DNA from: an uncultured Eubacterium sp.
Lineage (GTDB): Bacteria; Bacillota; Clostridia; Lachnospirales; Lachnospiraceae
Direction of reading: 5' to 3'
Assembly: GCA_947642745.1 (NCBI GenBank)
Contig: CANRTU010000010.1
Location: forward strand, 1-64,000
Length of the DNA stretch: 64,000 nt
The notes beneath the pieces were generated by a model, which was not told the origin of the DNA, did no database searches, and worked only from the letters and a program-made list of their open reading frames with translations. Below are positions 1 through 64,000 of this stretch, piece after piece. The translations under genes were made by a program, and so were the position numbers. The first letter of the stretch is position 1, and every line of letters starts with the position of its first letter.

Positions 1-72
1 GGAAGGCTGTGGCATGGAAGGTCGGATGGAATTCTGTATGAAGTTTTGAAGGTATACTGTAAGTTATAGCTG

Positions 73-143
73 AGGGGTGTAGTTCATCGGTAGAATGAGA
101 GTCTCCAAAACTCCAGAGGAGGGTTCGATTCCTTCCACCCCTG
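73..143 (+). tRNA. tRNA-Trp (anticodon CCA)
   Basis: A 71-nt cloverleaf can be folded. The acceptor arm AGGGGTG (73-79) pairs with CACCCCT (136-142) and G143 is the discriminator base. The anticodon loop reads CTCCAAA, giving CCA, which decodes UGG (Trp). The T loop GTTCGATTC is canonical. The 3' CCA is not encoded, so it must be added after transcription. A strong terminator follows directly. The 72 bases before it hold no recognisable gene. Confidence 0.93.
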
Positions 144-151
144 TTGCATAT

Positions 152-193
152 GTCTTTAAATCTTTTTAGCAGAAGATTTAAAGACTTTTTTAT
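152..193 (+). terminator. Intrinsic terminator after tRNA-Trp
   Basis: A perfect 13-bp stem is formed by 152-164 and 173-185 with an 8-nt loop, followed by six T residues. It lies 8 bases after the tRNA and would end the tRNA transcript. Confidence 0.9.
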
Positions 194-300
194 TATACAG
201 GAAAGGTCATCCAATAAAGTAAAACCTTTTGAGGGATCGCCTGCGGCAGAGAGAAAAATATGAGAGAAAAATATTGCAGGGGCAGTCCGCTGCAGGCGGC

Positions 301-332
301 GTATCCGGCTTTGCCGGATACTTTTTTATTTT
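301..332 (+). terminator. Intrinsic terminator-like hairpin without an obvious gene upstream
   Basis: GTATCCGGC (301-309) pairs perfectly with GCCGGATAC (313-321) around a TTT loop and is followed by TTTTTTATTTT. The preceding 100 bases hold no ORF but contain GCCTGC and GCAGGC arms around positions 241-299, so a short structured transcript ending here is possible. I do not recognise an RNA family. Confidence 0.65.
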
Positions 333-334
333 AT

Positions 335-802
335 GGAAAACTACACATATAAAGTAAAAAGCTTCCAGGCAGAATCACGCTTTTTTTCAGTAAATAATTT
401 TAACAGATGTATTTTACAACGTCTGAATACGTCAATTGTGATTCAGGTGTTTAAATTCAATAGAATTATCGTATCTTTTGGATGATTTTTTCTGATTAGT
501 TTCTTTCAGATTATAAATTGTATCATATCATTATAACAAATCATTGCAGCATATCATTGTAGTATATCTTTGTCAGAAAATATGCAGGATTTGATCTTTA
601 CAGGATTCCTGATTCGTCAAAGTTAATTTTCATGTTTTTTCAAAAAAAGCCGGGAATGATGCCAAAAGCTTGGGGTATTGTTATAAAACATATAATAAAG
701 AGTTATCAGGTGAAAATACAGAGTCTGGGTAATATTCCGGGATAATAATCAGGTAAAAATAGAAAATCTGAACATTAATCTGGGAAAACATGGAGGATCG
801 CA
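335..802. other. A+T-rich intergenic region
   Basis: No ORF or RNA gene is supported in this stretch. It is strongly A+T-rich and holds a TATAAT hexamer at 691-696 that could be a -10 element for the sigma factor gene downstream, but no good -35 partner was seen. Confidence 0.5.
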
Positions 803-1297
803 ATGAGAAAGTTTATAGTAAACAAGGATGCACTGATTGAAAAAAACCTGATCGAAAATTATGAACGTTATTATCGTCTGGCATACAGTTATGTAAGAAA
901 TGAACCGGATGCAATGGATATAGTTCAGGAAGCGGCATGCAAAGCAATTTATAAGAGCAGTACCCTGGAAAAACCAGAGTGTATCAGGAAATGGCTCTGC
1001 CGTATTGTCATTAATGAAGCTTATAATATCCTGCGGAAGAAACAGAAAGAAATATCAACGGATGATTTATGGGAGCCGGATGGTTCCGGTGGTGGAAACT
1101 GTGAAGATATAGTGCTGCAGGAGGCGATTCATCAGCTGAAGAAAGAAGAACAGACAATTATCTATCTGCGTTATTATGAAGATAAACAGCTGGAAGAAAT
1201 TGCGGAGATTACAAGTGAAAATCTGAATACGGTAAAAAGCCGTTTATACCGGGCAATGAATAAACTAAAACTGGCACTTGAAGATCAGAGTTTATAA
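803..1297 (+). CDS. ECF-type RNA polymerase sigma factor (sigma-70 family)
   Basis: This 164-aa protein has the size and two-domain build of extracytoplasmic-function sigma factors. Region 2 lies at about residues 18-80, with a YRLAYSYV start and a DIVQEAACKA segment typical of region 2.2. Region 4 lies at about 108-158, with a helix-turn-helix including LEEIAEI and NTVKSRLYRA. ECF factors bind core RNA polymerase and direct it to stress or envelope-response promoters, and are held inactive by a membrane anti-sigma factor normally encoded next door. Here the expected partner (1851-2201) is displaced by about 550 bp and is short. The start is set by TGGAGGA (791-797) six bases upstream. The type of partner suggests a SigV-like factor, which is inference. 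Confidence 0.88.
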   Translation: MRKFIVNKDALIEKNLIENYERYYRLAYSYVRNEPDAMDIVQEAACKAIYKSSTLEKPECIRKWLCRIVINEAYNILRKKQKEISTDDLWEPDGSGGGNCEDIVLQEAIHQLKKEEQTIIYLRYYEDKQLEEIAEITSENLNTVKSRLYRAMNKLKLALEDQSL

Positions 1298-1379
1298 ATT
1301 ATTTCAGAGTATGGATGTTCTGTTTTGAGGAAGAGAGTGCGGCTTAAATGACTTTTGACAGGAAAATGCAGTTTTACAC

Positions 1380-1488
1380 AATGTCATTAATTTAAGCGGC
1401 CATCCCGATCATTCGTCCGCAAAAAACTGATAACCAGGATCATTGTATATCCAGATTCCGGACAGGAAACGCTTAAGTTAATGACATT
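1380..1488. repeat. 19-bp inverted repeat bounding a 109-bp segment
   Basis: Positions 1380-1398 and 1470-1488 are inverted copies with one mismatch (core ATGTCATTAA...TTAAGCG). A third, gapped version of the GCTTAA...ATGAC motif lies near 1340-1352. The spacer has no ORF. The arrangement resembles the ends of a small non-autonomous element (MITE-like) or an IS remnant, but no target duplication was identified. It lies between the sigma gene and its displaced anti-sigma remnant. Confidence 0.6.
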
Positions 1489-1629
1489 GAGCTTTTACAG
1501 CCGTTCAGTCAGAAAGAAAAAGCGACACAAACCGTGGCCGGGAGGCGAAGAACCGGTAAGTAATGCAGGTATAGCGTATAGGCAGGGAGAAACGCAGGAA
1601 TCATATGTAATATTGCGACAGGTAAAAAA

Positions 1630-1834
1630 GACGAAGAACGTGGGCGGAACCGGGAACCGTCGGTACATGCAGACAGGACGCAGAAATGCGGACAGGAAAA
1701 GAGACGAAGAACGTGGGCGGAACCGGGAACCGTCGGTACATGCAGACAGGACGCAGAAATGCGGACAGGAAAAGAGACGAAGAACGTGGGCGGAACCGGG
1801 AACTGTCGGTACATGCAGACAGGACGCAGAAATG
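1630..1834. repeat. 73-bp direct tandem repeat, about 2.8 copies
   Basis: Units begin at 1630, 1703 and 1776 and are almost identical. The only clear substitution is a C to T in the third unit (GAACCGT versus GAACTGT). The last unit stops after 59 bases at 1834. The period is not a multiple of three, so the long open frames crossing it on both strands are unlikely to be coding. The array ends 16 bases before the anti-sigma remnant. It is not a CRISPR because there are no spacers. Confidence 0.9.
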
Positions 1835-1850
1835 ATCCGGGGGGAAAAGT

Positions 1851-2201
1851 ATGGAACATATGGAAAAAATTGAGCAGGTAAGATATCGTATTGAAAAAAG
1901 CAAAGGGTGTTATATGGGCAGAAAAATTCCTGAGGGAGGCATAGAATGTATGAAAGCCGCAATCTGCCGGACAAGGCAGGAAAAGAAGCGTCTCCGGAAC
2001 AGACAGAATATCCACAGGGGAATCTGGATGATCCTGGCGGCGGTACTGATTTTTGTGGCTGCAAATTATTCAGCAGTGGAGGAAGGTGTTTTGCAAAAAC
2101 TGCCAGTCGTAGGCTGGTTTTTTGAAGCGATCACTGTTCTGGAAGAAGACGTAACAGTATCAGTTCCTGACAGCCGGATCAGTGTATACCAGAACGGATA
2201 A
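1851..2201 (+). pseudogene. Truncated anti-sigma factor, RsiV-like N-terminal part
   Basis: The 116-aa product has a basic cytoplasmic stretch (residues about 1-55), one membrane segment (about 56-72, WMILAAVLIFVAA), then the short motif KLPVVGWFFEAITV. In RsiV-type anti-sigma factors this motif follows the membrane helix and precedes an extracellular DUF4163/DUF3298 domain of roughly 190 residues. That domain is absent here: the frame ends about 25 residues later. The start ATG at 1851 has GGGGGA six bases upstream. It is either a decayed gene or an unusually short anti-sigma factor lacking the signal-sensing domain. Its position after an ECF sigma gene supports the family call. The next gene starts 53 bases later. 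Confidence 0.6.
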
Positions 2202-2254
2202 ATGATGTATGACATCATAAGTAAAGAAACAAAATAGCAGAGGATGGAACCTGG

Positions 2255-3046
2255 ATGGAAGGAAACGCAAATATTACGGAACAGCAGTTGTGTGTCTGCT
2301 TCATGGTTATAACAGGCGCAGTTTTGCTATTGTGGTTCAGCTGGCCGGTGTTTTTTAAAAGGATGATTAATATTGGAAACGCAGGCGGAGTAGCAGGCTC
2401 CCTGGTCCTGATTATTTATGGTATCCATTACAGAGCCGTACACAGGCTGGTATTACGGCTCTGGCACATTCCCACGGCCCGTGCCTGCCTTTTATTAACA
2501 GCAGCGGCTGTGCTGGGTATGACAGTGCTTATGGTTGCGGCGGCCATAACTATTTTGCGGGCCGGCTCGTCCTGTATACCGGATAATACTCCTGCGGTTG
2601 TACTGGGCTGTTCTGTAAAAGGAAAACGCCCCGGCAGGGTTTTACAGGAGCGGATCAGTGCGGCAATGGATTACATGAGAGAGCATCCACAGGCTGTCTG
2701 CGTTTTATCCGGCGGGCAGGGCGAAGGGGAAGATATAACAGAAGCAGAGTGTATGTATCAGGAACTGGTGCGTAAAGGCGCAGATCCACAACGCTTATAT
2801 ATGGAGGCACGGTCTGTAAACACACAGCAGAATCTGGAGTATTCTAAAAAGATACTGGAAGAACTGGATCTGACAGAAACGGTTACAGTAATATCCAGTG
2901 AATTTCACCTGTACCGGGGCCGGAGATGGGCGGAGGCTGCCGGTTATAAGACGTATGGATACGGAGCGTCTACGGACTGGCGTTATCTGCCAGCGTATTT
3001 CCTGAGGGAGATTATTGTGGTGATTTATTTGTGGCTTATCAAATAA
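2255..3046 (+). CDS. DUF218 (YdcF/SanA/ElyC-type) membrane protein
   Basis: This 263-aa protein has three to four hydrophobic segments in its first 105 residues and then a DUF218 domain (about 112-255). Family hallmarks are visible: AVVLGCSVKG at the start of the fold, VLSGGQGEGE, the SVNTQQNLEYSKKIL segment with the conserved N-x-x-N/E pattern, and VISSEFHLYRG. Members such as SanA and ElyC affect envelope integrity and lipid-carrier-dependent glycan synthesis, but the biochemical activity is not settled. The C-terminus ends in another hydrophobic helix. A GAGGATGG ribosome site precedes the ATG. It may be co-transcribed with the sigma/anti-sigma remnants upstream. Confidence 0.8.
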   Translation: MEGNANITEQQLCVCFMVITGAVLLLWFSWPVFFKRMINIGNAGGVAGSLVLIIYGIHYRAVHRLVLRLWHIPTARACLLLTAAAVLGMTVLMVAAAITILRAGSSCIPDNTPAVVLGCSVKGKRPGRVLQERISAAMDYMREHPQAVCVLSGGQGEGEDITEAECMYQELVRKGADPQRLYMEARSVNTQQNLEYSKKILEELDLTETVTVISSEFHLYRGRRWAEAAGYKTYGYGASTDWRYLPAYFLREIIVVIYLWLIK

Positions 3047-3095
3047 GTAATAGATGAAACGAAATCTTAATATATATGACATAAACAAATAAAAT

Positions 3096-3124
3096 TTGAC
3101 AATTGAATAATGGCTGTCTATAAT
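3096..3124 (+). promoter_or_regulatory. Consensus sigma-A promoter for the MBOAT-SGNH operon
   Basis: TTGACA (3096-3101), a 17-base spacer and TATAAT (3119-3124) match the housekeeping consensus exactly. Transcription would start near 3131, about 75 bases before the MBOAT start codon. Confidence 0.88.
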
Positions 3125-3206
3125 TATTGATTGTCCGGAACAACCGGATGGAAAGAATTCACTTTAGCGGTACTGGGTAAATGAATGAAATGGTATGGAG
3201 GCCATT

Positions 3207-4598
3207 ATGCTATTTTCAAGTATAATTTTTATTTTCCGGTTTATGCCTGTTTTTTTCTTATGTTACTTTCTGGCCCCGAAACCAGCGAGGAATATCATAC
3301 TGTTTCTGGGAAGCATTGTGTTTTATGCGGCAGGCGAACCGGTATATATTATATTAATGCTGTTTACGATTCTGATCAATTTTATTTTCTGTGTGCGGAT
3401 GGCCCGCAGGGCAGGAATCAGACAGAGGAAAATTTTGCTGACCGCTGCCCTGGTTATTGATTTTGGAATATTATTTATATTTAAATATTATAATTTTTTT
3501 GCCGGGAATATTAATCTGGTTGTGCATAAGGAAGTGGTGCCCATGCTGCAGATGACACTGCCGCTGGGAATCAGCTTTTATACGTTTCAGATCGCTTCTT
3601 ATGCGGTGGATGTTTACCGGAGAAAAATCAGGTATACAGGAACCCTGCTGGAATTTGCCACATATGTGTGCATGTTTCCACAGCTGATCGCAGGGCCGAT
3701 TGTCCAGTATCCGGAAGTAGCGCGGCAGCTGGCGGCACGCAGTGTTACTTTAAGAGAGATAGAACATGGTCTGGAATATTTTTGTTTTGGACTGGGAGCC
3801 AAAGTGCTGCTGGCAAACCGTATTTCAATCTTCTGGAATCAGGTACAGGGAATCGGATACGCTAATCTGTCTACACCGGTAGCCTGGATGGGAGCGTTTG
3901 CCTACTCCTTTCAGATATATTTTGATTTCTGGGGATATTCTTTAATGGCAATCGGACTGGGATATATGATGGGATTTCGCATACCGAAAAACTTTGACAG
4001 TCCGTATATGGTGAAAACGGTAACGGAATTCTGGCGGAAATGGCATATTACACTGGGGCGTTTTTTCCGGGAATATGTGTATATTCCACTGGGCGGTAAC
4101 CGCAATGGCGGTGTCCGGATGATTTTCAACACTTTTATTGTATGGGCGCTGACCGGATTGTGGCATGGAGCCAGCTGGAATTTTGTAATATGGGGATTGA
4201 CCTTTTTTGTACTTCTGATGCTGGAAAAATTTATATACGGCAGAATTTTGGAAAAAAGCAGGCTGACTGGTCACATTTATATCTGGATTTTAATTCCGGT
4301 GACCTGGATGATTTTTTATATCTCAGATTTGTCCCAGTTGTGGATATACCTGCAGCAGCTGGCAGGAGTCCATCCGGGGCAGGTACTGGTAAAAACGGAA
4401 CAGCTCATGGGATATATCAAAGATTATGGAAAACTGTTTCTGGCCTGTGCCTTTTTTTCCACAAGGCTGCCGGAGCGGATATATCACCGTATCCGGGGAG
4501 GACTGGTTGTGGTGGTCCTGGCGCTGGTGGTATTCTGGTATAGTGTTTATCAGCTGGCAAATGGTGTAAATAACCCGTTTTTATATTTTAATTTTTAG
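3207..4598 (+). CDS. MBOAT family membrane-bound O-acyltransferase (AlgI/DltB-like)
   Basis: The 463-aa protein is a multi-pass membrane protein (about 10-12 hydrophobic helices) with MBOAT signatures: WRKWHITLGRFFREYVYIPLGG around residues 275-296 and LWHGASWNF near 318-326, which contains the catalytic His. Such proteins move acyl (usually acetyl) groups across the membrane for transfer to glycans, with an SGNH-fold partner outside. The start at 3207 was chosen because the in-frame ATG at 3195 lies within the GGAGG ribosome site (3197-3201), which is correctly spaced for 3207. The SGNH gene follows 50 bases later under the same consensus promoter. Confidence 0.9.
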   Translation: MLFSSIIFIFRFMPVFFLCYFLAPKPARNIILFLGSIVFYAAGEPVYIILMLFTILINFIFCVRMARRAGIRQRKILLTAALVIDFGILFIFKYYNFFAGNINLVVHKEVVPMLQMTLPLGISFYTFQIASYAVDVYRRKIRYTGTLLEFATYVCMFPQLIAGPIVQYPEVARQLAARSVTLREIEHGLEYFCFGLGAKVLLANRISIFWNQVQGIGYANLSTPVAWMGAFAYSFQIYFDFWGYSLMAIGLGYMMGFRIPKNFDSPYMVKTVTEFWRKWHITLGRFFREYVYIPLGGNRNGGVRMIFNTFIVWALTGLWHGASWNFVIWGLTFFVLLMLEKFIYGRILEKSRLTGHIYIWILIPVTWMIFYISDLSQLWIYLQQLAGVHPGQVLVKTEQLMGYIKDYGKLFLACAFFSTRLPERIYHRIRGGLVVVVLALVVFWYSVYQLANGVNNPFLYFNF

Positions 4599-4648
4599 AA
4601 AATATAAATGATTGGGTTACACTATGGTAAAAGGATTGTGGGATAGCA

Positions 4649-5794
4649 ATGAAATTATTAAAATTTTTTTTAAGATGTCCGCTTTTATTTCTGCTGCTGG
4701 CAGGATGGGGAGGACTGACTGTATATACATGCGCAGAGGGAAATCTTGCGGATGCCATGGAAAATAATATTATCAGTAATCCGGTATTTACCGCATTGCT
4801 GAAGCGGGATACTGATATTAAAGGCGTGGATCTGGAACAGTGGGGAGATATGCGGGAACCGGAAATACCATCCGGGTCCGCAATTTCTGGCGGGGGAAAC
4901 TCTGGTACCGGAAAGAAGAATGACACAGGTACAGATAACCAGAAAGCGGACGGCTCTGCCGGTAACGGAACGGGAGAGAATACGGGTGGAAAAAAGAACG
5001 GAAATGGCGGAGCCGGAAATCAGTCTTCACAGAAACCGTCTGCCGGCGGAAATGGGAAAAAAGACAAAGATTCCCGGGAAGAAACAGGAATTACCAGATA
5101 TGAAACATACGAAAAACAGGAAACAGATTCTCCATATTATCTTGATCCGGGTATGCGGGCGCTGACAACAGATTATCCGTATCAGAAAGTAGATAAAAGT
5201 TATTTTGATGACGCAGTTTTTATTGGAGATTCCAGAACAGAGGGAATGCACGATTATTCAGGTCTGGACAATGCGACTTTTTTTGCCAGGACGGGGCTTA
5301 GCGTGTATGAACTTCTGGAGGATGAGTTTATTACTGATCCGGCTACAGGCAGCCAGGTCAGTGTCAGTCATATGCTGAAACATAACAAATATGGAAAAAT
5401 CTATTTTATGATCGGTATCAATGAACTGGGGACTGGAAATACAGGTACATTCCTGAATGCTTATGCAAGGGTAATAAGCAGGTTCCGCAAATGGCAGCCG
5501 GATGCTGTCATTTATATACAGGGAATTATTCCGGTCAGCAAATCGAAATCCGATTCTGATCCGGTATACAATAATGTCAACATTAATGACAAAAATGTGG
5601 CTGTATCCCGGCTTGCGGATGGAAAAAATATATTTTATTTCGATGTAAGCAAAAGCCTGACAGATAAAGCCGGAAACATGAAAGATGAATATACATTTGA
5701 CGATATACATATGTATGCGCAGCACTATCAGCGCTGGACAGATTTCCTGATGGAACATGGTGTGGTACGAAAAGGAAAGTCTGCGGGAAAATAA
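4649..5794 (+). CDS. Membrane-anchored SGNH/GDSL hydrolase-fold protein
   Basis: The 381-aa protein begins with a short basic segment and one hydrophobic helix (residues about 9-30), so it is probably anchored with the rest outside. Residues about 75-150 form a low-complexity Gly/Asn/Lys/Ser linker. The SGNH domain covers about 180-375: FIGDSRTEG carries the nucleophile S195, MIGINELG is block III with its Asn, and D351-x-x-H354 completes the triad. It matches the extracytoplasmic partner seen with MBOAT proteins (AlgJ/AlgX or PatB type) that finishes O-acetylation of a secreted polysaccharide. The substrate here is unknown. A strong terminator follows the stop codon. Confidence 0.85.
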   Translation: MKLLKFFLRCPLLFLLLAGWGGLTVYTCAEGNLADAMENNIISNPVFTALLKRDTDIKGVDLEQWGDMREPEIPSGSAISGGGNSGTGKKNDTGTDNQKADGSAGNGTGENTGGKKNGNGGAGNQSSQKPSAGGNGKKDKDSREETGITRYETYEKQETDSPYYLDPGMRALTTDYPYQKVDKSYFDDAVFIGDSRTEGMHDYSGLDNATFFARTGLSVYELLEDEFITDPATGSQVSVSHMLKHNKYGKIYFMIGINELGTGNTGTFLNAYARVISRFRKWQPDAVIYIQGIIPVSKSKSDSDPVYNNVNINDKNVAVSRLADGKNIFYFDVSKSLTDKAGNMKDEYTFDDIHMYAQHYQRWTDFLMEHGVVRKGKSAGK

Positions 5795-5815
5795 TTTCAT
5801 AGTTTTGTATCAGGC

Positions 5816-5858
5816 ATCCCTGCCCACACTGGTATCAGTGCGGAGGCAGGGATTTTTG
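5816..5858 (+). terminator. Intrinsic terminator of the MBOAT-SGNH operon
   Basis: ATCCCTGCC (5816-5824) pairs with GGCAGGGAT (5845-5853), with an inner ACTG/CAGT extension, followed by a T-rich tract. Confidence 0.85.
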
Positions 5859-6170
5859 CTTTTCAAACACGCTCCGGTAGTACAGTGGCGAAAGGAAAAA
5901 AGCAGACTGTAACAGCCTGACGGGTTTTTTAGCTGTCGCATGACAGAGCCGGGAGGACAAATAAGATAAGGAGCAGTTATTATTCACAGCCATCTGAACA
6001 CTTTGTTGTTCAGATGGCTGCCAGGCTGATTCAGGGGTGAGCAGGCTCCAGTTTGCAGGGCAGATTCTTCAAATAAGCCTGCGAATGTTACTATTTACAA
6101 CCTCATAACCTGGAATCCTGTCAGGACGAAACCGGTAATAGTAAGAGGGAGCAGAATTAATCCGGATTTT
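5859..6170. other. Intergenic stretch with a strong isolated hairpin
   Basis: No ORF is supported. The main structure is a perfect 13-bp hairpin at 5987-6020 (arms 5987-5999 and 6008-6020, 8-nt loop). It has no T-tract, so it is not a standard terminator. It could be an RNA-processing element, a decayed mobile-element end, or part of a small RNA. Confidence 0.5.
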
Positions 6171-6174
6171 CTGC

Positions 6175-6214
6175 TTGACAAACAGAAAGTTTAGTGTTAA
6201 TGTGTACTAGTACA
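6175..6214 (+). promoter_or_regulatory. Promoter with overlapping YtrA-type operator
   Basis: TTGACA (6175-6180), a 17-base spacer and TAATGT (6198-6203) form a promoter. A perfect 12-bp palindrome TGTACTAGTACA (6203-6214) starts at the last base of the -10 element. GntR regulators of the YtrA subfamily bind TGTAC-type palindromes at their own promoters, so this is the likely site of autorepression of the regulator-transporter operon. The leader to the regulator start is long, about 510 bases. Confidence 0.75.
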
Positions 6215-6281
6215 AATAATACACACAGTACAACTCACACATCACACACAGGCACCTGCAGGCTGTATAAGAATCAGGGGA

Positions 6282-6389
6282 GTATTCTCCGGGACTGATT
6301 TCCGGTCTGTCAGAAACCCGGCCGGGTATTTATTCGTCGGGAAAGACACACAGGTATTCTCCGGGACTGATTTCCAGTCTGTCGGAAAC
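6282..6389. repeat. Pair of 36-bp direct repeats in the YtrA operon leader
   Basis: Positions 6282-6317 and 6354-6389 are identical except for two substitutions, spaced 72 bases start to start. They lie in the untranslated leader between the operator and the regulator gene. An in-frame ORF starting at 6475 extends into the regulator, but it lacks similarity to anything recognised and the real start is at 6733. Confidence 0.8.
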
Positions 6390-6732
6390 TGGCAGGATAT
6401 ATAGTGGAAGGCAGCTGGCGGTTTTCAATGCAACAGAGCGTATGACAATTATCAAATATGCGGGAGGGAGATGATTGATTTTGCGTAATTTCAGCAGACG
6501 GAATCTGGAAGCGTTTTTCAGATACGCTCAGGGAACGTGCTGGCAGACGATTCGTTATATGCCGGCAAAGGCTGTCACAGGCAGTAAACGCAGGAGTGGA
6601 TACAGGAAAGGCACGGGCCTTTTGGGAATTGTGGCAGGGACAGCTGCCGGCGGCGAAGCTGTGGGCACGTTCCGGGCAGGTGCTAAAATCATGCGGAATC
6701 AGAGAAGATTTTCAGGAAAGGAGGATTTTCGA

Positions 6733-7107
6733 ATGCTAGAACTTAATTACCGTGATGCGAAGCCGATTTATGAACAGATCAAAGACGGACTGCGCAGGCT
6801 GATTCTTTCTGGAATTATCCGGCAGGACGAAAAGCTTCCAAGTGTACGGGAACTGGCCAGTCAGCTTGCCATAAATCCTAATACGATACAGAAAGCTTAC
6901 CGGGAACTGGAGCAGGAAGGCTTTAGTTATACAATATCCGGCAGGGGCAGCTTTGCGGCGCCTTTAAGCGACGTCAGCGCCGGCAGGCTGTCAGAGCTGA
7001 TGAATAAATTTGATGAAATAGTGACTGAACTGCTTTATCTGAAAAAAGAACCAGAAGAATTAAAGCAGCGGATTGACATACTGAAACAGGGAGGTGGACA
7101 GGAATGA
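6733..7107 (+). CDS. GntR-family regulator, YtrA subfamily
   Basis: The 124-aa protein has an N-terminal winged helix (about residues 8-75) with GntR signatures: PIYEQIKDGLRRLILSG, then KLPSVRELA, NPNTIQKAYRELE and SGRGSF. The short C-terminal tail (about 50 residues) is typical of the YtrA subfamily, which represses its own operon with a linked ABC transporter, often in response to cell-wall-active compounds. The start at 6733 was chosen because of the near-perfect AAGGAGG at 6718-6724. The ATPase gene overlaps its stop codon by four bases, and the palindromic operator lies upstream at 6203-6214. Confidence 0.9.
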   Translation: MLELNYRDAKPIYEQIKDGLRRLILSGIIRQDEKLPSVRELASQLAINPNTIQKAYRELEQEGFSYTISGRGSFAAPLSDVSAGRLSELMNKFDEIVTELLYLKKEPEELKQRIDILKQGGGQE

Positions 7108-8006
7108 TAGAAGTGCTGAACGTGACGAAAAAATTTGACTCTTTTGTAGCGCTGGACCATACCAGTATGCATGTGCCAAAGGGAGCCATTTACGGGCTGG
7201 TAGGTCCGAACGGGGCGGGTAAATCTACCATTATCCGTCATATTACCGGGGCATACCGTCAGGATGAAGGGGAAATCCGTGTCAAAGGCGCTCCGGTTTA
7301 TGAGGATGCGTCGATTAAGGCGTGCATGGCCTATATACCGGATGATATTTTTTACTTTAATCAGGCCAGTCTGAAAGATATGATGAAATTTTACCGGGAT
7401 ATGTATCAGAAATTTGATACAGACCTGTATAACCGTTTACAGGAATGCTTTCCTTCCGTGAACCAGAAACGGGCGATCCGCAGACTGTCCAAAGGAATGC
7501 AGAAACAGGTGGCCTTCTGGCTGGCAATCTGCTGCAGACCGGAGCTGCTGATACTGGATGAGCCGGTGGATGGACTTGATCCTGTTATGAGGCGTCAGAT
7601 ATGGAGCATTTTAATGTCGGATGTGGCGGAACACGGAACTACCGTGCTTGTATCTTCCCACAACCTGAGGGAGCTGGAAGATGTCTGCGATCATGTGGGT
7701 ATCATGCATCATGGGAAGGTAATTATGGAAAAATCCCTGGACGATCTGCAGGGGAGTGTATCCAAGATACAGGTGGCATTTGAGAGTGAGCAGTTCCCGT
7801 CATTTCCAGAGGGGCTTGACATTCTGCACAGTTCACAGGCGGGACGGGTGCATACGCTGATTATCCGGGGAGAGCAGGAACAGCTGCGGTCACAGATTGC
7901 TTCCATGCGTCCGATTCTTCTGGATATTCTGCCGCTGACACTTGAGGAAATCTTTATTTACGAGCTGGGAGGTGCTGAATATGAAGTCAAAGACATCTTT
8001 ATTTAA
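7104..8006 (+). CDS. ABC transporter ATP-binding protein (YtrB-like)
   Basis: The 300-aa ATPase has the Walker A motif GPNGAGKS at residues 34-41, a degenerate signature LSKGMQ near 128-133, Walker B LLILDEP near 148-154 and the switch His in VLVSSHNL. It would power the permease encoded next. The Gln-loop region (AYIPDDIFYF) and the C-terminal extension are typical of the ABC-2/YtrB group. Its ATG overlaps the regulator stop codon, and its own 3' end overlaps the permease start by 26 bases, showing tight translational coupling. Substrate is unknown. YtrA-linked transporters are often implicated in bacitracin or other envelope stress. Confidence 0.92.
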   Translation: MIEVLNVTKKFDSFVALDHTSMHVPKGAIYGLVGPNGAGKSTIIRHITGAYRQDEGEIRVKGAPVYEDASIKACMAYIPDDIFYFNQASLKDMMKFYRDMYQKFDTDLYNRLQECFPSVNQKRAIRRLSKGMQKQVAFWLAICCRPELLILDEPVDGLDPVMRRQIWSILMSDVAEHGTTVLVSSHNLRELEDVCDHVGIMHHGKVIMEKSLDDLQGSVSKIQVAFESEQFPSFPEGLDILHSSQAGRVHTLIIRGEQEQLRSQIASMRPILLDILPLTLEEIFIYELGGAEYEVKDIFI

Positions 8007-9804
8007 TAAAGCGGTGGCCAGAAGAAATCTGACAGGCCATATGGGACTGTGGGCCGGATGTCTGTTTATATGGCTGATGATCCTGCCGCTGAATGTTTAT
8101 TTCCAGACAGGGTCGGTCATCCGTTTTTCGAATATGGAATTGCTGCAGGCAGAAGAGCTGGCGGAAATGAAAAGCAGCGCAATGATAGAGCGGGTACTTT
8201 GGGATAATATGGAAGTATACCTGGTGTTGTTTGCCGGTATAGCCCTTGTGTGCGCCATTGTTTCTTTTTCTTACTTATTTACTGCCAGAAACGCAAATAT
8301 GATGCACACATATCCGGTGAACCGGATGAGCCTGTTTTGCACGAACTATCTGAGCGGACTGCTGTATCAGATCGTACCAGTGCTGGCCGGAGTGCTGGCT
8401 GCCCTTGTGACCGGAGCCGGAATGGGAGCTTTGTCAGGGGAAGTGGTGAAGCAGTATCTGCTCTGGACCGGAGTGGCTATTGCGGAGAGTGTGTTTTTCT
8501 ATAGTCTGGCTGTCTGCGTGCTGATGTTTTGTGGAAATATGGTTGCCGTGGCAGTGTTTTACCTGTGTGTAAATTTTCTGTACGCAATCGTGCTGATGAC
8601 AATTGAAGCCGTCATTGAAAGCGTCTGTTATGGCGTCAGCCAGGGACTTTCTGATCTGGCTTCTGACAGTGTGCTGACACCGGTCGTCTATCTGGCACGG
8701 CATGTGTCGCTTTTAATAAAAGAAAGCGGTTATGTGTTTACAGGCACAAAGACACTGGCGGGATATCTGGCGGCGGCTGTAGCGCTGGTTGTTATAGCGG
8801 TCATTACGTACCAGAAAAAGCATCTGGAGACGGCGGGAGACGTTATTACGGTAGAGTGGCTCAAACCACTGTTCCGGTGGATTGTGTCAGCGTGTACTTC
8901 CGCCATGTGCGCGGTTTTATTTATACAGATTACGTATCAGCGTTCCATCGGGGCAGTGCTTGTGAGCGGAGCGGTGATGGGAGCCATTGCGTTTTTTGTG
9001 GCCCAGATGCTGATCGAACGAACTTTACGTGTATTTACAAAAAAGCGGATACGGGAAGGAATTGTATTTGTAGTATGTATTTGCGGGTTTTATATCGGAC
9101 TGGATATGGATATCATAGGACTGGAGACAAAGATTCCGGCTGTGGATGAAATCCAGGCAGTCAATATTAATGGATGTCTTGAACTGTATGCCATGTCAGA
9201 AGACGAAATTGACTGGATACGGAATATTCACGGCCAGATTATTGATTCCAGAAAGGACTATGAAAACAGTATAAATACAGACACGTTTATATCCATGGAT
9301 TATTATTTAAAAAACGGAAGGCACCTCAGACGTTTTTACAGTATTCCTTCCAGTGATGATTCCGCCCATGTCATAAAACAGCTGGATGAATATGCCGCTA
9401 AGCCGGATGTTATTCTGAAGAGATACTTTGGAATCCACTATCCGGATGTGGATATAACGGCGGCTTATCTGGATGATTATAATGACCCGGAGGGAAGCAT
9501 CCGTATACCGGAGAATAAAGCGATAAAGCTGTATCAGGCCCTGGTAAAAGATGCGGAAGCGGGGAATTTAGGGAATCCTTCAGATCCGCAGACGCAGACC
9601 AGTGAGGAGGCGGAGAAACTGGAGAGTAAGTACCTTACCTTTGACGTTCTGGATCCGGAAGGATTTATTACACCGGAAATACTGTTTTACAGAACGATGA
9701 CAGAAAGCAGCGAGAAAGGGGAGACGATGGAAATCTGGCTCTCACCTGAGTATGAGAATCTGATCAGTGAAATGAAGGAGCTGGGATATCTGAATCATAA
9801 ATAA
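7981..9804 (+). CDS. ABC-2 type permease with large C-terminal extracytoplasmic part
   Basis: This 607-aa membrane protein is the permease partner of the ATPase. Hydrophobic helices fill about residues 20-395 (roughly nine). The last about 210 residues are hydrophilic and acidic, with many Asp/Glu and Tyr residues, and probably form a domain outside the membrane core. The start at 7981 was chosen over an in-frame codon at 7942 because GGGAGGTG lies just upstream and the protein then begins with a basic segment before the first helix. It ends the operon, directly before a long terminator hairpin. Confidence 0.82.
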   Translation: MKSKTSLFNKAVARRNLTGHMGLWAGCLFIWLMILPLNVYFQTGSVIRFSNMELLQAEELAEMKSSAMIERVLWDNMEVYLVLFAGIALVCAIVSFSYLFTARNANMMHTYPVNRMSLFCTNYLSGLLYQIVPVLAGVLAALVTGAGMGALSGEVVKQYLLWTGVAIAESVFFYSLAVCVLMFCGNMVAVAVFYLCVNFLYAIVLMTIEAVIESVCYGVSQGLSDLASDSVLTPVVYLARHVSLLIKESGYVFTGTKTLAGYLAAAVALVVIAVITYQKKHLETAGDVITVEWLKPLFRWIVSACTSAMCAVLFIQITYQRSIGAVLVSGAVMGAIAFFVAQMLIERTLRVFTKKRIREGIVFVVCICGFYIGLDMDIIGLETKIPAVDEIQAVNINGCLELYAMSEDEIDWIRNIHGQIIDSRKDYENSINTDTFISMDYYLKNGRHLRRFYSIPSSDDSAHVIKQLDEYAAKPDVILKRYFGIHYPDVDITAAYLDDYNDPEGSIRIPENKAIKLYQALVKDAEAGNLGNPSDPQTQTSEEAEKLESKYLTFDVLDPEGFITPEILFYRTMTESSEKGETMEIWLSPEYENLISEMKELGYLNHK

Positions 9805-9810
9805 AAATAA

Positions 9811-9890
9811 CCCGGATGCCGCAAAGTAAAAGACTCCCGGTACGGCCAGACAGCCGCGGCCGGGGGTCTTTTTACTTTGCGGCATCCGGG
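9811..9890 (+). terminator. Long hairpin terminator after the ABC operon
   Basis: Arms 9811-9840 and 9860-9890 pair over about 30 bp with one mismatch and a one-base bulge. Each arm contains an A- or T-run (AAAGTAAAAGAC and GTCTTTTTACTTT). The near-symmetry means it could also act on transcripts from the opposite side. Confidence 0.8.
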
Positions 9891-10065
9891 TGAAAGAAGG
9901 GACTGTTATCTGAATTTGTTTTATAATTTACACTTTATGCGCAATGGAGCCGGCAAAATGCCCGGTCAGCAGCTGTGGTCTGTGTAAACTACAGGGCAAA
10001 ACATAATTATGTCTGTCATGCGGTATACAGCCGGTAAAACCGCGGATTGCAGGGATAAAATCCGG

Positions 10066-10140
10066 TTTACATCCGGGGAGAGGAATGCTATAATTGCTGG
10101 AGTAATTTTATTACATGAAATAATACCGGATCATCCGGTA
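10066..10140 (+). promoter_or_regulatory. Promoter and leader hairpin of ddh
   Basis: TTTACA (10066-10071), a 17-base spacer and TATAAT (10089-10094) form a good housekeeping promoter. The leader contains a 7-bp hairpin, TACCGGA (10124-10130) with TCCGGTA (10134-10140). No lysine riboswitch was recognised in this short leader. The stretch 9891-10065 holds no gene. Confidence 0.78.
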
Positions 10141-10175
10141 CAGAGCCGGAGCTGGTAAATCAGGGAGAGAAAAAC

Positions 10176-11165
10176 ATGATGAGTATTCGTATTGCAATTG
10201 CAGGTTATGGGAATCTGGGGCGTGGCGTGGAGTGCGCCGTAAAGCAGAATGAGGATATGGAGCTGACAGCTGTATTTACCCGCAGGGATCCTGCTACGGT
10301 GAACATACTGACACCGGGAGTACCGGTGTATCCGGCAGCGGACATGGAAAAGCACTGCGATGTGGCGGACGTGCTGGTTATATGCGGCGGCAGCGCCACG
10401 GATCTGCCGGTACAGACGCCTGAGTATGCGAAATATTTTAACGTGGTGGACAGTTTTGACACCCATGCGAAAATTCCCGCACATTTTGAACGGGTGGACA
10501 AGGCGGCCGTGCAGTCCGGGAAAGTGGCTGTGATTTCCGCAGGCTGGGATCCGGGCATGTTTTCATTAAACCGGGTGTATGCGAACGCGATTCTGCCTGA
10601 GGGGAAAGATTATACATTCTGGGGCAGGGGCGTAAGCCAGGGGCACTCGGATGCGATCCGCAGGGTTGCGGGCGTGGCGGATGCCAGACAGTATACCATT
10701 CCGGTTCCGGAATCGCTGGAGGCTGTCAGAAGCGGGGAGACGCCGGAACTGTCAGTACGTCAGAAACATACCAGGGAGTGTTTTGTAGTGGCGCAGGAAG
10801 GAGCGGACAAAGAAAGAATCGCACAGGAAATCAGACAGATGCCGGATTATTTCGCGGACTATGATACAACGGTGCATTTTATTTCACAGCAGGAGATGGA
10901 TGAGTCCCACAGCGGCATACCCCATGGAGGTTTTGTCGTACGCAGCGGCGTTACCGGCTGGGAGCAGGAGCATAAGCATATTGTGGAATACCGCCTGCAG
11001 CTGGATTCCAATCCGGAGTTTACCGCCAGTGTGCTGGCCGCATATGCCAGGGCGGCTTACCGTCTGAGCCTGGAAGGACAGAGCGGATGTAAAACAGTGC
11101 TGGACATTGCGCCGGCTTATTTGTGCCGCCAGAGCGGGGAATTACTGCGAAAGACGATGCTATAA
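10176..11165 (+). CDS. ddh: meso-Diaminopimelate D-dehydrogenase
   Basis: The 329-aa enzyme catalyses NADPH-dependent reductive amination of tetrahydrodipicolinate to meso-diaminopimelate in one step, bypassing the acylated routes to lysine and peptidoglycan precursors. The N-terminal Rossmann motif GYGNLGRG is at about residues 10-17, followed by the family segments VICGGSATDLP, VVDSFDTHAKIP and SAGWDPGMFS. The substrate-binding domain includes GRGVSQGHSDAIRR and SGIPHGGFV. Length matches the family. A GGGAGAG ribosome site precedes the tandem ATG codons. It has its own promoter and is probably monocistronic or co-transcribed with the HAD gene 170 bases later. Confidence 0.95.
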   Translation: MMSIRIAIAGYGNLGRGVECAVKQNEDMELTAVFTRRDPATVNILTPGVPVYPAADMEKHCDVADVLVICGGSATDLPVQTPEYAKYFNVVDSFDTHAKIPAHFERVDKAAVQSGKVAVISAGWDPGMFSLNRVYANAILPEGKDYTFWGRGVSQGHSDAIRRVAGVADARQYTIPVPESLEAVRSGETPELSVRQKHTRECFVVAQEGADKERIAQEIRQMPDYFADYDTTVHFISQQEMDESHSGIPHGGFVVRSGVTGWEQEHKHIVEYRLQLDSNPEFTASVLAAYARAAYRLSLEGQSGCKTVLDIAPAYLCRQSGELLRKTML

Positions 11166-11336
11166 ATGATATTTAAAAGATATTCTTAAAATGACAGGGC
11201 TATGCCTGGCGGGAATTCAGGATCCAGAATCCGGGATAAAAGAGACGGCGGGACCTGTGTCATAAAGATCAGAGAAGAAAAAATCAGGGAAAAAATCAGG
11301 GAAAAATCAGGGAAGAAAAACTTCCGGGAGACCATA

Positions 11337-11894
11337 ATGAATCTTATTTTTCTGGATGTGGACGGGGTGCTGAATTCTTCCGCTTATTTTGAACCGTTTC
11401 TGGAACAGGAACCGGCGCCCGGGGAGCGTTATGAGATCAGTGATTATTATCTGCGGATGCTGGCGGAAATTTATCATACCTGCGACGCCAGGATTGTGCT
11501 AAGCTCTTCCTGGCGGACTTTAAACAGCAGGGAGAATGAGGATGCGGCGGCCATGTACCGGTATCTGGAGCAGTCCCTGGCCAGATATCAGATGGGGATT
11601 ATGTCCACGACGCCGGTCATAGATATGAACAGGCCTCTGGAGATTGCCACCTGGCTGAAGAACCATGGGGATCTGACTGCCCTGCGGTTTGTGAGTCTGG
11701 ATGATAATTTTAAGAAAGCTGATTACGATCAATACAATATCGGGCACTGCCTGGTCCGCACCAGTTTCTTCTGTGACCGGATGGAAGAGGGCGGTCTGTG
11801 TAAAAAACGTGTAAAAGAAGCTGTGCGCAGATTAACCTGGCATCCGCTGGCTGTGCGGCTGTACGCAAAATTATCCGGATATGGAAAAGTATAG
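11337..11894 (+). CDS. HAD-like hydrolase domain protein
   Basis: The 185-aa protein begins with the HAD motif I FLDVDGVLN (two Asp residues), followed by LSSSWRT as motif II and a VSLDDNF segment near the end that fits the acidic motif. This pattern matches small HAD proteins of the group sometimes joined to RNA-repair enzymes (HAD_SAK-like), though the substrate is unknown. The start at 11337 places the DxD motif near the N-terminus as expected. A longer frame opens at 11202, but its extra 45 residues are encoded by A-rich short repeats (AAAATCAGGGA units, about 11263-11320) and look non-coding. The ribosome site CGGGAG is at 11325-11330. Confidence 0.75.
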   Translation: MNLIFLDVDGVLNSSAYFEPFLEQEPAPGERYEISDYYLRMLAEIYHTCDARIVLSSSWRTLNSRENEDAAAMYRYLEQSLARYQMGIMSTTPVIDMNRPLEIATWLKNHGDLTALRFVSLDDNFKKADYDQYNIGHCLVRTSFFCDRMEEGGLCKKRVKEAVRRLTWHPLAVRLYAKLSGYGKV

Positions 11895-12070
11895 GCATCT
11901 GTCCAGACAGGCGCAGTCAGAAAAAACCGGTTTCCGGGGACAGCGGAAGGGACGGAAAAGCCGCTGACTCCAAAGCGCCAGAGGGGCAGAAAACCATGTT
12001 CCGCTGAGTCACGGGAAACGGTCTGTTCTGTTGTCTGGCAGGCTGCGTCCGCAGGTGGGGGTATCAGAGT

Positions 12071-12652
12071 ATGGATAAAGCAAAAATTTTTATAAAAGCA
12101 GTGTATGCGGGGTTTATGATAGGTGTGGGCGGCATTGTATATTTATCTGTGGAACATAAAATCGCAGGTTCTTTTTTATTTTCCTTCGGGTTGCTGACGA
12201 TTGTGACACAGGGATTTTACCTGTATACGGGAAAGATCGGATTTGTAAAAAGCGTGCAGGAAATACCGGAGATGCTTGTTACGATTGCAGGAAATTATGC
12301 AGGAACCATGCTGGCGGCCATGCTGGCAGCCGGGGCGCATCTGGAGATTGACAGTGCGCCGCTGGTTATGGGAAAGCTGGAAAAAAGTATGCCGCATATT
12401 TTTTTCCTGTCGGTGTTTTGTGGGATTCTGATGTATCTGGCTATTGATAATTATAACAGGAGTAAACAGATTATTTTTGTGATACTTCCTGTTATGATTT
12501 TTATTCTGTCAGGTTTTGAACATTCTGTGGCAAATATGTTTTACTTTCATCTGGCCGGTGTGTATAGTGGGAAATCGTTCCTCCGGCTCGTGGTCATGCT
12601 GGCGGGGAACGGCATCGGGGCACAGCTTTACGGCCTGAAAAGTAAACTATAA
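12071..12652 (+). CDS. Formate/nitrite transporter (FNT) family protein, short form
   Basis: This 193-aa protein is almost entirely hydrophobic, with about five to six membrane helices. The stretch SGFEHSVANMFYF near residue 150 matches the conserved FNT motif in the second half of these pentameric channels, and GGIVYLS near residue 20 matches the first-repeat signature. Classical FocA/NirC proteins have about 260-280 residues, so the loops here are short. Likely cargo is a small monovalent anion such as formate, nitrite or hydrosulfide, which sequence alone cannot decide. GTGGGGG upstream acts as the ribosome site. No gene is supported in the 176 bases between it and the HAD gene. Confidence 0.8.
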   Translation: MDKAKIFIKAVYAGFMIGVGGIVYLSVEHKIAGSFLFSFGLLTIVTQGFYLYTGKIGFVKSVQEIPEMLVTIAGNYAGTMLAAMLAAGAHLEIDSAPLVMGKLEKSMPHIFFLSVFCGILMYLAIDNYNRSKQIIFVILPVMIFILSGFEHSVANMFYFHLAGVYSGKSFLRLVVMLAGNGIGAQLYGLKSKL

Positions 12653-12784
12653 TTTCTGTCATCCGGTATTTTTTGTCACGCACAGACTGATCCTGCGGCC
12701 AGCGCCGCTCATACCACAGTTTATGTTTCTATACAGGGCTTTTTGAGCTTTTATAAAAAGGATTCACAGGAGTGAGAATAAACC

Positions 12785-13954
12785 ATGCAGAGAAATATTA
12801 TTTTAATTGTAGATGATGAAAAGGATAACCGTGAGATATTAAAAAATATTTTTGAAGAACAGTACCGGATACTGGAAGCTGCAGACTGCGAAAGTGCCAT
12901 TGGGCTGATTAAGGAGCGCAACAGGGAAATTGCGCTCTGCTTTGTGGATCTGCAGATGCCGGACCGGACCGGTCTGGATGTACTGGAATATTTGTCACAA
13001 AAAGGGTATGTGGACAGCGTTCCGGTGATTGTCATTGCTGATGAGACCACACCTGCGGGAGACGGTGAAAAGGTGTATGAATATAAAGTGTCTGATATTA
13101 TTTATAAACCTTTTTTTTATCCGCAGGTTGTTATGCGCCGCGCGAAAAATCTGATAGAGCTTTCTTCCAGCCGGATGGATATCGAGCGTGCGCTGCGCCA
13201 GCGTACCAGGGAACTGATGGATAGCCGGGATAAGCTGGAAAAAAGCAATGAATTTCTGGTGAGCACGCTGAGTGCGGTAGTGGAATACAGAAATGCGGAA
13301 TCCAGGGAACATATTCACCGGGTCAGGTACATAACAGAAGTGTTATTAAACTATCTGATTCAGTATTATCCGGAGTACCAGCTGGATGAAGAGCAGGTGA
13401 AACTGATTGTATACGCTTCAGCGCTCCATGACCTGGGTAAAATTGCCATTCCGGACAGTATTATGCTGAAGACAGGAAAGCTGACAGAGCAGGAGTATGA
13501 AGAAGTTAAAAAGCATACCATTTACGGCTGTGAGCTGCTGGATCAGATCAGACAGGAGGACAACGGTTTTTACCGTTACTGTTACGATATCTGCAGGTAT
13601 CATCATGAGCGTTATGACGGCAGCGGATATCCGGATCAGCTGGCAGGAGACGATATTCCTGTCTGGGCGCAGGTGGTGGCCATTGCGGATGTGTACGACA
13701 CGCTGGTAAGCGGACAAGTATACCGTAAGCCCTATGCGGAACTGGAAGCTGTGCGCATGATCCAGGAGGGTGAATGCGGAGAATTTTCGCCCCAGATTCT
13801 GGACTGTTTCCGTCTGGCGAAATACGAACTGATTGAAGCCATGAAAGAAAAGTTTTCTTATGCGGATGGTGAAATGGAAGAGATGGATGTGATGGAAGAA
13901 GTGGATGAACCAGGGGCGAGGGATAAAGGGCTGCCATATGTGCGGAATGCGTAA
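12785..13954 (+). CDS. Response regulator with HD-GYP phosphodiesterase output domain
   Basis: The 389-aa protein has a receiver domain (about residues 5-125) with the acidic pair in IVDDE and phospho-acceptor D55 in CFVDLQMPD. A helical linker follows (about 130-170), then an HD-GYP domain. The metal-binding HD is at residues 215-216 in HDLGKIAIPD and the GYP signature is at 273-283 (HHERYDGSGYP), both intact. HD-GYP proteins hydrolyse cyclic-di-GMP, so phosphorylation by an unlinked sensor kinase likely controls this activity. The C-terminal about 30 residues are acidic (MEEMDVMEE). No kinase gene is adjacent. A CAGGAGTG ribosome site precedes the ATG. Confidence 0.92.
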   Translation: MQRNIILIVDDEKDNREILKNIFEEQYRILEAADCESAIGLIKERNREIALCFVDLQMPDRTGLDVLEYLSQKGYVDSVPVIVIADETTPAGDGEKVYEYKVSDIIYKPFFYPQVVMRRAKNLIELSSSRMDIERALRQRTRELMDSRDKLEKSNEFLVSTLSAVVEYRNAESREHIHRVRYITEVLLNYLIQYYPEYQLDEEQVKLIVYASALHDLGKIAIPDSIMLKTGKLTEQEYEEVKKHTIYGCELLDQIRQEDNGFYRYCYDICRYHHERYDGSGYPDQLAGDDIPVWAQVVAIADVYDTLVSGQVYRKPYAELEAVRMIQEGECGEFSPQILDCFRLAKYELIEAMKEKFSYADGEMEEMDVMEEVDEPGARDKGLPYVRNA

Positions 13955-14028
13955 CAAAAACAGCCGGCTCCTGAAAAGTATGCCTGCGGGGGACAGCGGC
14001 AGACGCTTAATATTATCAGGTGAATGAC

Positions 14029-14066
14029 GCCAGAAACATTAGAATATTTTTTTCTGGCTGTGTCTT
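14029..14066 (+). terminator. Weak terminator-like hairpin after the HD-GYP gene
   Basis: GCCAGAAA (14029-14036) pairs with TTTCTGGC (14051-14058) around a 14-base loop, followed by TGTGTCTTTT. The stem is short, so efficiency is uncertain. Confidence 0.4.
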
Positions 14067-14078
14067 TTGAATATTTCC

Positions 14079-14107
14079 TTGCATTCATGCCTTTGCTGTG
14101 TTAAGAT
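14079..14107 (+). promoter_or_regulatory. Promoter of the T-box/aspS-gatCAB operon
   Basis: TTGCAT (14079-14084), a 17-base spacer and TAAGAT (14102-14107) lie directly upstream of the T-box leader, placing the transcription start near 14114. Confidence 0.75.
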
Positions 14108-14113
14108 AGCACC

Positions 14114-14383
14114 CATAAGAAAAATGCGATGAAGGAGACTCTTGTAACCAGAGGCCGACAGAAATACAGCGTCACCGGCTGAGAGCGCTGTTTGGAAGAG
14201 GGGACAAAGGGAACACTCTGGAGCAGACCGGCTGAACCGGAAGCGGACAGGCCGGTACGTGGTGCGCGTTAAGCAGAATGAGTGGGGTCGTCCGGCAGGT
14301 CCGGAGGCTCAATGCGGGTGGTACCGCGGATAATTAAGATTATTCGCCCCGGAATACAAAATCAGTATTCCGGGGCTTTTTGC
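14114..14383 (+). promoter_or_regulatory. T-box riboswitch leader of aspS-gatCAB
   Basis: The leader has the T-box start (GCGATGAAGGAGA, 14126-14138), a Stem I region with CCAGAG (14148-14153) able to pair with CTCTGG (14216-14221), and the hallmark T-box GGGTGGTACCGCG (14316-14328). A terminator follows, arms 14347-14357 and 14365-14375 then TTTTT. Uncharged tRNA would pair with the specifier and stabilise the antiterminator, allowing transcription of aspS-gatCAB. The triplet before ACTCT is AAC (14212-14214), the Asn codon, overlapping GAA (14211-14213), the Glu codon. I infer Asn specificity, possibly dual. GAA may instead be part of the specifier-loop S-turn. Confidence 0.9.
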
Positions 14384-14463
14384 GCAGACGGATATAACTT
14401 CCTTGTTACAGTTACAGCAGGATCTGCGACAGGCTCCGGAATCAGGAAAAGGAGTGTGCTGAT

Positions 14464-16218
14464 ATGAGTAAGAATTACAGGGATGTGGCGTTAGACCGGG
14501 TAAGTGAGGCGGATACAGGCAGAATGATGAGGATCGCCGGATGGGTGGAAAACATCAGGGATCACGGCGGCGTGTCGTTTATTGACCTGAGGGATATGTA
14601 TGCGGTTATGCAGGTAGTCATCCGTGACGACGGACTGTTAAAAGGTATCCGTAAGGAACAGGCGGTATCTGTCCGGGGAATGGTCAGGCGGCGGGACGCA
14701 CAGACTTATAACCCGAAAATTCCCACTGGCACAATTGAACTGGAAGCGATGGAAATCCAGATTCTCGGGGATGTGTACCGCTCTCTTCCGTTCGAACCTG
14801 TATCCAGCAGGTCGGTACGGGAGGATGTCCGGTTAAAATACCGGTTTCTGGATCTGAGAAACAAAAAAGTAAAGGATATGGTGCTGCTGCGTTCAAAGGT
14901 GATTTCTTATCTGCGCAGAAAAATGGAACATATGGGATTTGTGGAAATCCAGACGCCGGTGCTGTGTGCTTCTTCACCGGAAGGGGCAAGGGATTTTCTG
15001 GTGCCTTCCAGAAGGCACAAAGGCAGGTTTTATGCCCTGCCCCAGGCGCCGCAGCAGTATAAGCAGCTGCTGATGGCAGCCGGATTTGACCGGTATTTTC
15101 AGATCGCTCCCTGCTTTCGGGATGAAGACGCCAGGGCTGACCGTTCCCCAGGGGAATTTTACCAGCTGGATTTTGAGATGTGCTTCGCAGACGAAAAAGA
15201 GGTTTTCGCAGTAGGAGAAGAGGTGCTTACGTCCGTATTCGAACAGTTTGCGCCAGCAGGTTACCGGGTGACAAAAGCGCCCTGGCCGGTAATCAGCTAT
15301 GCGCAGGCAATGGCGGAGTTTGGTACGGATAAGCCGGATCTGAGAAATCCGTTGCGTATTATGGATCTGACGGACTTTTTCCAGAAGTGCACGTTCCGGC
15401 CGTTTCTGGGTAAGACGGTGCGGGCGGTAAAGGTCCATGCGGAAATGTCAAAGGGATTTCACGGGAAACTCTTAGCGTTTGCCACCAGTACCGGCATGGG
15501 GGGACTGGGATATCTGGAAGTACTGGAGGACGGCTCCCTGAAAGGACCGGTTGATAAATATATTCCGGCAGAATACAAAGCGGAATTCCGCAGTCTGGCC
15601 GGACTGTCCGGCGGAGACACGATCTTTCTGATCGCAGACAAAAAGGAGCGGGCGGAATATTTTGCGGGCCGTATCCGTACAGAACTGGGGGAAAGGCTGG
15701 GGCTGACTGAAAAAAATTCTTTCCGCTTTTGTTTTGTAAATGATTTTCCCATGTATGAAAAAGATCCAGAGTCAAAGACCATCGGATTTACCCACAACCC
15801 GTTTTCCATGCCCCGGGGAGGTCTGGATGCGCTGCGGACCAAAGATCCCCTGGACGTGCTGGCTTACCAGTATGATGTTGTATGTAACGGCGTGGAGCTT
15901 TCTTCCGGCGCAGTGCGTAACCATGATCCGCAGATTATGTTAAAGGCCTTTGAACTGGCGGGCTATGACAAAGAAGCGCTGAAAACAAAATTCGGAGCGC
16001 TTTATGAGGCGTTTCAGTTTGGGGCGCCGCCCCATGCGGGTATGGCTCCGGGCATCGAACGGATGCTGATGCTGCTGCGGGGCGAAGAAAATATCCGGGA
16101 AGTGACTGCGTTTCCAATGAACGGAAACGGGGAAGATCCAATGTGCGGGGCGCCTGGCTCCGTAACCATGCGACAGCTTAGGGAAATACATGTAAAGATA
16201 AGGGATGAAACAGTCTGA
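14464..16218 (+). CDS. aspS: Aspartyl-tRNA synthetase, probably non-discriminating (Asp/Asn)
   Basis: The 584-aa class II synthetase has an N-terminal OB-fold anticodon-binding domain (about 1-110, including IAGWVENIRDHGG), class II motif 1 around 140-170, motif 2 (FRDEDARADRSPGEFYQLDFE) near 218-238, a bacterial-type GAD insertion (about 285-420), and motif 3 GAPPHAGMAPGIERMLML near 521-538. It charges tRNA-Asp. Because it is co-transcribed with gatCAB under an apparently Asn-responsive T-box, it probably also mischarges tRNA-Asn with Asp for amidation by GatCAB. No asparaginyl-tRNA synthetase gene is in the window. The ATG follows GGAGTGTGCTGAT. Confidence 0.95.
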   Translation: MSKNYRDVALDRVSEADTGRMMRIAGWVENIRDHGGVSFIDLRDMYAVMQVVIRDDGLLKGIRKEQAVSVRGMVRRRDAQTYNPKIPTGTIELEAMEIQILGDVYRSLPFEPVSSRSVREDVRLKYRFLDLRNKKVKDMVLLRSKVISYLRRKMEHMGFVEIQTPVLCASSPEGARDFLVPSRRHKGRFYALPQAPQQYKQLLMAAGFDRYFQIAPCFRDEDARADRSPGEFYQLDFEMCFADEKEVFAVGEEVLTSVFEQFAPAGYRVTKAPWPVISYAQAMAEFGTDKPDLRNPLRIMDLTDFFQKCTFRPFLGKTVRAVKVHAEMSKGFHGKLLAFATSTGMGGLGYLEVLEDGSLKGPVDKYIPAEYKAEFRSLAGLSGGDTIFLIADKKERAEYFAGRIRTELGERLGLTEKNSFRFCFVNDFPMYEKDPESKTIGFTHNPFSMPRGGLDALRTKDPLDVLAYQYDVVCNGVELSSGAVRNHDPQIMLKAFELAGYDKEALKTKFGALYEAFQFGAPPHAGMAPGIERMLMLLRGEENIREVTAFPMNGNGEDPMCGAPGSVTMRQLREIHVKIRDETV

Positions 16219-16312
16219 AACAGAAATGAACAGGAAAAAGAATCAGAATAAAGAGTCAGAAAAAAGAGTCAGAAATATAAAAACAGAAAATCAGAATGAA
16301 GGGAGCACATAA

Positions 16313-16603
16313 ATGGCACATGGGATTTCAGATGAAATGACAGAGTATGTGGGGATTCTCGCAAAACTGGAACTGTCCGGGGAGGAAAAGGAAAGGGCCG
16401 GAAAGGATATGGCACGTATGCTGGATTATATAGATAAATTAAACGAACTGGACACCACAGGGGTGGAACCTCTTTCCCATGTATTTAAGAAAGTAAATGT
16501 CTTCCGGGAAGATGTGGTAACGAACGGAGACGGTCGTGAAGCGGCGCTGGCAAATGCGCCGCAGCGGACAGAGCAGGGATTTGTGGTGCCAAAGACATTT
16601 TAA
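16313..16603 (+). CDS. gatC: Asp/Glu-tRNA amidotransferase subunit C
   Basis: The 96-aa protein matches GatC in length and features: the helical start EYVGILAKLELS, the DMARMLDYIDKLNELDT segment and the VFREDVV loop before the C-terminus. GatC wraps GatA and GatB and stabilises the GatCAB complex that converts Asp-tRNA-Asn and Glu-tRNA-Gln to the amides. It lies 94 bases after aspS. That gap is made of A-rich repeats of AATCAGAA/AGTCAGAA type ending in GAAGGGAG, a good ribosome site. Confidence 0.92.
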   Translation: MAHGISDEMTEYVGILAKLELSGEEKERAGKDMARMLDYIDKLNELDTTGVEPLSHVFKKVNVFREDVVTNGDGREAALANAPQRTEQGFVVPKTF

Positions 16604-16633
16604 CGGCGGACAGTATATATCAGGAGGAATGTT

Positions 16634-18115
16634 ATGAGTCTTACAGCACTGGGAGCTGTTGCTCTGGGAAAAAAAATCCGGGAGAGGGAAGTATCGGTAA
16701 AGGAAGCGGTGGAGGACGCCCTGGATCAGATCCGGAAAAAGGAACCAGAACTTAACAGCTTTATAACAATTGATGAGGAAGGTGCCATCAGACAGGCACA
16801 CCAGATACAGAAAAAGATAGATAACGGAACGTGTACCGGTCCCCTGGCCGGTGTACCGGCAGCCGTAAAGGATAATCTGTGTACTGCGGGAATGCTTACC
16901 ACCTGCGGGTCACGGATGCTGTCAGATTTTGTGCCGCGGTACAGCGCACAGGCGGTTCAAAACCTGAGGGACGCCGGGGCGGTGATACTGGGTAAGACAA
17001 ATATGGATGAGTTCGCCATGGGTTCCACGACGGAGACTTCCTGGTACGGGGCGGTGAAAAATCCATGGAACACAACCCATGTGCCCGGCGGCTCTTCCGG
17101 CGGGTCCTGTTCGGCGGTGGCGGCGGAAGAATGCGGTTTTGCCCTTGGCTCTGACACCGGCGGTTCCATCCGCCAGCCCAGTGCCTTCTGCGGGGTTACC
17201 GGTATAAAGCCAACTTACGGAACGGTGTCCAGATACGGACTGGTAGCCTATGCGTCTTCCCTGGACCAGATAGGACCGGTGGCAAAAAATGTAACTGACT
17301 GTGCGGCGGTACTGGAAGCCATCGCCTCCCATGATCCGAAAGATTCCACATCCATATGCAGGAAGGATACGGATTTCACCTCAGCGCTTGTGGATGATGT
17401 GAAAGGAATGCGCATCGGCATACCAGAGGATTATTTTGGGGAAGGTCTGGAGCCGCAGGTAAAAGAAGCGGTGGAGCACGCAGCCCGGGTGTTCCGGCAA
17501 AAGGGGGCGCTGGTGGAGATGACGGACCCCGGACTGACAGAATATGCGGTGCCGGCGTATTATGTCATTGCCTGTGCGGAAGCCAGTTCCAACCTGGAAC
17601 GGTTTGACGGCATTAAATACGGATATCGTGCCAGCGGATATGAAGGCCTGCATCATATGTACAAAAAAAGCCGCAGCGAAGGATTCGGGGCGGAAGTAAA
17701 GCGCAGGATCATGCTTGGATCTTTTGTACTAAGCTCCGGCTATTACGATGCGTATTATCTGAAAGCGCTGCGTACGAAAGCGCTGATCCGGCAGGCATAT
17801 GACCGGGTATTCGCCTCTTATGATATGATCCTTGGTCCGGTGGCCCCGTCTGTGGCTCCGCAACTGGGGGAAAGTCTTACGGACCCGCTGAAGATGTATC
17901 TGGGAGACATTTATACAGTTTCCGCCAATCTGGCGGGGCTTACGGCCATTTCTCTTCCGGCTGGCACGGACAGCCGGGGGCTGCCCATCGGCATACAGCT
18001 GACCGGCGACTGCTTCCAGGAGAAAAAGATTATCCGGGCGGCGTATGCCTTTGAACAGACCAGGCCGTATGTCCATTGCCCTTATGACGCAGGACAAAAA
18101 AGGAGGGCTTTCTGA
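16634..18115 (+). CDS. gatA: Asp/Glu-tRNA amidotransferase subunit A
   Basis: The 493-aa amidase-signature enzyme releases ammonia from glutamine for tRNA amidation. The catalytic Lys lies in AAVKDN (near residue 80), and the Gly/Ser-rich signature GGSSGGSCSAVAAEECGFALGSDTGGSIRQP (stated as positions about 154-184) holds the cis-Ser and the nucleophile Ser. Segment GVTGIKPTYGTVSRYGL is typical of GatA. It follows gatC by 30 bases with an AGGAGGA ribosome site, and its stop codon overlaps the gatB start (TGATG). Confidence 0.96.
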   Translation: MSLTALGAVALGKKIREREVSVKEAVEDALDQIRKKEPELNSFITIDEEGAIRQAHQIQKKIDNGTCTGPLAGVPAAVKDNLCTAGMLTTCGSRMLSDFVPRYSAQAVQNLRDAGAVILGKTNMDEFAMGSTTETSWYGAVKNPWNTTHVPGGSSGGSCSAVAAEECGFALGSDTGGSIRQPSAFCGVTGIKPTYGTVSRYGLVAYASSLDQIGPVAKNVTDCAAVLEAIASHDPKDSTSICRKDTDFTSALVDDVKGMRIGIPEDYFGEGLEPQVKEAVEHAARVFRQKGALVEMTDPGLTEYAVPAYYVIACAEASSNLERFDGIKYGYRASGYEGLHHMYKKSRSEGFGAEVKRRIMLGSFVLSSGYYDAYYLKALRTKALIRQAYDRVFASYDMILGPVAPSVAPQLGESLTDPLKMYLGDIYTVSANLAGLTAISLPAGTDSRGLPIGIQLTGDCFQEKKIIRAAYAFEQTRPYVHCPYDAGQKRRAF

Positions 18116-19572
18116 TGAAAGAAATCAAGGAGTTTGAAACGGTCATAGGTCTGGAAGTTCATGTAGAGCTGGCCACAGACACAAAGATTTTCTGCGGATG
18201 CTCTACGGCGTTTGGCGCAAAACCAAATACCCAGACCTGTCCGGTCTGTACCGGAATGCCGGGAGCCCTTCCGGTTCTGAACAGGCAGGTGGTGGAATAT
18301 GCGGCGGCAGTGGGGCTGGCGTTAAACGGTACGATTACACCGTACTGTAAATTTGACCGTAAAAATTATTTCTATCCGGATAATCCCCAGAACTACCAGA
18401 TCTCCCAGCTGTATCTGCCCATCTGCAGGGACGGCAGGCTGGAAATCCGCACGGAAAACGGCAGTAAATGGATCGGCATTCACGAAATCCATATGGAAGA
18501 AGACGCCGGCAAGCTGGTACACGATGAAGGGGAGGATCTGTCTTATGTGGATTACAACCGGTCCGGCGTACCGCTCATTGAAATTGTGTCAGAGCCGGAC
18601 ATGCGAAGCGCCGCTGAGGTAATTGCGTATCTGGAAAAACTGCGTACGATTATCCGTTATCTGGGCGCTTCCGACTGCCGGCTGCAGGAGGGCTCCATGC
18701 GGGCGGATGTGAATCTGTCGCTCAGGCCTTCTGGCAGTACGGGAATGGGTACCAGGACAGAGATGAAAAACCTGAACTCTTTCAAAGCCATTTCCAGGGC
18801 CATAGCCCATGAGACAGACCGGCAGGCGGATATTCTGTTATCCGGCGGCATGGTGGCCAGGGAGACCAGGCGCTGGGATGATACAAAGGGCTGTTCTTTT
18901 TCAATGCGGTCCAAAGAGGACGCACAGGATTACCGCTATTTTCCGGAACCGGATCTGGTGCCGGTTTTTATCAGCGGGGAATGGCTGGAAACGATCCGTG
19001 CCGCCCAGCCGGAAATGCGGGAGGAAAAACTGGCCCGTCTGAAAGAGCGGTACGGGCTGCCGGATTATGATGCCACGATTCTTACCGCAAGCAGAAAAAT
19101 GGCGGATATGTTTGAGGCGGCCACAGCCATCTGCCAGAAACCAAAGAAGGTGTCCAACTGGCTGATGGGAGAAACAATGCGGCTGTTACATGAAAATGGA
19201 ATGGAACCGGAAGACATCTCCTTTTCTCCAGAGCATCTGGCAAAGCTGACAGATCTGGCGGATTCTGGCGGGCTGTCTAATACCGTGGCTAAAGAAGTGT
19301 TTGAAAAAGTGTTTTATGAAGATGCGGACCCGGAAGTCTATGCGCAGGAGCATGGACTGAAGGCGGAGCATGATGAGGAAAAACTGCGCAGTGTGATCGC
19401 GCAGGTAATGGAGCGCAACTGCGGACCTGTGAAAGACTATCAGAACGGAAAGAAAAAGGCGCTGGGATTTCTGGTGGGACAGACGATGAAAGAAATGAAA
19501 GGCCGGGCAAATCCGGGAATGGTGAACCGGATTCTGCAGGAAATGCTGGACAACGCAGACAGCTGTATCTGA
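18115..19572 (+). CDS. gatB: Asp/Glu-tRNA amidotransferase subunit B
   Basis: The 485-aa subunit binds the misacylated tRNA and performs the kinase and transamidation steps. Diagnostic segments include ETVIGLEVHVEL at the N-terminus, a zinc-site pattern with Cys residues in IFCGCS and CPVCTGMPGALP, DRKNYFYPDNPQNYQISQ, and the GatB/Yqey domain at the C-terminus (about 335-485). Start and stop fit the family length. It is translationally coupled to gatA and is the last gene before a terminator. Confidence 0.96.
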   Translation: MKEIKEFETVIGLEVHVELATDTKIFCGCSTAFGAKPNTQTCPVCTGMPGALPVLNRQVVEYAAAVGLALNGTITPYCKFDRKNYFYPDNPQNYQISQLYLPICRDGRLEIRTENGSKWIGIHEIHMEEDAGKLVHDEGEDLSYVDYNRSGVPLIEIVSEPDMRSAAEVIAYLEKLRTIIRYLGASDCRLQEGSMRADVNLSLRPSGSTGMGTRTEMKNLNSFKAISRAIAHETDRQADILLSGGMVARETRRWDDTKGCSFSMRSKEDAQDYRYFPEPDLVPVFISGEWLETIRAAQPEMREEKLARLKERYGLPDYDATILTASRKMADMFEAATAICQKPKKVSNWLMGETMRLLHENGMEPEDISFSPEHLAKLTDLADSGGLSNTVAKEVFEKVFYEDADPEVYAQEHGLKAEHDEEKLRSVIAQVMERNCGPVKDYQNGKKKALGFLVGQTMKEMKGRANPGMVNRILQEMLDNADSCI

Positions 19573-19662
19573 CAGGCAGAACTTTTCAGATGGTGGCGGC
19601 TGTCTGGATGTGAGTGGCGGGAATGAGTCCCGGACACGATCTGGAAGCGGCTATACAAATAT

Positions 19663-19706
19663 AAAATCAGCGGGAAAGCCGGTCAGGGTTTTCCCGCTGA
19701 TTTTTT
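19663..19706 (+). terminator. Terminator of the aspS-gatCAB operon
   Basis: A perfect 15-bp stem (19663-19677 with 19690-19704) flanked by an A-run on one side and a T-run on the other. It can stop the operon and, in the other direction, transcripts from the convergent HxlR gene. Confidence 0.9.
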
Positions 19707-19746
19707 GCTTTCATCTGGAATCCGGAGGATCGCACTGCGCCGGATA

Positions 19747-20094
19747 TTATTTTGTACATGATGCGGGGATATCCTGACTGTCCAGAAAGTCTGCGCCCCA
19801 ATGACACATGGCCTCCAGTACGGGGATGATGCTGCGCCCGAACGGGGTGAGGGAGTACAGGGTTCCCGGCGGTTTATCCGGGATAACTTCCCGGTGCAGC
19901 ATTCCGCATTCTTCCAGGCTGTGTAACTGTTGTGACAGCATTTTTGGCGTCGCTTTTGGTATCATGCGCTGCAGCTCCATGTAATGGAGCGGTTTTTCGA
20001 TCAGATACCAGAGGATAAGCGGCTTGTATTTTCCGCCGATCAGTAACAGTGTGGCTTCAACGGGACAGCTGAACTGGTCTTTTGAATATTTCAT
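19747..20094 (-). CDS. HxlR-family winged-helix transcriptional regulator
   Basis: The 115-aa protein has the MarR/HxlR fold: CPVEATLLLIGGKYKPLILWYL near the N-terminus, PKATPKMLSQQLHSLEECGML as the recognition helix and wing, and a C-terminal helix LEAMCHWGADF. The leading Cys in CPV is the conserved redox- or electrophile-sensing Cys of many HxlR members. The start at 20094 was preferred over the upstream codon at 20163 because residues encoded before it do not belong to the family, and an AAGGAG ribosome site lies upstream on the minus strand (near 20108-20114). No divergent target gene is immediately adjacent, so its regulon is unknown. Confidence 0.88.
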   Translation of the reverse strand: MKYSKDQFSCPVEATLLLIGGKYKPLILWYLIEKPLHYMELQRMIPKATPKMLSQQLHSLEECGMLHREVIPDKPPGTLYSLTPFGRSIIPVLEAMCHWGADFLDSQDIPASCTK

Positions 20095-20373
20095 TCTGTG
20101 TAAACACTCCTTTTTATATCTGCCTTTTGGGAAGTGAAAGTCTGATTCTGAAACAGGAATCATGATTGTGCCATATGTCCAGTATAAATCACAAAGAAAG
20201 TATTTGCTACTATGGATTTACCGGATGTTCGAAAGAAGTGTGAATCTGCCAGGGCGCATGGCTGGGAAAGGGGAAAATCCCATGCAGTCGGAGCGCTGTA
20301 TACAATGATTCTGTTACTTTTACGAAGAGGGAGTCTTTTACAGGCGTGGAGCCGTAAAGACTGATTTTGTTAC

Positions 20374-20430
20374 TTGCATAAACAAGAGTAAACAATTATA
20401 ATAAAATGTAAACAGGAACAAACAATTATA
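20374..20430 (+). promoter_or_regulatory. Promoter with two 23-bp direct repeats, probable DeoR operator
   Basis: TTGCAT (20374-20379), 17 bases and TATAAT (20397-20402) form the promoter. Two direct repeats of type TAAACAnnAnYAAACAATTATA end at 20400 and 20430, exactly 30 bases apart, so they lie on nearly the same helix face. The first overlaps the spacer and -10. Such repeats upstream of a DeoR-family gene suggest autorepression. Confidence 0.7.
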
Positions 20431-20451
20431 TATTCAAAAGAGGTGTCTGCA

Positions 20452-21234
20452 ATGTTTATGGAAGAACGGCAGAAGGAAATTATCAGAAAAGTAAATGAGA
20501 CAGGGCGGATACTGGTATCGGAAATCCAGGAATTGTACCAGGTGTCTGCGGACTGTGCAAGACGGGATTTAAGGGTACTGGAGAGCAGAGGATTGCTGCG
20601 AAGGACCCATGGAGGCGCTATTGCGGCTGATTCAGATGACCGTTATCCATCCTTAACTTACAATCCGTCAGATGTAAAAGAAATTAAGGCGGATTATCTG
20701 GCGGTTGCCAAAAGAGCGGTTACCTATATTAATAGAAGGGATGTCATTTATCTGACATCATCCCTGACCGGGTATTATATGGCTGAAAATCTGCCGGAAG
20801 ATCTGCCAGTGACCGTATTGACGAATTCTGTTACCATTGCGTATTTGCTGCGGACAAAAATGAATGTATCAGTCATTATGCTGGGAGGGGAGATGTCCCA
20901 TCGTGGCCACTGCCATGATTTTTATACGATTTCCATGGTGAAAAATATACGGACAGATAAGGCGTTTCTGTCGCATACGGCATTAACCCCGGATTTTGGA
21001 GCATCCATTCATGATCCTGCCGGTGTGGAATTCGCAAAAGCGGTTATGGCGGGCAGCGCCATGAAAATCGGGTTATATCCGTCCGGGAAGACAGGCAGGT
21101 ATTCCATTCATGCGGTGTGCCGCATGGAAGAGTATGATCTGGTGATTACGGACCAGAATGTATCCGGGGAGTTTCTGAAACAGGCGAAAGAACTGGGAGT
21201 AGCTGTAGAAACAGCTGTCGTGGAAGGAGAATGA
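20452..21234 (+). CDS. DeoR-family transcriptional regulator
   Basis: The 260-aa protein has the DeoR helix-turn-helix at the N-terminus (ERQKEIIRKVNETGRI, then SADCARRDLRVLESRGLLRRTHGGA) and a DeoR C-terminal sensor domain of the phosphosugar-isomerase-like fold (about 75-255). Relatives respond to phosphorylated sugars. The start at 20452 follows AAAGAGGTG (20437-20445). The next gene begins four bases after its stop codon and encodes a kinase-like protein, so the pair probably forms an operon, perhaps for control of a sugar pathway. The direct-repeat operator lies just upstream. Confidence 0.88.
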   Translation: MFMEERQKEIIRKVNETGRILVSEIQELYQVSADCARRDLRVLESRGLLRRTHGGAIAADSDDRYPSLTYNPSDVKEIKADYLAVAKRAVTYINRRDVIYLTSSLTGYYMAENLPEDLPVTVLTNSVTIAYLLRTKMNVSVIMLGGEMSHRGHCHDFYTISMVKNIRTDKAFLSHTALTPDFGASIHDPAGVEFAKAVMAGSAMKIGLYPSGKTGRYSIHAVCRMEEYDLVITDQNVSGEFLKQAKELGVAVETAVVEGE

Positions 21235-21238
21235 ACGC

Positions 21239-21853
21239 ATGTACTGCATATTAGTGACGGGAATACCGGCGGCGGGAAAGAGTACTCTGGCGGCAGCAGT
21301 GGCAGAAAAGCTGGGGCTGCCTTTGATTTCAAAAGATGCGGTCAAGGAACTGCTGTTTGATTTTGTGGGTTTCCGGTCAAGACAGGAGAAAGTAAAGCTG
21401 GGTACTGCCAGTATGGAAATTATGTACAAGGTTGCGGGAGAGCTGATGAAAGCCGGACAGCCTTTTATACTGGAAAATAATTTTGAATATTCGTCTGAGC
21501 CGGGACTGAAAGCTCTTCTGGAAAAATACAGCTATTTTGTACTGACCATTACTTTAACAGGTGACTACAAAGTAATTTATCAGCGTTTTCTGGAACGGGA
21601 AAGCAGTCCCGAAAGACACAGGGGACATGTGGTAAATGACTGCTATCCGCAGAAAACAGAAAGCGGAAGCAGGCGCAGACCGGCGGCTATCTCTTATGAT
21701 AGCTACATACAGGGGATTAAACAAAGAGGTTTTGACGCTTTTACCGCCGGCGGACGGCAGATCAGAGTAGATACAACTGATTTTTGCAAAGTGGATATGG
21801 AACAATTAGTCTCGCAGATACTGGCATGGAGGGAAGGGATTGTGGAGGGCTGA
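21239..21853 (+). CDS. P-loop kinase-like ATPase (AAA_33 type)
   Basis: The 204-aa protein begins with LVTGIPAAGKST, a Walker A motif at about residues 6-15, followed by LISKDAVKELL, typical of AAA_33 kinases that phosphorylate small molecules. It is tightly coupled to the DeoR regulator, with a 4-base gap and a GGAGAATGA ribosome site. The substrate is not evident. A zeta-toxin relationship by fold is possible, but no antitoxin gene is adjacent and the operon partner is a metabolic regulator, so a small-molecule or sugar kinase is more likely. Confidence 0.7.
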   Translation: MYCILVTGIPAAGKSTLAAAVAEKLGLPLISKDAVKELLFDFVGFRSRQEKVKLGTASMEIMYKVAGELMKAGQPFILENNFEYSSEPGLKALLEKYSYFVLTITLTGDYKVIYQRFLERESSPERHRGHVVNDCYPQKTESGSRRRPAAISYDSYIQGIKQRGFDAFTAGGRQIRVDTTDFCKVDMEQLVSQILAWREGIVEG

Positions 21854-22071
21854 CCGCATCCGGCGGCAGAGACGGCCTTAATGCCGCCGAAACTGCATAC
21901 TGGTCCGTGCGGCGGGGCGTGTGGGACGGGTTTTTACAGTGTTCTGGTAAAAGCAGGATATTTAATGTGGCTCATACCGGTTGTAAAGGAAATGCAAAGC
22001 TGTTATAATAAATAAAAACGCATCCGGCGCTGACGGATGTGTAATATTTTCCTGATAAAAAGGAATTACAG

Positions 22072-23004
22072 ATGGAGAAAGAAAAAAATACAGAAAACAC
22101 AGGGGAAGCGGGAACGGGCCAGGACATCCAGTGGCATCCGGCCTTTGTGTCCGCCATGAACCTGGAATTTGCGGAAAACCGGAAGGACCTCGTCTTTGAG
22201 CGTGAACACAACCTGAACACGAAGCCGCTGGAAATAGACCTTCTGATAAAAAAAGAAGCGGATGCGTGTATCCGCAACGAGATCGGCCATTTTTTCCGGA
22301 AATACAACATACTGGAATACAAGGCGCCGGGGGACCGGCTGGACGTGGACTCGTATTACAAAGCCACGGCATACGGATGCCTGTACAAGACACATGGGGA
22401 GACCGTGGATGGCAGAAAGGCTGGGGAGATCACGGTGTCGCTGTTAAGGTACGCAAGGCCGGAAGGGCTGTTGCGGTATTTTGCGCAGGAGGGGACCACC
22501 GTGGAGGAGACGGGGAACGGGATTTACCGTCTGTCAGGGAAGCGGATCCTGTTCCCGACGCAGGTGGTGGTGATACGTGAACTGCCGGAAGAAACCCATG
22601 CGAGCCTGCGTGTGCTGGCCAGGAAACCCCGGCGGGAGGACGTCGGAAGGTTCCTGGGGATCATGCGGAAACTGACGGGGAAAGCGGAACGTGAATATGC
22701 CCAGTCCGTGCTGGAGGTGGTACTGTCTGCAGACAGGAAATGGGCGGAAAAGCAGAGAGGAGGGGAAGATATGGGACCAGTACTGGCGGAGATCATGGAG
22801 CCTGAACTGCGTGAGGCAGAGAAAAAAGGAATGGCAAAAGGAATCGAAGAAGGAATGGCAAAAGGAATCGAAGAAGGAATGGCACAGGGAATCCGTGGAA
22901 CGGTGAATATACTGCGGGGATTCGGCCTGGGTCATGCGGAGATAAGGGAAGCTGTCATGAGACAGTATGGATTATCCGGGGAAGAAACCGAAAAGTTTTT
23001 ATAA
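22072..23004 (+). CDS. PD-(D/E)XK nuclease-like protein with C-terminal repeats
   Basis: The 310-aa protein has a PD-(D/E)XK-type core: PLEIDLLI with D56, and ILEYKAPGD with E82-x-K84, preceded by a start motif in WHPAF. The layout resembles Rpn/PDDEXK families that are abundant and often multi-copy in Lachnospiraceae. The C-terminus has the repeated motif KGMAKGIEEGMAKGIEEG, encoded by two identical 24-bp units plus a partial one near 22829-22890. Such GxxEG repeats are common at the ends of Rpn-like proteins. Function (DNA or RNA cleavage, recombination) is unproven. The ribosome site AAAAAGGAA precedes ATG 22072. It sits at the edge of a decayed region, consistent with accessory DNA. Confidence 0.65.
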   Translation: MEKEKNTENTGEAGTGQDIQWHPAFVSAMNLEFAENRKDLVFEREHNLNTKPLEIDLLIKKEADACIRNEIGHFFRKYNILEYKAPGDRLDVDSYYKATAYGCLYKTHGETVDGRKAGEITVSLLRYARPEGLLRYFAQEGTTVEETGNGIYRLSGKRILFPTQVVVIRELPEETHASLRVLARKPRREDVGRFLGIMRKLTGKAEREYAQSVLEVVLSADRKWAEKQRGGEDMGPVLAEIMEPELREAEKKGMAKGIEEGMAKGIEEGMAQGIRGTVNILRGFGLGHAEIREAVMRQYGLSGEETEKFL

Positions 23005-23071
23005 ATTTAAAGTAAGTTACCGGCAGGCTGTGAAATGCATGCTGTGATGGAAAGCGCAGGGATAGGAAGAT

Positions 23072-25330
23072 ATGGCTATAAATCAGAAAATACCATGGGA
23101 TCTGCATATGTCTGTATTGCTGCTGGATACCTGGCTGCGGATAGAGTCGGGCATGGTTACACGAAAAGAAGCAGTGGCAGGACTTTCTGATCTGCTGCAA
23201 AAAAGAGCGGCCAGGGCAGGTAACGGTTCCATGGATGTATACCGCAACCAGAATGTGATCAGTATACAGATTGACAATATGGCATATGCGGCTACAGACG
23301 GAAAAAAAGGAATGACGTGCAGAACAGAAAGTTTTCATGAAGCAGTCAGACTCTGGCGGGCGGACAAAAAACGTTATCATGCTGTCTTAAATGAAGCGAA
23401 AGGGATACCGGATCAAAGCAGCCGGACCGGCAGAAAACCTTTTATAGAATGGATGCAGAAACAGGGGGCAGATCCGGCGTCCATTATAAGCTGTGTGCTG
23501 GCTGTTGAAAAATGCGGGGCGTTTGCCAGTAAACAGGGATTATTTTCTGGAAATATCATGGAGACAGGCAGTCCCGCCAGGGCAGACAGGCTTTACCAGG
23601 ATCTGCTGGGTAATGAAGCGTTTACAGCCTGGAATGCCGCACAGTCGGACCGGTGCCGGATGGCCCTGGAGCAATATGTGGGGTTTTGTCATGCGTGTGC
23701 CCTGCAGGAGCAGGAACAGCTGCTGGAGAAAAGAGCCCGTGATGCTGGTAAAGGAACATCCGGTATTGCGGCGGCGTCCGGACAGATACAAAGACAGCCG
23801 GTTCCTTCTGGGGATGGGGGAGCAACGGCTTCTGCTACAGAGGGTAACAGTCAGCCGGATCAGACAAAAGCCGGAGAAACAATTGAAAAAACAGAAAGCA
23901 GTGACCCGGAAGAAAAAGCGGATAAAAAGCGGACTGGTGCGTCGGGCGTACAGCAGTCCATGCGTCCGGCCGCAGAAGACAGCATACAGAACGGGACAGA
24001 CCACAAGGAACACCCGGAAGATCCGGCCGGTTCACCGGATGAAACCGGAGAGACGAAAAATTTAGCCAGGGCGCCACAGCCGGATGAAACGGTACCGGAT
24101 GAAGCGCCGCAGGGACAGGCACAGACAGGTCTTATGGATGAAATCCATACAAAGATAAAAGATACATTCCGCACAGGGGCCACCTGTATCTGTCTGGAGC
24201 CGCTTCTGCGGATGTATGAGACACGTCTGGCAGAAGAACTGCGGATTACCAGCGAAAATGATTTAATGGAACGGCTGCTGAAGATGTCCGGCAGCGGACT
24301 GTGCGGTCAGGATGGATATATCTATATGCCGGAGAAAAAACCGTACACAAAGCAGGATGTGATTCATTGTCTGGGAGACTCTGCCCTGCCGCTGACGTAT
24401 CAGCAGATAGAGGAAAAACTGTGGTATCTTCCGCCAGAACAGATCACAAACGGACTGGAAGAGGCGGCGGCCATTGTAAAGGTGGATACAGACATTTATT
24501 TTTATGCGCCGAATCTGCCAGTAGGAGCTAATGAGCTGCGGGAGATTACAATGCTGGTAAAACGCCAGCTTATGCAAAAGAAGTTTATGACCGATACAGA
24601 ACTGAAAACACTGTTCGACAGCCATTGTCCGGCAGCGGCCAGCCGCATAAAAGGGTTTACGGTATGGGGATTTCGCAATGCGCTCGGATACCTGCTGAAA
24701 AATTTATTTTCTTTCCGGGGCGGGATTATCACAGAATTTGGCAAAAAAGCCGATATGTCAGAAGTATTTGCCCAGTTCGGACGGGAGCATGAACGTCTCT
24801 CAATAAAAGAAATAAAAGCCTTTGCGTCGGAAGCGGACTGTGATGTGGACTGGGATGCACTGCGGCGTGAGATGATACGTATCTCTGAAACAGAATTTTT
24901 GCGTAATGACCAGCTTGTGTTTGATACAGCCGCTATTGACGCTGCGCTGGAAATATGTTGCCCGGATTCCTATATACCGGTGAAAAGCGGGGAACCATAC
25001 CAGCATTTTCCAGTTATGCGGGTGGAATGGAATGGTTTTTTACTGGAAAGTTATGTCTGGCGTTTCAGCGGCGTGTTTCGCCTTGTGCATACAGAGTTTG
25101 CCACGGACGACTGCTGCGGGGTAATTGTCCGCAAAGATACGCCGTTTGTGGATTATAAGGATGTGGCGGTGGATTTTCTTGCGCATTCCGACGCCTGGGG
25201 AGGGGAAGAAGAGGCATTGTGGCTGCTCGTAGAGCAGGGATACCAGAACGAGGAAATTTATCCGGATACCGGACAGGTGATACAGGAAGCAAAATTCCAG
25301 CGGGCGCTGTTAAAGAATGTGGAAGATTAA
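23072..25330 (+). CDS. Large protein of unknown function, paralogue of 42833-44692
   Basis: The 752-aa protein is not recognised. Three regions are visible: an N-terminal domain (about 1-115) starting WDLHMSVLLLDTWLRIESG with a later ISIQIDNMAYAA; a second conserved block (about 115-215) with ISCVLAVEKCGAF and LYQDLLGNEAF; a low-complexity acidic linker (about 220-345); and a C-terminal region (about 350-752) that includes LRNDQLVFD, FLLESYVWRFS and VDFLAHSDAWGG. The last three blocks recur in the 631-aa protein 17 kb away, which lacks the first domain. It appears soluble, without signal peptide or membrane helix. GATAGGAAGAT upstream may be the ribosome site. Confidence 0.75.
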   Translation: MAINQKIPWDLHMSVLLLDTWLRIESGMVTRKEAVAGLSDLLQKRAARAGNGSMDVYRNQNVISIQIDNMAYAATDGKKGMTCRTESFHEAVRLWRADKKRYHAVLNEAKGIPDQSSRTGRKPFIEWMQKQGADPASIISCVLAVEKCGAFASKQGLFSGNIMETGSPARADRLYQDLLGNEAFTAWNAAQSDRCRMALEQYVGFCHACALQEQEQLLEKRARDAGKGTSGIAAASGQIQRQPVPSGDGGATASATEGNSQPDQTKAGETIEKTESSDPEEKADKKRTGASGVQQSMRPAAEDSIQNGTDHKEHPEDPAGSPDETGETKNLARAPQPDETVPDEAPQGQAQTGLMDEIHTKIKDTFRTGATCICLEPLLRMYETRLAEELRITSENDLMERLLKMSGSGLCGQDGYIYMPEKKPYTKQDVIHCLGDSALPLTYQQIEEKLWYLPPEQITNGLEEAAAIVKVDTDIYFYAPNLPVGANELREITMLVKRQLMQKKFMTDTELKTLFDSHCPAAASRIKGFTVWGFRNALGYLLKNLFSFRGGIITEFGKKADMSEVFAQFGREHERLSIKEIKAFASEADCDVDWDALRREMIRISETEFLRNDQLVFDTAAIDAALEICCPDSYIPVKSGEPYQHFPVMRVEWNGFLLESYVWRFSGVFRLVHTEFATDDCCGVIVRKDTPFVDYKDVAVDFLAHSDAWGGEEEALWLLVEQGYQNEEIYPDTGQVIQEAKFQRALLKNVED

Positions 25331-25449
25331 AGAACAAAGAGCGGCCCTGATACAGATTTATCTGATTCTGAGCGGATAAAATTCCTTTACTTTCACAAAG
25401 CGCATGGTAAGCCCTCTTTCTTTCTGGTACGTCGCAGACAAAATAACCG

Positions 25450-25502
25450 TGGAGCGTGCTTGAAAAATGCTTTCTGGTATATGTACCCAAAGGGTATGAT
25501 AC
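25450..25502. repeat. Diverged repeat copy 1 (partner at 26431-26515)
   Basis: The segment TGGAGC...TTGAAAAATGCTTT and the following GTACCC...AGGGTATGAT match positions 26431-26480 with a few changes. A palindromic GTACCC/GGGTAC core is present. In the second locus the motif ATGCTTTCCGGTT...ACCCTGAAGGGCAT is duplicated in tandem with a 32-bp period (about 26449-26512). The copies lie about 980 bp apart. Confidence 0.65.
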
Positions 25503-25801
25503 ATCACCCTTTAGGGTACAAAGTGGGGAGTGCATGGCAAAAAACGGAAGTGTACTGGGCGTACATGGAGGGTTTTGTCATGTGCTGCTGGAACTGCCTG
25601 TTATAAAAACATTCTGAATACAAAACCGGTCAGGATTTATACCCTCCGGGCATTCCACCAGACATTACGGCCGCTGCACCAGGTATATTTCCCATAATTT
25701 TTTTGGCTGCCCTGCCACGATATCTTTAGTAAGCAGGCTCTGTAGTATCCGCCTGGGGCCGGATGATAACAGATACCCTGTCAGTCATTATCTTCCGGCA
25801 T

Positions 25802-26053
25802 TCAGGCAGATACGGTTAAATCTCCCTTTTCTTTCCGGATGACCTGTGTCCTGTCAGATTCATCATAATCACCAGAGGAAAGATGGTACGGGAAACGCAA
25901 TGCAATTGTATGATAGGTATCATCCTGTACTTCAACTGAATCTGGAAATGTACGTTTGTATAAACTTTCCGTGAGAACTTCCGGATCTAAAATGCGGGTC
26001 ACTAAAAAATACAATAACCTTTCTTTTGCGTACAATACGCTTCTGAATATCAC
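25802..26053 (-). pseudogene. Possible gene fragment on the minus strand
   Basis: An 83-residue open frame reads like real protein (a basic amphipathic start, then PDSVEVQDDTYHTIALRF) but has no convincing ribosome site. The reading appears to continue upstream in another frame (DDADVKSHISLRRDIQKR, about 26050-26100). This fits a frameshifted remnant of a longer gene. I do not recognise the family. Confidence 0.25.
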
Positions 26054-26430
26054 GACGCAGACTTATATGACTTTTTACGTCTGCATCATCTTTTCTTAAC
26101 TGTATCATAGGAATTCGCACAGGTTATCTGCACACATTTTTGGTGAATAACCGCTGGTTTTAATAAATCAAATTTTTCATTCTCTGTGCCATTATTTCAC
26201 CATCTGGAAAAATTCAATGAAAGCCAGTTCTCCGGACTGATCTGAAAGATTGCGGGAAATTTTTGTATTGTATGACGGCTGGTATGTTTCTTAGAACGTA
26301 TGCTTTGTAAATCTGTCAGGATTTCTGATCTTTCTTCTTACAATTCTGCTTTATCTGAGATGAAATCATTTATGAAATGAATACGGTCGTTTTGGCCGGT
26401 TACTGTGTAAACAGGAAGGTCCGCACTATC

Positions 26431-26515
26431 TGGAGCATATTTGAAAAATGCTTTCCGGTTGTACCCTGAAGGGCATGATATGCTTTCCGGTTATACCCTG
26501 AAGGGCATAATATGG
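26431..26515. repeat. Diverged repeat copy 2 with internal 32-bp tandem duplication
   Basis: This is the partner of 25450-25502. After TTTGAAAAATG, the unit ATGCTTTCCGGTT(G/A)TACCCTGAAGGGCAT occurs twice with a 32-bp period. Each unit carries an interrupted palindrome ACCCT/AGGG. Confidence 0.65.
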
Positions 26516-27099
26516 AGCGTTTATCCCCAATATATGAGGTATCACTAAAGAGGCACGCTGCATCATACCGGCTATAGAACCTGAATCTGGTGTAAAATCA
26601 CACGAACCTGGGAATGCGGGTGTCCTGAATGATTTTTCAGACATGCCCTGATATAAGACAATACCGGTTTAGCGGTAATGACATCCTGGCGTTAAACGTT
26701 CCATGGGAAATGAATCCTGGCAGGAAAGAGTTTCATATAGTTATAATGATGAAAAAGCAAATGGGTTGAAACAGCTGCCATGCATAGAAGTCAGATATGA
26801 TGATACCTTTCCGGTTTTTAAACTGTGCGGGCAGGACAGATTGCGGGGACAACCTGCAGATGTATGATTCTATATAACAACTTTTTACACAGAAATGTTA
26901 ACAATAAGTATTTTATACTATTTCTTTTTGAAATGCAACTCTCATTCTTAATTTAGTACTTTTTTCTGTATATTCCGGAAAAATTCTCTTATATTTATAT
27001 AAATTGCATAAAATTTTATAAGAATATCCTATAATGACGGCGGACATACATTTATGTGTATAGTCATCATTTCCCATATCATATGGTGTGCCGGAGGAC

Positions 27100-27248
27100 T
27101 TGTTACTTTGCCGGAAATCAGTTCCAGCCGCAGACCGTCCGTGGCTGTTTGTGTGTCTGAGGCTTTATCAGTGTGCCGAAAATCAGTTTCCGCCGCAGAT
27201 TGTCTGTAGCGTCTGCGTGTCCGGGGGATTGTCAGTATACTGAAAACT
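27100..27248. repeat. Degenerate tandem repeat, unit about 63-64 bp
   Basis: Two full diverged units and a partial third begin at about 27101, 27165 and 27229. They share TTGTCAGT-like starts, CCGAAAATCAGTT and CCGCAGA blocks. The array lies 110 bases upstream of the XRE regulator gene. Confidence 0.55.
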
Positions 27249-27357
27249 ATGCCATGAGATATAGTTTTGGAGATCGCAGCCGCATAACATTTCTGTGTAA
27301 AATGTTGTGTGCATTTACTGATAAACATAATTGTCTTTGATAAAGGAGGTTCCGGTC

Positions 27358-27696
27358 GTGGGGCAACTGGATTATTACAAAATCGGGCAGCGGATCCGCC
27401 AGGTACGAAAGACAAAGGGATGGTCCCAGGGTATACTGGCAGGAAAATGTGGAATCAGCACATCTTATATGGGCCATATAGAACGGGGAACCAGGGTAAT
27501 GAGCATGGATACGTTTGCGGCAGTCTGTAAGGAGCTGGGCACGAAAGCGGACGAACTGCTCTGGGGAATTCCACAGCCTGGGGAAGCCAGTCTGCGGGAA
27601 ATGTGGAACCGGACGAAATCTGGTGAGGGCATGGATCATTATACAGCTTATATGAAGATTATGAAGTCAGTGGCAGAGATTATGAGCGAGGCATAG
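27358..27696 (+). CDS. XRE-family helix-turn-helix regulator
   Basis: The 112-aa protein has a lambda-repressor-like HTH: IGQRIRQVRKTKGWSQ, then LAGKCGISTSYMGHIERG and MDTFAAVCKELG (about residues 8-65). A short helical C-terminus follows. The GTG start at 27358 is set by a perfect AAAGGAGGT (27341-27349). Such regulators often sit next to accessory loci. Here it precedes the polysaccharide locus, which it may control, but no operator was recognised. Confidence 0.85.
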   Translation: MGQLDYYKIGQRIRQVRKTKGWSQGILAGKCGISTSYMGHIERGTRVMSMDTFAAVCKELGTKADELLWGIPQPGEASLREMWNRTKSGEGMDHYTAYMKIMKSVAEIMSEA

Positions 27697-27703
27697 AACA
27701 TAC

Positions 27704-27779
27704 ATATACAATGTCAGTGAGCCCGGGCAGAAGGTCGGCGGATCAAAATTATATCAGAGCTTAAACTGGCGACATTGTA
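27704..27779. repeat. Short inverted repeat between the XRE gene and the glycan locus
   Basis: ATACAATGTC (27704-27713) and GACATTGTAT (27770-27779) are perfect 10-bp inverted copies around a 56-base spacer. There is no T-tract. It could be a regulatory hairpin or binding site for the locus downstream. Confidence 0.45.
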
Positions 27780-28014
27780 TCTATACAGGATTATTTCGTC
27801 CGTCCCTGAAGCATGGGCACATGGATGGGCGGAATATGACATGATATGGCATGGAATCCGGCGGTCTGTATGGGCGCGGGGTTTCTGGCGCACGGAACGT
27901 GGCGGGAAAGGGAAGCCAGTGGCGGCTGACCGGTTTTCTGGTACGGATGGCGAAGCCATGCCTGAAAACGAAAGCTGTCCGGCTGGTATGCGGGCAGGCG
28001 GGGAGGAAGAGGAA

Positions 28015-29388
28015 ATGTGCGATTTTATTTCAGATGTCAGATTTTCTGGCATTACGCCTTTTAAGAACAGGGTAGCGCTGGCTTCACCAGCGATGCACGG
28101 GGAAGAACTGGACTATATGACGGATGTGTTCCGGTCCGGCTGGATGACCACGGCAGGAAAATATCTGGGAGTGCTGGAACAGCTTCTGGCGGAAAAAACG
28201 GGTATGAATCATGCGGTGGCGCTGGTCAACGGTACGTCTGCGATACACCTGGCGGTAAAACTTGCGGCAGACAGACTGGGCAGGAGTGCGTCAGGCATCC
28301 GGATGCCATCTGCTGACGGCACCGGCGGATGTTTTAAAGGCATCCGGGTATTTTGTACGGATCTGACATTTGCGGCTACAGTGAATCCGGTCATATACGA
28401 AGGCGGGGAGCCTGTGTTCATTGATTCTGAGCCGGACACCTGGAATATGGATCCGGCGGCGCTGGAAAAAGCATTTGCCCTTTATCCGGATGTGAAGCTG
28501 GTAGTGATGGCCCATTTGTATGGTACACCCGGAAAAATCCGGGAAATCAGGGCTGTTTGTGATAAAAACGACGCACTTTTAATCGAAGATGCGGCGGAAT
28601 CTTTCGGAGCGCAGGTAAATGGCCGTCAGACAGGATCTTTTGGCGATTACGGTGTGATCAGTTTTAATGGAAATAAAATTATTACAGGCAGCAGCGGCGG
28701 TGCGCTGCTGGTAAAGGATGCGTATAGCGCCCGCAGGGCAAAAAAATGGAGCATGCAGAGCAGGGAAGAGGTTCCCTGGTATGAGCATAAAGAGATCGGG
28801 TATAACTATCGTATGAGTAATCTGACTGCGGCTGTGATCTGCGGGCAGATGAAATATCTGGATGCGCATATAAAGGCCAAGAAAGAGATTTATGAACGGT
28901 ATAAAAAAGGGCTTGAAGATTTGCCGCTGACACTGAATCCGGTAAGCGCCGGTTCTAATTACTGGCTTTCTGGTGCCAGAATCCAGAGAAACGGGACAGG
29001 AAAGCCTGGTAAGCATGAAAACGGACAGCATGAAAATGGTCTGTATGAAAGCAACGGTACCCGGACAGCGCCTGCGTTTATTTTAAAAGCGCTGGAAGCG
29101 TTTAACTGCGAAGGACGTCCGGTGTGGAAGCCCATGCATTTACAGCCTGTATATCAGAAATATGGTTTTGTAACTGTTTCAGGAAATGACCGGTCACCAG
29201 ACAGCAGGCGGGCAGGGCAGTCCGGCGGGAACATAAAAGACAACGGAGAGAGCGTCAGCGGGGAAATTTTCAGACAGGGATTGTGCCTGCCGTCAGACAT
29301 CAATATGACTCCCGGGGAGCAGGATACCATTATCGAAATTATACGCAGGTGTTTTCAGCCGCAGATGAAAAGAAACGGTGAACAATGA
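28015..29388 (+). CDS. DegT/DnrJ/EryC1-type sugar aminotransferase
   Basis: The 457-aa PLP enzyme would aminate a nucleotide-activated keto-sugar. The family motifs are ALVNGTSAIHLAVKLA near residues 70-85, IEDAAESFGA, and FNGNKIITGSSGGAL with the PLP Lys. The usual length is about 380. The extra length is two insertions: a GlySer-rich loop near 92-110 and low-complexity Gly/Asn/His stretches near 330-350 and 395-425. The start at 28015 was preferred over upstream in-frame codons because GGGAGGAAGAGGA precedes it and family similarity begins there. It is the first gene of the polysaccharide locus and overlaps the transferase gene by four bases. With it and the acetyltransferase, a diacetylbacillosamine-like sugar is plausible. 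Confidence 0.88.
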   Translation: MCDFISDVRFSGITPFKNRVALASPAMHGEELDYMTDVFRSGWMTTAGKYLGVLEQLLAEKTGMNHAVALVNGTSAIHLAVKLAADRLGRSASGIRMPSADGTGGCFKGIRVFCTDLTFAATVNPVIYEGGEPVFIDSEPDTWNMDPAALEKAFALYPDVKLVVMAHLYGTPGKIREIRAVCDKNDALLIEDAAESFGAQVNGRQTGSFGDYGVISFNGNKIITGSSGGALLVKDAYSARRAKKWSMQSREEVPWYEHKEIGYNYRMSNLTAAVICGQMKYLDAHIKAKKEIYERYKKGLEDLPLTLNPVSAGSNYWLSGARIQRNGTGKPGKHENGQHENGLYESNGTRTAPAFILKALEAFNCEGRPVWKPMHLQPVYQKYGFVTVSGNDRSPDSRRAGQSGGNIKDNGESVSGEIFRQGLCLPSDINMTPGEQDTIIEIIRRCFQPQMKRNGEQ

Positions 29389-30239
29389 AAAAGATCATTT
29401 ACTGTCTGGCCAGAATCGTGGCGCTTATCAGTTCTTTTTTTATAGCAGGAATTGTAATTAGTGTCCTGGAATGCAGAAAAAAGAAGGCCGGGCCGGGAAG
29501 GCTCAAAAATGGAGCGTACAATACACATGTTCCATACGGATATTATGAAAAGTATTTTAAGCGTCCGCTTGATATCGCATTGTCTCTTCTGGCGGTCTTT
29601 TTATTATGGCCGGTTTTACTGACAGTGGGTGTCTGCGTAAAAGTATATCATGGATCTCCGGTGCTGTTTGTACAGCCAAGGCCGGGGCTTGATGAAAAGA
29701 TTTTTCTGCTTCATAAATTCCGGACCATGACAGATGAGACGGATGACTGCGGGCGGCTGAAACCGGATAAGGAACGGCTGACGCATTTTGGAAAAATGTT
29801 AAGAAGTACAAGTCTGGATGAACTGCCGGAGCTGTTTGATATACTGGCGGGGAATCTGTCCATTGCTGGTCCAAGGCCGCTGCTTGTGCGGGATATGGTG
29901 TTTATGAGTGACAGGCACAGACGCAGGCATGAGGTGACGCCGGGCCTTACCGGACTTGCCCAGGTAAATGGGCGCAACCAGCTGGACTGGGAGCGGAAGC
30001 TGGATACAGATCTGGCATACTGTCAGGAGATTACGTTTCTGGGCGATCTGAAGATTATACTTAAAACTATAAAACAGGTGCTGTTAAAACACGGCATTCA
30101 CGAAAAGGGCCATGCCACAGCGCCGGATTATGGGGACTGGCTGCTGGAGCATGGTCTGGTGGAGCGGGACATATATGATAAACTGCAAAAAGAAGCGGAA
30201 AAATGGGTCTGTGGGGATGGCACTGTGGGTTCTGCATAA
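29385..30239 (+). CDS. Initiating phosphoglycosyl transferase (PglC-like bacterial sugar transferase)
   Basis: The 284-aa enzyme transfers a sugar phosphate to undecaprenyl phosphate and so starts repeat-unit assembly. After an N-terminal hydrophobic helix (about 8-27), the conserved domain starts at KRPLDIALSLLAVFLLWP, followed by HKFRTM, LRSTSLDELPELF with the catalytic Asp-Glu pair, SIAGPRPLL and PGLTGLAQVNGRN. The extra N-terminal helix is not part of minimal PglC. Neighbours (DegT aminotransferase before, acetyltransferase after) match the PglE-PglC pattern. Confidence 0.93.
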   Translation: MKKIIYCLARIVALISSFFIAGIVISVLECRKKKAGPGRLKNGAYNTHVPYGYYEKYFKRPLDIALSLLAVFLLWPVLLTVGVCVKVYHGSPVLFVQPRPGLDEKIFLLHKFRTMTDETDDCGRLKPDKERLTHFGKMLRSTSLDELPELFDILAGNLSIAGPRPLLVRDMVFMSDRHRRRHEVTPGLTGLAQVNGRNQLDWERKLDTDLAYCQEITFLGDLKIILKTIKQVLLKHGIHEKGHATAPDYGDWLLEHGLVERDIYDKLQKEAEKWVCGDGTVGSA

Positions 30240-30681
30240 AGAAGCATTAAAAGACCGGGTCTCAGCTCCGGAAGATGGATGGGTGATCCGGGAACGTATC
30301 AGAATCAGAACTCATGGCCTGAAAGCGGCATTATACTGGAATGCGGCGGCGTTTGGAAACTGCTGTACTTATAGTATTTATCATGAGGGAAGTGTCATTC
30401 ACCGTTCGTATGTTATACACAGATGTTTTAAATTTCCTTTTCTGAAAAGAAATGATATTGAAATCGGACCGTGCCGTACAGAAGAAGCCTGGAGGGGCAG
30501 AAATATTTATCCTTTTGTCCTGAAATGGATTGCCGCAGGAGAATTAGAAGAACAGGGCCGTGCGTTTCTGATTATCAGTGAGAATAACAAGTCGTCCATG
30601 GCAGGCGCCCGCAAAGCCGGATTTCAGAAAATGTGCGGTGTGAGAAAAGGTTTTTTTCATATTTACAGGATCAGCGGATGA
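30217..30681 (+). CDS. GNAT-like acetyltransferase
   Basis: The 154-aa protein has the GNAT pattern of an EEAWRGRNIYPFVL segment (acetyl-CoA binding R/Q-x-x-G/A region, about 99-112) and a C-terminal ISENNKSSMAGARKAGFQ segment typical of the last strand-helix unit. It probably acetylates the amino sugar made by the aminotransferase. The start at 30217, inside the transferase gene, gives the expected family length and overlaps by 23 bases. The longer frame from 30112 would overlap by 128 bases and is not favoured. Its ribosome site (GTGGGG) is modest. Confidence 0.7.
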   Translation: MALWVLHKEALKDRVSAPEDGWVIRERIRIRTHGLKAALYWNAAAFGNCCTYSIYHEGSVIHRSYVIHRCFKFPFLKRNDIEIGPCRTEEAWRGRNIYPFVLKWIAAGELEEQGRAFLIISENNKSSMAGARKAGFQKMCGVRKGFFHIYRISG

Positions 30682-30756
30682 TTTCCGGCGGGACTGGACC
30701 GCAAAAGGAAATCAGATCCGGAATTTAGAGAAAACAATAAGGAGAAAAATCAGCTG

Positions 30757-32550
30757 ATGGAAGAACTGGTTTCTATTATTATGCCGTCTTATGAGACCGC
30801 GCGTTATCTGGAAGAAGCCGTCCGGTCGGTAATCAGCCAGACTTATCCGGACTGGGAACTGCTCATTGTGGACGACGGGAGCAGCGATCACACCGATGAA
30901 GTGGTGGGCCGTCTGAAAGAGAAACGTATCCGGTATTTTAAGGCGAAGCGGAATCTGGGTGCGGCTGCCTGCAGGAACAAAGCGCTGCGGGAAGCAAAGG
31001 GGAGGTGGATTGCGTTTCTGGATTCGGATGACGTATGGTATCCTGAAAAACTGGAACGGCAGCTGGCATTTATGAAAAAGCGCCGGATATATTTTTCATA
31101 CACCTCATATGAAGAAATAGACGCAGATTCACAGCCTCTGGGCATTATCGTTTCCGGTCCCGGGAGAATCAGAAAAAACCATATGAAACGATATTGCTGG
31201 CCCGGGTGTCTGACTGTTATGTACGATCAGCAGAAGGCCGGCTGTGTACAGGCGGTCAATATAAGAAAAAATAATGACTACGCAATGTGGCTGTTTATTT
31301 CCCGCAGGCTGGAATGTTATCTGCTGCCGGAAGTGCTGGCAAAATACAGAAGGCGGTCAGGGTCTGTTTCGGATGCGGGCTGTCTGTCATTAATAAAATG
31401 GCATTACAGACTGTTCCGTGACGGGGAAAAACGGTCGGTTCCGGAAGCGGCGGTATGTGTGGTGCGCAATCTTTTTTTCGGGCTGGTTAAAAAGTGTGTG
31501 TATGTAACACATGAAAAAAGAAAATATAAAATTGTAGTTTTTGCCCATACCGGAAAAAAGAAAACGCTTCTGAACGGTCAGACGGTCAAATCAAAGTATA
31601 TTATCCTTGCGTTACAAAAAGAATATGGCAGACAGCAGGTGCGCACGGCGGATACCAGCCAGTGGAAACAGCATCCGCTCCGTCTGGCCGTGGCACTGCT
31701 TTACGCCACAAAACAGAGTAAAAATGTGATTATCATGCCGGCGGAAAACGGGATCAGAGTGTTTGTACCGTTTCTGGGGCTGTTGTCCGGCGGCGGAAAA
31801 GCGGCAGCGCACTATATTGTAACTGGCGGCTGGCTGCCGGAATTTCTGGAACAGCACAAATGGCTGGTAAGGTTTCTGACAAAATTTGACGGGATCTACG
31901 CAGAAGCCGCTTCCATGGTCCGCAGGCTGAATCAGGCGGGCTGTGGCAACGTCTTTTTATTAAGAAATTTTAAACGGATGGCGCCGGTAAAACAGGAAAA
32001 ACACATTTACCAGAAACCTTATAAAGTATGCACATTTTCCAGGATTACGGCTGAAAAAGGGATTGAAACGGCAGTCAGTGCTGTTCTGGCCGTAAACCGT
32101 AAGAAAAACGACACATTTATTACGCTGGACATATACGGCCAGATTGCGGATGGATATAAAAGCAGATTTATGGAATTACTGTCAGAAGCGGATGACGCTG
32201 TTACATACAAAGGCGAGGTGGCGCCGGACAAAAGCGTGGATGTGCTGCGGACATATGACGCCCTGCTTTTTCCCACGTATTATCCGGGAGAAGGGGTGCC
32301 TGGCACGGTAATTGATGCCTTTTTTGCCGGTGTTCCGGTGATTGCCAGCGACTGGAGATACAACCGTGAGATTATCACAGACAGAAAGACAGGGATCATT
32401 TATAAAGATGACAGACAACTGGAACAGTATCTGCTGCGTCTGGATACCCATACAGAAGAATTATGCCGGATGGCACGAAACTGTATAGCGGAATCAGAAA
32501 AATATACAGAAGCAGAATTTCTTGAAACAATCAGAGGGCATATCAGATAA
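30757..32550 (+). CDS. Two-domain glycosyltransferase (GT2 fused to GT4)
   Basis: The 597-aa protein joins two glycosyltransferases. Residues about 1-240 are GT-A type GT2 (SIIMPSYETARYLEEA, VDDGSSDHTDE, FLDSDDVWYPEKL). Residues about 265-597 are GT-B type GT4-like, with VCTFSRITAEKGIETAV, FPTYYPGEGVPGTVIDAFFAGVPVIASDW near the nucleotide-sugar site. The GT4 half lacks much of the usual N-terminal acceptor domain but still looks folded. One protein could add two sugars in order. The reading frame is unbroken. AAGGAGAAA precedes the ATG. Confidence 0.85.
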   Translation: MEELVSIIMPSYETARYLEEAVRSVISQTYPDWELLIVDDGSSDHTDEVVGRLKEKRIRYFKAKRNLGAAACRNKALREAKGRWIAFLDSDDVWYPEKLERQLAFMKKRRIYFSYTSYEEIDADSQPLGIIVSGPGRIRKNHMKRYCWPGCLTVMYDQQKAGCVQAVNIRKNNDYAMWLFISRRLECYLLPEVLAKYRRRSGSVSDAGCLSLIKWHYRLFRDGEKRSVPEAAVCVVRNLFFGLVKKCVYVTHEKRKYKIVVFAHTGKKKTLLNGQTVKSKYIILALQKEYGRQQVRTADTSQWKQHPLRLAVALLYATKQSKNVIIMPAENGIRVFVPFLGLLSGGGKAAAHYIVTGGWLPEFLEQHKWLVRFLTKFDGIYAEAASMVRRLNQAGCGNVFLLRNFKRMAPVKQEKHIYQKPYKVCTFSRITAEKGIETAVSAVLAVNRKKNDTFITLDIYGQIADGYKSRFMELLSEADDAVTYKGEVAPDKSVDVLRTYDALLFPTYYPGEGVPGTVIDAFFAGVPVIASDWRYNREIITDRKTGIIYKDDRQLEQYLLRLDTHTEELCRMARNCIAESEKYTEAEFLETIRGHIR

Positions 32551-32613
32551 TATCAGACAGAACCGTGGAAGAGGATGGATGTTACAAAATGGTTCGCTGG
32601 CGAAAGGTATCAT

Positions 32614-33723
32614 ATGAAAAGATTATTGTGTATTGTCAGTTCTTTAAGTGCTGGCGGCGCAGAGACGTTTTTGATGAAATTATACAGACAGATGGACCGG
32701 ACACGGTATCAGATGGATTTTATCGTATCCGGACATACAAATAGTATTTATGAAGATGAGGTGCGCCAGTATGGCGGGTATATTTATGAGATTCCGCTAC
32801 GGACCAGAAAACCGGTCCGGTCATTTCTGGCAGTTTACAGAATCGTAAAGGATAATGGCTACCGGTATGTGTTAAAACTGTCAGACACGCCGGAGGGAAT
32901 TGTGGATCTGCTTGCGGCAAAGGCCGGGGGCGCCGGAAAGATAAGTGTAAGATCCTGTAATTCGTCTGCCGGAGAATCCCGTATCCGCAAACTGGTCCAT
33001 GACATGATCCGGCCCTTTTTTGTGGCCTGTACAGACCAGATGATAGCGCCTTCCAGGGTGGCAGCGGCATATACTTTTGGAAAAAAAAGAGTCAGGAAGG
33101 CTGCCATTGTCCATAATGCGGTCTGTTTTTCAGACTATACATTTGATAAAAATGCGGCGGATCAGTTAAGAGACAGACTGGGGCTGAACGGAAAAATTAT
33201 TATTGGCCATATCGGAAGATTTACAAAACAGAAAAATCATGATTATCTCATTGCTATATTTCAGGAAATACATAAAATCAATGCGGACAGTATCCTGTTT
33301 CTTGCCGGCGTGGGTGAAGAAATGGAGAGGATCAAAGCCAGGGCATATGCGGGCAATATTTCAAAAAATGTTATCTTTTATGGAATTACCACAAGGGTGG
33401 ACCAGATTCTGTCCCTGTTTGATGTATTCGTGCTTCCATCCCTGTATGAAGGACTTCCGAATGTCATTGTGGAAGCCCAGAGTGTGGGGGTTCCCTGTCT
33501 GGTGGCGGATACTGTGACAAAAGAGGCAGGGCTGACGCCGCTGGTGCATTTTATGTCACTAAAAGAGCAGCCTGTGGCATGGGCTGTGAAAGCGTTGTCA
33601 CTTGCGAAACGCAGCGGGGAGCGGAAATCATACCAGCATATATTAAGAAAGAAAGGGTACGATATCGAAAGAGTAGTGGATACATTCCTCTGCCTTACGA
33701 TGGATCAGACGGGACAGGCGTGA
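32614..33723 (+). CDS. Glycosyltransferase family 4
   Basis: The 369-aa GT-B enzyme has the GT4 start motif LSAGGAETFLMKLYR, IGHIGRFTKQKNHDYLI at the domain junction and the E-x7-E type region VLPSLYEGLPNVIVEAQSVGVPCLV. This is typical of retaining transferases of capsule loci. The start at 32614 was chosen because GAAAGGT precedes it and the frame upstream (from 32575) lacks similarity. Its stop overlaps the polymerase start (TGATG). Confidence 0.9.
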   Translation: MKRLLCIVSSLSAGGAETFLMKLYRQMDRTRYQMDFIVSGHTNSIYEDEVRQYGGYIYEIPLRTRKPVRSFLAVYRIVKDNGYRYVLKLSDTPEGIVDLLAAKAGGAGKISVRSCNSSAGESRIRKLVHDMIRPFFVACTDQMIAPSRVAAAYTFGKKRVRKAAIVHNAVCFSDYTFDKNAADQLRDRLGLNGKIIIGHIGRFTKQKNHDYLIAIFQEIHKINADSILFLAGVGEEMERIKARAYAGNISKNVIFYGITTRVDQILSLFDVFVLPSLYEGLPNVIVEAQSVGVPCLVADTVTKEAGLTPLVHFMSLKEQPVAWAVKALSLAKRSGERKSYQHILRKKGYDIERVVDTFLCLTMDQTGQA

Positions 33724-35033
33724 TGACGGTATATGGCATGGTAAGTAATATACTGGCAGTGTGCCTGCTGACGGTACTTGTGCTGACGCTGCTGAAAAGT
33801 TTCGCAGACGGATTAAAACTGTATCTGGCTCTGGCATATACGGCTCCATGCCTGATCTCAGGCACATTCCGTATTTCGTTTGAAACTGCCTCTTTTCTGG
33901 TTCTCTTTTTATTTTCAATTTTAAAAAGCGGGTGGGTGATACGGCTGCGGAAAGATCACCGCTTTTGGGGTATGTGTTTTGCTGCCGGCTGGTTTATATT
34001 TTTTGTAGTCGTGAGTTTTGTAAATATATGTCTGGTACCAGGACTGCGGGCAAGACCCGCCAGAGTATTCGGACTGTTCAGATTTATTTATACGCAGCTG
34101 TTGCTGGCCGGGGCGATAAAAAACAGGGAGGATTTTTTCAGAACCGGAACCTTTGTGTACCGTACATTTCTGATGGTTAATGTGCCGGTACTGGCTTCCC
34201 AGTATGTGCTGCCATCTTCCCTTGCATGTTACTATACACTTTTTGGCCGCGCAGACAGTTCGGCGTATCTGAATGAGATAAAGATAGGATTTTATACCAG
34301 GGGATATGGAACGACTTATTCACCTACCGCACTGGGAATCGTAAGCGTGTTTATTACTGCGTTTTTCATTGTGAAATATCTGCATGACAGAAGAAGGGAA
34401 GATATCTGTCTGCTGGCTGCCGGGGTTATGACCGGAGTATTATCCGGCTCCAAAATGTTTGTTTTTTCCCTGGTTATTATTTGCGGCATCTGTCTGGCGG
34501 GCATTCCGCTTTTCAAAGGACCGCAGGGACTGCGGCAGATGATAAAACTGGCTGTGGCGGGAATCTGCATGCTGGCCGTTTCCATAATGGTTCTGGCGTA
34601 TTTCAGCCAGCTGGACAGGATTCTTTCTTATGTCACTAATCCGCTGGAAAATCTGAAATCCAGGTATGGAGCGGGCGGAAGTATTTATAGTGCGGACAAA
34701 AGCGTTTTGCTGGATAAACTGTTTTTTGGATACGGGGCGTCTGTCCGGGGAATGGAACTGATCGGGGATTCCATGTATTATGTCATGATCCATGATATGG
34801 GCATAACCGGTACAGTGCTGTATGCCACAGCTTTGCTGGCCGGACTGATCCAGGGGCTGCGGACAAAAGACGTTCTCAAAGTGCTTTACGTCCTGCTCAT
34901 ATTTGGAATGGGAGCAGGAGATCCGCTCTATTTTGCGTTTCCGGCAGTGCTTCCTACGTGTTATGTATTGTTTGTTAAGAATCAAATGACAGGTGGCAGA
35001 GAAAATGCGGATAAATGGATGGAAGTATTATAA
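33723..35033 (+). CDS. Putative O-antigen/capsule polymerase (Wzy-like membrane protein)
   Basis: The 436-aa protein has about ten to twelve hydrophobic helices and a large loop near residues 310-345, in the layout of Wzy/O-antigen-ligase proteins. The stretch SGSKMFVFSLVI after a basic RRREDICLLAAG loop is a common pattern in that family. It would polymerise lipid-linked repeat units on the outer face. The call rests on topology and position in a glycan locus, because Wzy proteins share little sequence. It is coupled to the GT4 gene by overlapping stop and start codons. No Wzx flippase was found in the window. Confidence 0.75.
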   Translation: MTVYGMVSNILAVCLLTVLVLTLLKSFADGLKLYLALAYTAPCLISGTFRISFETASFLVLFLFSILKSGWVIRLRKDHRFWGMCFAAGWFIFFVVVSFVNICLVPGLRARPARVFGLFRFIYTQLLLAGAIKNREDFFRTGTFVYRTFLMVNVPVLASQYVLPSSLACYYTLFGRADSSAYLNEIKIGFYTRGYGTTYSPTALGIVSVFITAFFIVKYLHDRRREDICLLAAGVMTGVLSGSKMFVFSLVIICGICLAGIPLFKGPQGLRQMIKLAVAGICMLAVSIMVLAYFSQLDRILSYVTNPLENLKSRYGAGGSIYSADKSVLLDKLFFGYGASVRGMELIGDSMYYVMIHDMGITGTVLYATALLAGLIQGLRTKDVLKVLYVLLIFGMGAGDPLYFAFPAVLPTCYVLFVKNQMTGGRENADKWMEVL

Positions 35034-35856
35034 CCACGCCGCCATTGCGGATTGCGCTCCCCATGAGAGTCCTGACACCGGACCGCTGGAAAACGGTTCT
35101 GTCTGGGCCATGGACGGATGTCCGCTGTTTGCGGAGTGGACTACAGATTATGATTGTGGATATGAGACAGACTGGTGGTATTGTGTCATGGACCGGCCGT
35201 TTGATCTTTCGCGTCTAAAGGCGAAACGCAGATATGTAATTAATAAAGGAAACCGGTTGTTTGACGTAAAAGAAATATTTCCGCCGGATTATAAAAAACA
35301 GTTATCAGCCGTACAGGAAGCGGCTTTTTCCGCCTATCCGGAAAAATACCGGCCAAAGACGGATGAACATGGTTTTTACAAATGGATGGACCAGCTGGCT
35401 GTAAAGATCCATGAGGGGAAGTGTATCTTTTATGGCGCTTTTTACCGGGAAACACAGACTCTGTGCGGATATCTGATCGTAGCGGTGGGTGAGGACTATC
35501 AGGAATGCGATACTTTAAAGACAGATCCGGCCTACGAAAAATATCAGGTCAATGCGGCGCTTGTATACCAGTGGGTCGTGGATGCAGGGGAACTGATCCG
35601 CCGTGGCGGTTATATAGAAAACGGCACACGCACCATTAATCATGAGACTGCGTTTCAGGAATATCTGGAACGCTATTTTGGATTCCGCAAGGCATACTGT
35701 CTGCTGCATATCAGATACAGACCGGGTATGGGACTGGTTATGGCGCTGTTAAGAAAGATGAAACATATATTTATAAAATTTGATTCCATAGGAATCGTAC
35801 ATCAGATCAATGCGCTTTTAAGGCTGGACGCATGTGCCGCAGACCATAAGAAATAA
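35005..35856 (+). CDS. GNAT/FemAB-fold acyltransferase-like protein
   Basis: The 283-aa protein starts MRINGWKYYNHA. Features such as WWYCVMDRPFDLSRLKAKRRYVINKGNRLFDVKEI and YGAFYRETQTLCGYLIV fit the acyl-CoA acyltransferase superfamily used in polysaccharide decoration. Catalytic details cannot be assigned. ATG 35005 follows GGTGGCAGAG and overlaps the polymerase gene by 29 bases. It probably adds an acyl or aminoacyl group to a sugar of this locus. Confidence 0.6.
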   Translation: MRINGWKYYNHAAIADCAPHESPDTGPLENGSVWAMDGCPLFAEWTTDYDCGYETDWWYCVMDRPFDLSRLKAKRRYVINKGNRLFDVKEIFPPDYKKQLSAVQEAAFSAYPEKYRPKTDEHGFYKWMDQLAVKIHEGKCIFYGAFYRETQTLCGYLIVAVGEDYQECDTLKTDPAYEKYQVNAALVYQWVVDAGELIRRGGYIENGTRTINHETAFQEYLERYFGFRKAYCLLHIRYRPGMGLVMALLRKMKHIFIKFDSIGIVHQINALLRLDACAADHKK

Positions 35857-35921
35857 TAAACAGAAAAGCCGGTAAAAATGGCAACACCAAAAAAAGATTA
35901 AAAATCAGGAAGATAAAACAT

Positions 35922-37052
35922 ATGAGAATACATAAAACTGACATACTGATCAGTGTCTGTATTCCTGCGTACAACCGCGGAAAACAGCTGATGGAACTTG
36001 TGGAATCTGTTCTGGAAATGAACAGGAAGGATATAGATGTGGTGGTTACGGACAATTGTTCCACGGACGGAACCAGGGAGGCGCTGGCCGGAATAAAAAA
36101 TCCTGCGCTGAAAGTATTTACAAATGAAAAACAGCTGCCGGCCCTTAGTAATATGATTCAGTCCATATTCAACGGCGACGGAAAGTATATTTTTTACTGT
36201 AACGACAGGGATCTGATTGTAACAGAGGCGTTTTACAGGCTTGTTGCATTTCTGGAACACAAAGAGCTTTCGTTTGTGTATACGACGAAAAGAAAGCAGC
36301 CGCAGGATCTGTTTGGGAAATTCATTCAGAAGAAACAGTCGGTAAACAGCGGACATGCCGGAATTTTCAAAAAAGGATATGAATCCCTGATGCGTCAGGA
36401 TCATACCCATCATCCTACAGGAATGGTATTTCATGGAGAACTGATCAGAAAATATCTGCATAAAGAAACCTACTTCCAGTATCTGGACCAGCAGTTTGAA
36501 TATTCTTTCCTCATGCGGGATCTGCTGAAATATGCGGATTCTGCCATACTTGATTATGGATGCTGGGATGAGCGGCCTGCTTCTTTTCTGATGAAAAGTA
36601 AAAGTAAGACTGTGGAACGGGGGATTTTATATTTTTATCCGCAGACACCGTCTCTTGTGGTAAAAGCAACACTGAAGCAGACGCTTGTTACCAATGATTA
36701 CGGGATGTCAGAGGCAGAAAGCGTCCGTGTGGGAATGTATATTCTGCGCTATTTTTACGGCATGCTGATCCAGTATAAATATTGTATGGCCGACATCCGG
36801 GAAACGGCGCATTACGGGATAGACAGAAAATTTATCAGCACGGCGGAAATGCTGCGGATTTTTCAGAACTATTTTTACATAACATCAGGCTATCTGAAGG
36901 AGCATCATTATTCCAGAGAGCTGGTGATGGCATGGGAGCGTGAGTATGGCAGACTTTATCGGGAAATGATCTGGCGGAGTATGAAAGCTGACATAGGAAT
37001 AACGAGACGTGCGGGAATCAGAAAAAAGGAAATCAGAAAAAGCAGATTATAA
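35922..37052 (+). CDS. Glycosyltransferase family 2
   Basis: The 376-aa protein has a GT2 N-terminal domain: ISVCIPAYNRGKQLMELVESVL, VVTDNCSTDGT, and FYCNDRDLI at the position of the metal-binding acidic motif (NDRD instead of DxD). The C-terminal 150 residues are helical and unassigned. It adds a sugar to the repeat unit. A GGAAGATAAAACAT start region gives the ribosome site. The following 80 bases consist of A-rich AAAAAGCAGATC repeats. Confidence 0.85.
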   Translation: MRIHKTDILISVCIPAYNRGKQLMELVESVLEMNRKDIDVVVTDNCSTDGTREALAGIKNPALKVFTNEKQLPALSNMIQSIFNGDGKYIFYCNDRDLIVTEAFYRLVAFLEHKELSFVYTTKRKQPQDLFGKFIQKKQSVNSGHAGIFKKGYESLMRQDHTHHPTGMVFHGELIRKYLHKETYFQYLDQQFEYSFLMRDLLKYADSAILDYGCWDERPASFLMKSKSKTVERGILYFYPQTPSLVVKATLKQTLVTNDYGMSEAESVRVGMYILRYFYGMLIQYKYCMADIRETAHYGIDRKFISTAEMLRIFQNYFYITSGYLKEHHYSRELVMAWEREYGRLYREMIWRSMKADIGITRRAGIRKKEIRKSRL

Positions 37053-37132
37053 AAAAGCAGATCAGAAAAAGCAGATCATAAAAAAGAAAACATAATTAAG
37101 AACATCATAAAATCAGAAAAAGGAGGCGGCAA

Positions 37133-37954
37133 ATGGGGGATAACAGGCGGGGGCTGGTTGTGGTGGCATCCGGCAATGCCACCAGATTTGGAGGATGTGC
37201 GAAAGCTTTTTGTTTCATTGGCAAAGAAATGAATATCGGGCGGACAATCCGCTTTCTTTCCCGCTTTACAGACAGTGTATATGTGATTGTAAAGCAGACG
37301 GATTATCTAAAATACAAAGACCAGACAGAGTATTGTGAACTGGTGCCTATTGAAACCGGACAGGGAGACGCCCATTCATTATTGAAAGGATTGCGAAAGC
37401 TGAAAGCAGACGGCATTCTGCCACAGGAGATTCTGGTATGCTGGGGTGATGCGGTATTTTTATCTGACAGGCCTGTCAGGGATCTGCTGCGGACAGCGGC
37501 CCTTACAGAAGAAACAAGCGCCGGTGTAAGCGTATGCGCTCTGGATGCGTCTCCCTATGCCTGGTTTGGTCTGGATGGAAAATATATCAGTAAATCTTAC
37601 TTTGCCAGCCGGGACGGAAATATAGCGCAGGGAATCCATGACCAGTCGCTGTTTTATTTTAAAACCCATGTACTGATGGAACTGCTGGAAGCCTTCTGGT
37701 GTGAACTGCGTTTCAATGAAAAAGACCGGGATCAGCCATATGGCGAAATGAAGCTGTTAAAAGCCTTTGAATATTTTTACCAGAAAGGAAAACCGGTGGA
37801 ATATACGCTTACGAAGCCGGGAGGCGTAATGTCGTTTAATACAGAAGAGGAACTATTACAAATAGAAGAATTGATACAAATACAGGAAAAGCTGCGGTAT
37901 CATGCGGATCAGAAAGAGAACGTACAGGCAAAGAGGAGGTATCCGGTTGTATAA
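37133..37954 (+). CDS. MobA/GlmU-N-like nucleotidyltransferase
   Basis: The 273-aa protein has a GT-A nucleotidyltransferase start, LVVVASGNATRFGGCAKAF (residues about 8-26), a variant of the G-x-G-T-R-F-x-K nucleotide-binding loop, and ILVCWGDAVFLSD with the metal-binding Asp near 102-114. It would attach a nucleotide to a phosphorylated small molecule or sugar. The Mob-type fold is shared by CofC, which activates phospholactate or phosphoenolpyruvate for CofD in F420 synthesis. That comparison matters because the next gene, overlapping by eight bases, encodes a CofD-like protein. AAAAGGAGGCGG is the ribosome site. The substrate is not known. Confidence 0.8.
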   Translation: MGDNRRGLVVVASGNATRFGGCAKAFCFIGKEMNIGRTIRFLSRFTDSVYVIVKQTDYLKYKDQTEYCELVPIETGQGDAHSLLKGLRKLKADGILPQEILVCWGDAVFLSDRPVRDLLRTAALTEETSAGVSVCALDASPYAWFGLDGKYISKSYFASRDGNIAQGIHDQSLFYFKTHVLMELLEAFWCELRFNEKDRDQPYGEMKLLKAFEYFYQKGKPVEYTLTKPGGVMSFNTEEELLQIEELIQIQEKLRYHADQKENVQAKRRYPVV

Positions 37955-39767
37955 AGTTGTCATATTTTGCGGTGGGAGCGGCAGTATAGCGATTCAGCAG
38001 GGATTCGCGCAGCTGTTTGGCGCAGATGCGGTCCGGCTGTATTCTGTGGTGAATGCGTTTGATAACGGACTATCTACCGGCGCATGCAGAAAAGTGTTTT
38101 CCGGTCAGATTCCAGGGCCGAGCGATTTAAGAAAAAACCAGTTTACCCAGTATGAGATCAGATATGCGAAGCAGCTGGAAAATCAGGAGAGCCTGGAAGC
38201 AAAACGATATTCTTTTATGACATTGCGGTTTTCCGCTGGCAGTTACGAAGCATATTATCAGAAAGCGGAACGGCTGATTGTGGAACAGGACTACCTCACA
38301 AAGAAGGAAAGCGAAAGGCTGCGCCGGCTGCTCAGATATTTTTTCTATGAAGGAGATCAGATAAGGGAAACGGTCCGCCAGATTCAGTTTGAAAATTTCT
38401 CTTTATTTAATATATTTTATGCGTCAGCGGCTGCTTTGAGCGGAGGGTCATTATCAGCTGCCGCTTCGGAAATGGCGGCGCTTATTTCCATACCGGACAA
38501 TGTGCTTCTGATTTCTGACAAATCTTTATTTCTTCATGCCAGAACAAAATCCGGACATATCATTGAAGATGAAGGGGAGATAGTCTGCTGGAATGATCCG
38601 GATGATAAGATTGTCCATGTTTTTCTGACAGATACCGGCCAGAATATTTACCAGCCGGTTACCGGTGAGGGAATTACCGGATATGATGTCAGTGAGGTGA
38701 TCGCAGAGGCGGACCTGATTATCTGCAGCAGCGGCACGCAGTGGTCATCGCTGATCCCTACGTATATGCATTCAGGTTTCCGGGAGGCTGTATCCAGATC
38801 AGGGGCAAAGAAATATCTTGTGATGAATAACCGGGAAGATGACGATATGTATGGAACAGATGCGGAGGAAATCTGCGGACTGGCTGGCAGATACCTGGAT
38901 CTGTCCTCTTTTACAATTGTGATAAACAACCGGGCCTCAGAGGGACTGCGTTCAATTTCTTCTGATTACAGGGTTTTATATGGGGATTTTAGCAGCCCCG
39001 GGGCTTTCAGACACGATCCGCTTCCACTTGTAACGGCGATTATGGAAGACTATTTCGGAAGAGAATTATTTCATAAAAAACAATACATGTTTGACCTGGA
39101 TGGTACGTTATGGGACGCTTCACTGAAAGAAGCGGGGGAACGGACCGGAGTGGAAAATCTGAATCTGTTTCCAGGGCGGATTGTATCGGGAAACAGCAGG
39201 GAGCATCTGGGCCACATTCTAAACCGCTACTGCAGGCAGAACCGTAATATTGCCGTATATTGTGACTATGGAAATACACAGTTTCAGACGGACCCGTGGA
39301 AACAGATCCGCTGTCTGACTGACAGGTATGATCTTGAAGCGTCTGTTTCCGGGCTGCTTGAGAGTCAGCCGGAATACAGGGGAAAGTGCAAATTGCGTGG
39401 AGGCGTGGTACTTACAATAAGGCCCCTGACGGACAGAGAGAAACATTTGAAAAATATCCGGGTGTTACTGCGCGGATATCATGGAAAGTATACTGGTAAA
39501 ATTGCCGGAAAAACGTCCATTGATGTGACACACGCACAGTTTTCAAAAGCAGGGATGGTAAGTATTATCATGGAAAGGGAGCGGATTTTGCCGGAGGATC
39601 TTTTGTATGTGGGGAATGAGCTTCAGGAAGGTAATGAGAAAGAAATTACCGGACTGGGCATACAGACGCTGCAGGTACGTGACATATATGAATGCAATGT
39701 GTTTTTAAAGCTGCTGCGCAGGCTGGGACAGGCAGGTATGTCAGTGAAAGAAATGGGGGAAGGGTAG
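37947..39767 (+). CDS. CofD/YvcK-like domain fused to a HAD-IIB phosphatase domain
   Basis: The 606-aa protein has an N-terminal CofD/YvcK-type domain (about 1-365): VIFCGGSGS, VVNAFDNGLSTGACRKVF and IPGPSDLRKN are hallmark segments, and NNRASEGL lies near its end. A HAD domain follows (about 368-590): YMFDLDGTLWDAS is motif I, and DLLYVGNELQEGNEKEI is motif IV in the style of phosphomannomutase-like HAD-IIB proteins. CofD joins a phosphoacyl group from a nucleotide to an acceptor. YvcK members are regulatory. The TTG start at 37947 is set by GAGGAGG (37933-37939). It may transfer, and process, a phospho-linked substituent for the glycan. Confidence 0.78.
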   Translation: MYKVVIFCGGSGSIAIQQGFAQLFGADAVRLYSVVNAFDNGLSTGACRKVFSGQIPGPSDLRKNQFTQYEIRYAKQLENQESLEAKRYSFMTLRFSAGSYEAYYQKAERLIVEQDYLTKKESERLRRLLRYFFYEGDQIRETVRQIQFENFSLFNIFYASAAALSGGSLSAAASEMAALISIPDNVLLISDKSLFLHARTKSGHIIEDEGEIVCWNDPDDKIVHVFLTDTGQNIYQPVTGEGITGYDVSEVIAEADLIICSSGTQWSSLIPTYMHSGFREAVSRSGAKKYLVMNNREDDDMYGTDAEEICGLAGRYLDLSSFTIVINNRASEGLRSISSDYRVLYGDFSSPGAFRHDPLPLVTAIMEDYFGRELFHKKQYMFDLDGTLWDASLKEAGERTGVENLNLFPGRIVSGNSREHLGHILNRYCRQNRNIAVYCDYGNTQFQTDPWKQIRCLTDRYDLEASVSGLLESQPEYRGKCKLRGGVVLTIRPLTDREKHLKNIRVLLRGYHGKYTGKIAGKTSIDVTHAQFSKAGMVSIIMERERILPEDLLYVGNELQEGNEKEITGLGIQTLQVRDIYECNVFLKLLRRLGQAGMSVKEMGEG

Positions 39768-39770
39768 GAA

Positions 39771-41648
39771 ATGTGCGGCATTTGTGGATTTATTGGAAAC
39801 AGACCTGTTTCGCCGGAATGCCTGAATAAGATGAATGACAGTATGTTTCACAGAGGGCCGGACGATTCAGGAAGCGCAATGTTTATACCGGAGGCTGGCA
39901 CATATTGCGGCATGGCGCACCGGAGACTGGCTGTGATGGATCTTTCAGAGAAGGGGCGCCAGCCGGCATTTTCGCCGGACAAAAAAGTGGCGCTTGTATT
40001 TAATGGTGAGATTTATAATTTCCGGCAGCTGCGCAGGGAACTGGCGCCATACCCGTTTCAGTCAGATTGTGATACAGAAGTAGTCATGGCCGCCTGGCTG
40101 GCCTGGGGCCCTGAATGTGTCAGACGGTTTAACGGCATGTTTGCCCTGGCGGTATATGACAGCCGCTCCAAAGAGCTGATACTGGCCAGGGACCGTATCG
40201 GTAAAAAGCCGCTTTACTACTGGTATGACAAAAAGGACGGTAATACGACGTTTGTATTTGCGTCTGAGTTAAAACCAGTTATGATGTATCCCGGGTTTCC
40301 AAAAGAAATCCGGCGGGATATTGCCGGCAGCTTTCTGCTAAGGGGATATATCAATGCGCCGGATACGGTATTCAAAGATGTATACAAACTGGAACCGGGA
40401 GGAATCTTAAGGTTCCGGGCAGGCATACTGGAAAAAACAAAATACTGGGATATTGCCGCAGTATACCACAGGCAGAGAAAACATGAAGTACAGAATTACC
40501 AGAAGGCAAAAGAAGAACTGAAAGCCAGGATTGTGGCGGCGGTAAAAAAACGGATGCTGGCGGATGTGCCGCTGGGATGTCTGTTATCTGGCGGATATGA
40601 CAGTTCCCTGGTCTGCGCAATAGCGCAGGAGCATTGCAAAGGAGCGCCTTTGCGTACTTATTCCATTGGATTTGAAGAAGCGGATTATAATGAAGCGGAA
40701 TACGCAAAAGCTGTTGCCGGTTACCTTGGCGCCAGGCATACACAGTTGTATTGTGGCAGGGAAGATATGCGCACGCTGCTGGATGATTTGCCGGCGTATT
40801 TTGACGAACCTCTGGCTGATCCTTCTGTCATACCGTCCATGCTTGTTGCCAGACTGGCGTCCCGGGATGTGACGGCAGTACTGTCCGGCGACGGGGGAGA
40901 TGAGTTTTTCTGCGGGTATCATCATTATCAGGCAGTCAGACTGGCAAAGTTTCTGGATGGTATGGGCGGAATTTTGCATGGCATTGGAAAGATCAGGGAT
41001 CTGGAAGCCCGTTATCCACACCGTGTCCGGATGATATCCATGAACCGGAATCCGTGCGCAAAAGTACAGCTTACAGGCGGATTATACAAAGATGTGATTT
41101 CCCAAATGGTCTGTCTGGATAAACCGGACCATATTTACGATTTTGATGAAAAAAGATACAGTGAAAATAACTGGCAGATACGCAGGATGCTTCTGGATAT
41201 GGATACCTATCTGCCCGGTATGGTACTTGCCAAAACAGACCGGGCTACCATGAAATATTCCCTGGAATGCAGATGTCCGCTGCTGGATGTGCGTGTAATG
41301 GAATACGCCATGCGCTTAAAGCATGAATTCCGGTGGAAGAAAGGATCTGGCAAACGGATCTTAAAAGATATTACCCATGATTTTATTCCGCGGACATTAC
41401 TGGACCGGCCTAAGAGAGGATTTTCCATACCGCTGGAGTCATGGATGCGGACGGTTGCGTCCGATGCGCTCATATCTTATGCACAGACTGATTATCTGAA
41501 AAAACAGGGACTGTTTCATCCGCGGCACACAAACCGGATAGTGGAACGGTTTTTAAAAAACGACGGTTTACACAGTGAAAAAACGGATGCGCAGATCTGC
41601 TGGAATTTTTTTATTTACCAGCAGTGGTATGATTATTATATGCGGTAA
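39771..41648 (+). CDS. Asparagine synthase-type glutamine-dependent amidotransferase
   Basis: The 625-aa protein has an N-terminal glutaminase domain with the catalytic Cys2 in MCGICGF, LVFNGEIYNF and a synthetase domain with the PP-loop LSGGYDSSLVCA (about residue 269-280) and SGDGGDEFFCGY. All catalytic landmarks are intact. It begins three bases after the CofD-HAD gene with TAGGAA as ribosome site. In polysaccharide loci such AsnB paralogues amidate uronic acids or similar carboxylates, so a carboxylated sugar or substituent is likely the target. Housekeeping asparagine synthesis cannot be excluded, but note that GatCAB in this window serves Asn-tRNA. Confidence 0.9.
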   Translation: MCGICGFIGNRPVSPECLNKMNDSMFHRGPDDSGSAMFIPEAGTYCGMAHRRLAVMDLSEKGRQPAFSPDKKVALVFNGEIYNFRQLRRELAPYPFQSDCDTEVVMAAWLAWGPECVRRFNGMFALAVYDSRSKELILARDRIGKKPLYYWYDKKDGNTTFVFASELKPVMMYPGFPKEIRRDIAGSFLLRGYINAPDTVFKDVYKLEPGGILRFRAGILEKTKYWDIAAVYHRQRKHEVQNYQKAKEELKARIVAAVKKRMLADVPLGCLLSGGYDSSLVCAIAQEHCKGAPLRTYSIGFEEADYNEAEYAKAVAGYLGARHTQLYCGREDMRTLLDDLPAYFDEPLADPSVIPSMLVARLASRDVTAVLSGDGGDEFFCGYHHYQAVRLAKFLDGMGGILHGIGKIRDLEARYPHRVRMISMNRNPCAKVQLTGGLYKDVISQMVCLDKPDHIYDFDEKRYSENNWQIRRMLLDMDTYLPGMVLAKTDRATMKYSLECRCPLLDVRVMEYAMRLKHEFRWKKGSGKRILKDITHDFIPRTLLDRPKRGFSIPLESWMRTVASDALISYAQTDYLKKQGLFHPRHTNRIVERFLKNDGLHSEKTDAQICWNFFIYQQWYDYYMR

Positions 41649-41673
41649 AACAAGCCGGAGAGGACGGACGATT

Positions 41674-42543
41674 ATGGTAGAAATAGCCTTTTGTTTTTCA
41701 CAGGATATGTGGAAACAGGCAGGCGTATCGGTTACAAGCCTGCTGAGTTCCAGGGGGGATATACGTCATTACAGAATCTATCTGTTTTACTATGGGACTG
41801 TGGAATTACAGAAAAGCCTTTTTCAGAAGATTCTGGACAGATATGATCCGTTATCCTGTCTTGTGATACAGAAAGTAGAAAATATATTTTCCGGGGCACG
41901 TATCACCGGGCATGTAAACGAGGGCACATATCTGAGGCTGCTGCTGCCGGAACTGGTTTCTGCGGAAAAGATTATTTACTGCGATGTGGATACGATTTTT
42001 ACCGGCGATCCGGGCTGGTTATGGGAAATGGATCTGAAAGATAAGCTTGTTTACGGTGTGCCGGATCAGATAAACCTGGGCAGTTACTGGAGCCGGTTAA
42101 AAAAAGAGCAGGGCCTTCGTCAGGAGCGCACAGACCGCAGGGAATATATCAACGCAGGCGTGCTGGTATTAAACCTGTCAGCGCTGCGGGCTTCGGACCA
42201 GATCAGAAAACGGTGGAAACAAATGCCGTTTGAAAATTATTACTATCAGGACCAGGACATTATTAACTTAACCTGCCTGGGCAGAAACGGATTTCTGCCA
42301 TTACAATATAATATGCCGGGAACAGATTATTTCAGGAAAAAGTTAATGCCAGCCGTCTGGCACGGGCTGTATCCGCTTCGGGAATACAGAAAGGCCAGAA
42401 AGAACCCGGTCATTGTACATTTTTTAGGCAGCCGCAAACCCTGGAACAGCAGTCAGCCGGGAAACCGGTATTTCCGCAAATGGAAAGAGTATGAAAGGCA
42501 GTATCTGAAACTGCTGAAAGATGATTATTCTGTCAGAAAATAA
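41674..42543 (+). CDS. Glycosyltransferase family 8
   Basis: The 289-aa GT-A enzyme has GT8 motifs: EGTYLRLLLPELVSAEKIIYCDVDTIF with the DxD metal site, EYINAGVLVLNL, YYQDQDIIN and VHFLGSRKPW near the C-terminus. It would transfer glucose or galactose from the UDP-sugar. The start at 41674 was chosen over the frame beginning at 41575, which overlaps the amidotransferase gene by 74 bases. AGAGGACGGACG precedes it. It is the last gene before the locus terminator. Confidence 0.92.
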   Translation: MVEIAFCFSQDMWKQAGVSVTSLLSSRGDIRHYRIYLFYYGTVELQKSLFQKILDRYDPLSCLVIQKVENIFSGARITGHVNEGTYLRLLLPELVSAEKIIYCDVDTIFTGDPGWLWEMDLKDKLVYGVPDQINLGSYWSRLKKEQGLRQERTDRREYINAGVLVLNLSALRASDQIRKRWKQMPFENYYYQDQDIINLTCLGRNGFLPLQYNMPGTDYFRKKLMPAVWHGLYPLREYRKARKNPVIVHFLGSRKPWNSSQPGNRYFRKWKEYERQYLKLLKDDYSVRK

Positions 42544-42568
42544 AAAATAAAGATTATCAGTGCCATGG

Positions 42569-42601
42569 CCCCGGGGGGATACCCCGGGGTTTGTTGTTTT
42601 A
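42569..42601 (+). terminator. Terminator of the polysaccharide locus
   Basis: CCCCGGGG (42569-42576) and CCCCGGGG (42582-42589) form a G+C-rich hairpin with a short loop, followed by TTTGTTGTTTT. Confidence 0.8.
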
Positions 42602-42703
42602 TCGTAAAAGCGTCCCGCAGACCAGTAACGTTTTCTGTCGTCCAAAATGCCGTTGCGCAGCCGGATCGTTTTCCTTACGCTCTCAGGAAGGATGAGATAC
42701 AGG

Positions 42704-42746
42704 TTGTAAAAAAAGCGGGCAGGTGATATACTAAAGTAGTTTTAGT
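42704..42746 (+). promoter_or_regulatory. Promoter with overlapping palindrome upstream of the 631-aa paralogue
   Basis: TTGTAA (42704-42709), a 17-base spacer and TATACT (42727-42732) with an extended TG two bases before. An interrupted palindrome ACTAAA...TTTAGT (42730-42746) overlaps the -10 and start site, a good position for a repressor. Confidence 0.65.
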
Positions 42747-42832
42747 AACGGCTGCCGGATCACAATACAGGGACCGGCCATTGTGGCTGTCCGCAGTTGT
42801 ATTGTATGACAGAGAGTGCGGGGTATGAAAAG

Positions 42833-44692
42833 ATGGATATCAATCAGAATAAGGAAATGAGCCAAAATGTGACAGAAAAAATTACCGGACGGACTACTGA
42901 TACTACAAATACAGCAGCTGAAAAATGTTGTGATCCGGTTATGACAGATAAAAATTCCCGGGGGACTGGCAGAAAGTCTTTTATCATATGGATGCAGGGG
43001 CTGGGAAAACAGCCTGCGGAGATTATCAGCTGCGTGCTGGCTGTGGAGAAATGCGGGGTATTCGCCAACAGCCGCAGGCTGTTTTCCGGTAATATTTTAA
43101 GCCGGTGCAGTCCCAGACAGGCTGACCAGCTGTATCAGGATCTGACGGGCAATGAAGAATTTGTGGCCTGGAATGCTGTTCAGGGAGACCGGTGTCTGGC
43201 TGCCCTGGAAAAATATGTGGCGTTCTGCCATGCCCGTGATATTCAAAAGCCGGACGATTCCCCGGATGATAGTGAGACGCAGCCGGATCAGGCAGGCTGT
43301 ACGAAACACCCGGGAGAGCCGGTAAAAACCGGAGCAAACCATGCGGTCCGGCTGGAGGAGCCGGAAAAAAGTACCGGAACAGACCGGAAAAAAGCAGATA
43401 CATCCGGATTGCGGGAAAGCGGACAGATACAGACTGTTTTAATTCCGGAAGATGAAAATGCTGGTACAATAAAAGAAAACGGCCGGGAGGAATTATTAAA
43501 AGAAATCCACACAAAGATAGAAGATACGTTCCGGGAAGGCGCTACCTGTATTTATCTGGAACAGCTGATGCGGATGTATGGAAAACGACTGGCGGATATC
43601 ATGCAGATCCGCTGTCCGGGCGCCCTGAAAGAAAAGCTGCCGTCATTTCCAGGCGATGCTGCGGGCAGTCTCTGCTCATACATATACATGCCGCAAAGGA
43701 AGCCTGATCCCGGTCAGGATGTGATCCGCTGCGTGCGTGGGTATGCGGCGCCTGTGTCTTATGAAGAAGTGTGTAAAAAGCTGTGGTATATTCCGGAAAA
43801 TAAGACGAAACATATCCTGGCAGCAACGAAAGAGATCGTATGCGCAGGCACGGGAACTTATTTTTACGCTCCTGACCTGCCGGTACATACCTGGGAACTG
43901 GAAGAAATTACAGTGATGATAAATCAGCGGCTTTCCATAAGAGGCAGTATCACGGAAGCAGAACTAAAGGAACTGACCGGCAGATATTGTCCGGCTGTGT
44001 CTGGTAAAATAAACAGGTTTACACGAAGGGGGCTGTACAATGTGCTTGCGTATCTGCTGGGAGACGAGTTTTCTTTTCAGGGCAGAATGATAACGAAGCT
44101 TCGAAAAGACGACAGGGCAGAAGCATATGCCCGCTACTGTCGGGAACATGAGCGGCTTTCACTGGACGATATCAAAGCATTTGCGGCGGAAACAGGCGGC
44201 CGTATCTGCTGGGAAACTGTTCACAGTGAAATGGTCCGCGTTTCCGGGACGGAGTTTTTACGAAATGACCAGATCACATTTGACTGTGCGGCCATTGACG
44301 CCGTGCTGGAGGAAATATGTCCCGGACAATATATGCCGCTTGCGGATGCCGGTGTGTATGCCCATTTGCCAGTTATGGAAATAAAATGGAATGATTATCT
44401 GCTGGAAAGTTATGTGCGCCGGTTTAGTCAGGTCTTTCATCTGATGAGGCCGGATTCTGACATGGAGGACTGTTGCGGGGTCATTGTGCGCAGGGAGTCG
44501 TCTTTTGCGGATTATAATGCGTTAGTTGTGGACTTTCTTGCCCGTTCGGATGCGTGGAGCGGGACAAATGAAGCGGAACAGCTGCTTACAGGGCATGGAT
44601 TTATCAAAAAGAATCCGGGCGCCGGCCTGACGCAGACGATCCGGACCGCCCGTATACGCCGGATCGTTATGGGGAGCGCAAAGGAAGCATAA
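42833..44692 (+). CDS. Large protein of unknown function, paralogue of 23072-25330
   Basis: The 619-aa protein (start uncertain: 42806 is also in frame) matches the 752-aa protein from its second block on. Shared segments include WMQ...IISCVLAVEKCG and LYQDL.GNE near the N-terminus, a diverged low-complexity linker, EIHTKIEDTFREGATCIYL, the helical mid-region and the C-terminal LRNDQ...FLLESYV.RFS..VDFLARSDAW. It lacks the first domain of about 115 residues. No membrane helix or catalytic motif was recognised. It has its own promoter with a palindromic site. The two copies flank the glycan locus, so duplication of an accessory gene is likely. Confidence 0.72.
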   Translation: MDINQNKEMSQNVTEKITGRTTDTTNTAAEKCCDPVMTDKNSRGTGRKSFIIWMQGLGKQPAEIISCVLAVEKCGVFANSRRLFSGNILSRCSPRQADQLYQDLTGNEEFVAWNAVQGDRCLAALEKYVAFCHARDIQKPDDSPDDSETQPDQAGCTKHPGEPVKTGANHAVRLEEPEKSTGTDRKKADTSGLRESGQIQTVLIPEDENAGTIKENGREELLKEIHTKIEDTFREGATCIYLEQLMRMYGKRLADIMQIRCPGALKEKLPSFPGDAAGSLCSYIYMPQRKPDPGQDVIRCVRGYAAPVSYEEVCKKLWYIPENKTKHILAATKEIVCAGTGTYFYAPDLPVHTWELEEITVMINQRLSIRGSITEAELKELTGRYCPAVSGKINRFTRRGLYNVLAYLLGDEFSFQGRMITKLRKDDRAEAYARYCREHERLSLDDIKAFAAETGGRICWETVHSEMVRVSGTEFLRNDQITFDCAAIDAVLEEICPGQYMPLADAGVYAHLPVMEIKWNDYLLESYVRRFSQVFHLMRPDSDMEDCCGVIVRRESSFADYNALVVDFLARSDAWSGTNEAEQLLTGHGFIKKNPGAGLTQTIRTARIRRIVMGSAKEA

Positions 44693-44707
44693 TTTAAAAA
44701 CAGGAAA

Positions 44708-44736
44708 TTGACTTTCTACCAGAAACCGGGTATAGT
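44708..44736 (+). promoter_or_regulatory. Promoter of the chemoreceptor gene
   Basis: TTGACT (44708-44713), a 17-base spacer and TATAGT (44731-44736). The start codon follows 35 bases later. Confidence 0.8.
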
Positions 44737-44770
44737 GGAAGATAACAAATATTATCATGAGGGAGGTCTT

Positions 44771-46918
44771 ATGTTACACAATGAAAAGAATTCTGAGGCA
44801 CTGCATGATAAGAGCAACAGCCTTAGCAAAAAGATCATTTCAAAAATGGCGCTGATAGTTGCCGTTATTTTTCTTGTGACCATTTTGATGTCTGCTTTTC
44901 TTGCAGCAAGGTCCCTGATTGAAGTAAACAGGGAAAAACTGTCAGCGGTTGCTTACGAGAATGCGTTTCTGGTTGCCAATGATATTGAAAATGCTTATGG
45001 TAAGGTAGTGGGATTTGCCGGTTCTCTCCGCAATATTTCAGACCTTGATCCAAAAGAGCAGCGGGATGCGATAGACACGGCGCTGGTGGGGCTTCTGGAA
45101 GGCGGCGACGGATTTCCGACTGCGTTCGCTTATTTTGAGCTGAATGCCATTGCGGATGAAAACGGAGATCCATATGAGGTGTATCAAAGGGATATTGCCT
45201 TTGAATCAGTCGTATATCCCAATGAAGAAAAGACCGGATATGTGTTTGAAAAGCATGAGGATGCTTTTGATAATTATGAAAAAGAATATTATATGCAGAT
45301 AAAGCAGACTGGCGAACCCTATGTCATGGATCCGTATGTCTATGAACTGATGGGAAAAAATATTATGATGATCAGCATCATCGCTCCTATATGGGACTCG
45401 CAGGGAGAATTTCTCGGAGTCACAGGCGTGGACGTGGCGCTGGACAACATGCAGGAGGAGCTGCTGGTCAGCACGGATTATAATTCCGCCCAGCTGGTGG
45501 CTCTGGCAGAAGACGGGACAATTCTGGTGGATTCCGCTGATGGCGAAAATGTGGGGCAGGCGGCTGTGGATGCGGGATACGATAAGATGGCAGGCACCGC
45601 GGAAAAGATCCATTCCATGTCAGAAAGCGGAGAGGTGAACAGCCGGTTTGTAATTACAAAGGATAAGAATTATCACACAGGCAAACGGGGAATTTCGGTT
45701 GCCATTCCGCTGGCCGTAAGCGGCAAAACCCAGTGGACTTTACATATGACGGTGGACAACAGCGAATTTTACTGGGCGATTATTGAAGGCACCGGAAAAC
45801 TGTCGTTTATGGTAATCGTGCTGGGTGTCATTCTCTTAAAAGCCGTGGACCGCAGTATTAAAAAAGCGCTGGATCCGATTCAGGTCATAACAGAAGGAGC
45901 GGCAAAACTGGAAGCGGGAGATCTGAATATTCATATTGATATCAGCTCGGACGATGAACTGGGGCGTCTTTCCCAGGCATTTAACCATATCAGCGCTACG
46001 ATGAACAACTATGTAAAGGATATTTCCGCACAGCTGTCCCAGATGGCGGATAATAATATGGATATTACGATGACCCAGGATTATATTGGTGATTTTATTC
46101 CGATCCAGGCATCCATTGGAAAGATATCCCAGTCACTGAATGAAACGCTGCATGAAATTGTCCGTTCGGCGGATGAAGTCTCCGCCAGCTCTGAAAATGT
46201 CTCTGCCGGAGCACAGGTACTTTCAGATGGAGCGACAGAACAGGCGGCGGCCATAGACCAGCTGGCAGCTTCTATTGAAAGCCTTTCTAAAGATGTGGCG
46301 GCAAATGCGAATGACGCCCGTACGGCCAACGAGACAGTTTCCACAGTGAGCAGGTATATCAGCGACAGTAATAAGGAAATGGAACTTTTAACCCACGCCA
46401 TGACTGAAATTGGCCACACTTCCGGGGAGATCGAAGAGATTGTCAAAACTATAGAAGGCATTGCGGAGCAGACGAGCCTGCTTTCGTTAAACGCTTCCAT
46501 AGAGGCGGCAAGGGCAGGCGAGGCAGGAAAGGGGTTTGCTGTTGTAGCGGATGAAATCAGAGAGCTGGCCTCCAGAAGTGCGGAGGCGGTGAACCAGACC
46601 GCAGCCCTGATCGAAAGTTCCCGTACAGCGGTAAAAAATGGTATGCAGATTGCGGATAACACGGCTAAATCCCTGGTGTCCGTGGTGGACGGCTCAAAGG
46701 ATGTGCGTACTTCCATGGAAAAGATCAGCAGCGCCTCACAAAACCAGAGGTCGGTACTGGAGCAGATTACAGAAAATGTGGACCAGATCAGCAGCGTGGT
46801 ACAGACCAATTCCTCGTATGCGCAAAACAGCGCTGCCACCAGTTCGGAATTGTCCGGACAGTCCAAAAGGCTGCATGAGCTGGTGAACCGGTTCCAGCTG
46901 AAGGAGGAACGGAAATAG
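44771..46918 (+). CDS. Methyl-accepting chemotaxis protein with dCache-type sensor
   Basis: The 715-aa receptor has a first membrane helix at about residues 28-50, an extracellular sensor of dCache type (about 52-335, with segments such as [18 protein letters not shown] and [14 protein letters not shown]), a second helix near 340-360, a HAMP domain (about 362-415) and a cytoplasmic signalling domain. The kinase-contact tip [20 protein letters not shown] is intact. GGGAGGTCTT sets the start at 44771. The dCache fold usually binds amino acids or related small ligands. The nearest genes are not chemotaxis genes, so it is an orphan receptor here. Confidence 0.94.
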
Positions 46919-47340
46919 TTATAAGGTTACGGAGTGGGGCAGGAGGGTTATATCCAAGGGATATGATACGGATTTTCCGGCGTGATACCCTCTGTCTGGA
47001 AAGATAGATAATGAAAATTAAATAGCAGGGGCTGTTGTATTAAGAATCGCAGATAAAGACAGGGTATTTCTGAATTTGAACACGAAAATTTCCGCATTCT
47101 GTATAAAGATTCTTAATACGGCAGCCTTTTTGCTTTATAGGAAATTGTGCCTGTAAAGCAAAAAGCCTTCCGGGCAGGATTGCTGGGCATTTGCACGCTT
47201 CCGGTCGTTGCCGGGCAGATGTAATATGTATATAACGTATATTTCAGGGGAAGTATTTTTAGATTCGCTCTGACGTGGACAAAGATAACCGGATGTTATA
47301 CAAAATTGGGAAAAATGTAAAAAAATAAGGAATTTTGCAA
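46919..47340. other. Intergenic region with nested inverted repeats upstream of the defence island
   Basis: No gene is supported here. Arms 47030-47048 and 47108-47126 form a 19-bp inverted repeat with two mismatches around 59 bases. It is followed directly by a second hairpin, CTTTTTGCTTTATAGG with CCTGTAAAGCAAAAAG (about 47126-47165), which resembles a bidirectional terminator. They could terminate the chemoreceptor transcript or be remnants of an integration event. Confidence 0.6.
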
Positions 47341-47347
47341 TGGAATA

Positions 47348-47356
47348 TGGTATAAT
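47348..47356 (+). promoter_or_regulatory. Extended -10 promoter of the defence island
   Basis: TGG followed by TATAAT (47351-47356) forms an extended -10 element. No good -35 is present at the standard distance. It lies 84 bases upstream of the first gene of the island, in A+T-rich DNA. Confidence 0.55.
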
Positions 47357-47440
47357 TTAGAACTATCGGTTTGTGAGCTAATGTATGATCAATGATTGCG
47401 AAGAAACACAGAACAGACAATATCTGGAGGACAGGTATAG

Positions 47441-48328
47441 ATGGTTATTAATAAACACAGTTCGTTTTATATGAGAAATGGCTGGGGAACAAAAATTATA
47501 CAGGCAGTTGATTTTGATCCGTATATTTTTTCACCGGGCAGGGAACAGGAGGCTGTTGATTATACCGGCCTTGGAAGGATTATGATAAAAGCGCTCAGAT
47601 ACTGGTCTGTTGCGATGGGGCTGACCAGAGAAAGTAAAGATCAGACAGGAATCGTACAGGAACAGACAGCTGTTTTTCAGGTACTTAAAAAGTCGGACAT
47701 ATATTTTCAGAGAAAAGGATCATTATTATTAATGCACAGAAACCTTTCACGGAACAAAGAAGAGGCGGCTGCCTGGTACTGGCTGTTTAATGAGTGGAAA
47801 AACGATACTATTTCAAAACAGCAGTTTTCAGATGCATTTTATCCATACCTTGCTGTAAACGGAATGAGTATTAAAAAAGCGGCAATTGATAAAGAGTATA
47901 ATTGTCTGAGAAATACATACATTGGTGATGAAAACTTTGATCTGCAAAAGATCATGGACGAAGACACCTATCCTTTTCTGGCGCCATTGAGAATATTGTA
48001 TGTTGATGATCGTAAAAAAGTTGTGAAACGTTCTCTTACGAAAAAAGATGTTCCGTCTGAAATACTTGTTTACTGTATTGCGATGGATAATATTGAAGAG
48101 AGCAGGAATGGCGCTTCTGTCAGTGTAGAAAAAATGGTGGAAGAAAATAACCAGGCAGGAAAATATTTTAATATGCAATACTCAAAACTGATCGAAGTAT
48201 TATTGGAAGCTGGGAATAAGGGATATATTTCATTAAATAATAACTTTGGTAACAGATACGTGGAATTTATGAATATAGATTACGCCCAGCTTCTGGATAA
48301 ATATTATATGGGCAGGCAGGAGTCATAA
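47441..48328 (+). CDS. DUF4007 family protein
   Basis: The 295-aa protein has the DUF4007 opening pattern: HSSFYMRNGWGTKIIQAV, then a D...EAVDYTGLGRIMIKALRYWSVAMGL block, in which a Leu/Gly segment precedes RYW. The rest is mostly helical with an acidic-basic mix. DUF4007 genes are found near sulfur-related DNA modification and large ATPase genes, but their biochemical role is not established to my knowledge. It is first in the defence operon, with CTGGAGG at 47424-47430 as ribosome site. Its stop overlaps the ATPase start (TAATG). I infer a DNA-binding or adaptor role for the next protein. Confidence 0.75.
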   Translation: MVINKHSSFYMRNGWGTKIIQAVDFDPYIFSPGREQEAVDYTGLGRIMIKALRYWSVAMGLTRESKDQTGIVQEQTAVFQVLKKSDIYFQRKGSLLLMHRNLSRNKEEAAAWYWLFNEWKNDTISKQQFSDAFYPYLAVNGMSIKKAAIDKEYNCLRNTYIGDENFDLQKIMDEDTYPFLAPLRILYVDDRKKVVKRSLTKKDVPSEILVYCIAMDNIEESRNGASVSVEKMVEENNQAGKYFNMQYSKLIEVLLEAGNKGYISLNNNFGNRYVEFMNIDYAQLLDKYYMGRQES

Positions 48329-51300
48329 TGAATTACGCAGAACTTATTACAGCAAAAAGAGACTATAAATATTCTGCAAATTTATGTTTCGATTTAAGAA
48401 ATGAAAACAGGCTGGCTGAATTTATACCTGACATTACAACTACGGAAATATTGGGCGAATATTTATATGGAATCATAAGCAAAACAAATGTACATTCCAG
48501 AATACTTTATGGTTCTTATGGAACAGGAAAGTCGCATCTTCTGACAGTTCTCTGCGCACTGTTGGGGCAAATAAATACAGACGGTAAAGCGTTTGAATCA
48601 TTTCTGGAATCGCTGGCAGAATATGACGCAGAGCTGGCTGGTTATATAAGGCTTTTTGTAAGTAATCAGAAACCTTATTTTGTTGTCCCGGTTTATTCTG
48701 ATCATAATGAATTTGACAGATGTATATCATTTTCATTAAAAAAAGAGTTTGCCAACCGGCACATTGACGTGTGTTTTAAAAGCAGTTTTCAGGAAGCGCT
48801 GGAGCTTCTGGAAACATGGGAAAATGGCAGAGAATCAGCTGGCCGGCTGAATGAGATTGTAAATGATATGAACATAGATCTGGAAGATTTAAAAAACGGC
48901 CTTTGTTATTATCGTGACGAAGATGAAAAAACTTTCAGGGAAATTTTCAGCCGCATGACATTTGGTGCAACATTTATAAGCCAGTCTGGCAGCCTGTCAG
49001 ATGATCTGGACACTGCCGGCAGACTGATTGCGGATGATTATCAGGGAATTGTTTTTGTATTCGATGAATTCGGAAGATATCTGGAAGATCAGAGAGAAAA
49101 GATTCGTGTAAAGAGTATTCAGGATCTGGCTGAATACTGTGATCATTCGGATTATAATACACATGTAATACTTGTTTCACATAAGCAGCTTTCACTTTAT
49201 ACAGAAAAAATGGGAAAGGGATTGAACGAGGAGTGGAAAAAAGTGGAAGGAAGGTTTCGGGCCACATCTGTCAATGCCAGATATGACCAGTGCCTCTCTC
49301 TGATTCCGCACATTATTCCAAAGACGGATAAGTGGCAGGTATTTAGCGCAAAATTCGAAAAAGAGCTGCAGCAGCTGTCCGGAAGGGCGTATGATTTTAA
49401 GGGATTTTTACATCCCGGGGATGGCAGAAATCCTTTTCTGGACGGGTTTCCACTGCATCCGGTATCATTGTTTGTATTAGAACGGCTGTCAAAACGGGTT
49501 GCGCAAAATGAAAGAACATTTTTTACATATCTGGTAAGTGATGAGGAAAATGCGCTGTTTAAGCAGCTGGAGCAATTTGACACGCAGGAATTTCATTTTG
49601 TGGGACTGGATCTTATTTATGATTACTTCGAGCAGAATATCAGATCATATTACCGGACAGATGAAATATATGAGACATACAAAAAACTCCAGTATGCCCT
49701 GAATAAATTACGCAGTGACGGGCCTGTCCGGACACAGATAAAAATATTAAAGACTATAGCTGTAATCAATATGATCGCAGATACTACGGTTCTGGCGTCC
49801 GACAGAGTCACATTAAAGTATGTGACAGATGAAAGGGAGACAGTCATTGATGAAGTTATTGATCAGCTGGAGCAAATGAAAATCATAAAATTTATGCGTC
49901 AGTATGGTTATTATGATTTCTTTGACAGTAGTGTTTATGATTTTGATGCCATGATCGAAGACAAAATCCGGGGTATTACAATGGAAATGGTTATAACAGA
50001 ATTAAACCAGCATTTTATTAATTTTGTTGTGTATCCATATGAGTATAACTTCAGGTACCATATGAAGCGGATCTTTATCCCGGTGTTTATACAGAATCAG
50101 AAGCTGAATAAAAATACAATTTTGAAAATGGTTCCCGGGTATTATGATGGATTACTTCTTATGGTATTTGATAGTGATTTTATAGAATCTGCCTATAAGA
50201 ATCCGGACGACTTGCCTGACAGAACTATTCTTCTGGTTAATACTTCTCCGGGAAATCTGATTCTGGAAGTAAAGAGATATATAGCAACGAAATATTTCTA
50301 TGCAATGCGGGAGGAATTGATAGAAAAAGATCCCGCAGCAGTCAGGGAACTGGAATTATATCTTGAAGAGCAGAAAAGTATTATTTTTGATATTATTCTG
50401 CAGTGGAGATCTTTTAGACTGACGGAAATCGTAACATATATTGGAGGAAAAAAGAAAACAGTTACAGATGGGAAAGTACTGTCGCAAGAAGCGTCTGCGC
50501 TTATGTTCCGTACTTTTTATAAAACTATAATCGTTAATAATGATGTCGTAAATAAAAATAACATATCTGGAACAATCAGATCATCCAGAAAGAAAGTAAT
50601 TGCGGCCATTATTGGTGAACAGGGAAGTATGGGACAGTTTTCACCGATGTCTCCGGAACATACAATGATCCGGTCTGTATTACAGAAAAATGGGTTTACC
50701 CGTAGAAGTGACGGGATAGAGCAGAATCTTTTTCCGCAAGAAGCCGGAACACTGTATGGAAAGTGTTCTGGTAAATATGTGAAATTGCAGATTACAGGTT
50801 TTTTCAGGGAGTGTACAAAAAATAAAAAGCCTTTAATTGAACTGATAAGGGTATTAAAACAGGAGCCATTCGGACTTAGAGATGGATATATTCCCCTGCT
50901 TCTGGCAGACGGACTCAAAGAATATCAGAATGTGGGAATTTATTTTCACAATGATGAGAAAGAGTATTCATCAGAAGAATTGTTAAAAGCGTGTGAAAAA
51001 CCTGAGGATTATTATATCAGTCTGGGAAACTGGACAAAAGAGCAGAATGAATATATAGACGGGCTGGAGGATATTTTCAAAAGTTATCTGACAAAAAATC
51101 CGGGGAACAGGCTGAAAGAACTGCTGGAAGCCATGAATGTTCATTATGCGTCCCTTCCAAAATTCGCCAGGGTTACGGAGAAATATGTATCAGAACCCGC
51201 AAAACGATACAGGCGGATTATGAGTATTTCACATAAAGATTATCATCAGTTTTTCTTCCAGGCTCTGCCGGAACTGGAAGGCGATCTGGTTTCTTTACTA

Positions 51301-51873
51301 CAGCTGATCAGACATATCTGCCGGGAACTGGAACATGCATTGCCAGATCAGAACCAGGAAGTGGAAAACAGCCTGCGTGAGATTCTGGAAACCGGACCGG
51401 AAGATCCGCTGGCGTCTGGTCTGGTAAAAAAATACGACGCTGGGTGGGTACAGAAAAAAACATATCATATAACAGATTACCAGACAAACGCTTTATTAAA
51501 ATACGTACAAACACTTTCTCCGGAAGAAGAAAGTAAAAAAGTAATAGAAAATCTGACGAGAATCGTGGCTGGTTTTGAAACAGATTATTGGAATGATTCA
51601 ACTATCGAAGATTTTCAAAACGGCCTGCGCCAGATAGCGGATCATCTGAATTCCAGTAGTGAAGAAAACGAAAGACTGACAGATAGTGAGTTTCAGCTGA
51701 TTGTAAAATCTTCAGAGGGTGAATCTGTAATATCAACATTTCATAAATGTGAGATGAGTCAGAATGGTCAGATCATGTTTAATAAAATTAAAAGTACAAT
51801 TCATAGTTTTGGGCAGAGTATTTCATATGAAGAAAAGATGGTGATACTGGCACAGCTTTTATCAGATTTATAA
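48328..51873 (+). CDS. Large P-loop ATPase, BrxC/PglY-like
   Basis: The 1181-aa protein has Walker A GSYGTGKS at residues 62-69 and Walker B VFVFDEFGRYLED near 242-254, followed by VILVSHKQLS as sensor region. The remaining 850 residues have no recognised enzymatic motif. Its size, the ATPase at the extreme N-terminus and the neighbours resemble BrxC/PglY-type ATPases of BREX systems or related giant ATPases. In BREX type 4 a BrxC-like ATPase is paired with a PAPS-reductase-like protein, as here. It lacks a coiled-coil SMC layout, so it is not DndD. It sits 19 bases before the PP-loop gene in the same operon. Confidence 0.75.
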   Translation: MNYAELITAKRDYKYSANLCFDLRNENRLAEFIPDITTTEILGEYLYGIISKTNVHSRILYGSYGTGKSHLLTVLCALLGQINTDGKAFESFLESLAEYDAELAGYIRLFVSNQKPYFVVPVYSDHNEFDRCISFSLKKEFANRHIDVCFKSSFQEALELLETWENGRESAGRLNEIVNDMNIDLEDLKNGLCYYRDEDEKTFREIFSRMTFGATFISQSGSLSDDLDTAGRLIADDYQGIVFVFDEFGRYLEDQREKIRVKSIQDLAEYCDHSDYNTHVILVSHKQLSLYTEKMGKGLNEEWKKVEGRFRATSVNARYDQCLSLIPHIIPKTDKWQVFSAKFEKELQQLSGRAYDFKGFLHPGDGRNPFLDGFPLHPVSLFVLERLSKRVAQNERTFFTYLVSDEENALFKQLEQFDTQEFHFVGLDLIYDYFEQNIRSYYRTDEIYETYKKLQYALNKLRSDGPVRTQIKILKTIAVINMIADTTVLASDRVTLKYVTDERETVIDEVIDQLEQMKIIKFMRQYGYYDFFDSSVYDFDAMIEDKIRGITMEMVITELNQHFINFVVYPYEYNFRYHMKRIFIPVFIQNQKLNKNTILKMVPGYYDGLLLMVFDSDFIESAYKNPDDLPDRTILLVNTSPGNLILEVKRYIATKYFYAMREELIEKDPAAVRELELYLEEQKSIIFDIILQWRSFRLTEIVTYIGGKKKTVTDGKVLSQEASALMFRTFYKTIIVNNDVVNKNNISGTIRSSRKKVIAAIIGEQGSMGQFSPMSPEHTMIRSVLQKNGFTRRSDGIEQNLFPQEAGTLYGKCSGKYVKLQITGFFRECTKNKKPLIELIRVLKQEPFGLRDGYIPLLLADGLKEYQNVGIYFHNDEKEYSSEELLKACEKPEDYYISLGNWTKEQNEYIDGLEDIFKSYLTKNPGNRLKELLEAMNVHYASLPKFARVTEKYVSEPAKRYRRIMSISHKDYHQFFFQALPELEGDLVSLLQLIRHICRELEHALPDQNQEVENSLREILETGPEDPLASGLVKKYDAGWVQKKTYHITDYQTNALLKYVQTLSPEEESKKVIENLTRIVAGFETDYWNDSTIEDFQNGLRQIADHLNSSSEENERLTDSEFQLIVKSSEGESVISTFHKCEMSQNGQIMFNKIKSTIHSFGQSISYEEKMVILAQLLSDL

Positions 51874-51892
51874 AATATAAAGGGGCAGGAGT

Positions 51893-53494
51893 ATGGTATT
51901 CTGGTGCCGGAAATGTAAAGAACCTGTGTTTGACAGGAAACTGCATGGAAAGACATGCGATGGTAACATGATAAAAATTTCAGGCGGGGTGATCTGTAAT
52001 CCTGTGTTTAAACAGGAGCGGAAACTGTTAAGCAGAATCACAGACATGGATCTGACAAATGAAAAGATCTGGTATCTGGGTTCCTGTAATTATTATTACA
52101 GAGAGCAGCTGATAAAAATTCCATATAAAAACTGGTTTAAGGAAAAAAAACATCTACAGATAGCTGGGGAGCTCCGCAGTGAAATAGAGATTGAGCAGGA
52201 TTATGATTTTTATATGGGGATTGTACGGGCTAATCTGAGTTATATTCAGCGGCTTGTCATGGAGGCTGAAACGTATGTGTCAGAAATAACGCAGCACTAT
52301 CGGGAACAGAATTATATTCCTACGGTATCATTCTCTGGCGGAAAGGATTCCACGGTAGTCAGCAGGATTGTAAGGGATGCGTTACATAATAATTCCATTG
52401 TTCATTTTTTTGGAGATACTACACTTGAGTTTCCGGAAACCTATAACTACGTAATGGAAAAATTCAGATATGAAAACCCGGCCGTTCCGGTGATTTCCAG
52501 TGAATCAGAAAAGGATTTTTTTCAGCTTTGCAGGGTATTTGGGCCGCCAAGCCAGCATGAGCGCTGGTGCTGTACCATTTTTAAAACCAGTAATCTTGGT
52601 AAGGAACAGGAATATTTACCAGGCAACAGCCTTTCATTTCTTGGAATCCGCCATAGTGAGTCTGTCGCAAGAAAGAAATATGAAAGGACACAGGAAGATT
52701 CAAAAATTTCCAGCCAGGTGAACGCAATGCCAGTGATTGAATGGAAAGATTATGATGTATGGCTGTATATTCTATATAAAAATCTGAATGTAAATGACTG
52801 TTATCAGCTGGGATATAAACGTGTCGGATGCTGGTGCTGTCCGAATAATTCTGACTGGTCAATGATGCTCACAGAAATTTATCATCCGCAGGACATGATG
52901 AAATGGAAGGACATGATATATGAATTTGCGTTAAAAACGGGCAAGGATGAGCCGGACGATTACTACGAAGAAGGGCGGTGGAGAGTCAGGCGGGGAGCCA
53001 GCGGTCTGGAAGTTAAAAATGTAACAATCCGTGATACAGCCTGTAATCTGTCGGACCGGGCAAGGAATATTATTGCTGGCAGAAAGTTACAGAAAGATGT
53101 ACTGGAATTTTTTAAACCGCTGGGTGATTTAAGAATCATTGAAAAGTCTGATGCTGTTTACATAGATGTATATGATGTGGATAAGTCTGGGACGTACCGG
53201 AAATGCTTTTCTATGGTACTATCGTTTGGAACGAATGTATTAAAGGTTTTACCGGAAGCAAGGATAGATGTGCCCAATCTGGTTAACAGACTCAAATGCC
53301 AGCTGAGAAAATATCAGTTCTGCATCAGATGTTCTGCCTGTGACTCTGTCTGTCCTTATGGAGCGATAGATACGATTCACGGACGTTATACGGTTGATAC
53401 AGATAAATGCAGGCATTGTAAAAAATGTATCGCCAAATTTTATAATGGCTGTATTATATGTGATAAAGTTGCGGGGAAGAAGGAAGACCAATGA
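51893..53494 (+). CDS. PP-loop (PAPS-reductase/DndC-type) protein with zinc-ribbon-like and ferredoxin domains
   Basis: The 533-aa protein has three parts. Cys residues 5, 8, 22 and 35 suggest an N-terminal zinc ribbon. The PAPS-reductase domain (about 140-400) carries the ATP-pyrophosphatase loop SGGKDS at 148-153 and Cys residues at 226-227 and 313/315/316 that could hold an Fe-S cluster, as in DndC. The C-terminus (477-533) is ferredoxin-like: C-x2-C-x2-C-x3-C-P, then C-x2-C-x2-C and two further Cys. It would activate the DNA backbone or a carrier with ATP and insert sulfur. The fused ferredoxin could deliver electrons. It overlaps the desulfurase gene by four bases. Confidence 0.82.
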   Translation: MVFWCRKCKEPVFDRKLHGKTCDGNMIKISGGVICNPVFKQERKLLSRITDMDLTNEKIWYLGSCNYYYREQLIKIPYKNWFKEKKHLQIAGELRSEIEIEQDYDFYMGIVRANLSYIQRLVMEAETYVSEITQHYREQNYIPTVSFSGGKDSTVVSRIVRDALHNNSIVHFFGDTTLEFPETYNYVMEKFRYENPAVPVISSESEKDFFQLCRVFGPPSQHERWCCTIFKTSNLGKEQEYLPGNSLSFLGIRHSESVARKKYERTQEDSKISSQVNAMPVIEWKDYDVWLYILYKNLNVNDCYQLGYKRVGCWCCPNNSDWSMMLTEIYHPQDMMKWKDMIYEFALKTGKDEPDDYYEEGRWRVRRGASGLEVKNVTIRDTACNLSDRARNIIAGRKLQKDVLEFFKPLGDLRIIEKSDAVYIDVYDVDKSGTYRKCFSMVLSFGTNVLKVLPEARIDVPNLVNRLKCQLRKYQFCIRCSACDSVCPYGAIDTIHGRYTVDTDKCRHCKKCIAKFYNGCIICDKVAGKKEDQ

Positions 53495-54615
53495 TTTATT
53501 TTGACAATGCCGCTACTACCAGATATAAACCGGTGGAAGTATATAAAGCATTTGAATACTATATGAGAGAAATCGGTGTCAGTCCTGGAAGGGGAAGTTA
53601 CAGCCTGGGAATCAGGGCGTCAAGACTTCTCTACCAGACCCGGAAAAAAACCGGGAGCTATTTTGGATTAAAACAGCCAGAAAATGTAGTTTTTACAAAA
53701 AATTCCACAGAGGCTATCAATCTTTTTTTTAACGGATTTCTCAAAAAGGGTGACCATGTGGTGATTACCTGCTATGAACATAATGCGGTATTAAGGACTT
53801 TACAGAAATTAAAAGACGATAAAAAAATTGAATATTCTGTTATCCGCAGGGAAGATCTTGCCAGGGAACCCTGGGAAATATTTGATAAATATTGTAAGGC
53901 GGATACCAGGGTGTTTGCGTCAACATTGTCAAGTAATCTGACTGGAAGAATAATTTTCAGAGAAGATATTTTCCGTTTTATGCAGAATAAAGGAATTACT
54001 ACTTTTATGGATGCGTCCCAGGGAGCCGGAAAACTGCGGATTGAAATGGAACGGCAGGGAGTCGGTTATCTGGCGTTTACCGGACATAAAGATCTGATGG
54101 CTTTTCCGGGGGTAGGAGGATTATGCTGCAGTCACAAAGATAGCATAAAGCCTCTGATTCAGGGAGGAACCGGATTGTCCGGAGATACCTACACAAACCC
54201 GGATATTTTTCCCGAAGGACTTGAAGCAGGCACGCTAAACATGCCCGCGATCTGGTCGTTAAACAGTGCGATCGGATATGTGGAAAAGCATGAAGCTATG
54301 TTAAAAGAAAAAGATCGTTTATTAAGAGAATATTTAATAAATAAATTAAGTGTGATTAAAAATATTGAAATATATGATCAGGATTATCCAGGGGTAGGTG
54401 TGGTCAGTTTTAATATCAATGGATATTCATCAGCGGAAATTGTCGGAAAACTGGATCAGAACGGAATTTGTGTCAGAGGCGGCATACATTGCGCCATACT
54501 TTCGCATGAAGCGCTGAATACTGCATCGAAAGGAGCAGTCAGGGTTAGTTTTAGCGGGCAGAATACCAGGGAGGAAATCGGAGAACTGGTACGCATATTA
54601 AAAGAATGTAGGTGA
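53491..54615 (+). CDS. Cysteine desulfurase (class V aminotransferase fold)
   Basis: The 374-aa PLP enzyme takes sulfur from cysteine. The motifs are MIYFDNAATT, CYEHNAV (His 97), FMDASQ (Asp 174) and TGHK with PLP Lys 200. The persulfide Cys is probably C334 in RGGIHC. It resembles SufS/Csd-type desulfurases rather than classical IscS. Its position directly after the DndC-like gene and before a DUF3343 gene makes it the DndA-equivalent sulfur donor for DNA modification. It is translationally coupled on both sides. Confidence 0.88.
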   Translation: MIYFDNAATTRYKPVEVYKAFEYYMREIGVSPGRGSYSLGIRASRLLYQTRKKTGSYFGLKQPENVVFTKNSTEAINLFFNGFLKKGDHVVITCYEHNAVLRTLQKLKDDKKIEYSVIRREDLAREPWEIFDKYCKADTRVFASTLSSNLTGRIIFREDIFRFMQNKGITTFMDASQGAGKLRIEMERQGVGYLAFTGHKDLMAFPGVGGLCCSHKDSIKPLIQGGTGLSGDTYTNPDIFPEGLEAGTLNMPAIWSLNSAIGYVEKHEAMLKEKDRLLREYLINKLSVIKNIEIYDQDYPGVGVVSFNINGYSSAEIVGKLDQNGICVRGGIHCAILSHEALNTASKGAVRVSFSGQNTREEIGELVRILKECR

Positions 54616-54620
54616 TCGGT

Positions 54621-54833
54621 ATGTTTATAGTATTTTTTAGTACCAGTGATGTATTTGCGGCGGAAGAGATATTTCATAGCCATGGCATAGCGTGCGAGAT
54701 AGTTCCCACGCCTGTTACAGATAAAGCATATTGCGGGGTCTGTCTGAAAGCGGGGAAAGGAACAGATACAGGATTGCTGGGCGGGTCTGAGTACCAGATT
54801 ATTGAGGAGGGTGAATATGTGCAGGTTTATTGA
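54621..54833 (+). CDS. DUF3343 family small protein, probable sulfur carrier
   Basis: The 70-aa protein reads MFIVFFSTSDVFAAEE, then a Pro/Thr turn (IVPTPV) and AYCGVCLKA, two Cys residues spaced by two. This is the DUF3343 pattern, a family common beside cysteine desulfurases and TusA/YedF-type proteins in anaerobes. The CxxC could accept persulfide. The ATG at 54621 follows AGGTG (54610-54614). The frame extends upstream to a GTG at 54612 but without a ribosome site. Placement between desulfurase and dptF suggests that it hands sulfur to the PP-loop protein, which is inference. Confidence 0.75.
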   Translation: MFIVFFSTSDVFAAEEIFHSHGIACEIVPTPVTDKAYCGVCLKAGKGTDTGLLGGSEYQIIEEGEYVQVY

Positions 54834-56592
54834 TGAAATGGAAAAATTAAAAAGTTCATCCAGCTCATCAGTAGCGAACGAAAAGTTTTCTGCTTTTAAT
54901 GGATATATGCATATTTTTTCTAAAATGGATGAGAGGCTCTCTGATGTAATCCGGAAGGCAGCCGGATATAAAAAATCGCTTGTACTTGTATGCGGAAATT
55001 CAGGGGATGGAAAATCACATCTGATCGCCAGTCTGATTGATGAGCAGATCATTGATCAGAGCCGGTTTGATATATATATAGATGCTACATCAAGTGATAA
55101 AAAGGGAATGAAAGCAAATGTAAAACTGAGGGAAAAGCTGGAGCCGTTTACCGATACCAATATTCTGGATGGTAGTGAATACCGGATGATTGTCGCAATT
55201 AATCTGGGCGTGTTGAATGATTTTATGAAAAACTATGAAGATGAGTTTTGCGTCATTCAGAATTATATCAATCAACAGGGACTGTTTGATAATATTCCGG
55301 CGTGGAAATTTATAGAAATGCAGAAGCAGCGGGATCATATAGACCAGTATTTTATTGGGCATGTTGATTTTACATCATTTCACAGATATGAACTGAATGC
55401 CAGCGGGCTGGAGCTTTCATTTATACATGGGTTACTGGAGAAAATCATAGCGGATGATTCTGCTAACAGCATGTATCAGGCATTTCAGCAGGAATGTGCC
55501 GGATGCCCCAAAAGAGTCAGCTGTCCGGTTTACTGGAATTACAGTGCTTTTATAAAGGACAGCAGGATCAGGGATTATGTAATTACAATACTTGCTAAGG
55601 CGATTATAAAAAATAATCTGTCTCCTTCTGTAAGAGATATTAATAATTTTTTTTATGAAGTCATAATAGGAAATACATTCAGCAGTTCCATGACAGACGT
55701 AAGATCGGTGGAGCGGCAGGCGCATTTTATACACAATCTGACATTATGGCTGTTATTTGAGTCTTCTGACGGACTGCTGGCTTACACGGCAAAAGAAGAT
55801 CCGTTAAATGATCCGGAAAGAAGTTGTGATGGACAGATTATATCCCTGAATCTGAAACGTGATCTGAAAAAATGGCTGACCGAAGAGGCAGTGCCAGGCA
55901 ATGATCTTTTTAAACAGATCTATTCCAATATTATTTTTTGCGAGAGTAAATTTGCGAAAGTATACCGGGATAATGAAAGAAATATAAAAAGGGATATATA
56001 TAAATATTATATCCGGTACTGCCAGATGGAACATCCGGTAAAAGACGACAGATTTTCTGGTTTTTTAAAAATATTATATGAATATAACAGAGGAAATGAA
56101 AAAGCATGCGCAAAACTCATCAGTCTGATCAAAGACTGTGTTTATCTGTGGAATGGCAGGCTTGGGGATAAGTCTGGAGGTATTATTAAAAACGGAGTGA
56201 TATTCGCAAAAGGAACAGATAAATATTTTCTATATAAAAATATAGAAGTCCAGTTTATCAGAAATCCAAAGATAAAACTGATTTGTGATGAAGAAGAATT
56301 TCCTAATTTTACAACAACCATGCGGTTTAATTTTGCATTGGATAAACGATCGAAGAAAATAATAACGTTAGATATTGATTATGAGCTCTATGCATTTTTG
56401 TTAGAAGTAAAAAGGGGTTATACGCCTACGGACAGTGACAGAAAAGCAAATGTAAAATATGATTCTTTTGTAAGAAATCTGATTGCTGGTTCTGACAGTG
56501 ATCTGTATGTTTATGCCAAATCTGGAAAAGGGGATACATATAAAATCTCATGTGACGAGTTTGACAGATATGTATTTGAGCGTGAGGGATGA
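54817..56592 (+). CDS. dptF: DptF, ATPase of phosphorothioation-dependent restriction
   Basis: The 591-aa protein matches DptF (DndF): it opens LKSSSSSSVANEKFSAFNGYMHI, has Walker A GNSGDGKS at 60-67 and then FDIYIDATSSDKKG and IVAINLGVLNDF, all typical. A Cys-rich CAGCPKRVSC patch lies near residue 230. DptF acts with DptG and DptH to restrict DNA lacking phosphorothioate, probably using ATP hydrolysis in target search or signalling. The start at 54817 follows GAGGAGGG (54804-54811) and overlaps the DUF3343 gene by 17 bases. The dptG start overlaps its stop. Confidence 0.88.
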   Translation: MCRFIDEMEKLKSSSSSSVANEKFSAFNGYMHIFSKMDERLSDVIRKAAGYKKSLVLVCGNSGDGKSHLIASLIDEQIIDQSRFDIYIDATSSDKKGMKANVKLREKLEPFTDTNILDGSEYRMIVAINLGVLNDFMKNYEDEFCVIQNYINQQGLFDNIPAWKFIEMQKQRDHIDQYFIGHVDFTSFHRYELNASGLELSFIHGLLEKIIADDSANSMYQAFQQECAGCPKRVSCPVYWNYSAFIKDSRIRDYVITILAKAIIKNNLSPSVRDINNFFYEVIIGNTFSSSMTDVRSVERQAHFIHNLTLWLLFESSDGLLAYTAKEDPLNDPERSCDGQIISLNLKRDLKKWLTEEAVPGNDLFKQIYSNIIFCESKFAKVYRDNERNIKRDIYKYYIRYCQMEHPVKDDRFSGFLKILYEYNRGNEKACAKLISLIKDCVYLWNGRLGDKSGGIIKNGVIFAKGTDKYFLYKNIEVQFIRNPKIKLICDEEEFPNFTTTMRFNFALDKRSKKIITLDIDYELYAFLLEVKRGYTPTDSDRKANVKYDSFVRNLIAGSDSDLYVYAKSGKGDTYKISCDEFDRYVFEREG

Positions 56593-56594
56593 TT

Positions 56595-58064
56595 ATGGAA
56601 AAATTTGTCTTTGATCAGGAAATTTTCAGACAGAAATTTGTAAATAGTGATGGAATTCGTAATAAAGCGAAAAATAACCAGCCAGGTCTGGATAGTATCT
56701 GTCCGGTAGACAGTAATAAGAAAAATACATATCAGGGGTATAAATCAGGTGAATTGCTGGCGGATTCTTTGCACAATATTCTGGGAATGGTCTTTGATGT
56801 CAGGGAAGACAGGAATATAAAAGAGGATTTGTTTAATACGATTGGAAATATGATAAGTTATGAGACGGATGATTTGAAAGATGTCTTTATGGATCTGATG
56901 AAGTCAATGTATTTTGAAAGCAATGTGGAAAATAATACGAATGGGTTAGCATTGCTCCGTTATCAGCCGGCCAGCAGACAGAAAGATTTTGGAAAGCTGG
57001 TTGTAGATGTACTGATGGATGATCAGACAAAGAAGAGACTGCTGGAAATACTGGAAAGTGACAGTAATCCTTTGGATGAGATTGTGAATCAGGCCTATCT
57101 GGAATTAAATATATTGAAAAACTTAAAGCAGGATATAGAATATATACCTGTATTTAAGGAGGAACTGGCGGATCTGTTTACTGTTATGAATATGGATTTT
57201 CGAAGTGCTCTGGACAGTCAGACGGATACACAGGCGGAGATTGGTTTTTTGTTGTCCTATTATCTGTTTATCTATTTGTCACAGATTGCGATCCGCCTTG
57301 ATAATGATCTGGCTGACATGAAAAGTGAAAATACCTTTCCCTATTTTAAGGGAGCACGGGAAGCGGTTTCAGAAGACAGGGATTGTGTGGCGCATGGATG
57401 GCGTATGATAGAAAGAAAGACACGGAAAGTATTTAAACACCTGGTAGTTTTGAATATGCTCAACTGCCATGATCATTCTGTGCCATATTATTCATATTCA
57501 GACTTGTTTGAGATGTATGATAAATTTCCTGAACAAAGAGCGGATATGGATCAGGCAGTGGATTATCTGATCAGACAGTATACGAAAGAGTATCGTCATC
57601 TTTCAGATATACCTGGTGAAAATATAGATTTTTCCGGCATTATTCTGGAACAGACGGGAGAACCGTCCGCTGATTATCAGGCAAAAGTAAAATATCTGTA
57701 CGAATGTGTATCCTGCCAGCTGGATGGAAAGAAGTCCCGTGTGGCTGTTGTTTCTTATGTTGCCAGTAATTATAATCATATTTTAAAAATGAGGTTTGTT
57801 AAGCGCTGGGGGCAGATGGGACATATGATGATGATTTCAAACGATGATCTGGTACTGATGATACAGATCTGTCAGAGGTCCTCTGTGAAAACAGATCCTG
57901 AAAGAGGGATTCCCATCCGGGATTTATTTGAAGAATTTAACAGAAGAGGTCTTTGCATGGATGGAAAGACCCGGCAGTATATCATTGACTATCTGATTGA
58001 TATAAACCTGATCGACAGTAAGTGCGATAGTGAGGAGGCACAGTATGTCAGACGAATACAATAA
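56595..58064 (+). CDS. dptG: DptG, phosphorothioation-dependent restriction protein
   Basis: The 489-aa protein lies between dptF and dptH and fits DptG in length and in segments such as YKSGELLADSLHNILG near residue 50 and SYYLFIYLSQIAIRLDND near 225. It has no known catalytic motif and is mostly helical. It is a required partner in the restriction complex, but its role is unknown. An ATG at 56589 overlaps the dptF stop; 56595 has the better spacing from GAGGG (56584-56588). It overlaps dptH by 20 bases. Confidence 0.78.
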   Translation: MEKFVFDQEIFRQKFVNSDGIRNKAKNNQPGLDSICPVDSNKKNTYQGYKSGELLADSLHNILGMVFDVREDRNIKEDLFNTIGNMISYETDDLKDVFMDLMKSMYFESNVENNTNGLALLRYQPASRQKDFGKLVVDVLMDDQTKKRLLEILESDSNPLDEIVNQAYLELNILKNLKQDIEYIPVFKEELADLFTVMNMDFRSALDSQTDTQAEIGFLLSYYLFIYLSQIAIRLDNDLADMKSENTFPYFKGAREAVSEDRDCVAHGWRMIERKTRKVFKHLVVLNMLNCHDHSVPYYSYSDLFEMYDKFPEQRADMDQAVDYLIRQYTKEYRHLSDIPGENIDFSGIILEQTGEPSADYQAKVKYLYECVSCQLDGKKSRVAVVSYVASNYNHILKMRFVKRWGQMGHMMMISNDDLVLMIQICQRSSVKTDPERGIPIRDLFEEFNRRGLCMDGKTRQYIIDYLIDINLIDSKCDSEEAQYVRRIQ

Positions 58065-61000
58065 TGTAAAATACCTGCAAAAGTATATGATACATAAAAT
58101 CGCAGAGTATTTTGCAAGAAATACTGATAATTTAACGAGCCGTTATGTGCTGAATTTTGACAGTCTGGAAAATATTGTAATGTTTGATCGGGAATTAAGG
58201 GCGATGCTGAAAAACGAGTCCGAAATAGATGATCTGCGTGACAGAACGGGTAATCCGAATCTGGTGTTTAAAATACGTATGCCATATGTGTTTTATAATG
58301 ATGAGGGCGGAGTGGAGTACGAGGCCACGCAGGTTGAAATCGGAAATACCACTGCAGCCAGAAATATAGTGTTTATACCAGATTGCGATCAGAACTTTGA
58401 ATTATTAGGGGATGCTTTTAAAAATTGTATCAGAAATAAATTTGTGGATGATCAGGAGGATAAAATCCTCTTTTATCTTTCTGTGCAGAATATTGCCAGT
58501 GTATTAAAGACAACCGAAAATTTTCAGAAACAGGGAATGCCTTTGTCTATAGATTGTGTATTTAAAGACCTGAAGTCCCAGGCGGCAATTATCCAGACAG
58601 AAAATCAGTTTAAAACCGTTTTGTACGCATTAAATAAAATCAAAGCCAATAAACCTGTCAGCGACCATTCGCTGATGGAATTTGCGCCTGTTATAAGAAT
58701 CATCGAGGCACAAAAACTGGAGCAGGTAGATTTTCATGATCTGCATATGTTTCAGATGTCTCTGGCAGATGTGGGAAAAAAGGATAGCAAACTGGCAGAA
58801 AATTATAAACTGTATCGTGATATTTCACTGGCGCTGGAAGACCAGGAACTGGATACGGTAATGTATGCGTTTGATAAGAAAATTATATCAGATATACAAA
58901 AGGCTTATGAAAATGATAAAAATAACTGGGATTCTAAAATTAATTTTGACCAGATTCTGAAACATAAACTGGCAGATCAGAAAAAATTCAAGATAGAACA
59001 GCCTGTACTTGTACTGGATGCAGAAGATAATGAGCTGGATCATGGTTATTATCTGAATTTTAAGAAAGGCAGTACAGAAGCGTTTATTATAGAAACAAAA
59101 AATTATCCGAAAAAGAAAAGTTTCAAAATAGATGTAAAATTTACCCAGAAGGCAGGTGCGAAATGGGATACTTTCCGGGCAGACCAGGAAAATACAAGAG
59201 GGACGTATTATAAAATTATTATAGAGGCGGCCGGATACTGCCAGACTGGGAAAGTAATATTTACCGGAGGTAAAGAAAATAAAACATTCACCATGTTGAT
59301 TACAGTCATAGATGTTCCACAGGGTTTTCTGGCAGCTTCCTGTATCGGGGTATCAATGAAAAGAAATGTGTTCTGGTATAAACTTCGTGCGACGGATTAT
59401 GCCGTTTTGTTAGGAGAGCGTGGGGAGAAGACAGAAATAAAAGCAGATGTAAGGGATAATTCCGTACCGCTTCCTGTCAATACGGCATATCAGACTAAGA
59501 TTTTGTTTTCTTATCCGGAAGATGAAGTGGTCAAAGACCGGGATTTTACACTGAATCTGGATGACAATTCGGCTTTACTGAATGTTTCTGTAAAATTTGA
59601 AGAAAGTTCACTGAAAACACTTGATATTTATTCATTATTTAATAAATGCTATGTATATCACGACACGTTTGAGTTAGTGGATGGCAGGCTTGAAAACAAG
59701 CATAAGAGAAGTGAGAAGTTTGTTACAGAAGAGTTTATAGCCGCAGGAAGGAAGTATTCACTGCAGAAATTGTTAATGCTGGAAGACGAAATGATCCGGT
59801 GTAAGTATAAATGTGTAACAACGATGGGTCTGGAGCAGGCAAAAGAAACTGATTGTGAGATTCCTGAGGATGTGGAAACAGCATATAACAATATTTGTGA
59901 ATATTATATAAATGCGAATACAATCCCTTCGGCAAGTATGCCGGATAAAGAATTAACAGGATTGTATCAGGCATATATAAATGTTGTATTAAATTATATT
60001 CATGAGAATAGTACCTGGTTTCAGGATAAACAGCCTCTTTTAACAGAGATACTGAATCTGTTTCATCTGGGTTCTGTCAGGGATTCCGACGGACTGGTGT
60101 GGTTATCGCCGCTTAGTCCTCTCAGTATTGCGTATCAGTATGAACTTTGTGAGGAGAAGAATAAATGGATGGATATAGACCAGTATCTGTATACAAGTCT
60201 TGGCTCAGGTAATCTTATGCCGTTTCTGACTGATGCGCAGGGTTCGGTGTTACAGTATGTAAAAGGAAATTATCCGTTGCAATGGTCATGCTATTATAAC
60301 GCAAAGCGGTCCGTAAAAGGTGATGTGGATACATATTGCCAGAAAATAGAAGATTATTATAACAAATTCAGTTACTTATTTGATGAGATACCAAATGCTG
60401 CGTTTAAAATAAATATTATAGGAATACCACATACTTCTGAAATAATCAGAGCCTTTTTTAAATTATTCAGGTCAAAAAAGATAAATGAAAATATGTTTGC
60501 GGTAGAAATAAATTATTATTTTACCGGGACTGGAAATAATGAATTTGACAGAATGTCAGATTATGACTATGTATATCATCTGGCTTGTCAGTATTTTGGA
60601 TCCAGGAATACAGAGACAGCGGAAGCATTCTGTAACTGGTATTATGAAAAAGTAAAATATTATGCACGTTTTGACGATGATCAATATGAATATGCGCATA
60701 TTACATTCTGTACAATCCAGGATAGTGACCAGTCCATGCATTTAAACACAATATCGGATGCAAAGTCCGGCATTATGCTCAATGGCCTGATATCCGATGT
60801 GCCGTCTTCACTGGATAAAAACAGTGGAATTTATAAATACGGTTTTGGGGCACAGTACGCAAAGGAACTGATCAAAGACTCTTTATTGCTGCAACTGGCG
60901 AATGGGTATAATGAACTGGCAGACTGCAGACCCGGCAGTCCGGCAGCCAGAAATCTGAGTATAGCGCAGGGAGTGCAGAATACGCAGTCGGAAAAATTAA

Positions 61001-63399
61001 GTAAAATTTATAAAAGTTCCAACTGGGTTGTTTTTGTAGAACCTAAGATTGATCTGGATTTTTTTATAGAGCAGAGTGATACCGGTAAGGATCTGATCAT
61101 TATTCACTATCCAGACAAAAATGTTACTTCCAGTGGATATTCGTCTATTACTGTAACACAGAAATCCCATCAGTATGTGGAAGTGATTAAAGAATATCTG
61201 GAACCAGTAGTTTCCGCAGATGCTGGCAGCCTGGATATAAAACGTATTATTAAAAATTTTAATGCGTTTAGTGGAGAATGGCTGATGAACTTTATCAACA
61301 ATAACCAGATAGACGAAAAAATAAGTCTTGTATCAGCAATTGCATTCTGCAGAAAGTATTTTGAGCTTATTTATTCTGAATATGTATGGGTGCCGGTTGC
61401 CCTGGATGAGGTGCTGCGTGTGACAGGCGCTATTGGCGGGTCACTGACAAATGTATTATTTTCAAAAAAGGTTTTAATTTGCAGAGGAATTATAGAATCA
61501 CAGAATGCGACATCCGATGATCTGTTAATGGCTGGGATAAAAATTGTGGATAAAGAAGTCTTTATCACATATATTCCTGTGGAAGTGAAGCATGGAAAGT
61601 GTTCACCGGATACCAGAAGAGAGGCCCATAGCCAGGTATGTAATACAGCGTATCTGTTAAGAAAATCTTTTCTGAATCCGGAAGAGCTGGAGGCCGCAGG
61701 CGTGGAGGCGATTGATCGTAAAATATATCGTAATTATATGATTCAGCATGTGGTGTCCAATATAGAGAAAATGCTGGCATATAAAATCGCAGGGCCGCAG
61801 GAACCTTACCAGAAAATTATAGATTCTGAGATCAGGATCAGGCTGCTGAATGACCAGTATACATTAGAGCTTTCTTTTGATACAGATGCGTATGCGTTTT
61901 ATTTTGCGGAAGGGCAGAATACAGTCGCCAGATCCCGGAACGCAGTGGATAAAGTAATCGAAATTTCGGCTCCGCTTACAATGATGTATGAATTTCTGGC
62001 AGATACTGACAGGGTGGATAAAGAAGTAAAAGCCCTGGAAGAATCAGATTTACTGTCAGATCAGACAATTTATGACATTAATGTTCCGGAAGAAGAAAGC
62101 GATCCGGAAGCGGATGATCAGGAGGGTGACCTGGAGTCAGAAGCCCTTGAGCAGGAAATATCTGAACTGATGCATGAGTCTGAACTGATACATGATAAAG
62201 AGGAGCGGCAGGCAGAGAAGGATCATGTGACTGGTACGTCTGAACAACACAGAGAAGAAAAAGCTGTACCAGATCATGAGGAATCCGGAATCCGGATACT
62301 GATTGGCACAGATGCAGCCAGAAATAAAATATACTGGGAGTTTGGAAATAAAAGTCTGGCAAACAGGCATCTGCTGATTACCGGAACCTCGGGACAGGGA
62401 AAGACGTACAGCATACAGACAATGTTATATGAACTTTCAGCATCAGGTGTGCCAGCTGTTATTTTTGACTACACGGAAGGATTTATGAAGACGCAGCTGG
62501 AGAAAATATTTGTAGATGAACTGGGTGACAGGATCAATGAACATATTGTGTACAGCGTGGGAGTCCCGATAAATCCGTTTGCCCGGCATGAGATCGAAAT
62601 CGCTGGAATGATTGTAAAGGAAAAACCGGCTGATGTGGCATCCAGGCTGGCGGATATTTTCGCACATGTATATGATTTTGGCGACCAGCAGTATTCTGCT
62701 ATTTTTACTGCGGCATTAAACGGAATCATTTCTTATGGGGATCACATGAGCATGAGACATTTCCAGAGTGAACTGGAACAGGTTCAGGAAAGTAACAAAG
62801 CGGCTAAGACAGTGATATCCAAAATGGAGCCTTTTTTTCATACGATATCCTTTGATGGAAATCATGAATTTGACTGGGGAAAAATATTGTATGGAGAGGA
62901 AATGGCGATTAACATTTTCCAGCTGACCCTGATTAACCGTGAAATGCAGGTAATTATTACAGAGCTGATGCTGTGGGACGCATGGTATTATACAAAGAAA
63001 TACGGAAATAAGGATAAGCCATTTGTAACAGTGCTGGATGAGGCACAGAATCTGTCCCACAAATCAGGTTCTCCAAGTGCGGTGATTCTCACAGAGGGCA
63101 GAAAGTTCGGCTGGTCGGCCTGGTTTGCGACCCAGTCATTAAAAATATTAAAAGATGAAGAGGTTGTAAGGCTGCTGCAGGTAGCATTTAAATTATATTT
63201 CAAACCTACCGATGACGAAATCGTAAAAATTGCGAAACAGCTGGATCCAACCGGTGAGAGTAACTGGACACGGGAAGTAAAAAATCTGAAAAAAGGAACC
63301 TGTATCGTAGCGGGAGACAGAATGAAACCAGATGGTACTTTTGGAGGTACACAGCCTGCGGTGGTTTCCGTGGAAGCATTAGAAACAAGAATAAAATAA
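58045..63399 (+). CDS. dptH: DptH, large HerA-like ATPase/helicase of phosphorothioation-dependent restriction
   Basis: The 1784-aa protein has the size and C-terminal ATPase of DptH (DndH). Walker A GTSGQGKT lies near residues 1446-1453 and Walker B FVTVLDEAQN near 1660-1669, followed by EGRKFGWSAWFATQSL, a HerA/FtsK-type segment. An acidic linker (about 1345-1405) separates the ATPase from the large N-terminal region, which has no recognised domain but would hold DNA recognition. It is thought to translocate on or unwind DNA as part of host-protective restriction. The start at 58045 is set by GAGGAGG (58032-58038). It is the last clear gene of the island. Confidence 0.88.
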   Translation: MSDEYNNVKYLQKYMIHKIAEYFARNTDNLTSRYVLNFDSLENIVMFDRELRAMLKNESEIDDLRDRTGNPNLVFKIRMPYVFYNDEGGVEYEATQVEIGNTTAARNIVFIPDCDQNFELLGDAFKNCIRNKFVDDQEDKILFYLSVQNIASVLKTTENFQKQGMPLSIDCVFKDLKSQAAIIQTENQFKTVLYALNKIKANKPVSDHSLMEFAPVIRIIEAQKLEQVDFHDLHMFQMSLADVGKKDSKLAENYKLYRDISLALEDQELDTVMYAFDKKIISDIQKAYENDKNNWDSKINFDQILKHKLADQKKFKIEQPVLVLDAEDNELDHGYYLNFKKGSTEAFIIETKNYPKKKSFKIDVKFTQKAGAKWDTFRADQENTRGTYYKIIIEAAGYCQTGKVIFTGGKENKTFTMLITVIDVPQGFLAASCIGVSMKRNVFWYKLRATDYAVLLGERGEKTEIKADVRDNSVPLPVNTAYQTKILFSYPEDEVVKDRDFTLNLDDNSALLNVSVKFEESSLKTLDIYSLFNKCYVYHDTFELVDGRLENKHKRSEKFVTEEFIAAGRKYSLQKLLMLEDEMIRCKYKCVTTMGLEQAKETDCEIPEDVETAYNNICEYYINANTIPSASMPDKELTGLYQAYINVVLNYIHENSTWFQDKQPLLTEILNLFHLGSVRDSDGLVWLSPLSPLSIAYQYELCEEKNKWMDIDQYLYTSLGSGNLMPFLTDAQGSVLQYVKGNYPLQWSCYYNAKRSVKGDVDTYCQKIEDYYNKFSYLFDEIPNAAFKINIIGIPHTSEIIRAFFKLFRSKKINENMFAVEINYYFTGTGNNEFDRMSDYDYVYHLACQYFGSRNTETAEAFCNWYYEKVKYYARFDDDQYEYAHITFCTIQDSDQSMHLNTISDAKSGIMLNGLISDVPSSLDKNSGIYKYGFGAQYAKELIKDSLLLQLANGYNELADCRPGSPAARNLSIAQGVQNTQSEKLSKIYKSSNWVVFVEPKIDLDFFIEQSDTGKDLIIIHYPDKNVTSSGYSSITVTQKSHQYVEVIKEYLEPVVSADAGSLDIKRIIKNFNAFSGEWLMNFINNNQIDEKISLVSAIAFCRKYFELIYSEYVWVPVALDEVLRVTGAIGGSLTNVLFSKKVLICRGIIESQNATSDDLLMAGIKIVDKEVFITYIPVEVKHGKCSPDTRREAHSQVCNTAYLLRKSFLNPEELEAAGVEAIDRKIYRNYMIQHVVSNIEKMLAYKIAGPQEPYQKIIDSEIRIRLLNDQYTLELSFDTDAYAFYFAEGQNTVARSRNAVDKVIEISAPLTMMYEFLADTDRVDKEVKALEESDLLSDQTIYDINVPEEESDPEADDQEGDLESEALEQEISELMHESELIHDKEERQAEKDHVTGTSEQHREEKAVPDHEESGIRILIGTDAARNKIYWEFGNKSLANRHLLITGTSGQGKTYSIQTMLYELSASGVPAVIFDYTEGFMKTQLEKIFVDELGDRINEHIVYSVGVPINPFARHEIEIAGMIVKEKPADVASRLADIFAHVYDFGDQQYSAIFTAALNGIISYGDHMSMRHFQSELEQVQESNKAAKTVISKMEPFFHTISFDGNHEFDWGKILYGEEMAINIFQLTLINREMQVIITELMLWDAWYYTKKYGNKDKPFVTVLDEAQNLSHKSGSPSAVILTEGRKFGWSAWFATQSLKILKDEEVVRLLQVAFKLYFKPTDDEIVKIAKQLDPTGESNWTREVKNLKKGTCIVAGDRMKPDGTFGGTQPAVVSVEALETRIK

Positions 63400-63462
63400 C
63401 CGTAATCTGACGCATCAGGATGATAAATCAGGAAAAACAACCATGATCGCAAACAACCGCTC

Positions 63463-63813
63463 ATGGGACGGAATTTCTGGAACACATTTGGAAGCAATAT
63501 TACAGAAAAAGATTTTCCGGAACATGCGGTGGAGCCGCTCCGCTTCTGGGCGGATCAGCTGCTGACTTTTATCAGACACCTGAGTGGAAATGAGTTTGTG
63601 CCTGCCTGTTACAGCCTGTTTGGAGAAGAGCGGAATATTACCCATATATTAGCGGATGCCGGACTTTCATATGCTGCCGGTTACGGATTTTTCATGAAAA
63701 ACGTATTTACTGGGGAAGAAGCGTGTATAAAAGAGATTTACTTTACAGTCCCGGTACCGGGTCACGACTGTCTGGTATACCGCTGCCGGCTGGTGAACTG
63801 TCAGAAGGCATAA
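63463..63813 (+). CDS. Small protein of unknown function downstream of dptH
   Basis: The 116-aa frame follows dptH by 63 bases. It lacks a strong ribosome site and recognised motifs. It has a mixed helical composition with FWADQLLTFIRHLSG and a Cys near the end (YRCRLVNC). It may be an accessory gene of the island, a decayed remnant or a gene of the flanking DNA. The base composition is less A+T-rich than that of dptH, pointing to the flank. Confidence 0.4.
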   Translation: MGRNFWNTFGSNITEKDFPEHAVEPLRFWADQLLTFIRHLSGNEFVPACYSLFGEERNITHILADAGLSYAAGYGFFMKNVFTGEEACIKEIYFTVPVPGHDCLVYRCRLVNCQKA

Positions 63814-63952
63814 ACGGCAGGAACATAGTTCAGATATTTTTTGCGGGACTTTCGCAATATGGCATCCTGAGTGGATCTGTTGAAAATACAGACAGATGAA
63901 AATGAAAAAAATTAATCGAATAAAGAGTAAATTAAAAAAAGATATAATATCA

Positions 63953-64000
63953 ATGGAGATGCGTTGTAGAAAGTGTGGAACCGTTATTACAAAAGATGAA
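63953..64000 (+). CDS. Partial gene at the window end, zinc-ribbon N-terminus
   Basis: The last 48 bases encode MEMRCRKCGTVITKDE, a zinc-ribbon-like start with CxxC. The rest lies outside the window. A TATAAT hexamer at 63943-63948 is very close to the ATG, so either transcription is nearly leaderless or the hexamer is fortuitous. The assignment is tentative. Confidence 0.4.
   Translation, partial: MEMRCRKCGTVITKDE

Follow-up and report, generated by a model that had tools for sequence, protein, structure and literature searches.

An Ssp-Type DNA-Marking Cassette Joined to Homologs of the DndFGH Cutting Complex in an Uncultured Eubacterium

Gene Content and Operon Structure

The window, a stretch of 64,000 nucleotides from an uncultured Eubacterium sp. 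(contig CANRTU010000010.1), contains eight adjoining genes in which an Ssp-type marking cassette stands together with homologs of the DndFGH-type cutting complex. Judging from the predicted proteins, we consider it likely, with a probability of roughly three in four, that they constitute one restriction-modification system in which a predicted phosphorothioate protects the cell's own DNA. The DndFGH cutter is known elsewhere to answer to a marker other than Ssp. Given that the Ssp writer genes are joined here to DndFGH genes, host DNA bearing the predicted mark would likely be spared by the DndFGH-type cutter. Profile searches of all eight proteins yield the following assignments.

47441..48328, + strand: SspB (DUF4007), predicted DNA-binding/nicking writer subunit (Pfam DUF4007 163.6 bits, cut-off 27; PADLOC SspB 129 bits)
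48328..51873, + strand: SspC, BrxC-like ATPase (PADLOC SspC 330 bits vs. BrxC 97)
51893..53494, + strand: SspD/BrxP-type PP-loop ATP pyrophosphatase with a C-terminal 4Fe-4S ferredoxin-type domain (PAPS_reduct 110.9 bits, Fer4 27.6 bits)
53491..54615, + strand: SspA/DndA-type cysteine desulfurase (TIGR01977 343 bits, below the cut-off of 377; PADLOC SspA 136 bits, DndA 135 bits)
54621..54833, + strand: Se/S-carrier-like small protein with YCGVC, proposed persulfide carrier (PF11823 38.8 bits, cut-off 25)
54817..56592, + strand: DptF (DndF), P-loop effector subunit (TIGR03238 125.2 bits, cut-off 50; PADLOC DndF 314)
56589..58064, + strand: DptG (DndG), predicted DNA-binding subunit (TIGR03236 88.2 bits, cut-off 20; PADLOC DndG 198)
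58030..63399, + strand: DptH (DndH), nuclease (D-ExK) plus HerA/FtsK-type motor (PADLOC DndH 830 bits; TIGR03237 298 bits, under the NCBIfam cut-off of 621)

A sequence-only reading of this DNA had described eight tightly coupled genes; all lie on one strand, and the spacings of -1, 19, -4, 5, -17, -4, and -35 nucleotides indeed make them one operon. For DptF, ATG 54817 is the most probable start codon, ahead of TTG 54802, since the protein read from there matches its homologs over the whole length; for DptH, 58030 and 58045 are both possible starts. A promoter scan performed no better than shuffled sequences (62 vs. 57.1). The A+T-rich composition remarked on in the same reading is borne out by the operon's G+C content of 38.8%; the contig has 47.4% on the upstream side and 48.1% on the downstream side. 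Horizontal acquisition, which had been suggested on that basis, is compatible with the drop in G+C and with the broken synteny relative to relatives, but neither an empty site nor the left border was found in the stretches of five relatives, with which synteny resumes at about contig position 68165.

Assignment of the Writer Genes

Several lines of evidence identify the first five genes as an Ssp-type writer. SspB, SspC, and SspA are matched by their profiles, and the predicted model of SspB (pLDDT 88.6) has the SspB structures 6lb9/6juf as its nearest PDB entries (TMq 0.80, 22% identity). SspC carries a Walker A motif (GSYGTGKS) and a Walker B motif (VFVFDEF). The gene encoding it was considered as a DndD variant and rejected, as it matches SspC and not DndD. 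The PP-loop enzyme contains an SGGKDS motif, and its matches to PAPS_reduct and Fer4 corroborate the ferredoxin fusion proposed from the sequence. Its highest PADLOC score is for BrxP (266 bits), ahead of SspD (49 bits) and DndC (30 bits); a ferredoxin-bearing subset of SspD is on record (PMC12839542).

This preference for BrxP agrees in part with the earlier suggestion that the writer recalls type-4 BREX, to which it is indeed akin: type-4 BREX has homologs of SspB, SspC, and SspD and often a cysteine desulfurase as well (PMC12839542). As the family of this operon, however, type-4 BREX was ruled out by the absence of PglZ from the genome, and the writer is of the Ssp type. A divergent type-4 BREX in which DptFGH has replaced PglZ and BrxL is also quite unlikely. 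PglZ is kept in 457 of 457 type-4 taxa surveyed (PMC12839542), whereas it was found in none of three genomes searched here (the source genome and two relatives). Furthermore, the second gene scores far higher with the SspC model than with that of BrxC, and the neighbors read beside 16 related writers, in a search that did not extend to PglZ and BrxL, are Pbe, SspFGH, or other proteins. PADLOC finds no BrxL among the eight genes of the operon.

The operon holds no dndB, dndD, or dndE, consistent with the claim that DptFGH is joined here to a writer lacking DndD and DndE. A complete dndBCDE elsewhere in the genome was ruled out via the DndD profile alone, which found nothing above its cut-off in the source genome (88% complete) or in the two relatives. 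No SspE or SspFGH effector was seen in the operon, where the sole match to an Ssp effector is that of SspF to DptF (E 0.04).

SspA and DndA are components of known phosphorothioation systems. The desulfurase, with the motifs TGHK and RGGIHC, is not told apart by the SspA and DndA models. A selenocysteine lyase model also matches it (249 bits), and the product of the fifth gene falls in a Se/S-carrier family, so that the two could be passengers serving selenium or general sulfur metabolism. We regard this as very unlikely given the place of SspA/DndA in phosphorothioation and the position of desulfurase and carrier directly behind sspBCD in all six loci of the writer clade. Homologs of the carrier accompany each of the 5 further members of this clade, whereas none was seen in the 14 Ssp loci and 78 DptF loci outside it.

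The Effector Genes

The identification of genes 6-8 as DptF, DptG, and DptH holds: PADLOC matches all three, and DptF and DptG exceed their NCBIfam cut-offs. They stand in tandem as a DndFGH effector does, with the residues of nuclease and motor in place. DptF has the Walker A motif GNSGDGKS. DptG resembles PDB entry 7exx in sequence (E 5.6e-8) and in fold (E 3.8e-12, TMq 0.61, rmsd 7.1). In DptH, D1163, E1185, K1187, the Walker A motif at 1452, and D1670-E1671 are intact, and 122 of 166 conserved columns, including the D-ExK and Walker residues, are kept in all three sequences. Kinship of DndG and SspB has been published; in our fold searches neither solved structure was among the other's 50 matches listed.

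Occurrence in Other Genomes

A neighborhood survey recovered all eight genes in identical order in Butyrivibrio sp. VCD2006 and in a Coprococcus metagenome-assembled genome, and this recurrence places the arrangement beyond chance. Among metagenomic sequences, at least 12 of 66 close DptF clusters have a contig whose length exactly equals that of a contig in an SspB or SspD cluster, one of the 12 being the Butyrivibrio contig again, compared with 0 of 20 distant DptF clusters; a control with shifted lengths gave a mean of 0.2 and at most 2 such ties; the remaining 54 close clusters have no Ssp tie among the SspB and SspD matches listed (120 each). The window's own clusters appear, among the contigs listed, on 23 for SspB, 16 for SspD, and 1 for DptF, and near strains may thus carry the writer without the DptFGH effector. 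DptF was not found in viral contigs; phages gave a single distant match (26.5%) and plasmids four distant ones.

Two independent defenses could also adjoin here, namely an Ssp writer with another partner and a DptFGH that functions alone. DndFGH without dnd genes has been proposed to work standalone and is often decoupled from a writer (PMC10853773), and the same writer occurs with other effectors elsewhere. Among the 80 DptF loci retained, 49 are linked to dnd genes, 2 to Ssp genes, and 29 to neither within the fetched flanks. Part of these 29 reflects a flank effect, as 15 have cut flanks (14 have full ones) and two loci with identical DptF, L030 and L032, fall into different linkage classes. 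No clear new writer was seen beside writerless DptFGH (ten neighbors, 7 of the 14 full-flank loci). Two adjoining defenses are unlikely in view of the overlap of genes within one operon, the same order in three genomes, and a DptF clade that, in the loci sampled, is specific to the Ssp pairing.

Phylogeny and Exchange of Effectors

The three Ssp-linked DptF sequences group in a single clade with a support of 100, on a long stem (1.26) next to dnd-linked Clostridia. The writer tree puts the window outside the other five loci of its clade (support 89). In three of these (G724, G572, and G396), the same writer, in the order B-C-D-A-carrier, is followed by PbeA and PbeC where DptFGH stands here; gene by gene, the window's writer is 51-73% identical to the one in G724. 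A single clade of DptFGH-linked writers is not rejected (p-AU 0.064; SspB alone 0.29, SspD alone 0.52); the writer trees do not settle the timing of the pairing or the order of effector exchange.

We propose as the probable origin of the operon that a DndFGH effector exchanged its writer dndBCDE for this Ssp cassette, to which it subsequently adapted by divergence. It is an evenly balanced suggestion that this is a distinct DndFGH subfamily re-tuned to the Ssp mark, and that phosphorothioate writers and effectors are interchangeable, with one five-gene Ssp writer and its own sulfur carrier taking either DptFGH or PbeA-PbeC, and related HNH genes lying farther down. If cassettes are interchangeable in this way, searches for dnd genes may overlook the writers that guard some "orphan" DndFGH.

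Proposed Mechanism and Significance

In the single system that we favor, SspA would take sulfur from cysteine and the small YCGVC protein would likely ferry it to SspD, which would activate the DNA phosphate with ATP and insert the sulfur, aided by its Fe-S domain. SspB would choose the site and may nick it, and SspC would provide ATP-driven DNA handling. DptF-DptG-DptH would bind unmarked DNA, translocate, and nick, and would be held back where the mark is present. This restraint is modelled on the published behavior of DndFGH with dnd-made marks: according to one account, phosphorothioates repress ATP hydrolysis by DndFGH and thereby its translocation (PMC11662687).

In the literature consulted, the partner of DndFGH is a dnd-made mark and that of an Ssp writer is SspE or SspFGH (PMC11662687), and we found no earlier description of an Ssp writer with DndFGH in the open-access library searched. 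DndFGH without dnd genes has been a puzzle; it stands alone in more than 60% of Bacillus strains, from which undiscovered modifying systems were inferred (PMC7464106). A naturally occurring Ssp-DndFGH operon suggests a solution for one clade, and provides a matched pair for asking what DndFGH reads: sulfur, motif, or single- versus double-strand marking.

Comparison with Known Systems

With SspABCD plus SspE or SspFGH, the operon shares SspB, SspC, and SspA by profile and the fold of SspB, but it has a DptFGH effector, a ferredoxin-fused BrxP-like SspD, and an added Se/S-carrier-like gene. It has the effector DptF, DptG, and DptH in common with DndABCDE-DndFGH, catalytic residues included, whereas its writer is Ssp-type, without dndB, dndD, or dndE in the operon, and its DptF forms a separate, diverged clade. 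Type-4 BREX (BrxP, BrxC, PglZ, BrxL, and DUF4007) likewise has a BrxP-like PP-loop enzyme with an Fe-S domain, a BrxC-like ATPase, and DUF4007; here, PglZ is missing and DptFGH stands in its stead.

Identity of the Eight Genes

Several lines of evidence indicate that the operon joins an Ssp-type writer of predicted DNA sulfur marks (genes 1–5) to the DptFGH cutting complex (genes 6–8), the equivalent of DndFGH. Its eight genes lie on the + strand at 47441 to 63399 of the window with spacings of -1, 19, -4, 5, -17, -4, and -35; the coordinates and gene content proposed in a sequence-only reading are thereby upheld.

Genes of the operon in order, all on the + strand
Gene 1, +, SspB/DUF4007; profile match
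Gene 2, +, SspC; 330 bits versus 97 for BrxC
Gene 3, +, PP-loop enzyme with ferredoxin-type C-terminus; PADLOC BrxP 266, SspD 49, DndC 30 bits
Gene 4, +, cysteine desulfurase; SspA 136, DndA 135 bits; TIGR01977 343, below the cut-off of 377
Gene 5, +, Se/S-carrier-like protein of 70 residues; PF11823
Gene 6, +, DptF; above the NCBI cut-off
Gene 7, +, DptG; above the NCBI cut-off
Gene 8, +, DptH; 298 bits, below the NCBI cut-off of 621; PADLOC DndH 830 bits, nearly full length

The predicted model of SspB, whose DUF4007 domain occurs only once in the window's genome, has SspB 6lb9/6juf as its nearest solved structure (TMq 0.80, 22% identity), and that of DptG is closest to DndG 7exx (TMq 0.61, 18% identity, rmsd 7.1), which was also recovered by sequence search.

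The sequence-only reading had likened the modification half to type-4 BREX. The system is akin to type-4 BREX but unlikely to belong to it: gene 2 matches SspC more strongly, and no PglZ was found in the window's genome (88% complete) or in those of two relatives, Butyrivibrio sp. VCD2006 and a Coprococcus metagenome-assembled genome (MAG). Its proposal of a sulfur writer lacking DndD is upheld, as is the A+T-richness it ascribed to the operon (G+C 38.8% versus 47.4% and 48.1% outside it on the same contig): DndD has no match above cut-off in the same three genomes, which argues against a Dnd writer, and weak matches below cut-off in two of them.

Window positions 46850-64000 contain 20 terminator-like hairpins versus 9.4 in shuffles, a twofold excess, nearly all within operon genes. 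Elsewhere in the window, the large ORFs at 42797-44692 and 23072-25330 are mutually related (65% and 42% identity over parts); a Pfam search with the former gave no match.

Recurrence and Divergence

A DptF alignment scan of genome contigs yielded 294 relatives. Among the best 80 of these, the complete eight-gene order recurs in the Coprococcus MAG and Butyrivibrio sp. VCD2006, at 46–72% identity per gene to the window. These two are the Ssp-linked loci of the 80; 49 are dnd-linked (at least one of dndB-E at 40 bits or more within the flanks) and 29 have neither in their flanks, which are full in 14. Part of this writerless class is a flank effect, because fetched loci L030 and L032, with identical DptF, fall in different classes. 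Loci L016, L019, L063, L064, L070, L076, and L081 are among those where complete flanks around DptFGH revealed neither a dnd nor an ssp writer; in L076, a type II restriction enzyme and a methylase flank DptFGH, one on each side. The close form of DptF is rare in species genomes: DptF is present in 6 of 397 from the window's family, the other five at 26–31% identity, and close DptF occurs in 1 of 79 and 1 of 5 genomes of the relatives' genera, namely the relatives themselves.

Metagenomes yielded 79 protein clusters at ≥45% identity to the window's DptF, counting the cluster of the window itself. Linkage to Ssp was called where the longest contigs of two clusters had exactly equal length, using 120 of 6493 SspD clusters and 120 of 593 SspB clusters. 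At least 12 of 66 close DptF clusters with contigs of at least 6 kb match an SspD or SspB cluster among those listed, as do 0 of 20 distant ones; a control with shifted lengths gave a mean of 0.2 matches (maximum 2), and one of the 12 is the VCD2006 contig already counted among genomes. This link, drawn from equal contig sizes, is indirect and a lower bound. Weighing against it, the window's SspB, SspD, and DptF clusters (P0229, P0109, and P0002) list 23, 16, and 1 contigs, respectively, so strains near the window may pair the same writer with a different effector.

In a quick, midpoint-drawn tree of 79 DptF rows under a simple model, the three Ssp-linked sequences form a single clade with support of 100, whose stem measures 1.26 changes per site and meets 19 Clostridia rows (17 dnd-linked, two with cut flanks) at a fork with support of 91. 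The tree reads as one writer change, probably from dnd to Ssp, and then fast divergence. Of 166 columns that are conserved across 64 other DptH, all three Ssp-linked DptH retain 122, including D1163, E1185, and K1187 along with the HerA Walker residues; five residues near 1028-1039 that 58 to 64 of those 64 sequences retain are altered in all three. With DptH residues 1-400, phmmer recovers no dnd-linked DptH. Outside the clade, the DptH motor is closest to those of dnd-linked loci L078 (567 bits) and L062 (565 bits; dnd median 28), which argues that the motor has its own history.

Related Writers with Other Effectors

Among fetched loci, the closest writers without DptFGH (genomes G724, G572, and G396) have the order B-C-D-A-carrier, then PbeA and PbeC. 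The carrier gene is present in 6/6 loci of the window's writer clade, 0/14 other Ssp loci, and 0/78 other DptF loci. The 13 more distant Ssp writers in the tree are followed by PbeA in five cases (PbeC not reached in one), SspF in two, other genes in two, and in four by a single protein, 713–794 residues long, that matches HEC weakly; two of these four proteins also match SspE weakly. A single clade of DptFGH-linked writers is not rejected (p-AU 0.064 for the writer tree, 0.29 for SspB, and 0.52 for SspD).

Ssp writers with PbeA behind them lie at loci L119, L126, L148-L151, L158-L160, and L162; in the tree, PbeA is behind 8 of 19 writers and PbeC was seen behind seven. No description of this pairing was found in the excerpts of literature examined.

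Both relatives have an HNH gene immediately 3′ of DptH, and all three Pbe loci have one located two or three genes past PbeC; none adjoins DptH in the window. The G572 HNH protein shares 63% and 59% identity with its DptFGH-linked counterparts but 42% and 40% with those of the other two Pbe loci.

HNH nuclease genes by fetched locus
L002:18544-19548, DptFGH relative
L003:18530-19549, DptFGH relative
L148:6883-7884, Pbe locus
L126:3387-4274, Pbe locus
L151:2010-2909, Pbe locus

In genome G936, the H subunit of an SspFGH-like effector (L125:8503-17409) carries a motor that resembles the one in DndH (252 bits for PADLOC DndH, 349 bits for the window motor), although SspFGH has been published as lacking sequence homology to DndFGH.

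Mechanism and Comparison with Known Systems

Gene content, order, recurrence, and retained active-site motifs are established for the operon. According to published work, DndFGH assembles in a 2:2:1 ratio, moves along DNA and nicks it, and has its ATP hydrolysis repressed by phosphorothioates (PMC11662687), and Ssp writers make single-strand phosphorothioates, with SspFGH harming cells that lack the mark (PMC8092258). In the operon, sulfur would pass from desulfurase to carrier to SspD, SspB and SspC would handle the DNA site, and the predicted mark may shield self DNA from DptFGH.

An Ssp writer with DndFGH is not described among the open-access papers that literature searches listed, nor in passages of PMC8092258, PMC10853773, PMC12839542, PMC11931770, PMC10470545, PMC11662687, PMC12904381, PMC3226654, and PMC7464106. 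Both halves, the Ssp writer and the DptFGH effector, are already known; relative to the open-access literature consulted, the Ssp-DptFGH pairing, the carrier gene, and the separate DptFGH clade are new.
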